This document shows positions 1-64,000 of a stretch of DNA of 64,000 nucleotides, piece by piece. Origin of the DNA: Prostheceraeus crozeri (lineage: Eukaryota; Platyhelminthes; Polycladida; Euryleptidae); assembly GCA_907163375.1 (NCBI GenBank), contig CAJQUW010003048.1:32647-96646 (forward strand), read 5' to 3'. The notes beneath the pieces are model-generated. The model did not search any database. It saw only the letters and a program-made list of their open reading frames with translations, and was not told the origin of the DNA. The translations under genes and the position numbers were made by a program. Position 1 is the first letter of the stretch. Each line of letters begins with the position of its first letter.

Positions 1-845
1 TTTTGCGACCCGTGTACCAACAACGATAGCTTCAATATCAATTTCTTAGTGTGTGCACGATCCAATTGAGACAAGTTTGATGGAATCTCGTTTGATCGAT
101 TTTCGTAAGCCAGAATTGAACAGGCGTCAGTAGGTTGTTGTTGCACCTACTGTTAGAATCATTTAGTGAGGCAGTGACCAAGCGTCTGGACGCGAAACGT
201 TTGCCGATTTTACCTTTATTATATTTTACTTAAACCTTTGTGTGTATTTGATTCGGCATTATATATATTTCAGGAGAGATTTGTGACGTTTTCCTTGTAT
301 TCATTATGCGCCTCCCGCCTCAAGCCATTACATAAATTGTATTCAAGAAGCAAATTACTGAAAAAACGGAACAGTTATGGATTCATGCCGCCAGGCGATT
401 TATTGTGAGTCATTTTATCAAAATGCTTTTATACATAAAGAGAAATGATAGTATTCGTGAATATCTACAATGTACACTAAGATGCTGCCGGTAACTTTCT
501 ATTGGCAATCACTCACACCCGGCAGCAACAGCCATCAAACGAAAACAACGAGCCCTTAAGCAGTTGTATTTTTGGAAAGTATGAATGTCACAGATATTAT
601 GTGTGTCAGTCACCAAAATCATCTGTGAGCTATTGCCAAATTATGACGTCATCTTTCAAAATGGCCGCCATGATTATAAAAATGGGTCATATCTCGAAAA
701 TGAATGATCTTGAAGCCAAATAATGTATTGCGAGCAGATATAAAGTCGACCACTTCCTTTCATTTGAGACTAGCGATATGCCAATAAATTACATATATGT
801 CATATAATGACGTTGTAGACCTACATGTAAGTCAAATTGGTCGCC
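1..845. other. Intergenic, no gene recognised
   Basis: Only short unsupported ORFs are present (for example 502-723), with no recognisable domain, no tRNA and no clear repeat boundary. The stretch is AT-rich and resembles ordinary intergenic or decayed repeat DNA. Confidence 0.5.
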
Positions 846-1459
846 ATAATTACGAAAATCTGTTGTAACCCGAAAGCAAATAAATTTAAGGCCTAAGTAT
901 TTATGTACTGTCACCATATTGATCTTTATTTCTCCTAACATATCTAACGCATCTCAGATAAATAAATTCAATGCATAAATAGAAAATCTTACAGATATCT
1001 GTCCTACTGAACCTTTTAGATAGCGCATGGATTTGAGAGGGCGCAATTTTCAAGAAATATTTTTTCTAAACAGTGACAAATATAGAGGGTGGTAGTAAGG
1101 TGGAGTGTTCATTAAATCACAAATGTCAACCATTTATAACGAGTAAATGTTTCCAGCAAATTTGTTCCATGATTGGAACTTCACTTGGCACCGCACTTCT
1201 CCCATATCGTGGTAAAATCCCTGTGGACAGACTCGCTCGTTTGTTCAAAAGTCAAAAATGTTTATTTCCAAGAACATGTGTGCTCACATAATATCCACAA
1301 AAAACATAGCTTGATGGCAGAAAACAGCGTTCACTATATTTTCCCAATGATTGATGGAATCGACAAAATTTTACCACATGTTGAAATATGTTGACAGTGT
1401 ACAAATACCTAAGTCTTAAATTTATTTGCTTTCGGGTTACAGCAGAATTTTGTAATTAT
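846..1459. repeat. MITE-like element with ~65-bp terminal inverted repeats
   Basis: The segment 846-912 reappears inverted at 1391-1459 with a handful of mismatches. Both ends share the core TAACCCGAAAGCAAATAAAT. About 480 bp lie between the arms, and the small ORFs inside (1073-1291, 1173-1394) match nothing I know. This is the structure of a non-autonomous DNA transposon. The target duplication is not clear, so the superfamily is open. Confidence 0.7.
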
Positions 1460-1595
1460 AGCAGTTATATTGCACTATTTCTGATTGAACGCTAAACAAT
1501 TCTTTTGGTGACTCATTCTGTGATTCAACCAGTATGTATTTTCATTCGGTGACTTCTCTTCATAGCAGCTAGACGGCAGCGAATGACAGCACAAC

Positions 1596-1835
1596 GTGCT
1601 CTTGCTAACATGTACAGCTTGCTTACAGGTACACATCGATCGGTTATTCGACTCATGGGCGAGTTCGCCGGTCATGAACAACTTGGAGCATCTACAGACT
1701 CAGTTGTCTACTCGAGTTCGGTGCGGCCTTTGCAAGGAGTCTGGAAGGCCGACGCTGATTTGTTGCAATGATTGTCGTGAACCCGTCTGTGGGGCACATT
1801 CCAGCCCCCAGTGCTCGAAATGCAGTGGACAGTGA
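1596..1835 (+). pseudogene. piggyBac transposase C-terminal remnant
   Basis: The reading frame ends in a cysteine-rich stretch of the form RCGLC...ICCNDC...PVCGAHS...CSKC. This is the layout of the C-terminal zinc-binding domain of piggyBac (DDE_Tnp_1_7) transposases. Only the last ~80 residues remain, and no catalytic Asp segment is visible upstream. Support comes from position: a typical piggyBac terminal repeat with a TTAA follows within 120 bp. The family call rests on the Cys/His spacing plus that TIR. It is a fragment, not a functional gene. Confidence 0.6.
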
Positions 1836-1918
1836 AACATATTTTGTTGAAATTACTTTTTTAAAATAAAAGAATCCATTTCTCATTGATTGGTTCCATT
1901 TTACAGAAAAAAATAAAT

Positions 1919-1957
1919 GGTGATCAATTGATCACACCTTGGCCGTTTTAGGGTTAA
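1919..1957. repeat. piggyBac right terminal repeat plus TTAA target site
   Basis: Read on the minus strand from 1957, the sequence is TTAA followed by CCCTAAAACGGCC and then a short palindrome, TGATCAATTGATCA. PiggyBac elements insert at TTAA and their termini begin CCY, so this looks like the outer right end. No matching left end was found in the window, so the element is 5'-truncated. Confidence 0.6.
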
Positions 1958-2709
1958 GTATCACTTTAAACACACTACTGGCAAATCGCCTAAGTTAGTA
2001 CGCTTGCAATAATTAATAACTGCTGCTTTTTGCAAACACGATCTAAATAGAATAATTTGATATTGAGTTGCATATTCAGTTGAAAAATGGAAACAGACCT
2101 AAATAGCTGCTATTTCATCCTTATGCATCCTTATTGCATTTGACTTGCTAATTGCAAATCTCAAATTAACCCGAGCATAGCTGCAACTTTAAATAGGGAG
2201 TTGTGTCGATATTGAAAGATGTGAACTAGAACTGCTGATGATTCCTGATATTGGATGAAATACCAACTATTCAGGTCTGTTTCCATTTTTCTGGGGAGTT
2301 TCTAGAGAGTTGGCACACGGCCAGCTCGCATACTTTTAACCGTGACCAGTCACAACTGCCTCATGTATATCGTGAACTGTTATAACTTGATTTCTAGTGC
2401 TTTGTGTTCGCTTTTTCCTTTATTCGCCATGATAATGGCCAGTGAACTATTGGTCGAAAATTCTGAACTAATGAATCCTACGCGTCGTGGAAACAATTTT
2501 GTTTTGAATGATATGCCGGCGCACATCCCTGCAATTTACAATGACTTAGACAAAATGTCAGAAGTGCTTTAAAGTGTAATATTTTGAAATAATCGAGGAA
2601 ATAAACACAATATACTGATTATAAGCGCAACTTGCTTTGTTTTGTTTTAAATTTGCAATTTCATATTCATATTCACAAAAATGACATTATCAGTACTAAA
2701 CATGAAAGT
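1958..2709. other. Intergenic, nothing recognised
   Basis: AT-rich sequence with one small ORF (2342-2572) that has no recognisable domain. No repeat partner was found elsewhere in the window. Confidence 0.5.
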
Positions 2710-2717
2710 ACTTCAAG

Positions 2718-3316
2718 CACAGAATTAAATATTTTGTTTATCTGCTTCGGTTTGCTAGAAGTGTGATTAATGCAAAATCGACGGCACATCAAAGAACCTA
2801 TTAAGTGGGCAAAAAGGAATTCCTAATACCTTACAGAGATAGGAAAAAAGCCGTGCGTCGCTTGCGGATTAATGTGAGTTCCAGCAAAGTGCTTCGATTG
2901 CCAAGATTCCTTCAGATTGGAAGAATTCAGATCATTGCGCACAACTTTTCTCCATAATATTGGCCCTTCCGATCATTATTAAAGAAAGTAGCAGGCGTAC
3001 GAAAATTAATTCACTTGATGATTTCACATCCTCTCCTTGGCATTCCTCACTGTATAGTGCATACATTGAATCGAATGTTAGCCAAGACAGGGATGTGTGT
3101 TTTGGTGTGTGCGAAATCACAGCATGCACGCATCTCTCACTGACTCTGGTGCCCTCTGCTGACAGCTCATTGTTTGCCGTTTCCAATGGCAAGCGATACT
3201 CGAATTATCCATTCGAGAAGGAGCTAACTCTGTGATGTGCCATTTCGATATTAGGGTTACATACAATTCTTCCTTTCTAGGAAACCGAAGCGCGCGCAGA
3301 TGAATCTAATTCTGTG
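2718..3316 (+). mobile_element. hAT-type MITE, copy A
   Basis: A 599-bp element with ends CACAGAATTA and TAATTCTGTG. The subterminal GCTTCGGTTTGCTAG is mirrored near the right end. It is flanked by an 8-bp near-perfect target duplication (ACTTCAAG at 2710-2717, ACTTGAAG at 3317-3324). Two further copies with their own 8-bp duplications lie at 21971 and 28038. An 8-bp duplication plus short TIRs is characteristic of hAT elements. It carries no transposase. Confidence 0.85.
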
Positions 3317-3361
3317 ACTTGAAGTTATAAATATCACTTTCTCTTGCAAATTGTGATTCTT

Positions 3362-3431
3362 TCCGCGGACAAGGACGTCTATATTTAGTACTATGGCCAT
3401 AGTACTAAATATAGACGTCCTTGTCCGCGGA
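3362..3431. repeat. Perfect 70-bp palindrome
   Basis: The two 35-bp arms are exactly complementary with no spacer; the centre lies between 3396 and 3397 (core AGTACTATGGCCATAGTACT). The arm also contains CCGCGG and GACGTC. No gene or element boundary coincides with it. A spacer-free perfect palindrome of this size would extrude a cruciform or hairpin. Confidence 0.95.
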
Positions 3432-4037
3432 TTATGCTTCCATTGTCAATCCGAAAAAACGTAGGAGTAATCATCACTGAATTTGTCAACATTTCAGTGT
3501 CTTCAGACGTAAATTATCTACAGCTGTTTGAGATTTATAAGCTCAGCAAGTTTTCAAGGAAGCAATTCCCCTATTTTCGTCTGAAAATAGGAACTCAATG
3601 CGATTATATTCTAAGATACTTTCGGTCACTGCCTCTTTCGATTAAGGCTATTTTTTGACATAGTGTTAAATCTGTGAGACTAAAACAACAGTGTTGAAGA
3701 TTTGAAGCAAATCAAAAGTCCATTTCTCTGAATGAAAGATAGCGACATTGAGACACTAGATAACCTCATACAGTGCTGTGTAATATGATTGCCCTACCCC
3801 CGTAAATTTCAAAAAACATTGATAATCCTCAAACTTGTCGTAGCCAATTACAATGAATTTCATTTATTTATCGTAAAATTTAGTGAATTGTTGCATCACA
3901 ATGAAAAATACTTGTGAAGATAGTTCATCTAAGCAGATCTTCAATGTTTCAAATGTCCACCTTTTCTTTCAATACACATCGCCCCTCGTCTTGGCATTGA
4001 CTGAGTGAGATAAACACCAATATATTTCAGTTTGTTG
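3432..4037. other. Intergenic, nothing recognised
   Basis: A short ORF at 3434-3658 continues out of the palindrome but shows no domain. The remainder is AT-rich with no detectable repeats. Confidence 0.45.
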
Positions 4038-4286
4038 TCCCGGTGTTATAGTTCTCTCTCTCCCTCTATTTGAATTTCCTACCGGAAACTAAAACCATGG
4101 TTAGAGTTAACCGTTTTAACAATAAGATGCAACAATAATCTATGGTTGCACCCTCGAGTTTACAGCATGTTTCTTGCACATCCTATTGGTTTAATGAGAT
4201 AGTTATTTGACCCAGAAAATGAAACCCAGGTTAGATTTTCCGATCGGAAAGTGTAACCCAGGGAAACTGTATACCGTAACACCGGT
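4038..4286. repeat. Small MITE-like inverted repeat
   Basis: The ends read CCGGTGTTA on the left and its complement TAACACCGG on the right. Subterminal blocks TTTCCTACCGGAAA and TTTCCGATCGGAAA occupy mirrored positions. The arms are imperfect. About 250 bp in total, non-coding. Confidence 0.5.
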
Positions 4287-6015
4287 GATTGTCGGTGATT
4301 CCTCTTAATTTTCAGAGGGTTGATCACGCTCTTTTAACTGTGTTCTATTTAAGTTTTCATTGTTCATACTCGGAAATACAGCATTAGCCATTATAAAGGA
4401 ATTTTCCATACATTAAGGAATTCTTTACCTATGAGTACAAATTTTATCTAGTAAAAGCTTCCATTTAAATGTATACAAAGAGAGTGAAGAGAGAGAAATT
4501 ACAATAACTCAACAAATCCAAGAAAAAAGATGATTTGTTTTCCAAGAATATATAATCTTATTCCATTTCGACGGCATGTTTGAATGACATCCATTGACTT
4601 ACAAGTTTTCGTATTATCCTGCAATTGTCTAAACTCATCTTGTTATATAGGCATTTCCCGTGTTTCTTTCATTTTATTTCTGGCACATTTCTAAATTATC
4701 CTCCGAATATGAACATCGGCGACGGATCGAAGAATGGTTTTGAAATCCTTGCCTCGGTGTTCCCAATATCTTCATGTTAATGATTTTCATGAGGTCATAT
4801 CACCTTCACTTTATGCGGTGACAGATTTTAGCAACATATTGGAGGCGCTTTTTTAGCACCCTATCACTATTGTACAAGAGTTTCATGCGTGTACACTGGT
4901 CATTGGTTGGGGCCGCCACGTTTTTTCCGTTTATGTCTATCTGATCACACATGTCACACATGCGCTTTTGTTAATCACTTAGAGATAACTGCCTTCACTC
5001 ACATTCCTTTTACAACACCAGCGTGGCCATATGAAGAAGGTGCGAGCTCGTCTTCACCGCGAACCTTCATTCTTGGGTTGGGACAGACGGTCGCGGAATC
5101 AGGCGTCTTTTACTGACTAAATAGTTGCGTTCTCTTTAGTGATGAATGTGAGCTCACACAGATTGTAGTAGGAATTATGGGCTTAGTTTTACATGTCACG
5201 CTTGAGATTTTCAATTATTAAGTGTGATGAATTTGTCACACATAATGCAGGTAGACCAGTCCTAGGGTTCTATCCAGGGCTGAGGATGCAAAAACAGTTA
5301 TAAGATGATTCATACGAAGCTGGAAATGAAGGCTCTTCAAATGATCGCAATATTATAATAAACCATGATTCTAAATGAATTGTTGGAGCCGTTAAATAAA
5401 ATGCTACATTGACAGTAAATCAGCAGTTATCTGGTCAATTCAGCAGTAGCCACAAATTCCTACTTTCGCATGCATTTATAAGCTGACTGAAACTTCAGCT
5501 GAATTTTGTTGTGATTGTGGATTAATCCCCATGGACATACTTTCTTTGAGATAAAGTAGACGTATGTTTGTCCCTCCAGTCCTGTAACCAGTTCTAAATG
5601 AATACGAGGACTTGGTATTGAAAATAAATAATTCCTTGATGTCTTTCAAATACTAGGTATACATGGGAAATTTCATTCAATCATCAAGTTCATGACGATT
5701 GATGAACCGTTTTGGAAAGCGTCATGACATCTCTGATTGGAATGGAGAATTTCTTAGAGCGCTCCTTAGGTCTGTGGATCGAGGCAATCATCCTCCTTTC
5801 ATATTGTGCTAATCTCCTTGATTATTTATCGGAGTTTCCACTTTTGCAGGAGGCACTCGAAAGCTTTATAAAGATGCTGAAGAAAGTCAGACAGCTGATC
5901 ATAAAAAACGGACCACCTAAATTTCGCTGAAGTTCAGTCGACTCTCATGCCTTCCGATCGCATCACATCGCAACGTGCCATCCATCATTCGAATGCTTGC
6001 ATTCTCAGCTTTAAC
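4287..6015. other. Intergenic, nothing recognised
   Basis: Several ORFs of 60-75 codons occur (4889-5116, 5712-5930) but none shows a domain, coding-like conservation or splice context. No repeat family member was identified. Confidence 0.45.
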
Positions 6016-6787
6016 CCTGTGGGAACGAATCTTGCGAAAAACTGGCGAATGTAAGCTGCAGAATATCATGCTAAAGTTCAGTCATATTTGCGGGATATTC
6101 GCTGGCGAAGTTCGCCGGCGACAATTCACGCTCTATATGTCACCTTTTACTTTTGACTTTCTCTCTTATTTTCTTTAGTAATCCGCCTCTACAGCCGAGG
6201 CTCTATTCTCTCCCTCACCTCCTCACTATCCCCCACATATGACTAATCTATCTAAGAAATAAGTCAATCATTCTATGATAATGATAAGAATATAGAGAAT
6301 CCGGATATATCAATTTTCATGACATCTCTTGACATTCAATAATTTACAACAATGACAAATATTTGAATAATATCATAGTATTTACTGCGACATTTATGGA
6401 AGATAAATACTTTTTTTAGTTTAAGCCTTCGTGAATTAAAAAAGATCCCTTTTTATCAGATCAGACTGAGTATACAATATATTTTCATGTGAAGGTAATA
6501 TACGAACATTACTACTTACCACTAATTAGTTGCTACAATATCCACGATTTCGCCGGTTGGCGAAAAATCAGCTTGCATTAGTAAACAAATATCTATCAAC
6601 TAATTATAGCAACTTTTTCGCCACCTGTCGTTTTTTAATTTTACACATGTTTTTGGATAAATTATGACCATTTTCACATGCGGAGATAGTTTTTACACGA
6701 AAATGAACCTTTTAAAAAAATTATCCACAAAATCGCTACCTCGCCAGATAATCTGTTGATATTAGCAAGATGCGTTCCCACAGGGAA
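6016..6787. repeat. Non-autonomous DNA element with short TIRs
   Basis: CCCTGTGGGAACGAATCTTG at 6016 recurs inverted with one mismatch at 6767-6787. The interior is AT-rich with repeated GGCGAA/TTCGCC motifs and no protein domain. The structure suggests a MITE of ~770 bp. No clear target duplication was found. Confidence 0.5.
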
Positions 6788-7139
6788 TATGAGATGTGCA
6801 GATAGACTTGCATCCGTTATTGGATTTGCTGAGCAGTGCTCAAAATATGAAAATCATTCAATTTACAAATCGCTATTTTTCAAAATGAAAATATGAGCTA
6901 TTCAAGATGAGTATGATAATGAATCAGGAACGGGGAAAGCGAGCATCTTCTGAGCTCTCTTTTGACATGCTGTTCATCAAAATCGGTGAGCTAATAAAAA
7001 GTTAGTGATATCTTTAAGTTATCACAAAATCATGACCTTTTTTGTTGAAAATGTTGTGTTCTCACTTTTTCATCAAAAGTGCTCATGTTCGGTATCTTCA
7101 GAATCATTACGTTGTAAGGAACTCGAATATGTAAGTTAC

Positions 7140-7365
7140 ATGCATATAAGTTCAATAGTTCTTCTTCAATATTCATTCTCATTTCCGCAAAAGTACACAA
7201 ACAATGAAGGTAAACAATCGCAGGCGCTTTGAGAGAACAAAGACATCCCTCCGCTAATTGTTTTGTATTGAACCTTCGTTCACCTTACATGTTGTTTGTG
7301 TACTTTTGCGGAAATGAAAACAAATATTGATGAAGTTTGAAAAATAACTATTGAACTTATATGAA
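7140..7365. repeat. Foldback repeat with ~75-bp arms
   Basis: The arm 7140-7215 is mirrored at 7277-7365. The best conserved block is TTTCCGCAAAAGTACACAAA. A loop of about 60 bp separates the arms. Non-coding; small ORFs on both strands here are by-products. Confidence 0.75.
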
Positions 7366-8197
7366 TCTAATTGGAAGGCATGAGAATGCATAGATGATAC
7401 TCGCATGAGAATACCTCTGGATGGTTGCTTGTACAGTAGGTCGTGATTGCATGCCACAGAAAATAATGATACTCGCACTCAGCCAAAGATTTCTTTTATC
7501 TGTGTAATGCTTTTATTAACTTACATTGCATTAATCTGCGAGGATCTTCACAGTGCATATTAGAAACACACATTAAATAGCAATAGTTACGCAAAGTTGA
7601 TAGAAGCTGTACTTATTTTCTTGTCGTCAATTTTCATCACGCATTTCAGACGGCTTCTTACAGAAGACAGAAAACAATTCTGATGCGCCAGTGAGTCTTC
7701 TTCGTTAATGGATACTCAATAACAATTTGTATACAATTACTGAGCTCAGATCATTTCGTCTCATATATAAGAATGATATTACGATTTTATCTCAATCCAC
7801 TTGATTGAACCCTCTGACACGCGTGTGGAAAAGAACAAAGAACTTGATTGTCATGATGTTGTGGACATGCGGTCAAATATTCATCAAAACAAGTGAAAAT
7901 GTAATTTTCGTAGAAAAATCTTCTACGTATACCACGGGACGTGTTTCGCTTAAGAATGTCCATGTGAATTTGTTCCACTAGTTCTGAAAATACAAGCTTG
8001 AAAATAATTTTTATAATAATTTCGTCAATTTTTAGTAAATCCTGACATCAGTTGGCAATTTTTGTTGCGTCCACGGTACTTAAAAATAACCACACACTTC
8101 TGCGTAATAGGCTAGTTGCATACAGTTTGGTAAGTTGATGGGAAACATGTTTATATTTCACAGTGGAATAATCTCTATGATTATTGCTTCCATAATG
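7366..8197. other. Intergenic, nothing recognised
   Basis: No supported gene or repeat. The ORF at 7787-7978 on the minus strand shows no domain. Confidence 0.45.
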
Positions 8198-8314
8198 TAG
8201 CATTACATCATGGATTTTTAGGGCAGTAATATCAGACTAAGACCAGCCTGCGTTAGCAGCCGAGACTGTCTAATATTTCTGCCCCCAAAATCCATGATAT
8301 AATGCTATTATTTA
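8198..8314. repeat. Hairpin MITE
   Basis: Arms of about 36 bp (TAGCATTACATCATGGAT on the left, its near-complement at the right) flank a ~40-bp loop. Mismatches are few, so the single strand would fold into one long hairpin. No coding content. Confidence 0.8.
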
Positions 8315-8400
8315 TGAGATACCACACCAATAATGTTGTTTTGCCATAGATAACTCAACAATTTTCTCCTATGCATCCAATGTTAAAACCACACCCGTAA

Positions 8401-10320
8401 TGACGGAAATAGACATCTACGTAGGCCCGATATCCAAGCATTTTTATTTTGTCCTGAGGAGAAAACAGTTCAGAGTACATGTGATGTGTGAATGTCTTCA
8501 TTTTATTTTGTTTAAGCACTAATTATCATTTACAATGTGTAATTCGTGATTTCACAATGTTTATGTGATTAGTATCCTCTTAAAGTTCCTTCATTTCGTT
8601 GATGTTGTAAAACACGTATCTTTAGTTCTTGATGTTTTCTTATCAAAGAACAACCATGAAAGGTTTAAAATTTCAGTCTTGAAGTCACTTATTCAAAAGT
8701 TATTCGAACAAAGTTTTTGTTACCATCCGCTTCAATCTTCATCTTCTTGTTTGGTGGGGCTTCACGCAGTACTGAAATAAGGAATAATTTGTTGATTAAA
8801 TGACAATTTTCATCAAATAGTCATCAAACTCACTTTCTGTGTGTGATGGTCCGACGCTTGATGAAGTTGAGTTGCAAAAGCTGCTCACCAACATTCTCGA
8901 AAAATCCTGTTTTTTGGAATCGCCAACGCGTTTCAGGTACCGTTTGACGGAATCTGATTTTTTGTGCTCCGTGACAAATTGGATGTCTTGAACAGCGGCA
9001 CCGTTGTTGAACATCTCTGTTACAACAGTTGCGCGAATGCATTACGCAGTGTACAATTTTGACAAATTTGCGCTTTGTGAAATCGTTTTCATCAAGTTGC
9101 CCAATTTTTGAGCTCCTACGACCAGGTTAGCATTATACCAACATTTTGACTCACGCCAATTTTTCAATGGCTGGTAGAAAAGATATTCGGCATTTTCTGA
9201 CAATCTACTAATCAGAGTCTCTATGCCAACTACAGGACAGTTACATTGATTCTCTGCCTGATAGATGCGTGATTGTTTTTGATCAACGCATTGCTTTGGG
9301 ACTGATGGTTGACGATTTTTTTGAACTGCATTCAAATTAGTTATCTCAACATACTTTCGACCTGTTGAATCGACGCTGATAATCACATTCGACCTTTTCA
9401 AGTGACGAATCCATTCACGACCTCGCTGTCCTAAAAAATATATTATTGAAAAATACACCTCTTCTTGTAACTTGTGAGGCGTTGAACGATCAAAATATTC
9501 TCGCAGCCTTTTTAAGTCTGCTTCTTCTAGTGATACATACCGTTTCACATTTCCTCCGCTCTCCAAGAAGCTCTTAGACATCGCCTTCAATATCTGATTG
9601 GCGGGGGAAAGCGACATCGTTGATGATATCAAAGTCTAATGAGGAGGCTGCCTAAAAAATCGGGAAAGAGCAGCCCGAATGCAGTTCAGCGATGCTGGTG
9701 AATAGAATTTTCCGTCATTTGTTCTTACTTCGGAATAAAAATACTTCAGTATATCGCATAACTCAGATTTTGACAAGTTGGAAAAGTCAGACGAAAAATT
9801 CTTTTCCTTGAGAAATTCAGTGAATTTTTGTGAAAATCTCTTTTGCTGTGATAAGGTCGATGTGGGAATCGCTGACAGCTCTTGTGCTTCTAAATTTGAT
9901 TGTACTTGTGATGGCAAAGTAATCGAGGCATTTGAAGACTGCGCGGAAGTCTGGGCATTAGAAAAATCGCTTTCTGTTATATCAAGTAGCGGCAGATTTT
10001 CGTCATCGTGTAAAAATGATTGGATGTCAACAATTTCTTGAATTTCGTCATTACTTAAGCCACAGATTGAATTATTGCTTAACTGGCTAAAATCTAGTAA
10101 ACCGGAGTACGTCATTGCGCTAAGACCTTCGCCTTGAAAAGAATCTACATTTGAAGGGGATTTTGAATTTGATTAAGACAGTGATATCTTCGAGAAATTA
10201 CTAAGACATCTGTGTTTTTGGACTAACACCTGTAGCATGGATATATGCATGGAATCCATGCCTGTAGTGACGGAAATAGACATCTCATACAGACACCATT
10301 AATGACGGAAATAGACATCT
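8401..10320 (-). mobile_element. Crypton-like tyrosine-recombinase element
   Basis: The 18-mer TGACGGAAATAGACATCT occurs at 8401-8418, 10268-10285 and 10303-10320, bracketing a ~1.85-kb segment that holds the minus-strand Crypton recombinase gene. I found no inverted termini, which fits Cryptons: they integrate by recombination and lack TIRs. The direct repeats may mark the element ends or the pre-existing target. The outer limits are inferred. Confidence 0.55.
8796..10115 (-). pseudogene. Crypton tyrosine recombinase (DUF3504-type), broken
   Basis: The gene reads from an ATG at 10115 down to 8796 in one frame, with a TAG at 9636-9638 and a TAA at 9042-9044. The N-terminal part has a Ser/Asn-rich leader, then a SAM-like core-binding region ending ...YSPASLNCIRAALSRFF, typical of Crypton and QRICH1/ZMYM2-type domains. 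The catalytic part shows the first Arg context (GQRGREWIRHL), then a stop where the HxxR histidine should be, directly followed by CIRAT, and then ...TEHKKS...KRYLKR with the likely nucleophilic Tyr. Around 9600-9640 a conserved-looking DFDIINDVAF sits in another frame, suggesting two compensating indels. The protein would be an integrase of a YR transposon. Family assignment is good; function is lost. Confidence 0.75.
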
Positions 10321-10330
10321 CATAAATAAT

Positions 10331-12760
10331 TTGATGTCTGATGTAAGTGTGCAAATTATAGATTGTGTAGACTCTTCACAAATGTCTTTTGATGAAGCTA
10401 AGCGTGAGCTTGATGTAAAGGAAGACTTTTATATTAAAACTTTGAATACCGTGTATCCTTTGGGTTTGAATGATAGACTACTTGGCCAAGGACGTGTTTC
10501 TAATGATACTGTAAATAATACGCCTTTTTATTCGTCACCCATTCCGCGAAAGAGAAGAAGTCATGGTAGAAGACGATCTGGGAGAAAAGTTCGGACATCT
10601 TATCCTGATAGCACTGTTGTTTTTGATTCTTTGCGCTGTTTTTTCGATAAGTGCGATTTTATTGATTTTTATTGTTATTTACGAAAGCCTTCAAGAAGTG
10701 TTTTGCGCAATTTGCTCCAGAACTTGTCTAGTGTCGCAGGTGACTTGCGTATTGTTTTGTCAGCTTTTTTAACTCATGTATTGAATGATAATAGTAATAA
10801 CGGTATCGACAAGGATCGTGAAAGGGCTGTAATTGTTGTTTTGTATGACTGTAGGAATATCGAGTATTTGAATATTCCGTCTGTTTTTGGCAATAAAAGA
10901 ATTCGCCGTCTTTTGCCTGACAAGGTCCAAAGTGCACATCCTCCTAGAATATTTTACAAGCTTGTGAAACCGATATCGTTGCGTATTTGCAATTACAGTA
11001 GATTGTTATCGAGTTTGTCGTTGTCCGACATATCTAATATTTCAACTTCTGCTTGTATTTGTTCTAGTAAACCCGATTTTATTTACGCTCCTTTCGGTCA
11101 TATTGTTACTGGTGATTTGAATGTGATAGATGATGTTCATCTTAGGAATGTCATGGCACGGGGTGTTAAATTTCGTATTCCTCAATTTTTGCCATGGAAT
11201 AAGGTTAAAGCTGACTTGGTGACTTGTGTTAAGACCCACGCTGATAAAATGTCCAAAGTGTTCAAGATTGATCGTGATCGTTTCGATGATTGGGAGGGTG
11301 AAACAATAGACCTCATTTGTAAACGTATAAAAAGACTAAAGTATTGTGAAAATGTATTCGAAAGAAAGTTTACGTCTATTAGATCACTTGATGAGAGCAT
11401 TAAATGTATGCATGATCATTTTGTCATAGTGCCCGTCGATAAAGCGGCTAATAATTTTGCTGTTATATGTAAGAAATTGTATATCAACATCATGTTGGAA
11501 GAACTAGGTTTTGATTTAAACAGTTTGGTACCTGTCGGCAATGCAACTTATTCTGTTTCTTCGGAAGGTAGCAGTGAAATTGTTGACCGTCACTGTTCAC
11601 TTGTTAAGTCATTTGGTATAAACTGTTCGGATGATTGTAAAAAGTTGCCTAAATTGTTTTGTATTCCGAAGTTTCATAAGTCACCATATAAGTTTAGATT
11701 TATTGCTGGAGCGCGCAAGTGTACGAGTACACAATTGTCAGTTGTTCTTAATAAGGGTCTTTCCTTAATAAGAGACTTTTTTAAACTTTATTGTGAAGCA
11801 ATACAGAAGAATAGTGGCTTCCGATGTTTTTGGAGCATTAAGTCTACTGAAGAATTTTTGAACGTTGCAAATAATAAAAATAATGTCTTTTCAATTCAAG
11901 TATTCGATTTTTCTACATTGTACACTAACCTCAATCATGAAGACATATGTGCACATTTGTTAAGCTTGCTGGAGCTAGTTTTTTACTCCACGTCGAGAAA
12001 ATTTCTTTGTGTTGGTTTTAATAAAACTTTTTTCGCTGGTAAAACGTACAAAGGTTATCACTGTTTTAGTTTGGAAATGTTGAAGTCCGCAATTAAGTTT
12101 GTTATTTCGGAAGTTTTCGTTGTTTTTGGTGGCTTGGCATTCAAGCAGGTTAGGGGCATTCCTATGGGGGGAAATTGCAGCCCTATGTTAGCTGATTTGT
12201 TTTTGTACCACTGTGAATTCGTTTTTATGAAATCGTTAGTGTCGAACAAGAAATTCGGATTAGCTAGATTGATGTCTTGCACCACACGTTACATCGATGA
12301 TATATGTCTTTTCAATTATAAACATTTTGACACTTTGGTGACTAAGATTTATCCCGCGGATTTGAAGGCTGAGAGAAATGGGACGGATAACACCTCAGTA
12401 GAATATCTCGATGTCAAGCTTAATATTTGTAGTGATGGTTTACATACATCAGTTTTTCATAAGGTTGAGCAATTTTGTTTTGATGTTATTGTTTTCACTT
12501 TTCCCGACAGTCTTCTTCCTCTTCATATGGGTGCGAATGTCTTTGCCAGTCAAGTTCTTCGTTACCTTAGGATATGTTCTCATCTGCCGTATGCCATTGT
12601 TAAAGCTAAAAGCATGTTTAAAGTTTTTGTGAAACGCGGATATGAAGCCTGCAAGTTAATCAAATGTATGGAGAGACTGTTGAAAAAGCATTTTTTAGTT
12701 TTGTTTAAATTTGGTTTGCAGTCAGCCAGAGAATTTTGTATTTTGTGTGGCTTCATTTAA
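10331..12760 (+). pseudogene. Naiad reverse transcriptase lacking endonuclease (809 codons)
   Basis: The ORF is open through the whole reverse-transcriptase part, but its apparent start codons at 10331 and 10334 come from flanking DNA. Sequence equivalent to residues 1-121 of the intact copy (zinc finger and GIY-YIG core) is missing. RT motifs are present: FDFSTLYTN (motif A), GIPMGGNCSP (motif B), YIDD (motif C). Compared with the downstream copy it differs by Pro/Leu, Cys/Arg, Tyr/Asn and Ala/Pro at single positions. Without endonuclease and 5' region it is probably inert, serving as the upstream pseudo-LTR. Confidence 0.85.
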
Positions 12761-13109
12761 GAGTGTTATCATTGTTAAGTCATGTGTGGGGTCCGCCTTT
12801 TTGGCGGGGGTCCGCCAGCTAGGGTTTGAGCGTACAAAATGTTAAAGGACCCGAAACGCGACCTAGCTGGTCATTTTGCTGATGAACCCCTTCTATGTTT
12901 ATTCTTTTCTGGTATGTCTTGTATAAAGATTGTAAATATGTTTTATTGTTCGGTACGCCATCTAAGTATTATTTCTTTTATATTACCCGATGACCGGCGT
13001 GAACGCTTTCAACAGCCCTTTTCAGGGCTACACTTATTAAGCATATATTAACTTTTTATTGTATATTATTGTTCATTCGAAGTGCACTAACCTGACTTTT
13101 CCCATAATT
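10337..13109 (+). mobile_element. Naiad Penelope-like element, 5'-truncated upstream copy
   Basis: This copy matches 13692-16464 almost base for base (I count four substitutions in the coding part) but lacks the first ~580 bp, including the 5' UTR and endonuclease. It ends ...CCCATAATT at 13109 and is followed directly by the start of the full copy. A truncated copy upstream and in the same orientation as a complete copy is the pseudo-LTR arrangement described for Penelope-like elements. Confidence 0.9.
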
Positions 13110-16100
13110 GTGCATTAACAACTGGTCTTCAGATGATTGGTGGAGTCGTGCTATTCCCCGCTACTGGTCCTTGTTGTTCAGCCTTGCTGGCTTTGTCTGA
13201 CCTGTGTACTTTTCTTATTCATTATATGTTTAGTTGTTTAGGCGTAAGCCATCGCGTAGATAGCAGGGCTTCCAAGTCCAACCTCTGTAAGTTGTCTCTG
13301 CTTTTATGGGGCTCTGGCACTCAAATGTATGGAAATTATGTCTGCTAAAGTGTTTTCGTTTAGTGCGAATAGGTGGATAGCGCCACCTAATGTTAGCAAT
13401 ACAAGTTTGTGCAATAGCAATAAGTGTTTGTGCTGTAAGTCACTGGAATGTGATAATTGTTTTAATTCTTTTAGTACCGGTCGCAAGTTTGTATTTGATA
13501 AAGCGGGTAATTTTAATTGTAAGACAAAGTTCGCAATTTATTTAATTACGTGTATGAAATGTGGCGTACAGTATGTTGGTCAGACCAGGCAAGAGTTACA
13601 TAGTCGTCTGAATGGGCATCGGCATTCAATCTGTAAAGATAAATTGTCAACCTTCCTTTGTAAACATTTCAACAGCAACGGCCATTCTTTTTCTGATGTA
13701 AGTGTGCAAATTATAGATTGTGTAGACTCTTCACAAATGTCTTTTGATGAAGCTAAGCGTGAGCTTGATGTAAAGGAAGACTTTTATATTAAAACTTTGA
13801 ATACCGTGTATCCTTTGGGTTTGAATGATAGACTACTTGGCCAAGGACGTGTTTCTAATGATACTGTAAATAATACGCCTTTTTATTCGTCACCCATTCC
13901 GCGAAAGAGAAGAAGTCATGGTAGAAGACGATCTGGGAGAAAAGTTCGGACATCTTATCCTGATAGCACTGTTGTTTTTGATTCTTTGCGCTGTTTTTTC
14001 GATAAGTGCGATTTTATTGATTTTTATTGTTATTTACGAAAGCTTTCAAGAAGTGTTTTGCGCAATTTGCTCCAGAACTTGTCTAGTGTCGCAGGTGACT
14101 TGCGTATTGTTTTGTCAGCTTTTTTAACTCATGTATTGAATGATAATAGTAATAACGGTATCGACAAGGATCGTGAAAGGGCTGTAATTGTTGTTTTGTA
14201 TGACTGTAGGAATATCGAGTATTTGAATATTCCGTCTGTTTTTGGCAATAAAAGAATTCGCCGTCTTTTGCCTGACAAGGTCCAAAGTGCACATCCTCCT
14301 AGAATATTTTACAAGCTTGTGAAACCGATATCGTTGCGTATTTGCAATTACAGTAGATTGTTATCGAGTTTGTCGTTGTCCGACATATCTAATATTTCAA
14401 CTTCTGCTTGTATTTGTTCTAGTAAACCCGATTTTATTTACGCTCCTTTCGGTCATATTGTTACTGGTGATTTGAATGTGATAGATGATGTTCATCTTAG
14501 GAATGTCATGGCACGGGGTGTTAAATTTCGTATTCCTCAATTTTTGCCATGGAATAAGGTTAAAGCTGACTTGGTGACTTGTGTTAAGACCCACGCTGAT
14601 AAAATGTCCAAAGTGTTCAAGATTGATCGTGATCGTTTCGATGATTGGGAGGGTGAAACAATAGACCTCATTTGTAAACGTATAAAAAGACTAAAGTATT
14701 GTGAAAATGTATTCGAAAGAAAGTTTACGTCTATTAGATCACTTGATGAGAGCATTAAACGTATGCATGATCATTTTGTCATAGTGCCCGTCGATAAAGC
14801 GGCTAATAATTTTGCTGTTATATGTAAGAAATTGTATATCAACATCATGTTGGAAGAACTAGGTTTTGATTTAAACAGTTTGGTACCTGTCGGCAATGCA
14901 ACTTATTCTGTTTCTTCGGAAGGTAGCAGTGAAATTGTTGACCGTCACTGTTCACTTGTTAAGTCATTTGGTATAAACTGTTCGGATGATTGTAAAAAGT
15001 TGCCTAAATTGTTTTGTATTCCGAAGTTTCATAAGTCACCATATAAGTTTAGATTTATTGCTGGAGCGCGCAAGTGTACGAGTACACAATTGTCAGTTGT
15101 TCTTAATAAGGGTCTTTCCTTAATAAGAGACTTTTTTAAACTTTATTGTGAAGCAATACAGAAGAATAGTGGCTTCCGATGTTTTTGGAGCATTAAGTCT
15201 ACTGAAGAATTTTTGAACGTTGCAAATAATAAAAATAATGTCTTTTCAATTCAAGTATTCGATTTTTCTACATTGTACACTAACCTCAATCATGAAGACA
15301 TATGTGCACATTTGTTAAGCTTGCTGGAGCTAGTTTTTAACTCCACGTCGAGAAAATTTCTTTGTGTTGGTTTTAATAAAACTTTTTTCGCTGGTAAAAC
15401 GTACAAAGGTTATCACTGTTTTAGTTTGGAAATGTTGAAGTCCGCAATTAAGTTTGTTATTTCGGAAGTTTTCGTTGTTTTTGGTGGCTTGGCATTCAAG
15501 CAGGTTAGGGGCATTCCTATGGGGGGAAATTGCAGCCCTATGTTAGCTGATTTGTTTTTGTACCACTGTGAATTCGTTTTTATGAAATCGTTAGTGTCGA
15601 ACAAGAAATTCGGATTACCTAGATTGATGTCTTGCACCACACGTTACATCGATGATATATGTCTTTTCAATTATAAACATTTTGACACTTTGGTGACTAA
15701 GATTTATCCCGCGGATTTGAAGGCTGAGAGAAATGGGACGGATAACACCTCAGTAGAATATCTCGATGTCAAGCTTAATATTTGTAGTGATGGTTTACAT
15801 ACATCAGTTTTTCATAAGGTTGAGCAATTTTGTTTTGATGTTATTGTTTTCACTTTTCCCGACAGTCTTCTTCCTCTTCATATGGGTGCGAATGTCTTTG
15901 CCAGTCAAGTTCTTCGTTACCTTAGGATATGTTCTCATCTGCCGTATGCCATTGTTAAAGCTAAAAGCATGTTTAAAGTTTTTGTGAAACGCGGATATGA
16001 AGCCTGCAAGTTAATCAAATGTATGGAGAGACTGTTGAAAAAGCATTTTTTAGTTTTGTTTAAATTTGGTTTGCAGTCAGCCAGAGAATTTTGTATTTTG

Positions 16101-16464
16101 TGTGGCTTCATTTAAGAGTGTTATCATTGTTAAGTCATGTGTGGGGTCCGCCTTTTTGGCGGGGGTCCGCCAGCTAGGGTTTGAGCGTACAAAATGTTAA
16201 AGGACCCGAAACGCGACCTAGCTGGTCATTTTGCTGATGAACCCCTTCTATGTTTATTCTTTTCTGGTATGTCTTGTATAAAGATTGTAAATATGTTTTA
16301 TTGTTCGGTACGCCATCTAAGTATTATTTCTTTTATATTACCCGATGACCGGCGTGAACGCTTTCAACAGCCCTTTTCAGGGCTACACTTATTAAGCATA
16401 TATTAACTTTTTATTGTATATTATTGTTCATTCGAAGTGCACTAACCTGACTTTTCCCATAATT
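13110..16464 (+). mobile_element. Naiad Penelope-like element, apparently full-length
   Basis: It starts immediately after copy 1, has a ~219-bp leader, one long ORF (13329-16115) and a ~350-bp 3' UTR ending CCCATAATT at 16464, where a hairpin MITE begins. The 3' UTR holds a 9-bp stem, CCAGCTAGG with CCTAGCTGG (about 12815 and 12863 in copy 1, repeated here). The Naiad group is described (Craig, Arkhipova and colleagues) as having an N-terminal GIY-YIG, a CxC linker motif, pseudo-LTRs and no canonical hammerhead. All of this fits. I cannot exclude small additional terminal bases. Confidence 0.88.
13329..16115 (+). CDS. Naiad PLE polyprotein: GIY-YIG endonuclease plus reverse transcriptase
   Basis: The 928-residue ORF encodes the retrotransposition enzyme of a Penelope-like element, expected to nick target DNA and prime cDNA synthesis there. 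Order of domains: Cys-rich segment (residues 28-44, CNSNKCLCC...CDNC); GIY-YIG endonuclease about 66-165, seen as IYLITC then QYVGQTR and RLNGHRH; basic stretch PRKRRSHGRRRSGRK (191-205); linker with CxC (CIC, 361-363) and YAPFGHIVTGDL; RT about 480-800 with FDFSTLYTN (D645), GIPMGGNCSP (728-737) and YIDD (773-776); then a thumb-like tail. The region between the fingers and motif A is long enough to hold the insertion-in-fingers domain known in this clade. The frame is open upstream back to a TAG at 13257, and 13329 is its first ATG. No in-frame TGA is present, so it is not one of the known selenocysteine-containing Naiads. All catalytic motifs are intact, so it is possibly active. Confidence 0.92.
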   Translation: MEIMSAKVFSFSANRWIAPPNVSNTSLCNSNKCLCCKSLECDNCFNSFSTGRKFVFDKAGNFNCKTKFAIYLITCMKCGVQYVGQTRQELHSRLNGHRHSICKDKLSTFLCKHFNSNGHSFSDVSVQIIDCVDSSQMSFDEAKRELDVKEDFYIKTLNTVYPLGLNDRLLGQGRVSNDTVNNTPFYSSPIPRKRRSHGRRRSGRKVRTSYPDSTVVFDSLRCFFDKCDFIDFYCYLRKLSRSVLRNLLQNLSSVAGDLRIVLSAFLTHVLNDNSNNGIDKDRERAVIVVLYDCRNIEYLNIPSVFGNKRIRRLLPDKVQSAHPPRIFYKLVKPISLRICNYSRLLSSLSLSDISNISTSACICSSKPDFIYAPFGHIVTGDLNVIDDVHLRNVMARGVKFRIPQFLPWNKVKADLVTCVKTHADKMSKVFKIDRDRFDDWEGETIDLICKRIKRLKYCENVFERKFTSIRSLDESIKRMHDHFVIVPVDKAANNFAVICKKLYINIMLEELGFDLNSLVPVGNATYSVSSEGSSEIVDRHCSLVKSFGINCSDDCKKLPKLFCIPKFHKSPYKFRFIAGARKCTSTQLSVVLNKGLSLIRDFFKLYCEAIQKNSGFRCFWSIKSTEEFLNVANNKNNVFSIQVFDFSTLYTNLNHEDICAHLLSLLELVFNSTSRKFLCVGFNKTFFAGKTYKGYHCFSLEMLKSAIKFVISEVFVVFGGLAFKQVRGIPMGGNCSPMLADLFLYHCEFVFMKSLVSNKKFGLPRLMSCTTRYIDDICLFNYKHFDTLVTKIYPADLKAERNGTDNTSVEYLDVKLNICSDGLHTSVFHKVEQFCFDVIVFTFPDSLLPLHMGANVFASQVLRYLRICSHLPYAIVKAKSMFKVFVKRGYEACKLIKCMERLLKKHFLVLFKFGLQSAREFCILCGFI

Positions 16465-16465
16465 T

Positions 16466-16574
16466 GACTATTGTATCGCTATGACACCAGTAATGCTGCC
16501 ATTGATATCGTCTCATGCGCTACGCGCACTCGTCGATATGGCAGCATTACTGCTGTCATACCGATACAATAGTC
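16466..16574. repeat. Hairpin MITE abutting the Naiad 3' end
   Basis: A 109-bp near-perfect inverted repeat. The ends are GACTATTGTATCG and CGATACAATAGTC, the inner block CAGTAATGCTGCCAT is mirrored as ATGGCAGCATTACTG, and a ~20-bp loop contains GCGCTACGCGC. It begins within two bases of the last Naiad base, so the retroelement either integrated at the hairpin edge or carries it. Confidence 0.85.
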
Positions 16575-16884
16575 TTATATTGTGAACACAACGATTTATG
16601 GTACAACTTGTTAAACTATTGTTAAATCATTGAATTTATCGAACAACTTATAGAATATTTCATATATTTATGATCCAAGTAAACAATGTGTGGATTACAG
16701 CTAGGATATTAAGTTTGTTAGGAATAATTCATGCTATTGAAATGTAAGTTGCTACGACAGCTGTGACAACAAGCTGAAAATCTGTTGAAAGAAATACAAC
16801 AACGCCTCACAGAGAAATGACCTTACACATTCGTAAGCGCAGATATTTGATATGAGTTGTCTTAAGCGTCTTAGATGACATTTT

Positions 16885-17180
16885 ATCAACAATAATCCTC
16901 AATGCGCATGCAGTTTCGATTATATTAAATGAACTCCAGTTCAGACCAAACACCAAAAGTGAGATATGCAAATCTTCACAGTTTGAAAAAATTAACACGG
17001 AATTGACTGATCATGACAGCAATGCACAATTCAACGTAGCAAAGTGCGTCAAGGTAACAAGGATGAATGATATTCCACAAATCCTCCGTGTCATGACAGC
17101 CTTGGAGAAGTAATGTTCGTTGAATTAGCAATTCGATGGTTTGCTATTACTTTGATGTTCAGCCTTATTAATAAAGGTAT
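16885..17180 (+). repeat. CATAGAGTA-family MITE, left part of a split copy
   Basis: Shares runs with 45240-45460 and 52000-52150, including CAGTTTCGATT, AGTGAGATATGCAAATC and TCCGTGTCATGACAGCC. The sequence stops at the Tc1 insertion site (TA at 17181) and resumes at about 20020. It is the most diverged copy of this family in the window, so it is old. Confidence 0.6.
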
Positions 17181-17182
17181 TA

Positions 17183-18838
17183 CAGATTGTTTCATAAAAA
17201 ATGGATCACCCTTAAACATCGCCTTAACTTCAACTTTGTCTAACTCCGCCAAACTTGAACGAATTTCTCTGAAATTTGGAAGATATGACAGTTGTGCTTA
17301 CTAATATCATTGTTGGAAATTTCAAGCATGAATATTGAGTTGTCTTCCTGTTATAGATAAAAAAGTAGTAGATAATTTCATCTTCATTTAGCAATGTTAC
17401 ACAAAATCATACCTCACTCTTATAAAATTACATTTGTTTCCTTTGTTATGTAATATGTTGTTCTACAAGCCAAAAGCTATCAAGCAAAACAAAAATAAAG
17501 AAAATTGGTCAATCAGAGCCAGTATAGCACCATTATTCATCAACAATAATGCAACTGCTACATGTGATTAACTGGACTTCATGTTCCATAGCTTCCTAAC
17601 TTCGTTGCGGTGGTGTTGGCAGCACTCCTGATTGCTTTCAGCTAGAAATCTATCTCTTACCGGTTGAAGACAATACAAAGCATAAATGAACAATAACGAG
17701 ATCGCATTCACAAAAGGCAAAGTGTCAGCCTTGCTAGAACTAGGGTTTTCTTTCCGAGCTGCAAGCAAGCGACTAAATGTCCCTTACACAAATGTGCATC
17801 GATGGCATAATGATGATTTTCGACTCTGTCGTAAAGAGGGCTCTGGCCGTCCACGCAAAACATCCAAACGTAGAGACCGCCTAATTTTGAGATTTGTTAA
17901 AGTTGATCCAAGTCTATTGTTAACTGAGATGGCTGCACTGGACTCGTTTATTTCTAAGTCCACTATTTGTAGAAGACTTATTGAGTCGAATTTCAAGAGC
18001 TGTAAGAGGCCCTCTCAGATCGAATTATCAGATCAGCATACAAAAAACGTCTCAGATGGGCAATGAGTCATTGTCACTGGCGAAATCAATGGGATCGGGT
18101 TGTCTGGTCTGATGAGGCATCAGTCCGTCTGAAGGATAGTGATGGTCGATTGAGATTATGGATAAAATCTGATCAGGAAATTCCGAGACATTTACATCGT
18201 CCCCGGGTACAAGGTGGTGCGACTCTACTGATTTGGGCTGGCATTTGGACCAATGGCCGCTCTGAACTTCACATACAGCAAGGAACCATGAATTCTGAAC
18301 ACTATGTGAATGTTTTACGAATGAACATTGGCCAAATGACAGATCAACTTGGTGATCCATCGACTTGGTTATTTATGGATGATAATGCTACATGTTACAG
18401 GAGTAGTAGAGTCAACTTATGCAAGTCTCAATTAGGGCTTAGGACATTGTCTTGGCCAGCTCGTTCTCCTGATCTGAATCCCATAGAAAATGTATGGAGT
18501 ATTCTAAAACGTAACGTTCGTCGTTCACTGCTACCTACAGATGGCGTATCACAACTTACGTCACTGTTAAAAAGAGAGTGGAGAAAGTTAGATCAGTCAA
18601 AAATCAACGATATCATCGAATCAATGCCTAGACGAATTGGTAATGTCATTGACAATAAGGGTAGGGCCACAAAATATTAGCTTCTTAAGAACCGTTACTG
18701 TATCATAGCCTATCAGATTATATGAGGACATTTAAAGTATATTAGGTACATGAAATAACATGAAAAATGCTTTCTGTATCATACTTATGTTCTATTTAGT
18801 CAAATTTTAGAATGATCCACTTTTTATGAAACGGACTG
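17183..18838 (+). mobile_element. Tc1-family DNA transposon
   Basis: A 1.66-kb element flanked by TA (17181-17182 and 18839-18840). TIRs: left CAGATTGTTTCATAAAAAAT, right (read on the minus strand) CAGTCCGTTTCATAAAAAGT, followed in both by GGATCA. It holds one transposase gene in the plus direction. It sits inside an older MITE, whose halves continue on both sides. Confidence 0.9.
17686..18680 (+). pseudogene. Tc1 transposase (DD34E) with one frameshift
   Basis: The first frame (17686 on) holds the N-terminal helix-turn-helix pair, with LLELGFSFRAASKRLNVPY and a linker GSGRPRKTSKRRDR as in Tc1 DNA-binding domains. A single-base frameshift near 18005-18030 moves to a second frame that carries ...RWAMSHCHW, the catalytic region and the C-terminus. 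Catalytic residues are visible: D in VVWSDEAS, D in FMDDNATC, E in SPDLNPIENVWS, with 34 residues between the last two. Total ~330 residues, normal for Tc1. Apart from the frameshift everything looks intact, so inactivation seems recent. Confidence 0.88.
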
Positions 18839-18890
18839 TATCTTGAGTGTGATCATGTCACAAACCACATGCCACTGAAAGAGCAAAATG

Positions 18891-20005
18891 TCATAAGGGA
18901 CATCGATGATTACTGTAAGATATCTAAGGGACGTTCAACTCCCAGAGCATGTACAGGACGCCAGTGACTTTGGTAGACCTGATTAATGACAGGATTTTGT
19001 ACATGGATGAAACCGTGAAACAAGTTGTAAACAGTTATCCAGTATTCTAATTAATATGCGTATTCATGCAGGGAATCTGCTGAAAGAAGATTCTGGACCC
19101 AGTCAAGAAGAGACCAAAGAATTGCAAAACTCCCACAGGAATAAGCAACTGTCAATAACAACTGCCAGTAATTGAAATTGTTCACCTAACGGCACGTAGC
19201 ATCAATGGCTATTGGTTTGGATTCTGTACATTTTATACATGCTTTGGAAAGATCGATTCAGTAGTGTTTTTTGGAGAATTGTGACCTCTTTCTGGAAAGT
19301 TTCGATAATCTATTTTCGTTGCTCAAAAGATGATGATTTTACCTGCTACTACAGTCATTGCAGCGATATGTCCCATGCCTTATCCATTGTTATACAAGTA
19401 AAAGACGATCAAAATATAAAGGAACCGATGATGCAATCAGAAACGAACAAAAGCCGACCAAATTGAAACGTCAAAAATTGATAATAATCTGATTGGCATA
19501 ACTACAGAAAAAATAACTAAAAGTTAACAGGCAAGAATCGTTTGAAGTATCCATTCCTTCGGAAGATCCTTCATCAAGATTTTGGTGGAAAAGTGCAACA
19601 AGTGTTGTCTGTCCAAGTGCGCCTCCTCGTAATGAGTGGTTGCCGATATCAATATATTTTGATCTCTTATTAGACATCTCGTGATTATAGAGCATCACCT
19701 ATGTGGCCTCCAAATATAATCAAAACTCCGACGAACAAAAAAATGTGATTATGATGTCAGTGATTCATAAAATGCGAAGATCATATTGAATAAAAAGCAA
19801 ACCAAGCGGTGGTGATTGGTGACTTTCCACGATTTTAAGGTCCTATCGTATTGGGCAATTCAGGAATACGGTTTCCACGGTTTTATCCAGATACAGACTA
19901 CCATTAATAATCAAGTCTACCAAAGTCACTGGCCTCCAGTCCAGTACATCCTCTGGGAGTTGAACGTCCCTTAGATATCTTATATTAATCATAGATTCCC
20001 TGAAT
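18891..20005. repeat. Inverted-repeat element, ~110-bp arms, 0.85-kb interior
   Basis: The arm at 18891-19020 (with GATATCTAAGGGACGTTCAA and CCAGTGACTTTGGTAGAC) is mirrored at 19868-20005. The interior shows no protein domain; ORFs at 19212-19466 and 19471-19698 are unsupported. It lies in the same disrupted MITE as the Tc1 element, 50 bp downstream of it. Probably a non-autonomous foldback element. Confidence 0.65.
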
Positions 20006-20019
20006 GTCATGATCAAAGA

Positions 20020-20470
20020 CAAATATCAGAATTAACTTAAAAAGATGTAAATGGGTACGCATTGCTGTTCAGATACAAGAAATGAAACATAAATTCAGTG
20101 AATCACAAAATCATGCGGATGAAAATTGAATTGTGTCAGTCAAGAAGCACAATAAGATCTCAACTGTTCCATGAAGACCTGCATTGTTACACGGTTCATG
20201 AAAATTCCCTGATGATCATCCTCAATTCCACTTATTAAAATACCTATTAGTAAATGTTTATTCCCTATTTGATATCTAACAAGTTTCATACTATTTATAT
20301 AGATGTGCCAAATCGCTAGTGTATGAAGACAGGAATAATCTGCAAAAATTGAGCTTCTTAAAATAATTCTTCCAAATAAATTTCAGACAGTAGAAACACA
20401 AGCTCCGCAAGAAACTGAATATTTGATGTAAAAATGTTCACCTATACTACATACTGTACTTCTTTTATGT
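20020..20470 (+). repeat. CATAGAGTA-family MITE, right part of the split copy
   Basis: Matches 52240-52640 in order: AATTAACTTAAAAAGATGTA, AGAAGCACAATAAGATCTCA, CTATTAGTAAATGTTTATTC, then a degenerate tail. Together with 16885-17180 it is one older copy interrupted by the Tc1 and inverted-repeat insertions. Confidence 0.6.
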
Positions 20471-21128
20471 CAAGGGAGATCCTCCCAACGAGGCGCATTA
20501 GGAAAGCACCCCAATGGGACAAGCGTTGCGGTTAGAACTCATCGAAATGTGTTGTACCTGAGAGAAACGATGTAAAAATCATATTTTGTGAGCAGGAAGT
20601 ATGTGTGTTTTCATAAATAATATTTGCTGTCATGACGCCGTCATTGAGTTAAAAAGCAAAATTGCGCAAGCCAAATGATCGGCGAAAAATAATTTTAAAT
20701 TATCACAGGCTCTGAAAAAATCTGCTTCAAAAGTGAAATCAAAATCATAAGAATGGTAAACATGATGATGAATGATCAAATGTATATTTACATTAATGAT
20801 TGCAAAATTCAATTTGATATGTACGTACATCCCAAAATAAATGGAATAGTGTTGCAAAGTCTTGAATGTACACGATTATGCACACGACACGAAGCTCGTG
20901 AAACATTTTATTTTCAGTCTGATATTAGCTACTAAAACCAGTAGCTGCTGTAGTGAAGCCGCAACAAATTTAGCTGGTTTGGTATACTAAAGTCTAACCC
21001 CGACGAATGCAGTCACGTGTGTACTGCAGAATTAGAGCAAACTCCTCACCCAAATTATCACTGAGTTATCTCAAATAACTCATTCTTGATTGGATTCTTC
21101 AATTGATGACTTTGTGTCTTACTGTCAC
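20471..21128. other. Intergenic, nothing recognised
   Basis: No domain-bearing ORF and no repeat partner within the window. The small overlapping ORFs at 20630-20935 on both strands look like chance. Confidence 0.45.
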
Positions 21129-21200
21129 CCATTGATAGCTCAGTTGGTAGAGCGTTGGCCTAGAATGCCAGAGTTCGGTGGTTAAAATCCACCAAGACGC
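21129..21200 (+). other. tRNA-derived sequence (tRNA pseudogene or SINE head)
   Basis: The A box TAGCTCAGTTGGTAGAGCG (21136-21154) is excellent. The D stem, a 5-bp anticodon stem (TTGGC/GCCAG) with loop CTAGAAT, and the T stem GGTGG/CCACC can all be drawn. The T loop is TTAAAAT instead of TTCGAAT, so the B box has lost its CG, and the acceptor arms do not pair. Most likely a decayed tRNA or the head of a SINE, not a functional tRNA. Confidence 0.55.
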
Positions 21201-21962
21201 GCAGTTATTTTCTGCCTGATAAATTGTTGCCTTCTTTGCAAACTGAAAGATGGACACTCCGCGTCGTCTAACTAATAGAGCCATTCATCGACACATTTTG
21301 TTTCATGGGCACTTAATACAATTAGATTTACAACTTCAGAGTTGGACACTACGTGAGCCTATCCATCCATTCACTATTCCATCAATTGATAAATGTCAAC
21401 AATTAAAGAATTATTCTAACAACTGCGATAACTTTGGGGTTGGTCAAGAGTAAAAACGACCCAAGTGCAGTCTAGCTCAGTCGGGCCCAGGCGTCCAGCA
21501 TAACCAAGTCCATTCTTGCGCAGCCCAACTCAGCCCGGCCCAGACATCATTTTAAGCTATCGTGTTTTAGTGGGCTCTCTGATCTTGAATGAATTTGACG
21601 CTTTACAGTCATCGTCTCTGAAGCGGGTTGGTAGCACACTCTCAGTGTGCTCTCTGCAACTGTGTAATTTATTTCCACACTCGATATTTATTTTGGAAAA
21701 CAGTTTTCCTGCACAAAATCAGTGATCCGTGATTCTATTTTCCTCTCATCGTCTCTATTGATTAGAAGTTGTATCACAATAGCGGCATTTCGGTTTTGAG
21801 CAATGTTAAAACCGGGATTCTACTAAATGAAAACAAAAAATTATGTTGCAGCTTTATTTTTATCTAACAAATCTTGTTAATGGTGCGGAACATTGTCTAT
21901 CGATTGCGGCATGCTCAAAATAGTCACAATCGTCAATTGCGAAGATTTTCCTCCTATTAAAT
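21201..21962. other. Intergenic, nothing recognised
   Basis: ORFs at 21250-21453 and 21516-21725 show no domain. A GC-richer patch at 21470-21545 has repeated CAGCCC/CAGTC(G)GGCCC words but no clear structure. Confidence 0.4.
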
Positions 21963-21970
21963 GCTTGAAC

Positions 21971-22575
21971 CACAGAATTAGATTTATCTGTGCGCGTCTT
22001 CGGTTTCCTAGGGGGGAAGACTTACATGTATATCTAACCTTAATATCGAAATGGCACATCACAGAATTAGATAACTTGCTCCTTCTCGAATGGATAATTC
22101 GCGTATCGCTTGCTATTGGAAATGGCAAACAATAACTGTCAGCAGAGGAACCAGAGACAGCGAGAGTGGCGTGCGTGCTGTGATATCACTTTGCACACAC
22201 CAAAACACACATCTTGGCTAACAAGATTCGATTAAGTGTATGCACTACATAGTGAAAAAACGATGGTGAAATCATCAAGTGAATAAAATTTCGTATGCCT
22301 GCTACTTTCTTTAATAATGATCGGAAGGGCCAACATTATGGAGAAAAGTTGTGCGCAATGATCTGAATTCTTCAAATCTGAAGGAATTTTGGCAATCGAA
22401 GCACTTTGCTGGAACTCACATTAATCTGCAAGTGACGCACGACTTTTTTCCTATCTCTGTAAGGTATTAGGAATTCCTTTTTGCCCACTTAATAGGTTTT
22501 TTGATGTGCCGTCAATTTCGTATCAATCACACTTCTAGCAAACCGAAGCAGATAAACAAAATATTCAATTCTGTG
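21971..22575 (-). mobile_element. hAT-type MITE, copy B
   Basis: A 605-bp inverted-orientation copy of the element at 2718-3316, closely similar along its whole length. The target duplication is perfect: GCTTGAAC at 21963-21970 and 22576-22583. Ends are CACAGAATTA...AATTCTGTG. No transposase. Confidence 0.9.
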
Positions 22576-22583
22576 GCTTGAAC

Positions 22584-23931
22584 TAATGAACTATTGCTTT
22601 GTCTTGTCTGTTTTATGAAAGTGCACTTGCTATGACGGACTGTCCGAGAACGACTCAGTCATTCGTCTTTCCAGACTTTCTTCCATTGCAATTTCCTTTA
22701 AAGCCATCGGTCGTTTATTCCTTCGACCTCCAGTAAACCGAAGATAAAAAAGATCAAATACATCTCATCTTGTATTTGACATTTTCTATCTCCATTTTCA
22801 ATAAATGGTCGACGAGAAAGCCGGATGTTTCTTACATGTTTCTGCCATTGTCATTATCGCCTCAGATGATCTATTTGCTCTCTTTGTTTCATCACAAGAT
22901 TCCCCATCAATCTTAAAAACGTATGGATTATCCTCGCTCAGGTGCAATTCAATCTCTTCAGTAATTCGGCCACATGGAAGAAAGGCTGCATGCCTAATGT
23001 GCTTCCGAGTATAAACAAACTTCAGCTATTTATTTATTTAATTCGCAATGGCATGTTTTCACAGTAGAATCATTTTCTGGTGTGGATTGAGGGCTGTGAA
23101 TATATTGCAACATAACCGATTACTGCGTGCAGTGCTATTCTATGTTCGATAGCTTGCTTCATTTGCAATGTAGTATTTATTATTTGAACAACGGAAACTC
23201 AACAAAAATTTTACCGGCATTTGGGAATCGTAAACCAGGTTTCGGTATAACTGACAAATAGAAATTACCGTTGAAGATGTAAACGGCAATACCTCTACTA
23301 TTGACGCGTTGTTCTGCAACTTTCCATAGTTATTGCCTTCTGTATCTAGGAACTGCTAATTGTCATGACTTGTTTAGATATACAGGGATGTACTAACTTC
23401 TTCAAAATAGACGAAGACAAGGTCAACAATGAATTTTATTTGTCTGCGTGCATGTATTGTAGAGCATCGCATTATTTGACCTGTAAAGGAGATTATCGTC
23501 CGCGCGGGAGATAACATTCATTCCAATGCACTGGAAGAAGCATAATCTTTGCCAAATATGAGTGCTCTTGTCCTCCTTTAATATATAAGATCTGTGAATC
23601 GATACTTTCACTATTGATCAGGTTAGATTTCTATTCAAATACTCTTGATAATCATAAGCATATCAATCACAATCTGTCATAGGAGTAGATAATAGGACTT
23701 TCTATGGTATTGTTAATTTCTATGCAGTCTGTCTCTGATCATCATAGCACGTCGCCAAATAGAATTCTCTACGCAATTCGTGCATAAGACTGCTACATAG
23801 CATTCATAGACGTCTAGAAATGAATCCACAAATACATGTATACACTTAGCACAATTGAAAACGCACCACCTGTCAAATCCGTCAAATTGATCGCTATACA
23901 CGATTGATAAAGAATGAAGGACGCATTCTAA
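22584..23931. other. Intergenic, nothing recognised
   Basis: Several ORFs of 60-70 codons (22805-23014, 23423-23611, 23713-23901) without domains. No repeat partner detected. Confidence 0.4.
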
Positions 23932-25870
23932 CCATAGAAATTGACAACAATAAAACCTCTAGAATGGAAATTAAGCTTCATGCAATGCACAATAACGGCA
24001 CATAAATCGCACGCATTTTCACTTAGATGCACCTGCCAACGGCTGTATCATTGGGTTAGAATCAGTCACATGTGTAAATCGAAGCTTTTAATTGGTGGTT
24101 CATGCCCCAACTTAGTTCCCCCGGATGTGCCGCGACCTTGAGTCAATTTCCATTCTAGTCAACTTCAGATAAACAATCTATTTCTATGATTCTAACCGAC
24201 ATCTAGGAGCATCTAATCGCATTCTAGGAGTCCATGATAGCATTCGATCTCGTTAGATTCAAATGGTCATCACCCTCCGGGACCGGGTATTTGCGATATC
24301 TAACTCGTGAAATGCTATAGAAAAGCAATCATGCACTAATTGCGTAAATAAATAATATTGAGGAACATTCGACTACGTCTTTGATAATTCAATACAACAA
24401 CAACTACCTATAACAGCTATATAGAGCATTAAAAAGAATAAAAATATTTTTGACAGTATGCCACAGGAAACATTCAAAATGAGATGCAAAAGTAAATACT
24501 ATGGCGAATAAATTTAATAAATGGTAAAGTTTTACTACCGTTTTTATCATAGTTTACTTGAGAACCGCTCGATTTTCGTGTTGTCTAATTTCTTATTTTA
24601 TAGCTGAGTTTTTGACTATTTCTATAAATTTCCCTTTGATTAGACTGCCTTGATTAACCGTGCATATACTGTATTCCATGATAGATAATCTTTTGCATAT
24701 TTCTATATCGTAATTTGCTGTCTATATTGTCATGTTAATCATTTGAAATTTTCTCACAATACAATGTAGTTTAAAATGAATCTTGGCTTCTGTAGCGAAA
24801 TTAAATAATTAAATGTAATTTAAAATGAATTCTGTAAAATGACGAGTGAACCTGCCTGATACAAGATATTTGGGAAATTAAAGGTTTTACGAATTTTGTA
24901 ATTTAGAACTGACGCATTGAGTGAAATGCAATGTAGGTAATCATTTTTCGCTTTAAGGCCTAATATTGGAAAAAGATATTTGAGGTTATTTTAACAAATA
25001 ACTGTTTGAATCATGTTGATAAAGGTGTTTGGCACACTTACCGCACGATGGGTCCTCACTGAAACTTTGAAATTAGCAAATATTCCTCTTCTATTACATG
25101 CAGTTTGGTGCGATTACAAACTTAAATACATATTTTGAGAACGAATTTGTAATTAAATCCAAGCAATAATCATACACTCAATGACCTATTTTCTTTTATT
25201 TTGTATAGAGTGTCTTTTTATATCAAGACCCCTGTCCATTGTATAATGGACGAAGCGCCCCATCATTGTTACAATATTTATCACTTTATCGGCAACACGT
25301 GAAAAGCTCGCAATACATTAAAATGAACCATCTTTAAGAACAAATTATTCAATCATTAACAGTAGAACAAGTTCTTCATTTATATGAGAACAATCAATAT
25401 CTTCACAGACATAAATTGGACAAGTTCTATATTCAGTCATTGAAGCAAAAACTGACCACCTCTCTTAGAACAAACGTGAAACGCATCCCTGTGGTGACAT
25501 GCATGCCATTGATTTTGCGTCATGAATAAGGTTCTTTGTGCACAGCGGTAAATGACGTGCTCGTTTCACAATCAAGACTTCGATGGAATGCAAGCGGTTG
25601 TTCTGACCTGTAGAAATAGATTGTTTATCTGAAGTTGAAGAGAATGGAAATTGACTCAAGGTCGCGGCACCGCCGGGGGAACTAAGTTGGGCATGAATGA
25701 CCAATGAAGAGGCTAGATTTACACATGTGACTGATTCTAACCCAATGATGAAGACGTTGACAAGAGTATCTAAATGAAAATGCGCGCGATTTATGTGCCA
25801 CTATTGTGTACTGCATGAAGATTAACTTCCATTTTAGAGGTTTATTGTTGTCAATTTCTATGTTCTGACC
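23932..25870. repeat. Foldback element with ~255-bp arms
   Basis: The arm 23932-24187 recurs inverted at about 25612-25870, shown by AGAAATTGACAACAATAAA, CACATGTGTAAATC, TGCCGCGACCTTGAGTCAAT and CAGATAAACAATCTATTTCT. The 1.4-kb interior is AT-rich with no domain. Similar-looking ORFs on opposite strands in the two arms (23941-24141 plus, 25682-25966 minus) simply reflect the inversion. The right side shares ~90 bp (25480-25570) with 28590-28680. Confidence 0.75.
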
Positions 25871-25904
25871 GTAAAATCTGGCATTGCTATTCATGTTAAC
25901 TGTT

Positions 25905-26650
25905 GATATAGTCCGGCAGCCAGAATGACTTTCTGCAGGGAACAGGGCTGAAAGTGAGACTTTCACAGAATGATGTACACCCTATGTCTACTGCGAATCA
26001 GCACGTCTGCCGAGTTCTAGTGAGTTCCTCTTCTTGTCAGACAGAATCAAAGAAAAACACATGTAAATCAAATGGAACGGAGATTGCAGTTTTTGGCTAA
26101 AGTGAAATTTTGTATGTTTTCTCTAATTAAACGAAAAGTACTAAGCCCAGAGTCACAATTTTTGACATGGAATGTCTTCAGGTCATTTCCTTTCATTTTC
26201 ATGCACCCTGTCTATAAAGCTAGACATATTTTGATTTGGCGAGCCTCTTAATGTCGGCAAACACAAACATTTTGAGCAACTTTATCCACATTCAGCCACA
26301 TTCCCGCATACATTGTCAATTAGAAGCATGATAAAAGCACATGCACATCTTAGGAAATGACCTGAAGACATTACATGTCAAAAATTATGACTCTGGGCTT
26401 AATACTTTTCGTTTAATCAGAGAAAACATACAAAATTTAATTTTAGCCAAAAACTGCAATTTCCGTCCTATTGGATTTACATGTGTTTTTCTTTGATCCT
26501 GTCTGACAAGAAGAGGAACTCACTAGAACTCGGCAGACGTGCTGATTCGCAGTAGACATAGGGTGTACATCATTCTGTGAAAGTCTCATTGTCGGCCTCG
26601 TTCCCTGCAGAAACTCGCTCTGGCTGCCGGACTATTAGGTGTGCATCATT
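25905..26650. repeat. Foldback element with ~225-bp arms
   Basis: The arm 25968-26200 (with ACTCGGCAGACGTGCTGATT complement, AAAACACATGTAAATC, ATGTCTTCAGGTCATTTCC) is mirrored at 26345-26580. The outer end of each arm carries the 76-bp repeat unit: one copy at the left (about 25905-25985, inverted) and the first of a 13-copy array at the right. The interior loop is ~140 bp. Confidence 0.8.
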
Positions 26651-27546
26651 CTGTGAAAGTCTCATTGTCGGCCTCGTTCCCTGCAGAAACTCGTTCTGGC
26701 TGCCGGACTATTAGGTGTGCATCATTCTGTGAAAGTCTCATTTTCGGCCTCGTTCCCTGCAGAAACTCATGCTGGCTGACGGACTATGAGGTGCACATCA
26801 TTCTGTGAAAGTCTCATTTTCGGCCTCGTTCCCTGCAGAAACTCGTGCTGGCTGCCGGACTATGAGGTGCACATCATTCTGTGAAAGTCTCATTGTCGGC
26901 CTCGTTCCCTACAGAAACTCGCTCTGGCTGCCGGACTATGAGGTGCACATCATTCTGTGAAAGTCTCATTGTCGGTCTCGTTCCCTGCACAAACTCGTGC
27001 TGGCTGCCGGACTATGAGGTGTACATCATTCTGTGAAAGTCTCATTGTCAGCCTCGTTCCCTGCAGAAACTCGTGCTGGCTGCCGGACTATGAGGTGCAC
27101 ATCATTCTGTGAAAGTCTCATTGTCGGCCTCGTTCCCTGCAGAAACTCGTGCTGGCTGCCGGACTATGAGGTGTACATCATTCTGTGAAAGTCTCATTCT
27201 CGGCCTCGTTCCCTGCAGAAACTCGCTCTGGCTGCCGGACTATGAGGTGTACATCATTCTGTGAAAGTCTCATTGTCGGCCTCGTTCCCTGCAGAAACTC
27301 GTGCTGGCTGCCGGACTATGAGGTGTACATCATTCTGTGGAAGTCTCATTTTCGGCCTCGTTCCCTGCACAAACTCGTGCTGGCTGCCGGACTATGAGGT
27401 GTACATCATTCTGTGAAAGTCTCATTGTCGGCCTCGTTCCCTGCAGAAACTCGCTCTGGCTGCCGGACTATGAGGTGTACATCATTCTGTGAAAGTCTCA
27501 TTGTCGGCCTCGTTCCCTGCAGAAACTCGTGTTGGCTGCCGGACTA
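26571..27546 (+). repeat. 76-bp minisatellite, about 13 units
   Basis: The word CATTCTGTGAAAGTCTCATT recurs at 26571, 26647, 26723, 26799 and so on to 27483, always 76 bp apart, giving 13 units. A typical unit spans 26647-26722 and also contains GGCCTCGTTCCCTGCAGAAA and CTGGCTGCCGGACTATGAGG. Units differ at a few positions (TTGTCGG/TTTTCGG, GTGTAC/GTGCAC). The array starts at the outer end of the right foldback arm. Short ORFs across it are artefacts. Confidence 0.92.
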
Positions 27547-28029
27547 ATAGTTCTTAGGGTAAGGCTAATAGTTCTTAGGGTTGAGCTTCACTGTAGCCGC
27601 GCTGTAAAAGGGGTTGTATGTGTTTCAATCGGAGCGGCCACACTAGTAGCTCCACAATTAACACTAGTAGTTAATTTCTCTCTCAATTATCACAGCTCAA
27701 AGCTCGAGCGATGGGATGATCTATTTTTTAGAACTAACGTAGTAAACCAACAATTCTGACGAGTGGCGAGCGTTAATCAAGCTGTACGGCTCATTATATG
27801 ACCACGTAACTCTCACAGCTCAAAGCTTGACTAAGCTTACGGCACTGCTAGCTTTAAAGCGCGGCCCGTCATGTGGCTTACCTTTGCAATATATGGCGAG
27901 GTAAATTGGAAGGTGAGATTGGTAATTTAGTTTTAACGAAGAAGATGGATAGACAAAGACACTTGACTACTTAATTTGTTAGCTTCTAAAGTATCAGAAT
28001 GTTCTAAATTGGATGTTGGAGCGACAACA
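27547..28029. other. Intergenic, short repeated words only
   Basis: Contains duplicated phrases (AATAGTTCTTAGGGT twice at 27546-27580; CACAGCTCAAAGCT at about 27690 and 27817) but no gene. Confidence 0.45.
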
Positions 28030-28037
28030 GCTAAGAC

Positions 28038-28558
28038 CACAGAATTAGATTGTTTAAGCGTATCACTTTGCTAGAAGTGCAAACTGATTCAAACAGATGA
28101 CACATCCAGGAACTTATTAAGTGGACAAAAAGAAATTTTTAATACCTTTCAGAGATAGGAAAATTAGTCGTGCGTCACTTGCGGACTGCTCTGAATTCCT
28201 TCAAAATGCTCCGATCGCCACGATCCTTCAGATTCGAAGAATTCAGATCATTGCGCAAAAGTTTTCTCGATAATGTTGGGCCCTCCGATCAATTTAAAAA
28301 AAGTTAGCAGGCGCATGAAAAAACGTTCACAAACTTCTCTGTTGAACTTGATATCGACTGTGTCTCTTTGCTGTGTGATTCGGTTGATAACAGTCACTGA
28401 AACTTTGCACAATTTGGCGTGTTTAATGTTGAAATGGCTGCTCATTGTTCGATTGCTATGGTATTTAGTCAGGAGATTGCGCCATTTCATTTACGTTACA
28501 TGTTCCAATGCTTCCCTTCTAGTCAAACGGAAGAAGAGACGACCTGTCTAATTCTGTG
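28038..28558 (+). mobile_element. hAT-type MITE, copy C
   Basis: A 521-bp, more diverged copy of the family at 2718 and 21971, with ends CACAGAATTAG and CTAATTCTGTG. The 8-bp target duplication is perfect: GCTAAGAC at 28030-28037 and 28559-28566. Overlapping ORFs on both strands inside it are not genes. Confidence 0.9.
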
Positions 28559-28566
28559 GCTAAGAC

Positions 28567-28908
28567 GCAGCTGTCTGAAATTGAAAAAGTTCGCAAACAA
28601 GCATGTCATTTACCGCTGTGCACAAAGAACCCTAATAATTACGCAAGATCAATGGTATGCATGTCGCCACAATCACATCGTTTGTGCAAAGGAAAGTTGT
28701 TAGGTCGGCTGTCGACCTTGGCTCAATTCATACATTATTCTATAGTGCCCAAAATTGAATCAATCAGTGTGCTGTCCACACAGGTCAATCACATACGACA
28801 GCGAAACACATGCTGAAGAGAACAAGCAAAGTGAGCATGAGAAAATACACTTAATCTTGAGCAAAATGAAAAGATACTACAGAGACAGATTGAACACAAA
28901 TCATTTCA
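28567..28908. other. Intergenic / likely 3' flank of the receptor gene
   Basis: Lies just downstream of the minus-strand receptor stop. Positions 28590-28680 repeat a segment found inverted at 25480-25570 (CGCTGTGCACAAAGAACC). No gene recognised. Confidence 0.4.
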
Positions 28909-29924
28909 CTATCTCGCTGAAGCACGTTGCAGACATCGACAGCACACTGTGTTCCTAATTTCTTTGTCTGTGAAGCAATATATTAATACATTCCAAATAC
29001 CAGATGATAGTAGAATTGTGTAGTTAATAACTGGTGCAAAATGATAGAGATCCGCGAAAATTGAAACCATCAAAGGAGCAGCACATAACAGATTCAAACA
29101 GATGATTGATCCCATTTTAAAAGACAATCTCATCAATTTTGTGGCAATTTTTCTGTCTTCGCCAATGAACGTCTTTCGTTTTTCTAGGCTGTAAGCAACG
29201 CCAATAATGATAGCTGAATTCAAAATCAATATCATGGTTAACCAAGCTAAATCAGAAATGTATGCGAATATGATGAAATCATTAGACATAAGTTTATGAT
29301 GGCAATCCGAATTTGGAATATATCCGTCATCACGAAAACCAAATCTAGCAACAGGATAAATAACACGAGAAATCCCAATGTATAACATAACAGAAGTGTT
29401 AAGGATGACAACTCGTCTAGTTGTGATCAACACTTTAAATTTTAAGGGATTATATATAGCAACTAAGCATTCACATGAGAAACTTATAAGAGACATTAAG
29501 AAAATGCCCCAACCAAAACCAAGGCAACAGTAAGAAAATACACATGTCAATCGATTAAGAGGTAAATACAAGCTGTAGAATATGAAGTAACTCGTAGAAA
29601 TGGTTGAAATAATGCTTGTAATATTCAAATATAAAAATTGACGATATTTATTCTTGCTGTATAACTTTTTCATCAACAAAATTAAAATGCTAAAAGAATT
29701 CAAGCATGTACTGGTTATCATGGTCGCTATCATCACTGGCGCTACGTATGGATCGACCATGCAGCCATCATAAGCCTTTGTTTGTTGATGTCTATATCTC
29801 AGCTCAATTTTCAAATGAACGACAAGTTTATAGAATCCCGCGTAGAGAAGCAGCCTTGATGAACATGGCAATAACGGAAGATTGACCACTTGTGGAATGT
29901 GGTGAAGCTTTAGATTTTGTTTTC
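28909..29924 (-). CDS. Class A-like 7TM receptor, main exon (paralogue 1)
   Basis: A single exon encodes a seven-transmembrane protein expected at the cell surface; the ligand is unknown. Counting from a GTG at 29889 (326 residues), hydrophobic spans lie at about 48-75, 85-107, 117-145, 158-180, 205-232, 250-278 and 288-307. Class A marks: Cys116 at the start of TM3 and Cys196 in loop 2 (likely disulphide), P272 in TM6, and NVLIY (300-304) for NPxxY. Unusually, the DRY motif reads ECL, lacking the arginine, and TM2 has no Asp. The exon really begins at 29924 behind a good splice acceptor (TTGTGTTTCAG), so the start Met lies in an unseen upstream exon. The extracellular part has CSS...AYDGC, shared with the receptor at 32294. 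The coding frame is intact. Confidence 0.82.
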
Positions 29925-30553
29925 CTGAAACACAATAGAAAAGATTAATTCAAATCATAAATTTGTCTTACTAGGGCTATCCATGTATTACTAAAATCAA
30001 GCTTGTTTACCGAAAGATTAATCAAATAATATAAAAAGGCTATGACTGTCTTTGATGCAAACAGGGATCAAACAGCTAAAACCGGTCAAAAGTGAATTAA
30101 CCATAAACTATCAGATCAAAAAGGTGATAAAGATGATTTATAATTCTTTTTATATCAATTGATATTAGATTTCATAATCACATAACCATTTCACGAGTTA
30201 TCGTGCCAATTGAAGTAAATAAATACATAAATAAATTGAATGTTGAGAATGTTTACTCTGGATTGTACGAAGACGTCGCAATTCCGATAACGTCGCGTCC
30301 GAAAACGTCGCATGTCCGTTTTCGTCGTAATAGGATTCCGATTTGGTCGCAGTTGATCTATGTTACCACCTTAGCAATTCTTAGTTCTTGTGTACTGTTT
30401 CTGTGATAGTTGTTCACTCTCTATGTTGTTGTGTCTCTCGTTGGCATCGTTTGTCAGGCCCTTGAGAATGCAGTACGTCGTATTGTGAAAGTACTCGGGC
30501 AAATAAAGATATTGAGCTGACCATCAAAAGTTTTTGGTCTCCTAACATAGTAA
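29925..30553. other. Intron and upstream DNA of receptor 1
   Basis: It should contain the intron 5' of the receptor exon; I could not identify exon 1 or its donor. A CpG-rich patch at 30270-30350 repeats ACGTCGC three times and pairs CGAAAAC with GTTTTCG. No other feature. Confidence 0.4.
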
Positions 30554-31310
30554 CGACTCCGTGGGTTTTATAGGATTCCGACTCCGTGGGTTTTATAGGA
30601 TTCCGACTCCGGGGTTTTATAGGATTCCGACTCCGTGGGTTTTATAGGATTCCGACTCCGGGGGTTGATAGGACTCCGACTCCGGGGTTGATAGGACTCC
30701 GACTCCGTGGGTTTTATAGGATTCCGACTCCGTGGGTTTTATAGGACTCCAACTCCGTGGGTTTTATAGGATTCCGACTCCGGTGGTTGATAGGACTCGG
30801 ACTCCTGGGTTGATTGGACTCCGACTCCGTGGGTTTTATAGGATTCCGACTCCGTGGGTTTTATAGGACTCCAACTCCGTGGGTTTTATAGGATTCCGAC
30901 TCCGTGGGTTTTATAGGATTCCGACTCCGTGGATTTTATAGGATTCCGACTCCGGAGTTGATAGGACTCCGACTCCGTGGGTTTTATAGGATTCCGACTC
31001 CGGAGTTGATAGGACTCCGACTCCGTGGGTTTTATAGGATTCCGACTCCGGGGTTGATAGGACTCCGACTCCGTGGGTTTTATAGGATTCCGACTCCGTG
31101 GGTTTTATAGGATTCCGACTCCGGTGGTTGATAGGACTCCGACTCCGGGGTTGATAGGACTCGGACTCCGGGGTTGATAGGACTCCGACTCCGGTGGTTG
31201 ATAGGACTCGGACTCCTGGGTTGATTGGACTCCGACTCCGTGGGTTGATAGGACTCCGACTCCTGGGTTGATAGGACTCCGACTCCGGTGGTTGATAGGA
31301 CTCCGACTCC
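30554..31310. repeat. ~25-bp minisatellite, about 31 units
   Basis: Two interspersed unit types share GACTCCG: a 25-bp form with GGGTTTTATAGGATTCC (for example 30559-30583) and a 23-24-bp form with GGTTGATAGGACTCC. The array is not a gene; ORFs on both strands (30904-31110, 31080-31367) are repeat translations. A degenerate echo of the unit (GGAGTCCTATCA) recurs at about 31920-31945. It ends beside AAGTATATATAAAGGC, a TATA-like stretch. Confidence 0.9.
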
Positions 31311-32293
31311 AGGTGGCAAGTATATATAAAGGCTAGTTTTTGGAAAAATTAACTTAACCCACATCATAGATCATTGTAGGTTTACCTGAACCTATCTTTA
31401 GTGATCACTGCTGTATCAATTATCAATCATTTTCGATGAAAGTTGATCAGATGTTGCTTTTATCTGAATGCATACGATTCGGCTCCTCCCATGTTGTTGG
31501 TGAGTGCTTCACACGGTTTATCTCCAGTCTCTACCAGGCAGGAAAATCCCCCATCCTTCTCCAAAAAAATGAGCACACTTTCGATTTTAATATGCGCTTT
31601 GGAGGAGCCATCACACACGATTAACGTGAGGGTAAGAGGTAATGTTCTCAAACAAACTAGTATTTCATTTTTGTCTCTGATGTGACTTTTGGTGCGTATG
31701 ATCGAGGCTAGGAAGGCTTGTCTTCTCTACTAAATCACTGAGTGAAAAGACAGTCCTTTTTCACTATCACGGTTCATTCCCTCAACTATTGCAAGCTTTG
31801 CATGCAGCAGTGTCTCTGTACTTTTGTTTGACGGAGAAAGTTGACATCAAGACAGTGACAGCTATGTACGAGGATAAATAATTTGTTTGTATTATGTTTC
31901 TGGTCTAGTTATAGGCCGGAGTCCGGAGTCCTATCATTTGAGTCCTATCACTGCTACAAACCGTCATTTATTTAACTGTCATTTAGAATAAATGGAGTTA
32001 AATGAACCCCTCTTAATTATAGTTTGATGAAACTTGTTTTTAGATGTTCACAGAAGCATTCATTTAACTGCCATTAAGAGCTTCCATCTACTGGCATGAT
32101 GCTACTATTTTGTTAAAAACAAGAAGTGTCACGTGAATGATATTTCAGCGTGTCATTTGTGGCGTCCAGTGACGTCATTACATGGAAACGGTTACACAGA
32201 TTTCGAGAGATATTGAATAACATTCATTCATATATCAATCATCACTGTTATATTAAACAGTTGGAACTCCGTATATCGTCTGAACACACATAA
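31311..32293. other. Intergenic, nothing recognised
   Basis: Small ORFs (31436-31624, 31443-31685) without domains. TATA-like TATATATAAA at 31318-31330 has no clear gene downstream, so I do not call a promoter. Confidence 0.4.
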
Positions 32294-33276
32294 TCAACCA
32301 ATAAAAGATTTACACCTGAGAATATTTCGAATTTCAGCATCTGCAAAACAATAAATCAAAACATTCCAAATACCAGACGAAAGTAAAATAGCAATATTGA
32401 TAGACCGAGGAAGATGTAGTTCATCAGAAACAATCGACAATAACAGTGGAAAACAGCATAAGATATTCAGACTTATAACCGCTCCTAACATAAGAACTAA
32501 TTTCATCATCTTTGAGAAAACCTTCTTATCCTTTCCCGCAACTTTTTTCCTTTCTTTTATATTTCGAGCAACACCAATTATAATGCCTAGATTCAGGATC
32601 ATAATGAGTACCAGCAGGAGCACACTGCAACCAATAGACAGCACAATGAAAGTATCACCCAAAACTCTATGAACACAATTTGAATATTCCAAATGACCAT
32701 CATGTGCACTGCCAAAGCTTATCATTGGAAATATAAATCCAGCTAATATAAGAAAAGCAAAATAGGAACAATTGACATTACCAATTCGTTTACTAGTGAC
32801 AATAATCTTAAATCTCAGAGGTTGATACACAGCAACTAAGCATTCAACTGACAAACTGATCAATGAAAATAGAAAAATATTCCAACCGACAGAAAAAATA
32901 GTAAAACCGAAAACACAGGAATATCTATTGTTCGGTAGGTAAATCCGATAAAATATGTAAGCACACGAAGAAATACTCGACAAAATGCTTGTGATATTTA
33001 AATACAGAAGTTGACGATATTTTCTTCTCTTAAATAATTTTGTTGCTATTATAATCGTACTACTGATTAAATTCAAAGAAGCACTGATGACAATAATTGC
33101 AACAATTATTGGCAGTAAGAGTGGATCTATATCACACCCATCATAAGTTTTGTCTCTTTTTGGAAGATGAAATATAGCTTGAAATAGTCCTGCGTGGATC
33201 AGGAGGTTTGACGAGCATGTTACCAGTTCAATAAATGTCATCTGTGGAATCTCGTAAATCTTCAAATTTAATTCCT
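32294..33276 (-). CDS. Class A-like 7TM receptor, main exon (paralogue 2)
   Basis: A paralogue of the receptor at 28909-29924 in the same orientation, 2.4 kb away. Seven hydrophobic segments, Cys pair (YSCVFG before TM3; SNCVHR in loop 2), TM6 proline (CCFPLLL) and NVLIY in TM7 are conserved. The DRY position again reads ECL (SVECLVAVYQPLRF), so the arginine is missing in both. The exon starts at 33276 after TTTTCTTTTCAG. The first codons after the acceptor (E-L-N-L-K-I-Y-E-I-P-Q) align with K-Q-N-L-K-L-H-H-I-P-Q of paralogue 1 in the same phase, so the intron was present before duplication. The extracellular CSS...TYDGCDIDP is conserved. Exon 1 was not found. The family looks lineage-specific; I cannot name a ligand. 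Confidence 0.82.
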
Positions 33277-33412
33277 CTGAAAAGAAAATTGCAGCAATTA
33301 AAGTAATTGGATGCTAACTTCATGAAATTTGAGAAATCGGAATAACAAATTTTATTCTGTCTGATCTAGACGGTCTTCTCGAGCTGAAACACAACTTTTA
33401 TTCCAGCTTTGT

Positions 33413-33635
33413 AGACGAAGTCTGCGTGGCGCAGTGATTAAATGCTTGGCATAGCGATCTTTTGGTCCAGAGGTCGAGCCCCAAAAGTGTCATTGAAAGT
33501 CAACAGGAAGGGTATCTGGACTAAAAGTACCACAACGCGCCGGAGAAGTCTGGCTACATCAGCACCGTCTATGCCCCAGTATGGGGGGGAGTAGTGACGC
33601 TAAAGGTTCACCGTGTAGACGACATTTTTTAATCT
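33413..33635 (+). repeat. tRNA-derived SINE
   Basis: The A box TGGCGCAGTGATTAAATGC (33427-33445) and B box GGTCGAGCCCC (33472-33482) are about 27 bp apart, as in a tRNA-headed SINE transcribed by RNA polymerase III. About 150 bp of non-tRNA body follow (GGAGAAGTCTGGCTACATCA, CACCGTGTAGACGAC) before a T-rich end. No second copy occurs in the window, so the 3' limit is approximate. Confidence 0.75.
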
Positions 33636-33899
33636 ATTTAAGTCTGGGATTGAAATAGAGATTCATAGCAGTCAAATAAAGAAAAAAAATTTCAACAAAT
33701 TTCTTTGACGTGTAATTCGTACTAACCACGCTGGGAGGGAAAGATCTAGCGCGTATTGATATTGAGAGAGTTATTGAGTTGGTTTACAATCAGGGAAGAG
33801 CAGTCAAAGACGTATATATCCCAAGTCACCAACACTAAAAGCAAAATAGAAAACACGAAGATTGTACCATCTACCTAGCAAGTATTGTTACTCCGACCG

Positions 33900-34150
33900 G
33901 CTTTTAGTCTATAAATTTACTTGCTTATTATGTGGCGATTTCTACATCGGTCATACTAACCGCCAGTTCATTAATAGGTACAAAGAACACCAGCGCGATA
34001 TCACTGATAAGAACAAGGAGCGCTTCTAGAAATTTCATGCGGACGAACAGGTTCCGTCAGTAAACGACCTGACCATAGATATCTTGGACAAAAGCGGCAA
34101 TGCCGTTGACTGCCGAATTAGTGAAGCTCGTCAAATTGACAGATGAAGAC
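33900..34150 (+). pseudogene. Relic GIY-YIG endonuclease domain of a Penelope-like element
   Basis: One frame reads LLVYKFTCLLCGDFYIGHTN, followed by RQFINRYKEHQRDI, an in-frame TAG at about 34027, then a tail ending CRISEARQID. VYKFTC...FYIG...R...YKEH is the GIY-YIG core with the CxxC knuckle found in Penelope-like endonucleases. No reverse transcriptase follows or precedes within 1 kb, so this is an orphan fragment. It differs from the Naiad endonuclease at 13.5 kb, so it comes from another PLE lineage. Confidence 0.65.
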
Positions 34151-34169
34151 ACTTGTTTTTAACACAATG

Positions 34170-35243
34170 CCAGGAAAATATACATAGACCATTGAAGAAA
34201 CATGTGCATGAAGTTGTCATCACCATAGTCATCTTGTACTGTCATCAAGCAGTTATCTTGTAACATAGAAACACTACTCACAATGGATTTATGAGTAGCA
34301 CTGTCAGTTTTAAACGGTCAGATTTTCAGGTCTCTAAATATTTTTGATGTACTTGTTTATTTGGATGTACAGTTACTGCACCTCTCCTGCTCAATATGTA
34401 ACTAAGATAGTAGATGAATAATAACTGAAGATAAATAGTCAAGGCCTCCTTCATTTTTGTTTAGCAGAATTGCATCGCTGTCTTCATTTGGACGCTTTGC
34501 GAAGTGCTCTATACAGAGATTACAGCATGTCTACCTCTGTCTCATTAAGCATGTCTCATTAAGCTACCTCAGATGATCGACTGATGACAACATAAAGTGG
34601 CTAAATGCACTCGCGTGCATATATGGTCAGTGTACGGATGAAACCCGTTAAATTATGAAAGATCATAAACAACTACTTCCCAGACACTGTTTTCAGAGAC
34701 AGGATTTGCACCGCAACATCGGTAGCTCCCGCGATCTCATTTTGATACTAGAAGAGACAAGGTCAGGCAAGGACAAAATAATCATGTACTTTACAATAAA
34801 ACAAAGTACACCTGAGGCCAACCACGCAGGATTTAAACAACTACTGAAATTATTCATCAGAAATCCACCATTTTATAATGAAGGATTCACGATTTGATCA
34901 ATTTCTTGCACCCAATGACTTTTCATTTCAATTGAGCAAAAAAAGGAGATACTTCAGCAGACACTGTAAATTTTATTATAATGCGGCAGATTCTTCGCCC
35001 GTCTCGATGCCAAATGACTGAAGAAAATGCCAAGAGTTGAAGTACTTCCTTTTTGCTCTTGAGATGACATCCGGACATTGTGGAAATAACTCAACGCGCT
35101 AATTCATTTAAATTGTCGAATACTCTCACAACTTCTCAGTAATTCCTAATACATTGCGTGCACTCGTGCATCCAAATAGCTTACGTTCCCAGATAATTGA
35201 TTTGAAGTAATTGACATTTTTCATTAAAGGCAATTAAAAGTAA
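34170..35243. other. Intergenic, nothing recognised
   Basis: An ORF at 34655-34897 shows no domain. No repeat partner was seen. Confidence 0.4.
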
Positions 35244-35245
35244 TA

Positions 35246-36166
35246 CAGTAGAGGCCGCTTATTGTGACCACGGTTATTACGGACAAGCCGGCTAGGGACC
35301 GAATTTTGCCTAATTAAATACGCCGTATAATGCGGACAAGCACCGTCTATTACGGACAGTCGAGTTGGATTCACGAGGTTGCATCGAATGCTCGTATCAA
35401 CCAATAATATCAAAGCACTTGCAGTTGAAGGTAAAGAATAGCTTTTTGGTATTTTTCAAGTTTATTACTATGAGAATAACGTCTCCATGTAACATGAATG
35501 GACCGATGCTGATGGAGAAAGTGAACCAAATCGCCGAGGAGGCCGGTGCCGAGTTCCATGCCACACACGGATGGAGGAAACGAAATCGGCTCGCTTTCGT
35601 CACTCTTCAATGGGAATCAGCTGAAGCGGAAACCTCCAGCGCTGATGACTTTCTCAAGAACAAGTGGCCCGACTTGAAGCATCAGTTCAACATTTGTGAC
35701 ATTTTCAGGACAGGAGTCTACTTCAGGGCTGTGCTGGACTCAACATATGTGAAAAAGAGGCTGAGAAAAGCGCGGAAGGCTTCAAGATCGCCATAAATCG
35801 ACTGACCGTTCTTGTAACATGCTGTCTGGAGGGCGAGAAGTTCCCCCTCCTCGTCATCGGACAATCAAGGTCTCCACGATGCTTCAAAAACGTCCATCGG
35901 ATGCCCAACGTTGCCCACGAAGCCAGTAAGAAAGCGTGGATGACCGGAGAAATCTGGCAGCGTTATCTTCGAAATTTGAATTTGAAGATGGGGCGCCAGA
36001 AACGCAAGATCTTGCTGCTAGTCGACAGTTGCAGCGACTAGCAACAACTGAATAATAAAATTTTTACATACATAAAATGCTGTGGTTTTCGGTTATAAGG
36101 GACATGAGATATATAATACGGACATGAGCCTCTGGCCGAAGGTGTCCGGAATAAGCGGCGACTATC
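35246..36166 (+). mobile_element. Tigger/pogo-like element, internally deleted
   Basis: The left end is TA followed by CAGTAGAGGCCGCTTATTG. The right end, read on the minus strand, is ...AGTCGCCGCTTATTCCGGAC. The terminal motif (CAGT..., CCGCTTATT..., GGAC) is typical of Tigger elements, which insert at TA. At 0.92 kb it is much shorter than an autonomous Tigger (~2.5 kb), because both the N-terminal HTH part and everything after the second catalytic Asp are missing. Confidence 0.78.
35365..36040 (+). pseudogene. Tigger transposase fragment
   Basis: From about 35490 the frame encodes the CENP-B/Tc5-type HTH (NGPMLMEKVNQIAEEAG, then HATHGWRKRNR), followed by the start of the DDE domain. The expected first catalytic Asp (NADETG in relatives) is absent: the text reads DIFRTGVYFRA, a small in-frame deletion. 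After codon ~140 a frameshift near 35770 leads to GFKIAINRLTVLVTCCLEGE, then FPLLVIGQSRSPRCFKN, and ends at LLLVDSCSD with a stop, at the position of the second Asp. It cannot be catalytic and survives only as a passenger. Confidence 0.8.
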
Positions 36167-36473
36167 ATTTGATTTCAATGATTTAGATGAAATATGACGT
36201 GCTGACCAAATGGCCTGAAATATAGTGTCTGCACATTCTCCGCGCGGACCTGCCATGACTCAATAAACATGGAAATCACCATATTTGTAATCGCAAGCGG
36301 TGAGTGGCGAATTTGATAACAACCATAATTATTTCAACGACGCAATGACATGTGAAACTAAGTTACTTCTTTTAATGTTCACTAATGAGATAAAGCATCT
36401 GAATATTTTATTTCTTATTTATATGTCGCACAAAAGTCATACATAATTATTGTCAGTATCATAGAAAAACAAG

Positions 36474-36537
36474 ATGCTTACTTTGCTGCAGATGATAGTA
36501 ACTCAATGTACTTCGCTTTTAATCATTTTTGTTCAAG
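36474..36537 (+). other. Possible signal-peptide exon
   Basis: An ATG opens 21 codons of hydrophobic, signal-like sequence (MLTLLQMIVTQ then CTSLLIIFVQ), running straight into a consensus splice donor (CAAG|GTGAGT) at 36537/36538. No matching downstream exon could be recognised, so it may be chance. Confidence 0.25.
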
Positions 36538-37231
36538 GTGAGTACAATTTTATTGATACAACAGCCCTTAGCTATGGATAGGCAAACGGGATATAATGGT
36601 TTGGATAAGCAGTATGGCATTTGTGAGTTGGTTTTTGGCTTATGTAACTCCCTCAATGACATTCCTGAGCTAAGATATAATATTAAAAATTACTACAGAT
36701 GAGAGATCCAATAAGCAGCAGTCACTATGACATTTACTAAAAAGAGGACTGAACCTGGGTACTAACTACGACTAAGAAATGAGTCCCAGAATCTAGTACT
36801 CTTCGAGTTCGAAAATATTGGTTAGAGCTCTTTGGGATCGAAAGCACAGTACGTAATTCGTACTCATTACTCATTACAATGCTTAAGAAAATGAGAACAA
36901 TAAAATCACTGCGAATTGAGTATATATGTACATACCTTCGAGCCCAGATAGTGTACGTATCATGCCTGGGCGATGATTATCTCGACCTCGAATTTTAAAC
37001 TCCCATTTTCTAGCATGCAAAGTATTCAACGCTGCTCATCAGGGCTGGAAAATGGTCGTGACAACCGGTTTCATGTGCCATATTTTGCAGACTTCATTAA
37101 ACAGAAATACATGCAAAACATCGAATCGAAGAGACTTGGACCCCAATCCTTTTGAATACTGACTTTGCCAAATTACAATCTTCTAAAATTGTTCTGATTA
37201 ATACAAAAACCACCTTTCGATAAGCAGGCCA
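36538..37231. other. Intergenic, nothing recognised
   Basis: One small ORF (36973-37155) without a domain. AT-rich, no repeat partner. Confidence 0.4.
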
Positions 37232-37376
37232 TCTGGGTGATGCGAATACCTTTCAATCTTGTATTGAATCTCCATACAGCATTCAAGAGAGTGATATTGA
37301 AGTTGAGGCCATGCAGGCAGGATCTTGAATGCTGTATGGAGATTCAACACAAGATTGAAAGGTAGGCGCATCGCCT
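37232..37376. repeat. Hairpin repeat with ~50-bp arms
   Basis: ACCTTTCAATCTTGTATTGA and CTCCATACAGCATTCAAGA (left) are mirrored at 37323-37376. The loop is 36 bp. Near-perfect arms, probably a small MITE. Confidence 0.85.
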
Positions 37377-37707
37377 ATGGTGCTCGTTACCATGTGGAAG
37401 CCGTATGTCAGCCAGCATTTTGCTCTTCATCCAATAAATTCCTGTGTTTTCTTATTTTCGGGAGGAATCACAACTAAATAGAAGTCTCCTTTCGTTCATC
37501 TACAATTCAGTTTTTCATGTAGTATAGATAGCAGATGAATTTAATAATCGGTAAATATCCCTGACTATTTCAAATTGGCAAGCTGTGTTAAATGCTGATA
37601 GACTCATATGATATTTATAGGAAGTAGTGATGCATACAGGACGTAGAGTGTCAAGCAAGAAAATGTCAGCGCTCAGTGAAGATTTCCATACCAAAAGATT
37701 TATTTCA

Positions 37708-37828
37708 TCGGAGATTGTCACGTTCTAAAAAATTGTTTTATCAATTTCTGAAATACTAAATTTTTGAAAATTATTCCTATGTTTATATTCTAGCGATTCG
37801 GGGCATGAGACTTTAACATGTAAGCATG
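37708..37828 (+). repeat. 121-bp direct duplication, first copy
   Basis: Identical to 38961-39081 as far as I can read (starts TCGGAGATTGTCACG, ends ATGTAAGCATG). The second copy lies inside the left arm of the long inverted repeat that begins 350 bp further on. Identity indicates a recent copying event. Confidence 0.85.
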
Positions 37829-38177
37829 GTAATGCTAACAAATAAATGTGTTTGAAAATGTTTCTCATTTGTTAGAATCATGTTTAACTTCCTCAGCAAG
37901 TTGCTGAGAACGTCGAGGAACCAGAGGTGAAGTGTCCCATTTAGGCCTACTTTACGCGAATGACCGCAACTGTGGAGAGGCGCCTGTGGTAATTCGTGTG
38001 CTGTATGAAATATGCTGTGATAAATATTGAAGTGAAGTACAGTTGTTCTCGTTGTTTCGCTCTTGTTTCATGGGTGAAAAGAAAGTAAGGAAGAGGAGGA
38101 AGGAGGAGAAGTAAGAGGTTCCATGGTAATATCAAATTAATGATATTCTTTTTGCTATACTACACAAAGGGTACACA
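37829..38177 (-). repeat. Inverted segmental duplicate of 45850-46200
   Basis: Matches the complement of 45850-46200 over ~350 bp with few differences (AACTTCCTCAGCAAGT, CATTCGCGTAAAGTAGG, GAGGCGCCTGTGG, TCAAATTAATGATATTC). The homology continues into the adjoining CATAGAGTA MITE on both sides, so the duplicated unit is MITE plus flank, not a transposon alone. Confidence 0.8.
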
Positions 38178-38960
38178 CATAGAGTAGGAATATACTCGTA
38201 TATAGGTAGAGTGTCGACTCAAAAAAGTGTCTGTAGTGAAAATTTTTATATGAAAAGATTTAGCTTCTTGTGGAGATTAGATTCGCGTAGTTCAAAAAAT
38301 AGTTTGAGCAGTTTTAAAAAAAGTCAAAATTTTGCCAATTTATATACTACCGAGATGACTCCTCTATGCAAGTAGTATACAACAAGTTGGATATCAAAAG
38401 GAATGAATGTTTGGTAAAGCATCCTAGCTAAGCAGAAATTATGCTGATTATCATGGGAATTTCATGATCGTTTTTATAATGGACGTCTTCATGAAAAGGT
38501 CGACATCTTATCTTTCTTGGCTGAAATTTCATATTTCTAATTCATGAAAGCAACAGCAAGTCATCGAGTTGCCAATTTAACAAATATTACCTCTCCAAGG
38601 TTGTCATGACACGGACAATCTGTAAAATAATACCATTTCCTTCTACTTTGCTATCATGATCAGTCAATTGCCATACCTAATTGCCAATTGCCATGCCAAT
38701 ACCTAGCATAATTGCTCTATGAATTTAGTGAATCATAAAATCATGTGCCTATTGAAATTAAATTAATCAACATAAACATAATTGAATTCCAACTGCGTAG
38801 AGGTATATGATTCTATCCGCTTGTAGCTGAATTTTGCAGAGATATTTTGTTAACCGGAGAAAACAGTCTGCAACATTTCCACTTTAATTACAGAACTCTG
38901 CAGTTATATTCAAGAATCCAGCAGATTTATTTCATCGGAGATTCAAACATTCTATAAAAT

Positions 38961-39081
38961 TCGGAGATTGTCACGTTCTAAAAAATTGTTTTATCAATTT
39001 CTGAAATACTAAATTTTTGAAAATTATTCCTATGTTTATATTCTAGCGATTCGGGGCATGAGACTTTAACATGTAAGCATG
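38961..39081 (+). repeat. 121-bp direct duplication, second copy
   Basis: Exact partner of 37708-37828. It is enclosed by a local duplication of TTTCCACTTTAATTACAGAA (38878 and 39355), showing that this arm was rearranged after the inverted repeat formed. Confidence 0.85.
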
Positions 39082-39964
39082 AAACTTATTAGATACCAAA
39101 AAGAATGAAAATTTAATCAGTACATGCATCTTAATCAAACAAAAATTAAACTCATTATGCAGAAATTTTCATGAGCCGCACCATAATGCAAGTCTTCACA
39201 GAAAAGTTGAGATATTTTTCTACTTCATGGCTCAAATTTCATTCAAGTTTGCTAACTTAGCAAATCTAATAATTCATAGTCCTACATTTCTTTTCCACCA
39301 GGCTAAATGGATCTGTAAAGTAATATTGGATCTTATCCAAATTGTTGACACCATTTCCACTTTAATTACAGAACTCTGCAGTTATATTCAAGAATCCAGC
39401 AGATTTATTTCAGCATTTCAAGTTTATATTTCAGATTGAAGCATTATTTTTGACAACAACATTTTAATTTCAGAGAATTTTTGTGCGTGTGTTTAAATCA
39501 TTTATATTTGAGAATGCAACACTTATATTTCAGACTTTGTAATTTCTAATTCAGAAATAGACTTTATATTTCAGAAATGATCATTTATAATTCATTTTTA
39601 GTCAATTATGTTTCAGAATTCCAGAAAAGACGATATATATTTCAGAAATGATCATTTCACTTTCAGAATTGGTCACTTGCAATTCAGATGTCAAGTTTTA
39701 ATTTCAGAAACTGTGATATATATTTCAGAATGCATCAATTAAATTTGAGAATGTCGAATTTTTCAGAATTTGTTTCTATAAATCAGAAGTGCCATTTTCA
39801 ATAAAATAGAAGCCTCCATCACTTTGTGAGATATTCAATATTCTTTAATTTGATTTTGTAAGATAAAAGATGCGTTTTTTCATCCAGAGATTTTATATTT
39901 AATATCATTCGTGAAGCTTTAAAGTTGTGTATAAATAGACGTACAGTTATGAAGATAGTTTAAG

Positions 39965-40938
39965 TCACTGACCAACTCGAAGATCCCTCAATTCAAGGAC
40001 ATCACCATGGAAAGTTGTGGAATGCTGGCAGCAACGAAGGCACATTTGGTCACTGAGGCTGTTGATTCCATCCTGGACCATGTTCTCCAAATACTGAAGT
40101 CGCAGCTCGCCCACTCCTGAGCCATGAACCTCGGGAATGCGTAAATGCCTTTTGACATATGCTTTGAGAGATGACCACATGGACTCAATCGGGTTCAGAG
40201 GTGGAGAATATGGTGCTAGACGTAGCAGGATACTTCCAGTCCTGGCAAGGGCTTCGTCTATTCGTGAGTGGCACGGAGCATTGTCACAAACAATTATCAA
40301 ATTGTTTAATTGCTTTCCTGATTGCTCCCAGGTTTGAAGCAGCTCCTGTATCCATTCATTGCAGGAGTCACTCCTAAAGGCACCTCGACGCTTGATCATC
40401 GCAACTATCCCTTCGGAGGATATTGCTCCAATTACGTGAATATTCGGACCTTGTGATGGTGGACGATCTTAAATGGCCCTTGTTCCACGTCGTGACCAAC
40501 CTTGAGTGCGACGACAAAACAGACTGAAGTTAGTCTCGTCAATCCATATGACGTCCTTCCCCGATTGTGTGTACTGATTCAAGGACAATACATACTGTTT
40601 TCGTTGAGCCTTGTTCTCCTCCGAGTTCATCGTAGTTGGACGATGGTGAATTTTATAGTGTACATTTCCCCGTCCAAATAGATAGCTATCGTGCAGACTG
40701 CCAACCTGACCGACAAATCCTCGACTAAGAAGCTTTGAATTTGCTTCAGTGTCAGCTCTGGATTCTCTTCGAGCTTCTCCAAAACCAGATCAAGTTGCTC
40801 CTGGCTGACGTATTTCTTCTTGTATCCTCCTCGCCGCTTCCCATCACTTTCACCCGAACGGATCCATCCATAAGCTGTCTTGTATTTCACCTGGAGTGAT
40901 TCCGCTAAGGCTTTCCAATCACCTCCTCTTTCCGAACA
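39965..40938 (-). pseudogene. IS630/Tc1-superfamily-like transposase, decayed
   Basis: Minus strand. The N-terminal part (40938-40660) reads WKALAESLQVKYKTAYGWIR and then QEQLDLVLEKLEENPELTL, a double helix-turn-helix. A frameshift near 40655 leads to RPTTMNSEENKAQRKQYV, then VIWIDETNFSLFCRRTQGW (first Asp). A TAA at 40469-40471 interrupts, and the frame resumes to IIVCDNAPCH (second Asp) and YSPPLNPIESMWS (Glu). I count 32 residues between the last two acidic residues, not the 34 of Tc1. The upstream RING frame continues into this one across a single TAG. It is dead because of two stops and a frameshift, but the catalytic triad is otherwise preserved. Confidence 0.78.
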
Positions 40939-41190
40939 CTACACGATTCTTTTCCGATCTTGATTTGTGTACTTTGAATAGGTCTCATGCTCCACTTCTT
41001 CAGTCTCCTCGACCTCACCTCGACAGAGGGCGCAGATAGCATTGACGCTGTTCGTAATAGGAGCAATGCAATCGCGGTGGAATAAATGCATGCATAGCAG
41101 GATTTGTAATAATGTTGCTTTTGACATTGGTCTCAAACAAATTGCACAATTATCGGACACTTGCATTGTCACCAACAGTAATTTTATCAA
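40939..41190 (-). CDS. RING-H2 finger ORF preceding the transposase
   Basis: Starting at the ATG 41166, the protein reads MQVSDNCAICLRPM...; RING ligands are C7-x2-C10-x14-C25-x-H27-x2-H30-x2-C33-x11-C45-x2-C48, a complete C3H2C3 (RING-H2) set, followed by an acidic tail (EVEETEEVEHE). RING-H2 domains usually recruit ubiquitin-conjugating enzymes. The ORF lies between the long inverted arms and is in the same frame as the transposase 3' of it, parted only by TAG at 40939-40941. Either the RING is a separate small protein of the element or the original protein was a RING-transposase fusion. The intact ligand set argues for past selection. Confidence 0.72.
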   Translation of the reverse strand: MIKLLLVTMQVSDNCAICLRPMSKATLLQILLCMHLFHRDCIAPITNSVNAICALCRGEVEETEEVEHETYSKYTNQDRKRIV

Positions 41191-41389
41191 TCATCTGTGT
41201 TGGCCAATTTATACCTTAGCCTCCTGCACACTATTCGGATCTTTGCAAGCATTTTCTGACAACTGAGAAGTGCTTAAATTAAACTGATGCATTCTGAAAT
41301 ATATTTCACCGTTTCTGAAATTGAAACTTGACATCTGAAAGTGAAATGGGGATTTCTGAAATATAAATGACTAAAAATGAATTATAAAT

Positions 41390-41590
41390 GATCATTTCTG
41401 AAATATAAAGTCTATTTCTGAATTAGAAATGACAAAGTCTGAAATATAAAGTCCAAAAATGAATTATAAATGATCATTTCTGAAATATAAAGTCCAAAAA
41501 TGAATTATAAATGATCATTTCTGAAATATAAAGTCCAAAAATGAATTATAAATGATCATTTCTGAAATATAAAGTCTATTTCTGAATTAG
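41390..41590. repeat. 41-bp tandem repeat, about 4 units
   Basis: AATGATCATTTCTGAAATAT followed by AAAGTCCAAAAATGAATTATA repeats at 41-bp spacing. The mirrored position in the left arm (39570-39605) has one unit only. AT-rich and non-coding. Confidence 0.8.
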
Positions 41591-42479
41591 AAATTACAAA
41601 GTCTGAAATATAAGTGTTGCATTCTCAGATATAAATGATTGAAACACACACACAAAAATTCCCTGAAATTAAAATGTTGTTGTCAAAAATATAAATGCTT
41701 CAATCTGAAATATAAACTTGAAATGCTGAAATAAATCTGCTGGATTCTTGAATATAACTGCAGAGTTCTGTAATTAAAGTGGAAATGTTGCAGACTGTTT
41801 TCTCCGGTTAACAAAATATCTCTGCAAAATTCAGCTACAAGCGGATAGAATCATATACCTCTACGCAGTTGGAATTCAATTATGTTTATGTTGATTAATT
41901 TAATTTCAATAGGCACATGATTTTATAATTCACTAAATTCATAGAGCAATTATCCTAGGTAGTGGTATGGCAATTGGCAATTAGCTATGGCAATTGACAA
42001 ATCATTATAGCAAAGTAGAAGGAAATGGTATTATTTTACAGATTGTCCGTGTCATGACAACCTTGGAGAGGTAATATTTGTTAAATTGGCAACTCGATGA
42101 CTTGCTGTTGTTTTCATGAATTAGAAATATGAAATTTCAGCCAAGAAAGATAAGATGTCGACCTTTTCATGAAGACGTCCATTATAAAAACGATCATGAA
42201 ATTCCCATGATAATCAGCTTGATTTCCGCTTAGCTAGGATGCTTTAGGAAATATTCATTCCTTTTGATATCCAACTTGTTGTATACTACTTGCATAGAGG
42301 AGTCATCTCGGTAGTATATAAATTGGCAAAATTTTGACTTTTTTTAAAACTGCTCAAAAATTTTTTTGAACCACGGGAACGTAGTCTCCGCAAAAAACTG
42401 AATTTTTTCATACAAAAATTTTGACTGTATACAGATACTTTTTTGAGTCGACACTCTACCTATATATCCCTACTCTATG

Positions 42480-44893
42480 ACTAAATTCATGTTTTATTAC
42501 TAAATGACTAAATTCATTCTCCTATTTCCCTCAGCGCTAACATTCTCAATTTGTGCTTAAAACTGAATATCTTTTTGCCTTGTCTATCCCGATGCTACAT
42601 GCAAGTGAGCCGACTTTGACAAGATCAAGCCACTGCTAATCGCACATCCCAGGTTTCCACCACATTAACATGCATTTATGCTTTATAATAACATATCAAC
42701 TATCCTACTCACGCTCTGGGCTAATAAGACTTTTTCCGGGTTTTTTGAACACCTAACTCTGATATGCGCTCACAAACTTTATTCTGCTTTTCATCTTAGT
42801 CAAATGTAGATTCGATGAAATCTCTAGAGAATGAACTATTTAAGTAGGATGTAGATTCTCGTATTACACATATCTTACACACAAGGTAGCCTGCATTTAT
42901 TATTCATCAGGGAAATATAGAATGGTGCGAATACGGTAGTCTCAAATCAAGCAATTCATTGTCGCACTTAAAAATAAACCTGAACCACTCATAGGTGAAA
43001 TGAGATGGCTCCTATTGAAAGTCTATCTCTTTTGTGATTATTCTTGAAACTCAACAATTGTGACACTCCACATAATCAAACTGATCTACTTGTCATGCCA
43101 TGAATTCTTGATATATTAAACGCTGGCCGACCGGTTCCTGCTCACGGTAGGCTATATTAAAGCTCGCATTTGAAGTTCATAAAGCAATGAAGCATGGTTA
43201 GACATCAAAAGTGCTCTAAATTAAAAGTATGGCAGTTAATAGCGTCCTTACGGTCATTAATGACTTGTCGCATTTCCAAATAGCAATAATGTTCATTTCA
43301 CACGTCGAAAATATCGGCACTTCTTGATAGATCGGAACCACCGATCTCTGGCAGTCTAGTCCAACGTACTGCCAAGTAGCAACTGACCTATCTACGAGCG
43401 ACTATAAAACCGAAGTCCTCAAATGAAGAATCCCCGGAACAGAGCCAAGTGCTTTCATTCTCCGACAAAAACGCTGTATTAAACGTCAAGTTTATAATTT
43501 ATGAAGATACCAGTGATGAAAGGCAAGGGATCTCAGTCCACACCAGCAACAAAGACTGCTAATGACATTCTTAAGCGTCCGATCTGCGATGTTAATTCAA
43601 AGATGACAACATAGAGAAACTATATTAGTCATAATAGAAACGCAGTATTAATTACATATCCAATGTGATAGCAGATTTGATTCCATTTAATGAATGTTTT
43701 ATATACATATGAGCTGCGCATTTTTCACTGTTGGAGAAATTGCGAAGGAATTAATTGTCAAAATTGCAATATAAAAGGAAAAATAATATTTAGAAATCCT
43801 TTGAGTTACTGCCTTTTACGCTAGTTTGGAGAGGTAATGTGTTTAGTTAGCTTTGAAGAAAGTGACTTTTACTGCAAGGGAGAGGACTTATGAAAAGGAA
43901 CATCTTCTTTTTTTACCCATTTCATGTCAAAAATGCTTGATGCAGAAGGAGTAATCAATTACAATAATTATTAATTAATAAAAATAATTAATTTGCAACT
44001 TAATAGCTCCACCAATCAGATAAAAGCAAAGCGTTGTCGTTTATTGAATGTACTGTCATAAGGTAAAAGCATTTTAGCTACAAACAATTTTGCTAAGCTT
44101 ACGCACTTGAAAACTCAGCCAGGAAACAGAATCATTTCAAATGTTCAAGTGAATGAGACTTTAATTACAATGCTAAATAACGTTTCCTTGGCAATCAACA
44201 TAATTTCCTTCTAAGTTAAACGTTTCAATATTCTTAGCGGAAAATGTCATATTTGGTATCTAATAAACTTCATAGGATCTCTAGCATCGCATAGATACCA
44301 TACCTGTTAACGTATGCAAGACCGAATGAGGTTGCTTTTTTTTGATAAATTTGGTGTGTGATTTTATAGAAATGATGATTAAAGTTATTCATTTGTTTCG
44401 CAAATATTCTTTCTTGTAATCCTCAAAAACATTTCAAAAACAAAGTTTATATTTAGAAATATGTTGCCAAACTAACGCAACAGCTGACATCTATGTGTTG
44501 CACTACCAGCTGTGAATATCACTGTAACTGGCTCTCACTGAAGAACTGTGGAAGATTGATTACCGCAATAATTTCATGCTTACCTGGACAACGACTGTGA
44601 TTGACATTGGATTATCGCGCATTAAGACAATCAACATATCAAATTTGATATTCCGACAGCATTACTTATTGATGTGGGTGAAAGTTATAGAAATGCGAGG
44701 TGCGTGAGAAACCCACTGATTGCGGGTGTCATCAGCAAAATGCGGGTGACTTGACAGTCATGAGAGACAAACAGTATGTGAACACAGAAATGATTTCCAA
44801 AACTTAATTTTTAAATAATTGATTACAATATTTTAGACCTCAATAACACAATCTCTATAAAAAATGAAAGCTTTGCTTTCAACATTTTCACTA
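42480..44893. other. Intergenic, nothing recognised
   Basis: 2.4 kb of AT-rich DNA with no ORF worth noting, no repeat partner in the window and no RNA gene. Confidence 0.45.
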
Positions 44894-44901
44894 TATGCGA
44901 C

Positions 44902-45000
44902 CATAGAGTAAGTGTATTAGGTAGAGTGGCAACTCAGCATTTATTAAATCCTCAATGTGTATACAGTTTCGATTTCATTGAATGGATTTGAGTTGGAGCC
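44902..45000 (+). repeat. CATAGAGTA-family MITE fragment
   Basis: Begins CATAGAGTAAGTGTATTAGG and continues to CAGTTTCGATTTCATTGAAT, the left end of the family, preceded by TATGCGAC. It breaks off where another repeat starts (CCCAGTGGAAAAATT at 45005, also seen inverted at 51935-51952). Confidence 0.65.
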
Positions 45001-45209
45001 CACCCAGTGGAAAAATTGGTTTCGGCGCAATATCATCCATCTGATGTTGGCCCGACAAACAAAGTGGCCCAGAGCATTTGTATCGACCCAACGTCAGTTG
45101 CCAACACTCACCCAATACGCGCCCAATACACGCCAACGCTCACCCGACACCGATCAAAATTTTGTTTTATATACTGCTGTTTAATTCGTCAGTAGTATAC
45201 TTGTGTGCC

Positions 45210-45849
45210 CATAGAGTAACTATGTTAGGTTGAGTGGCAACTCCGCATACACTTTCGATTTTATTAAATGAACTCAAGGGAGATACAATCGGAATTGTTT
45301 CAAAATGTGAGATATACAAATTTATGCAGTTTTGAAGAAATTACAACGGAAATCACTGATCATGATAGGGGAGCAGAATAAAAAGATATTATTTTACTGA
45401 TTGTCCGTGTCATGACAGCCTCGGAGAGGTGTTATTTGTTCAATTGGCAACTCGATAACCTGCTATTGCTTTCATGAATTAGAAATATGGAATCTCAGGC
45501 AAGAAAGCACAATAAAATGTCGACTTTTTCATGAAAACTTCCATTATAAAACGAATCATGAAATTCCCATGATAATCAGCTTGATTTCCGCTCAGTTAGG
45601 ATGCTTTAGCAAACATTCATTCCTTTTGATATCCAACTTGTTGCATACTACTTGCATAGAGGAGTCATCTCGGTAGTATATAAATTGGCAAAATTTTGAC
45701 TTTTTTTAGAACTGCTCAAATAATTTTTTGAACTACGGGAATCTTATCTCCACAAGAAGCTAAATCTTTTCATATAAAAATTTTCACTGTATACAGATAC
45801 TTTTTTGAGTCGACACTCTACCTATATACGAGTATATCCCTACTCTTAG
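45210..45849 (+). mobile_element. CATAGAGTA-family MITE, complete copy
   Basis: 640 bp. The left end is CATAGAGTAACTATGTTAGG; the right end, read on the minus strand, is ..AAGAGTAGGGATATACTCG. The subterminal blocks GAGTGGCAACTC and GAGTGTCGACTC mirror each other. Flanks TGTGTGCC (45202-45209) and TGTGTACC (45850-45857) form a 7/8 target duplication. Non-coding, hAT-like by duplication length. Confidence 0.75.
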
Positions 45850-46200
45850 TGTGTACCCTTTGTGTATTATAGCAAAAAGAATATCATTAATTTGATATTA
45901 CCATGGAACCTCTTACTTCTCCTCCTTCCTCCTCTTCCTTGCTTTCTTTTCACCCATGAAACAAGAGCGGAACAACGAGAACAACTGTACTTCACTTCAA
46001 TATTTATTACAGCATATTTCATACAGCACACGAATTACCACAGGCGCCTCTCCACAGTTGCGGTCATTCGCGTAAAGTAGGCCTAAATGGGACCCTTCAC
46101 CTCTGGTTCCTCGACGTTCTCAGCGACTTGCTGAGGAAGTTAAACATGATTCTAACAAATGAGAAACATTTTCAAACACATTTATTTGTTAACATTACCA
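45850..46200 (+). repeat. Segmental duplicate, inverted partner of 37829-38177
   Basis: See the partner for shared words. An ORF here (45862-46080) has its mirror at 37947-38135, but the sequence is low-complexity (CTTCTCCTCC runs) and I see no coding evidence. Confidence 0.75.
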
Positions 46201-46209
46201 ATTTCGCAA

Positions 46210-48204
46210 TTTCCTGATAAATCTTATTTTCGACATATCCAATACAATTAGGCCTGCATTAAATGATACAACTCTCAACTTTGTCCTGAGATAGGGCTTG
46301 GAAGAGAAGAAGGTCTAATATTCTATTCTAAAGGCATGGACTCCTAGATATATAACACGTGGACTGTCAGCCAAAATGTCAGGTGTGCATCAGGGGCGAA
46401 TCTCTTGTTCATTATGTTACAAAGCAAATGTTTTTTTTAAATTGACATGAGCATAATAAGTAAAATTTATTTTTCCGCTAATAACGACAAATTCTCTCTA
46501 TCAAGAATATACATTCTCACTTGAGCTGTGCGTTCGGTAAATATTCGAGGAAAGATATAATAGCGCAGGCCCATGCATTCCAAATACTTTTAAGTGTATT
46601 TATTTTGAGATCGCTCTTTTGAAATCAGATATATATGTTTCATTTCTTGAGCCAGATGCCTAGCCATACAATTCTCACAATATTTAAATTTGAGGGTATT
46701 ATGCTCAGAAAAATTACGCGATCTTGGCCCAATGTACAAAATGAAATTGAAAGGTATGAAAAATGTCATTTTCCTGAGATTCTGTTTTGTATGTAAAATG
46801 CATGTGCATGTATGCATTGCATGTCAGCCATTTAATCAGTTATTTAATTTGTCACATAGGGGTTGTCTGTAAATCCCTATCGCACCATTAACATAGTGGT
46901 TTCAAAAGAATAGAAGAAAACTTAAGAACGATTAAATACAACTTCATGTATCAATTCTGCAACTTTCATACAGCATCATATAGACTTTTATCATGTCAGA
47001 AATCACAGTGGACTGGACACATAAGCAATGCCTTTATCATTCATAAAATCCATTGATCGTGAAGCAGCGTCGTCTTTGCAGTTTAATTGTCTGAATGAAC
47101 TTTACCACAGTAGGCCTATATTCGACTATTCGACTTTTTTGCAGTTTATTTCATATATCATTTGTAAAACCTCATTCCCATTGTTCGAATAATTTTGCAT
47201 GTTGTATAGGCAGGAGAATTTAACAAGAAGTGCTGTCAGTCATTTATGTATGATTAAGCTGTTGCATTGCTAGAATACAGAAAGAAAGCTGTTTCTCATT
47301 CACTCGATGCACACAGGTTGTGCGTGACATATTGTGTCCTCTTTGATTCAAGATACAAAGAAGACTAATAACATCACAAGTTCAGATTAAAAACTTTTTG
47401 TCCACTTTTCAACTAGAATCAACTAACTTTTTTCGTCAATTCTCCTGATTTTAATCTGTATGCTCTAAAGAACATTTCGCACGAGTCACATTTTTGGATA
47501 TTCAAAACATACAAGTGTCCGTCACATAATGATTAGGAGTCCATGTCTAAAGGTCTCAATTTGTATTTGCCTTGTTTATTGAGTCTTAAGATATCTACTG
47601 ATTTTCTTTACCGTATTATTTCTTCATTTATGATTGTATGCGTTATATAGACAACTATCGTTTATTGAATAGAGATCTATAATAATAATAAAATAATATA
47701 ATTATAAGAATAAATTGCTTAATACTATTATCATTATTTGTTTTTGTAATTTGAATCTAATGCAGGAATTAGAGTAAATAGATTTCTGACGGTTCATTTC
47801 AATATTTTGCGTCGTTCGCAGTGTCTTGAGCCAGTTCGGACATTCTAAATTTTAAAAAAGTTATGATATTTAATATATCAATTTTTGAATGGAATTCTCA
47901 ATTTTTGCCAAATATTTTTATAGTGATAAGTTGAAACTGTCTTTATTATTTTATAGTTTTAATCTATTGTTGTCTATTTCGATCATCATCAGTAGAAAAT
48001 TAAGTATAGACTATAAAACTACACTGCATGCGTTTCTACACCAAAACCTGGATGCAGCGTATGAGACGAAAACATTTCACTTCGATTGATGATTGTGAGA
48101 ACTGCTGAAGTTTCAGAAAACTCAGCATGCAATGAGTTGCTGACTCTCCGAAAGTGCACATTTTGCTTATGAAGGATCTGCAAATATTGCATTTAGAATC
48201 TTGC
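46210..48204. other. Intergenic, nothing recognised
   Basis: About 2 kb of AT-rich sequence, with a very AT-rich patch at 47640-47720. Small ORFs at 46590-46872 overlap on opposite strands and look like chance. Confidence 0.45.
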
Positions 48205-48305
48205 ACATAATGAAGTACAATAAAAGAAAAATCAAGTCATTACATCGTTCGATCGCGCCAACGAGAAAATCTCCTACTTCAAGCAGCTGGTTCGCGCTCG
48301 CCACC

Positions 48306-48429
48306 CAATGTTGCTACCATTTCTCGAAGCGACAATCATAGCATCATTGCGGCCGGTTTTATGTGTCCAGAAGCAAACTGTATTAACGCTCGCTCTTCCA
48401 TGGCAGTGACTTCAACTCCGTCCTTTCTT
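48306..48429 (+). repeat. Upstream pseudo-LTR of the Penelope-like element
   Basis: 124 bp matching 50631-50754 with about five differences. One frame gives LLPFLEATIIASLRPVLCVQ, then KQTVLTLALPWQ and a stop, which looks like the C-terminus of the PLE protein. This confirms it derives from the 3' end of a preceding tandem copy. Confidence 0.8.
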
Positions 48430-48483
48430 TCATTTTAACTGTATATAATGACTTGATTTTTCTTTTATTGTACGCGTTCCGAA

Positions 48484-50663
48484 GTGTTGCCCGAAAAGAA
48501 TCGGCGAAAGGCCTCGCAACTAATGACATTGTTTTTTCTTATCTTTATTACCAATACGATTACGGCCAACAAGTGTTTCAACCGACTAAAGGACATTTCA
48601 CCATCATGCGCCAAAACTTTGAATAAAGTTTTGACGGCGCGTTGCCGCTTGGCAAAATGGCGACTCCAAGAGCAATTCTACGAACGGTGCTTGGACGAAT
48701 CTCTTGTACCTCCTGACGTGCAGCGCAAGGTCGCTTACGGGGCCTCCAAAGCACTGCCAACACTCCGACGACCTCCGAATGGGGATGGAAAGCCAAATTC
48801 GCTTTCTTACTGAACACAAGCACGTTGTCTACCTGCTCGATCTAGTCTCTCTTATTAAATTCTCTAAGCTTAGTACTCAAGCGGTCAACAATTGCCGCAA
48901 AAAAGTCAGCATTTCTTTGAGTTATAAGTATAAAAATTCCATACCTTGGATTGAAGATAAATCCTATCCTTCTCCTTTGAATAAGCATATAATTAATCTT
49001 TCGTCTCATAATTTAAATAAAATTGAAACCCAGGCTCTAAGTCGTGGCCTAAAATTCAGCATTCCGTCTAAGCCTCACCAACCGAGTGTGGATGCCGAAT
49101 TTGAAAGTTATTTTCACCAACTCCAGTCCACCAGTGCAGTAGAAGAGCATCTTCCAAAACAAAAAGCTGAGTTAGTTTCTACTGCTAAGAATTTTTCTAA
49201 AAGACACTTCACTAAAAGTCCTATAGATAAAAATCAGATGAACGCCCTAAAATCACTAAAGCAAAATAAGGATCTTGTCATCGCTAGTCCCGACAAAGGA
49301 AATGCAGTCGTCTTAATGAACAAGTCCGACTATGTTGAGAAGATGCAAGACATTTTGAATGATTCTAATAAATTCGAAGTTGATAATTTCGGGATCGACC
49401 TGACACCTAAAATCGAAAAACAAATTAACGAAGCCATTTCAGAACTAACTAGGAATCAAATAATCACTAATGCGGAGTCCAACATATTGAAAAGTCGTGG
49501 CACCGTCATACCTCGGATGTATGGGCTCCCTAAGCTTCATAAAGAAGGGATACCGTTACGACCTATTCTTAGTATGGTTAAATCGCCATATCACAAATTA
49601 GCTAGGTGGCTCGTTGATATCCTCGCGCCCTTTCGTGAAGCAGTATGCAATCATACTCTAAAAGATTCGTTTGATTTTATCAATCGCATTCGCTCTATAG
49701 ATTTAAGTGGCAAAATATTTTGTTCGTTTGATGTCACATCACTCTTTACCAACGTGCCTCTGGTGGAAACCGTTGAATTCATAGAAGTTATTAAACACAC
49801 ATGTAACATTGACATTAGACTAGATATTAAAAAGCTGAAGTCCCTCATTCTTTTGTGCTGTAGTAAAATCCAATTCAAATTCAACAACAAATTATATTTT
49901 CAAAAAGATGGCGTCGCCATGGGTAGCCCTCTCGGTCCCTGCTTAGCTGACATTTTATGGGTAATGCTGAAAATCATCTTTTCAAAATTAGTCAGTGCTA
50001 TAGCCCGATGCACTATTTTCGCTACGTAGATGACACCTTTGTTGTCTTTAATGATGAAAATCACATCACTAAATTCGCCTCCATGATAGATAGCGTTCAT
50101 CCTAATCTTCATTTTACTAAAGAATCGGCTGAGGCCGGAAAACTTCCCTTTCTGGATGTGTTAGTCATAAAAAACAACGACAATTCTTTATCGACCTGTA
50201 TTCATAGAAAAACGACGTGGACAGGTCTTTACCTTCATTTCTTTAGCTTTGTTCCTACTTCTTACAAAAGAAATTTAGTAAAAATCTTTTTGATCGTGCG
50301 AGACGGATCTGCAGCTCCGAGAATCTCAATGCTGAAATAAAGTTTCTCTTTGAAACTTTACGCGATAATGGCTATCCATCTTCATTCATCGAAAAGTACA
50401 GCCTGCAAAGGCAAAGAGAAGCTGTTACTGGACCTCAAAAGAAGCCAGCTTACCTGATGGTTCCGTATTTGGGAGAACAGTTCTCAAGCGAAGTGAGAAT
50501 GAGAGTCCGTGCTGCAACCGCTCTGGCGTTCTATGCCATCGAGCCGAAGATCGTCTTCTCCACCACCAAGATTCCAGCTCGCCCACTCAAGGATCCGCTG
50601 CCGCCGACCTGTGCCTCCGACATCGTTTACCAATGTTGCTACCATTTCTCGAAGCGACAATGA
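48484..50663 (+). pseudogene. Penelope-like reverse transcriptase, frameshifted, endonuclease deleted
   Basis: Several frames must be joined: 48484-48813, 48704-50029, 49957-50340 and 50457-50663. The longest (441 codons) has the N-terminal PLE region and RT fingers (VIASPDKGNAVVLMNKSDY, MYGLPKLHKEGIPLRPILS), motif A (FCSFDVTSLFTNVPL) and motif B (DGVAMGSPLGPCLADI). After a frameshift near 49965-50010 comes motif C (FRYVDDTFVVF), then ...LPFLDVLV. A second shift near 50275 precedes the connector to CASDIVYQC, where the GIY-YIG endonuclease should begin; there the frame jumps into the 3' end. The RT core is well preserved, yet the copy is inactive. Confidence 0.85.
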
Positions 50664-50766
50664 TAGCATCATTGCGGCCGGTTTTATGTGTCCAGAAGCA
50701 AACTGTATTAACGCTCGCTCTTCCGTGACAGTGACTTCAACTCTGTCCTTTCTTACATAATGAAGT

Positions 50767-51870
50767 GATGAATTGCGTATCTTTGAGTATGTACCAGAGA
50801 ATTCGATTAATTTGCAGCAGGGAATGGAGCAGAAGACCACAGAGAAGATTGGACAGAATGAATAGCGGATTATACACTTCTACAAGAAAAACCCAACATG
50901 ATTTAAACATTGTTGCAAATATACTCCTTTATTGATATTTATTTCATACACACAAACATCGAAAAACACTTGTTCGTTGGTACCGGTACCGTAAATTTTG
51001 CAAGATAACTAATACGAAGTATAGTAAGTGGCTATTTTTTTGTTGGTATTAAATACTTAAGTGTAAATAGTCTATGATGTGATACTAACCAATTCTATTC
51101 ATCTGTCATGTAGGAATCTACAAAAGAATAAACGGCATTTTCGCCGAATATATTAATGTCATTGTCAATGGATAAAACTCCGTGGATGTAATAGGTCATT
51201 TGGTCCTTCCACAACTTCATAATTATATGACTTATTATATCAAGAACAAGATTTTCTACTCCATGTTTCCTCAGTCGTAGCCAGCATGCAAAATATTCTT
51301 TTCATGAAATATGTTAGTCGTCTATCAGGCATATTCCTCCATTCTATTTCCATAATCAATGTTATCGTTGATTATGGGAAATGTAAACATGTAAACTTTT
51401 ATAAGATGACAGTCAACTAATGCATATAGGCCCCTACAGAAGGCACAATAGGCTTCGATTTTACAGTTATTGGAAAACTTAGTTATATGACACATATGCA
51501 GTCAATGACTTACCTATTGCTTATTCACAAAATTGGACTTCGGTGAATTGAACAAAATTGGAAGGGAGAAGATTGCACACAAACAGTCACAATGAATGGT
51601 AGAGAAAGTGAAGAGAAAATGATCCAAGTTTGCATGCGAAATTGACGTCATCTCAGTGGTGATGCATGGGAAAGTTCTCAGTGTTTAGGGAATGATGATG
51701 GGAGAAGCGAGAGGCGAACTTTGGGTGGCGAGAGAAGTTTCCCTTGTTCATCACTTTCCACGTTTCCGCCTGCACGATCGGCACTTGAAAGGGAAGTTTC
51801 ATAACTGTCGCAAATGTATCGGGAGCACCAAGTTACGCCGACATGAGAGACAAATGATCACACGCTGTCA
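50767..51870. other. Intergenic, nothing recognised
   Basis: No domain-bearing ORF. A small IR (CATAATCAATG...CGTTGATTATG at about 51352-51380) is present. AT-rich. Confidence 0.45.
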
Positions 51871-51934
51871 TCTCCCGACAACTGCCCAACAGCTTTCTGT
51901 CGGGCAGATATTGGCCCAGCATCATATTATCAAA

Positions 51935-52690
51935 ATTTTTCCACTGGGACAGTACCACATGTGAGATATGCAAATTTTTGCACTTCTGGAGAAATGTACA
52001 CGAATTTGACATGATAGAAAGAAGAAAGAAAAGTAATTTACAAATCCTCCATGTCATGACAACTTTGAAGAGGTAATATAGTTTGCTAAAGTAGCAACAT
52101 ATATTAGCAATTCGATGGTCACTATTACTTCATAGCTCAGCCTTATACTACAACAGGATTATTTTAATAGGATACTATAACAGGAACAAAGTGCGACTGA
52201 AAGAGAAAAACATTATATTCAAAGAAAATGATCATAATTAACTTAAAAGATGTAAATCGGTTCACATTACTATTCAGATTCAAGAAATGATGCCTTGTAA
52301 GTCAAAAAATCATGCCGCTGAAATTTGAATTAAAAATATGATATCTCAGCCAAGAAGCACAATAAGATCTCAACTTTTCCTTGAAGACTTGTAAGGACTT
52401 GCATTATAATGCAGTTCATGAAATTTCCTTGATCATCAGCTTGATTGAGATGCCTGTTAGTAAATATTCAATCCTTTTAATATCCAACTTATTTCATACT
52501 ACTTATAAAGTGGCTTTATGTCGGTAGTATATAAATACAGAAATACTTTGCAAAAATTTAGCATTTTAAATACTGCTCAAATAATTTTTTGGACCACAGG
52601 AGCGTAATCTCCGCAAAAAATTGAATGTTTTCATATACAAAGTTTCACTGTATATAAATACTTTTTTGAGTCGACACTCTACCTCGGGTG
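51935..52690 (+). repeat. CATAGAGTA-family MITE, copy truncated at both ends
   Basis: Runs from GTGAGATATGCAAATTTTTG to GAGTCGACACTCTACC at 52682, sharing the order of blocks with 45300-45830. The left start is replaced by another repeat, ending AATTTTTCCACTGGGAC, and the right terminus CTACTCTATG is missing. Confidence 0.7.
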
Positions 52691-52804
52691 GGCGGAAATT
52701 AATACCTTTCTTGAAATGTCTCTAATTCGTTAAGTGCTGTTCAGATTCGCACTATATTCAAGCCTCATGTGCATCAAGCCTATATTCTTCTATGTATGCG
52801 ACCA

Positions 52805-53614
52805 TAGAGTAGGGATATATGGGTAGAGTGTAGACTCAAAAAAGTATCTGTATACAGTGACTCAGGTTTTTGCGGAGATTACGTTCCCGTAGTTCAAAAA
52901 ATTATTTGAGCAGTTTAAAAAATTTCAAAATTCTGCAAATTGATATACTACCGACATGACGCTCCGTTATGAGTAGCATGAAACAAGTTGGATATCAAAA
53001 GGAATGAATATTTGCCAATAAGCATCCCAACTAAGCGGAAATAAAGCTAATTTGCAAGGGAATTTCATGAGCCGCAATATAATGGAAGTCTTTATGAAAA
53101 AGGCGAGATCTAACTTTGCTTTCTTATCTGAAATGTCAAGTTTTTAATTCAATTTTCACCGGCATGATTTCATGATTCACTAAATTCATGCTTCATTTCT
53201 TGAATATGAATAGTGATGTGGACCCATCTACATCTTTCAAAGTTAATTTTGATTATGTTATTTTGCTGTGTCATTGGGAGGTTGTCTGTCATATGATCAC
53301 GCTTAAGAAAACACTTGAGGTTGAGCATGAAAATAATAGCAATCTATCCAATTGATTACCTAGCAAACATTAAATGTCCAAGGCTGTCATGTCACTGAGA
53401 ATCTGTAAAATACCATCATTCCTTCTGCATTACGATCATGATCATTCAATTCCGTGGTAATTTCTTCAAACTGCAAAAATTTGCATATCTGACATTTGGT
53501 AGCAATACCCCCATTGTATTCACCTCGAGTTCATTGAATAAAATCGAAAGTGTATACACATTGGGGATTTAATAAATGCGGGGTTACCACTCAACCTAAT
53601 ATACTTACTCTATG
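52805..53614 (-). mobile_element. CATAGAGTA-family MITE, complete inverted copy
   Basis: 810 bp. Left end CATAGAGTAGGGATATATGG; right end, read on the minus strand, CATAGAGTAAGTATATTAGG. Flanked by a perfect 8-bp duplication, TATGCGAC (52797-52804 and 53615-53622). Together with the copy at 51935-52690 it forms a ~1.7-kb tail-to-tail inverted pair with a ~115-bp spacer. Confidence 0.85.
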
Positions 53615-53622
53615 TATGCGAC

Positions 53623-54520
53623 CATTATTTTTAGTTGACACTACATCCATACTCTATGAATGATATAAAAGATGATGTGTGGTTTTCACTGTTCTTTTGT
53701 TTCTTTCAAATGGATTTCAAATAATTTGAAATCGTATTTCGGCTTCAGAAGTTATTTTTAGTTTAACATACTTAATAGACCTGGAGACCACTAATCCTGA
53801 ATACAATAGTGACTTTGTCGTGTCAAATCAAATTCTGTCATGTAATGCTTAAATTATGATCTTCCTAATTAATATCTTCTTTTGAATGTAGACTTTTGCT
53901 GATCATGAGGTTTTCTATCACTATGTATGTTGTACATACTAACTGAAATTATGAAAATGCTTGATTAATATGAGTAGACTTCTTAAACAGCCTTTAAAAA
54001 TGAGAGAATGGATCTACAAGAGTTTTAGTGAATACTTTAAAAGAAATCATACCTATTTCATGAGACGGTTGCAGCTATCCTCCATGTGCTTTCTTGTGCC
54101 ATCTTTTTGGATTAAGCAACATAAGAACTGAATCTTCTTCCTTTGTGGTGAGCGTCCTGGTCAGAAATGTGTCTTTTACTTTCGCGACACAGAAGACAAA
54201 GTTTCAGAAACTTGATGAAACAATCTCCATCCAATTACAATACGTCGATGAAAAAAGGACACATGCACTGACTGGAACCTCAAATAATGCGATGACTTCG
54301 CTGACTTCCGAGGATATCTGATTCTGTGACATTTAATCTACAATTAAAGGCGCAGAATATTCTAAAAGACATCTGACACGACTTCATCTTTGCTGGAAAA
54401 AGGCCGCAGATTTCTGTGGACATGTAGTCTGGAAGACGCCTTCCGCGAAATGCTGGCAGCATGAGGTTTCCAAAAAAGAAAAGTTTCCAGTCGAACACAC
54501 TTTGAACTGAATTGAGAACA
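53623..54520. other. Intergenic, nothing recognised
   Basis: ORFs 54094-54321 and 54280-54591 (minus) show no domain. No repeat partner except the arm starting at 54521. Confidence 0.4.
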
Positions 54521-55003
54521 AAAGAACAAAAGCGCTCTCTGTGTATCCGTACTATTTGCATAACTGGTCTGTCCTTGTCTGGCTCCTTCATGTCATCATG
54601 TCATCCGCATATTTCACCAAACAGTCTTCAGAGGAGAATTGTAGATTCGACACAATGCATTTGAGCAAATGAGGACTGACTAATCATCCTTGCAGTATTC
54701 CGCCGAGTACCTTGAACAATTTTCAGAAGCATTTTGACCATCGTTCCTTTTCTAACGATTTGAGAAGCAAATCACTCTACTCGAAGCAAGATGCATGCGC
54801 TTCAACTCCAGGGCTAAAAGTGCATTTCTGCTGTAATGACTGAATCGAAAAAGGGCACATGCTGCGAAGCCATGCTGTCGGCAAGCAAATTGTTTTCCAT
54901 TACTTGCATTATAATATCATGGTTGTAACGGCGAAGCATCGACGGCACACAAGGACAGACCAGTTATGCAAATAGTACGGATACACAGAGAGCGCTTTTG
55001 TTC
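54521..55003. repeat. Inverted-repeat element with ~55-bp arms
   Basis: ACAAAAGCGCTCTCTGTGTA, then CCGTACTATTTGCATAACTG at 54530-54580, is mirrored at 54948-55000. The interior (~370 bp) has no domain. The 34-bp array begins at the outer edge of the right arm (first TTCGATGGAGGAC at 55000). Confidence 0.85.
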
Positions 55004-58000
55004 GATGGAGGACCCTGTTCGAAGACAGGCTCCATTCTTTGTTGGACATTATTCGAAGCCAGGCTGTATTCTTTGTTGGACACTATTCGAAGCCAGACTC
55101 GATCCTTTGTTGGACAATATTCGAAGCTAGGCTCTATTCGATGGAGGACACTATTCGAAGACAGGCTCTATTCTTTGTTGCACACGATTCGAAGCCAGGC
55201 TTAATTCTTTGTTGCACCCGATTCGAAGCCAGGCTCTATTCTTTGTTGGACACTATTCGAAGCCAGGCTCTATTCTTTGTTGCATCCGATTCGAAGCCAG
55301 GCTCTATTCTTTGTTGCAACCGATTCGAAACCAGGCTCTATTCGATGGAGGATCCTATTCGAAGCCAGGCTCAATTCTTTGTTGCACCCGATTCGAAGCC
55401 AGGCTCTATTCCTTGTTGGACACTATTCGAAGCCAGGCTCTATCCTTTGTTGGACACTATTCGAAGCCAGGCTCTATTCCTTGTTGGCCACTATTCGAAG
55501 CCAGGCTCTATTCTTTGTTGGACCCGATTCGAAGCCAGGCTCTTTTCTTTGTTGGACACTATTCGAAGCTAGGCTCTATTCGATGGAGGACCCTATTCGA
55601 AGCCAGGCTCTATTCGTTGGATGATCCTATTCGAAGCCAGGCTCGATTCTTTGTTGGACACTATTCGAAGCCAGACTCTATTCTTTGTTGCATCCGATTC
55701 GAAGCCAGGCTCTATTCCTTGTTGGACACTATTCGAAGCCAGGCTCTATTCTTTGTTGGACACTATTCGAAGCCAGGCTCTATTCCTTTTTGCACCCTAT
55801 TCGAAGCCGGGCCCTATTCGTTGGAGGATTCTATTCGAAGCCATGGCTCAATTCTTTGTTGCACCCGATTCGAAGCCAGGCTCCATCCTTTGTTGGACAC
55901 TATTCGAAGCCAGGATCTATTCGATGGAGGACACTATTGGAAGTGAGGCTCTATTCTTTGTTGGACACTATTCGAAGCCAGGCTCTATTCTTTGTTGGAC
56001 ACTATTCGAAGCCAGGCTCTATTCTTTGTTGGACACTATTCGAAGCCAGGCTCTATTCTTTGTTGCACCCGATTCGAAGCCATGGCTCTATTCGATGGAG
56101 GACACTATTCGAAGCCAGGCTCTATTCTTTGTTGCACCCAATTCGAAGCCAGACTCTATTCTTTGTTGGACACTATTCGAAGCCAGGCTCCATCCTTTGT
56201 TAGACACTATTCAAAGCCAGGGTCTATTCTTTGTTGCATCCGATTCGAAGCCAGGCTCTATTCCTTGTTGGACACTATTCGAAGCCAGGCTATATTCTTT
56301 GTTGGACACTATTCGAAGCTAGGCTCTATTCTTTGTTGGACACTATTCGAAGCCAGGCTCTATTCTTTGTTGGACACTATTCAAAGCCAGGCTCCATTCT
56401 TTGTTGGACATTATCAGAAGCCATGCTCTATTCCTTGTTGCACCCGGTTCGAAGGCAGGCTCTATTCTTTGTTGGACATTATTCGAAGCCAGGCTCCTTT
56501 CTTTGTTGGACACTATTCGAAGCCAGGCTATATTCTTTGTTGGACACTATTCGAAGCTAGGCTCTATTCTTTGTTGGACACTATTCGAAGCCAGGCTCTA
56601 TTCTTTGTTGGACACTATTCAAAGCCAGGCTCCATTCTTTGTTGGACATTATAAGAAGCCAGGCTCGATCCTTTGTTGCACACTGTTCGAAGCCAGGCTC
56701 TATTCTTTGTTGGACACTATTCGAAGCCAGGCTCTATTCTTTGTTGGACACTATTCGAAGCCAGGCTCTATTCTTTGTTGGACACTATTCGAAGCCAGGC
56801 TCTATTCTTTGTTGCACCCGATTCGAAGCCAGGCTCTATTCTTTGTTGGACACTATTCGAAGCCAGGCTCTATTCTTTGTTGGACACTATTCGAAGCCAG
56901 GCTCTATTCTTTGTTGGACACTATTCGAAGCCAGGCTCTATTCTTTGTTGGACCCGATTCGAAGCCAGGCTCTATTCCTTGTTGGACACTATTCGAAGCC
57001 AGGCTCTATTCCTTGTTGGACACTATTCGAAGCCAGGCTCTATTCTTTGTTGGACATTATTCGAAGCCAGGCTCTATTCTTTGTTGGACACTTTTCGAAG
57101 CGAGGCTCTATTCCTTGTTGGACACTATTCGAAGCCAGGCTCTATTCTTTGTTGGACATTATTCGAAGCCAGGCTCTATTCTTTGTTGCACACGATCCGA
57201 AGCCGGGCTCTATTCTTTGTTGGACACTATTCGAAGCCAGGCTCTATTGTTTGTTGGACACTATTCGAAGCCAGACTCTATTCTTTGTTGCACCCGATTC
57301 GAAGCCTGGCTCTATTCCTTGTTGGACACTATTGGAAGCCCGGCTCTATTCGATGAAGCACCCTATTCGAAGCCAGACTCTATTCTTTGTTGGACACTAT
57401 TCGAAGCCATGCTCCATCCTTTGTTAGACACTATTCAAAGCCAGGGTCTATTCTTTGTTGCATCCGATTCGAAGCCAGGCTCTATTCTTTGTTGGACACT
57501 ATTCAAAGCCAGGCTCCATTCTTTGTTGGACACTATCAGAAGCCATGCTCTATTCCTTGTTGCACCCGGTTCGAAGGCAGGCTCTATTCTTTGTTGGACA
57601 TTATTCGAAGCCAGGCTCCATTCTTTGTTGGACACTATTCGAAGCCAGGCTCTATTCTTTGTTGGACACTATTCGAAGCCAGGCTCTATTTTTTGTTGGA
57701 CACTATTCGAAGCCAGGCTCTATTCCTTGTTGGACACTACTCGAAGCCAGGCTCTATTGTTTGTTGGACACTATTCGAAGCCGGGCTCTATTCTTTGTTG
57801 CACCCGATCCGAAGCCAGGGTCTATTCCTTGTTCGACACTACTCGAAGCCAGGCTCTATTGTTTGTTGGACACTATTCGAAGCCAGGCTCTATTCTTTGT
57901 TGGACATTATTCGAAGCCAGCCTCTATTCTTTGTTGGACATTATTCGAAGCCAGGCTCTATTCTTTGTTGGACACTATTCGAAGCCATGCTCCATCCCTT

Positions 58001-61000
58001 GTTGGACACTATCAGATGCCAGGCTCTATTCGATGGAGGACCCTATTCGAAGCCAGGCTCCGTCCTTTGTTGGACACTATCAGAAGCCGGGCTCTATTCT
58101 TTGTTGGACACTATTAGAAGCCAGGCTCTATTCTTTGTTGGACACTATCAGAAGCCAGGCTCTATTCCTTGTTGGACACTATTAGAAGCCAGGCTCTATT
58201 CTTTGTTGGACATTATTCAAAGCCAGGCTCCATTCTTTGTTGGACATTATCAGAAGCCATGCTCTATTCCTTGTTGCACCCGGTTCGAAGGCAGGCTCTA
58301 TTCTTTGTTGGACATTATTCGAAGCCAGGCTCCTTTCTTTGTTGGACACTATTCGAAGCCAGGCTCTATTCTTTGTTGCACCCAATTCGAAGCCAGACTC
58401 TATTCTTTGTTGGACACTATTCGAAGCCAGGCTCCATCCTTTGTTAGACACTATTCAAAGCCAGGGTCTATTCTTTGTTGCATCCGATTCGAAGCCAGGC
58501 TCTATTCCTTGTTGGACACTATTCGAGGCCAGGCTATATTCTTTGTTGGACACTATTCGAAGCTAGGCTCTATTCTTTGTTGGACACTATTCGAAGCCAG
58601 GCTCTATTCTTTGTTGGACACTATTCAAAGCCAGGCTCCATTCTTTGTTGGACATTATCAGAAGCCATGCTCTATTCCTTGTTGCACCCGGTTCGAAGGC
58701 AGGCTCTATTCTTTGTTGGACATTATTCGAAGCCAGCTCCTTTCTTTGTTGGACACTATTCGAAGCCAGGCTATATTCTTTGTTGGACACTATTCGAAGC
58801 TAGGCTCTATTCTTTGTTGGACACTATTCGAAGCCAGGCTCTATTCTTTGTTGGACACTATTCAAAGCCAGGCTCCATTCTTTGTTGGACATTATCAGAA
58901 GCCATGCTCTATTCCTTGTTGCACCCTGTTCGAAGCCAGGCTCTATTCCTTGTTGGAAACTATTCGAAGCCAGGCTCTATTCTTTGTTGGACACTACTCG
59001 AAGCCAGGCTCCATCCTTTGTTGGACACTATTCGAAGCCAGGCTCTATTCTTTGTTGCACCCGATTCGAAGCCAGGCTCTATTCTTTGTTGGACACTATT
59101 CGAAGCCGGGCTCTATTCTTTGTTGGACACTATTCGAAGCCAGGCTCTATTCTTTGTTGGACACTATTCGAAGCCAGGCTCTATTCTTTGTTGCACCCGA
59201 TTCGAAGCCAGGCTCTATTCCTTGTTGGACACTAGTCGAAGCGAGGCTCTATTCCTTGTTGGACACTATTCGAAGCCAGGCTCTATTCTTTGTTGGACAT
59301 TATTCGAAGCCAGGCTCTATTCTTTGTTGGACACTTTTCGAAGCGAGGCTCTATTCCTTGTTGGACACTATTCGAAGCCAGGCTCTATTCTTTGTTGGAC
59401 ATTATTCGAAGCCAGGCTCTATTCTTTGTTGCACACGATCCGAAGCCGGGCTCTATTCTTTGTTGGACACTATTCGAAGCCAGGCTCTATTGTTTGTTGG
59501 ACACTATTCGAAGCCAGACTCTATTCTTTGTTGCACCCGATTCGAAGCCTGGCTCTATTCCTTGTTGGACACTATTGGAAGCCCGGCTCTATTCGATGAA
59601 GCACCCTATTCGAAGCCAGGCTCTATTCTTTGTTGGACACTATTCGAAGCCATGCTCTATTCTTTGTTGGACACTATTCAAAGCCAGGGTCTATTCTTTG
59701 TTGCATCCGATTCGAAGCCAGGCTCTATTCTTTGTTGGACACTATTCAAAGCCAGGCTCTATTCTTTGTTGGACACTATCAGAAGCCATGCTCTATTCCT
59801 TGTTGCACCCGGTTCGAAGGCAGGCTCTATTCTTTGTTGGACATTATTCGAAGCCAGGCTCCATCCTTTGTTGGACACTATTCGAAGCCAGACTCTATTC
59901 TTTGTTGGACACTATTCGAAGCCAGGCTCTATTCTTTGTTGGACACTATTCGAAGCCAGGCTCTATTCCTTGTTGGACACTATTCGAAGCCAGGCTCTAT
60001 TCTTTGTTGGACAGTATTCGAAGCCGGGCTCTATTCTTTGTTGCACCCGATCCGAAGCCAGGCTGTCTATTCCTTGTTCGACACTATTCGAAGCCAGGCT
60101 TATTGTTTGTTGGACACTATTCGAAGCCAGGCTCTATTCTTTGTTGGACAATATTCGAAGCCAGGCTCTATTATTTGTTGGACATTATTCGAAGCCAGGC
60201 TCTATTCTTTGTTGGACACTATTCGAAGCCATGCTCTATTCTTTGTTGGACACTATCAGATGCCAGGCTCTATTCGATGGAGGACCCTATTCGAAGCCAG
60301 GCTCCGTCCTTTGTTGGACACTATCAGAAGCCGGGCTCTATTCTTTGTTGGACACTATTAGAAGCCAGGCTCTATTCTTTGTTGGACACTATCAGAAGCC
60401 AGGCTCTATTCCTTGTTGGACACTATTAGAAGCCAGGCTCTATTCTTTGTTGGACATTATTCGAAGCCAGGCTCTATTCTTTGTTGGGCACTATTCGAAG
60501 CCAGGCTCTATTCTTTGTTGGACACTATTCGAAGCCAGGCTCTATTCGATGGAGGACACTATTCGAAGACAGGCTGTATTCTTTGTTGGACACTATTCGA
60601 AGCCAGGCTCTATTCTTTCTTGCACCCGATTCGAAGCCAGGCTCTATTCTTTGTTGGACTCTATTCGAAGCCAGGTTCTATTCTTTGTTGGACTCTATTC
60701 GAAGCCAGGCTCTATTCGATGGAGGACCCTATTCGAAGCCAGGCTCTATTCTTTGTTGGACACTATTCGAAGCCAGGCTCTATTCTTTGGTTGACACTAT
60801 TCGAAGCCAGGCTCTATTCTTTGTTGCACCCGACTCGAAGCCAGGCTCTATTCTTTGTTGGACTCTATTCGAAGCCAGGTTCTATTCTTTGTTGGACTCT
60901 ATTGGAAGCCAGGCTCTATTCGATGGAGGACCCTATTCGAAGCCAGGCTCTATTCTTTGTTGGACACTATTCGAAGCCAGGCTCTATTCTTTGGTTGACA

Positions 61001-64000
61001 CTATTCGAAGCCAGGCTCTATTCTTTGTTGCACCCGATTCGAAGCCAGGCTCCATCCTTTGTTGGACAAAATTCGAAGCCAGGCTCTATTCTTTGTTGGA
61101 CACTATTCGAAGCCAGGCTCTACTCTTTGTTGGACATTATTCGAAGCCAGGCTGTATTCTTTGTTGGACACTATTCGAAGCCAGGCTCTATTCTTTGTTG
61201 GACATTATTCGAAGCCAGGCTGTATTCTTTGTTGGACATTATTCGAAGCCAGGCTCTATTCTTTGTTGGACACTATTCGAAGCCAGGCTCCATCCTTTGT
61301 TGGACACTATTCGAAGCCAGGCTCCATCCTTTGTTGGACACTATTCAAAGCCAGGCTCTATTCTTTGTTGGACATTATTCGAAGCCAGGCTCTATTCTTT
61401 GTTGGACACTATTCGAAGCCAGGCTTCATCCTTTGTTGGACAAAATTCGAAGCGAGGCTCCATCCTTTCTTGCACCCGATTCGAAGCCATGGCTATTCGA
61501 TGGAGGACACCATTCGAAGCCAGGCTCTATTCGATGGAGGACCCTATTCGAAGCCAGGCTCTATTCCTTGTTGGACACTATTCGAAGCCAGGCTCTATTC
61601 TTTGTTGCACCCGTTTCGAAGCCAAGCTCTATTCTTTGTTGCACCCGTTTCGAAGACAGGCTCTATTCTTTGTTGGACACTATTAAAAGCCAAGCTCTAT
61701 TCTTTGTTGGACCCTATTCGAAGCCAGGCTCTATTCTTTGTTGCACCCTTTTCGAAGCCAGACTCTATTCTTTGGTTGACACTATTCGAAGCCGGGCTCT
61801 ATTCTTTGTTGCACTTGATTCGAAGCCATGGCTCTATTCGATGGAGGACACTATTCGAAGCCAGGCTCTATTCTTTGTTGGACACTATTCGAAGCCAGGC
61901 TCTATTCTTTGTTGGACACTATTCGAAGCCAGGCTGTATTCTTTGTTGGACATTATTCGAAGCCAGGCTCTATTTTTTGTTGGACATTATTCGAAGCCAG
62001 GCTCTATTCTTTGTTGGACACTATTCGAAGCCAGGCTCTATTCTTTGTTGGACACTATTCGAAGCCAGGCTCTCTTCTTTGTTGGACAATATTCGAAGCC
62101 AGGCTCTACTCCTTGTTGGACACTATTCGAAGCTAGGCTCTATTCTTTGTTGGACCCTATTCGAAGCCAGGCTCCATCCTTTGTTGGACGCTATTCGAAG
62201 CCAGGCTCTTTTCTTTGTTTGACACTATTGGAAGCTAGGCTCTATTCGATGGAGGACACTATTCGAAGCCAGGCTCAATTCTTTGTTGCACCCGATTCGA
62301 AGCCAGGCTCTATTCTTTGTTGGACACTCTTCGAAGATAGTCTCTATTCTTGGTTGCACCCGATTCGAAGCCAGGCTCCATCCTTTGTTGGACAAAATTC
62401 GAAGCCAGGCTCTATTCTTTGTTGCACCCGTTTCGAAGCCAGGCTCTACTCTTTGTTGGACATTATTCGAAGCCAGGCTGTATTCTTTGTTGGACACAAT
62501 TCGAAGCCAGACTCTATTCGATGGAGGACACTAATTCGAAGCCAGGCTCAATTCTTTGTAGGACATTATTCGAAGCCAGGCTCCATCCTTTGTTGGACAC
62601 TATTCGAAGCCAGGCTCCATCCTTTGTTGGACATTATTCGAAGCCAGGCTCCATCCTTTGTTGGACACTATTCGAAGCCAGGCTATATTCTTTGTTGGAC
62701 ATTATTCGAAGCCAGGTTCTATTCTTTGTTGGACACTATTCGAAGCCAGGCTCCATCCTTTGTAGGACGAAATTCGAAGCCAGGCTCTATTCTTTGTTCG
62801 ACATTATTCGAAGCCAGGCTCTATTCTTTGTTGGACATTATTCGAAGCCAGGCTCTATTCTTTGTTGGACACTATTCGAAGCCAGGCTCCATCCTTTGTT
62901 GGACAAAATTCGAAGCCAGGCTCCATCCTTTGTTGCACCCGAATCGAAGCCATGGCTATTCGATGGATGACACCATTCGAAGCCAGGCTCTATTCGATGG
63001 AGGACCCTATTCGAAGCCAGGCTCTATTCCTTGTTGGACATTATTCGAAGCCAGGCTCTATTCTTTGTTGGACACTACTCGGATCCAGGCTCCATCCTTT
63101 GTTGGACAAAATTCGAAAGCCGGGCTCTATTTTTTGTTGCACTTGATTCGAAGCCATGGCTCTATTCGATGGAGGACACTATTCGAAGCCAGGCTCTATT
63201 CTTTGTTGGACACTATTCGAAGCCAGGCTCTATTCGATGTTGGACACTATTCGAAGCCAGGCTCTATTCTTTGTTGGACAAAATTCGAAGCCAGGCTCTA
63301 TTCTTTGTTGGACACTATTCGAAGCCAGGCTGTATTCTTTGTTGTGCATTATTCGAAGCCAGGCTCTATTTTTTGTTGGACATTATTCGAAGCAGGCTCT
63401 ATTCTTTGTTGGACACTATTCGAAGCCAGGCTCTATCCTTTGTTGGACATTATTCGAAGCCAGGCTCTATTCTTTGTTGGCCACTATTCGAAGCCAGGCT
63501 CTATTCTTTGTTGGACACTATTCGAAGCCAGGCTCCGTCCTTTGTTGAACACTATTCGAAGCCAGACTCTATTCTTTGTTGGACACTATTCGAAGCCAGG
63601 CTCTATTCTTTGTTGGACATTATTCGAAGCCAGGCTGTATTCTTTGTTGGACATTATTCGAAGCCAGGCTCTATTTTTTGTTGGACATTATTTGAAGCCA
63701 TGCTGTATTCTTTGTTGGACATTATTCGAAGCCAGGCTCTATTTTTTGTTGGACATTATTCGAAGCCAGGCTCTATTCTCTGTTGGACAGTATTCGAAGC
63801 CAGGCTCTATTCGATGGAGGACCTTATTCGAAGACAGGCTGTATTCTTTGTTGGACACTGTTCGAAGCCAGGCTCTACTCCTTGTTGGACACTATTCGAA
63901 GCTAGGCTCTATTCTTTGTGGGACCCTATTCGAAGCCAGGCTCTATTCGATGGAGGACACTATTCGAAGCCAGGCTCCATCCTTTGTTGGACGCTATTCG
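55003..64000 (+). repeat. 34-bp satellite-like tandem array, about 260 units, continues past the window
   Basis: The basic unit (for example 56723-56756) is made of GAAGCCAGGCTCTATTC and TTTGTTGGACACTATTC, 17 bp each, sharing CTATTC. Variants alternate: TGCACCCGATTCG for TGGACACTATTCG, and TCGATGGAGGACC for TTTGTTGGACA. Because 34 is not a multiple of 3, translation repeats every 102 bp as a 34-residue unit; as it lacks stops, all forward frames stay open (up to 1135 codons at 57387-60794). The minus strand is closed by TAG in the consensus unit. There is no start signal, codon bias or domain, so I call repeats, not genes. A CpG in TTCGAAG is kept in most units, with scattered TTCAAAG. Confidence 0.95.
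57091..60430 (+). repeat. 2.24-kb higher-order duplication inside the 34-bp array
   Basis: Rare variants recur at a constant offset: CTTTTCGAAGCGAGG at 57091 and 59334 (2243 bp); ATCAGATGCCAGGC at 58011 and 60255 (2244 bp). 2244 equals 66 units. The stretch between shows the same order of unit variants with a few changes. The outer limits are not resolved. Confidence 0.75.

Follow-up and report, generated by a model that had tools for sequence, protein, structure and literature searches.

In the window, by which we mean the whole 64,000-nucleotide stretch of Prostheceraeus crozeri DNA analyzed here, a RING-H2 finger is encoded upstream of a helix-turn-helix (HTH) and a D-D-E transposase. Transposases of the IS630/Tc1/mariner (ITm) kind are widespread and simple, normally an HTH plus a DDE domain. 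Does this RING belong to the transposase and, if it does, what might it do there? Our main reading, to which we assign a probability of about 0.6, is that the window holds a decayed eukaryotic IS630-type cut-and-paste transposon with a fused Met-RING-H2-HTH-D84-D32-E transposase, the RING of which probably acts in cis as an E3 ligase, as a dimeriser, or as both.

Structure of the element in the window

The RING-H2 (C3H2C3) finger occupies positions 41020-41154 on the minus strand, with a Met upstream at 41166. The Pfam model zf-RING_2 matched residues 13-57 of the open reading frame at 40939-41190 (E = 6.1e-10; 39.7 bits against a cut-off of 27.3), in confirmation of a first-pass annotation of this DNA, which had described a C3H2C3 RING as complete and as starting at 41166 on that strand. 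As read from the open frames, a single in-frame TAG (40939-40941), replaced by Glu in several other copies, marks the junction between this RING and the HTH region (40627-40938, minus strand; HTH_32 E = 3.1e-5, below the model's cut-off), again as first described. The first catalytic Asp (WIDET) lies in a block in another frame (40469-40789, minus strand) that is ended by a TAA at 40469-40471, and the remainder of the core (39965-40468, minus strand; DDE_3 E = 3.9e-16) supplies the second Asp (CDNAPCH) and the Glu (NPIE). All three acidic residues are thus present, with 32 residues between the second Asp and the Glu, in agreement with the first-pass annotation. Its placement of the D-D-E in the RING-HTH frame must be corrected for this copy, in which a frame change between the HTH and the catalytic domain and the TAA at 40469-40471 intervene; because these split the catalytic part from the RING-HTH frame, the window copy is dead. 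A profile search, which the same annotation had proposed for the RING and the catalytic core, placed all three domains in the window (zf-RING_2, HTH_32 below its cut-off, and DDE_3). A separate Tc1-like transposase extends over two open reading frames at 17686-18680 of the window, the second of which matches DDE_3 (E = 3.1e-15).

The RING transposon, a decayed member of what we call subfamily A, is about 2.44 kb long and spans 39349-41790, with its gene on the minus strand. These limits derive from most other subfamily-A copies, the homology of which to the window is limited to ~39348 and ~41790-41797, and from the CTACACC ends of other copies compared. The element has its own terminal inverted repeats (TIRs) of about 0.5 kb: a left TIR of A+T-rich short repeats at 39349-39788 (plus strand) and a right TIR at 41234-41790 (minus strand), recognized as inverted repeats of one another. 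Outside these lie two outer arms, at 38178-38867 and 41793-42479 (neither assigned to a strand), which repeat matches in the window and the genome assign to another inverted-repeat family. Over 38178-38934 and 41727-42479 the two sides are 94% identical. Further copies of the outer-arm family were located in the window at 45355-45846, 52326-53151 and 17071-17157, and the end of this family has at least 41 matches in the genome. When the outer arms were compared with the other 69 IS630-like loci, many of which have little flanking DNA, a single 129-bp match was found (L002).

The RING transposon of the window is therefore nested in a separate inverted-repeat family. The arms of 1.2-1.5 kb first taken to bound the element are composite, their outer parts being that other family; as ends of the RING element they are ruled out by the subfamily-A homology limits and by the arm copies elsewhere. 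Positions 38868-38934 of the left arm are a copy of the last ~67 bp of the right end of the RING element, for which an exchange between arms would account.

Distribution of the fusion in the genome

All relatives compared come from one 2.05-Gb genome, that of the window. The DDE part has at least 150 matches there (the best 150 of 13,382 candidates), and 70 loci were read (L001-L060 and L062-L071, L001 being the window copy). The number left out, L061, is mitochondrial COX1, with TGA in frame and readable with the invertebrate mitochondrial code; its frame is already open ~70 residues before the usual start. Seven RING-bearing subfamilies account for 53 of the 70 loci (A, 28; B, 5; C, 4; D, 7; E, 7; H, 1; J, 1). 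A RING was found in 39 of these 53 (tblastn, E ≤ 1e-3), two of them partial (L012, at a contig edge, and L069). Six more (L020, L021, L022, L024, L026, L028) retain the first 19 RING residues only and represent an internally deleted derivative, in which those residues are joined to the DDE part in an open frame of 196 aa. The remaining eight (L002, L003, L014, L015, L016, L025, L027, L040) have no RING; they are truncated, internally deleted or without the upstream part, and in the seven from subfamily A, the homology with the window element skips the RING, stops before it, or is rearranged. The RING exceeded the Pfam cut-off in each of the five subfamily representatives given (A-E).

At nine of the 70 loci (L004, L029, L030, L032, L033, L038, L048, L049, L050), Met-RING-H2, HTH and D-D-E are encoded in a single open frame of ~400 aa with all zinc ligands; one of these, L004, has 17 residues missing between HTH and core. 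The frame is also open in L031, where the second Asp is replaced, and in L037, where one zinc ligand is replaced. Because nine copies hold both in one open frame, RING and transposase are a fusion and not two proteins. The first-pass annotation had left a choice between fusion and second protein, of which only the fusion stands; its proposal that this lineage captured an E3-ligase-like domain gains support from the same uninterrupted copies, several genomic copies in RING-HTH-DDE order being what it had looked to for support. The other 17 loci make up seven further subfamilies (L043/L044/L057; L051-L054; L058/L060; L062-L064; L065-L067; L068; L071), and in the DNA available for them tblastn found no RING (E ≤ 1e-3). 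Among IMG/VR and GTDB genome contigs, tblastn confirmed no relatives. As a separate observation, contig C8582 carries at 132603-144674 four RING matches on one strand at ~3.96-kb spacing, perhaps a tandem array of elements.

Transposase family and origin of the RING

The transposase is of IS630 type. DDE_3 and HTH_32 were each matched in all seven representatives given, the latter over its curated cut-off only in L030 (E = 4e-8) and L044. The IS630 model NF033545 scored over its cut-off in five of five proteins: L030, L032 and L048, which carry a RING, and L044 and L052, which do not. Among the matches listed at E ≤ 0.01 there was no RAG1 or Transib model, the core being DDE_3/IS630. Of twelve rows with a RING, the spacing between the second Asp and the Glu could be measured in eight and was 32 or 31; of twelve rows without one, it could be measured in eleven and was 33 or 35. 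The difference from Tc1 (DD34E) that had been noticed in the window copy, 32 residues instead of 34, thus extends to other members of the group.

Trees were built from the transposase columns, without the RING, of chosen rows. A first tree of 31 family rows and an outgroup needed three RING changes, because it included L003 and L040, two copies without a RING that belong to RING subfamilies. With these two and other near-copies left out, the RING rows formed one side of one branch with moderate support, 73/77 in a tree of 17 rows and 84/87 in a tree of 24; in the latter, rooted on the chosen outgroup, the RING-less subfamilies fell outside the RING clade. The history that these sequences make most likely, short of proof, is that the RING-H2 was gained once, at the base of a DD31-32E clade, and then kept.

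Two other origins were weighed against a single gain. From the window copy alone, with its TAG between RING and HTH, one might suppose that a host RING exon had been inserted by chance upstream of a single transposase copy. That explanation is refuted, and its probability is close to nil: the RING stands in the same place at 39 of 53 loci in seven subfamilies, nine of them with RING and D-D-E in one frame. It is more conceivable, yet still improbable, that the common ancestor of all these IS630-like subfamilies already had the RING and that those without one have lost it, since unrooted counts do not separate gain from loss, the root is a chosen outgroup with support of 84/87, and losses of the RING do occur inside RING subfamilies. 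An ancestral RING would nevertheless require several losses, because none of the 17 loci in the seven RING-less subfamilies shows one.

Conservation of the RING

The RING has diverged more rapidly than the core: in pairwise comparisons of five subfamilies, identity was 27-53% in the RING and 45-69% in the core. RING identity rises with core identity (r = 0.68; 7 of 120 permutations gave a value as high). Of 49 RING columns, 9 are invariant across subfamilies A, B, C, D, E and H, and eight of these are zinc ligands. In all ten pairs the RING sequences differ more at third codon positions than at the other two. Codon-position differences were used because dN/dS, by codon model and NG86, gave no omega and dS was mostly saturated; owing to that saturation this evidence is qualitative.

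In RING fingers the Ile/Val of C-x-I-C and the Arg after the last Cys have a role in E2 binding. Here, all six subfamilies have Ile or Val between the first two Cys, and five of them have the Arg; subfamily D is without it, and subfamily A is without the Pro after the seventh ligand. Among solved structures, the RING comes closest to chains of E3 ligases (Arkadia, RNF13), with E = 6.5e-6 for the window RING and 2.4e-7 for that of L030. AlphaFold, run on the 83-aa window RING alone, returned a helical model without a RING fold (mean pLDDT 61.5).

Target site and mobility

The elements have long TIRs, roughly 0.2-0.8 kb, that start with CACC, and the ends CTACAC are common to subfamilies B to E and to the RING-less subfamily F. 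In a pattern search, 49 of 58 ends had CTA before the TIR, and 23 of 29 elements had it on both sides; those 29 include two RING-less elements, and L032, which ends in CTACACT, was missed by the pattern. Five loci, L027 (A), L032 (C), L036 (B), L048 (E) and L050 (E), have their element at the same place of one dispersed repeat, the unfilled form of which has at least 40 long matches in the genome. At eight loci read for the unfilled form, nine sites had CTAG (seven) or CTAA (two) at the position of the element. Comparison of unfilled CTAG with the filled arrangement, C-TA-element-TA-G, indicates that the TA of CTAG is duplicated. Strict site-specific insertion was considered and rejected, as only 5 of the 29 elements with examined ends share one site and the rest were not seen to. 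The same preference is named for IS630 by Tenzen and Ohtsubo (1991) in a paper title cited in PMC2170065; the RING transposons are animal elements with the target choice reported for the bacterial one. The elements at L029 and L030 share 99.3% identity over 2,415 bp and have different flanks; being near-identical at different places, they indicate that subfamily B moved recently.

Proposed function of the RING

Cut-and-paste transposition at TA is established for IS630, with the HTH as the TIR-binding part and the D-D-E core as the catalyst of DNA cutting and joining. By the same scheme, the HTH part of the RING transposase would bind its TIRs and the D-D-E core would cut and join DNA at TA. 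The RING, for its part, may recruit an E2 and ubiquitinate either the transposase or some protein next to the DNA complex, such as a histone or host factor; it may also, or instead, dimerise the transposase. The outcome would be that the amount of transposase is tuned, or that disassembly of the strand-transfer complex is helped, as reported for the RAG1 RING. We favor ubiquitination of the transposase or of nearby proteins as such a control or disassembly step, a candidate role suggested by analogy. A stronger reading, which we hold tentatively and at a little under even odds, is that a self-carried ubiquitin ligase in an IS630/Tc1/mariner transposase would constitute a second, independent RING-plus-DDE design, with ubiquitination a working step of transposition, be it self-limitation, disassembly of the complex, or the disabling of host factors at the insertion site.

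The main rival to ubiquitination is pure dimerisation. The RING would then be a zinc module with a structural task, dimerising the transposase or making further contacts to DNA or target, with no ubiquitin ligase activity. We consider this less likely, at odds somewhat below those of the stronger reading, yet it has points in its favor: subfamily D does without the Arg after the last Cys, strict invariance is limited to the zinc ligands and one Met, and in the accessible part of the RAG1 literature the RING overlaps a zinc dimerisation domain. What counts against it is that every subfamily (6/6) has the Ile/Val of C-x-I-C and nearly every one (5/6) the Arg, and that the closest solved chains are E3 ligases; a RING used in ubiquitination thus remains the reading we prefer.

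Relation to known systems

With bacterial IS630 and eukaryotic ITm elements the RING transposons share the HTH and DDE_3 core, an NF033545 score over the cut-off, the TA duplication and the CTAG target. They differ in the N-terminal RING-H2, in the DD31-32E spacing, which lies outside the nine classical ITm families as far as these are set out in the available part of PMC8533490, and in TIRs of roughly 0.2-0.8 kb. Like RAG1 and Chapaev, in the portions of that literature at hand, they carry a RING upstream of a DDE core in one protein; those belong to another superfamily, whereas the core here is IS630/DDE_3 and the protein has ~400 aa. The same partial sources, PMC4411706 included, report that the RING at the N terminus of RAG1 has E3 ligase activity toward RAG1 and other proteins alike and that it overlaps a dimerisation region; one of them notes later reports in which ubiquitination is credited to complexes other than the isolated RING. 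Arkadia/RNF13-type RING-H2 E3 ligases have the same C3H2C3 finger and are the best solved matches; they are cellular proteins without a transposase, and the RING of the transposons is a putative E3 ligase.

According to the accessible text of Kapitonov and Koonin (2015; PMC4411706), the RING finger is confined, among known transposable elements, to the Chapaev/RAG group. Other cases are described in the sources as far as available: a RING linked to a DDE transposon in Mutator-like elements, namely MULE 37_Pi of Phytophthora and the Ghost element of the black cherry aphid (PMC6446971), which belong to another superfamily and, in Ghost, have the RING as a separate ORF; and a RING in LTR elements of Calliphora. 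Among the literature matches listed, in a search with Repbase and most subscription papers outside its scope, there was no RING fused to an ITm transposase; searches of the literature for DD32E, and for 'RING domain' with IS630 and transposase, found no paper. The RING transposons are an ITm case beside those of the Chapaev/RAG, Mutator and LTR elements, without precedent among the matches listed. The fusion looks like an independent version of the RAG1 domain plan. Probably fused once, and kept through several subfamilies, the RING suggests that ubiquitin chemistry can join a compact cut-and-paste transposase, and the RING transposase offers a small, testable analogue of the N-terminal region of RAG1.

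Other features of the window

Two closely similar long open reading frames lie at 10331-12760 and 13329-16115; the second matches GIY-YIG weakly, short of the cut-off, and the pair is presumably Penelope-like. An open reading frame at 9042-9632 matches DUF3504 barely over the cut-off. Two similar frames at 28909-29889 and 32294-33265, of which the second matches 7tm_1 weakly and short of the cut-off, are perhaps a receptor pair. From ~55000 to 64000 the window is occupied by a long tandem-repeat tract, in which several frames are open and peptide units recur.
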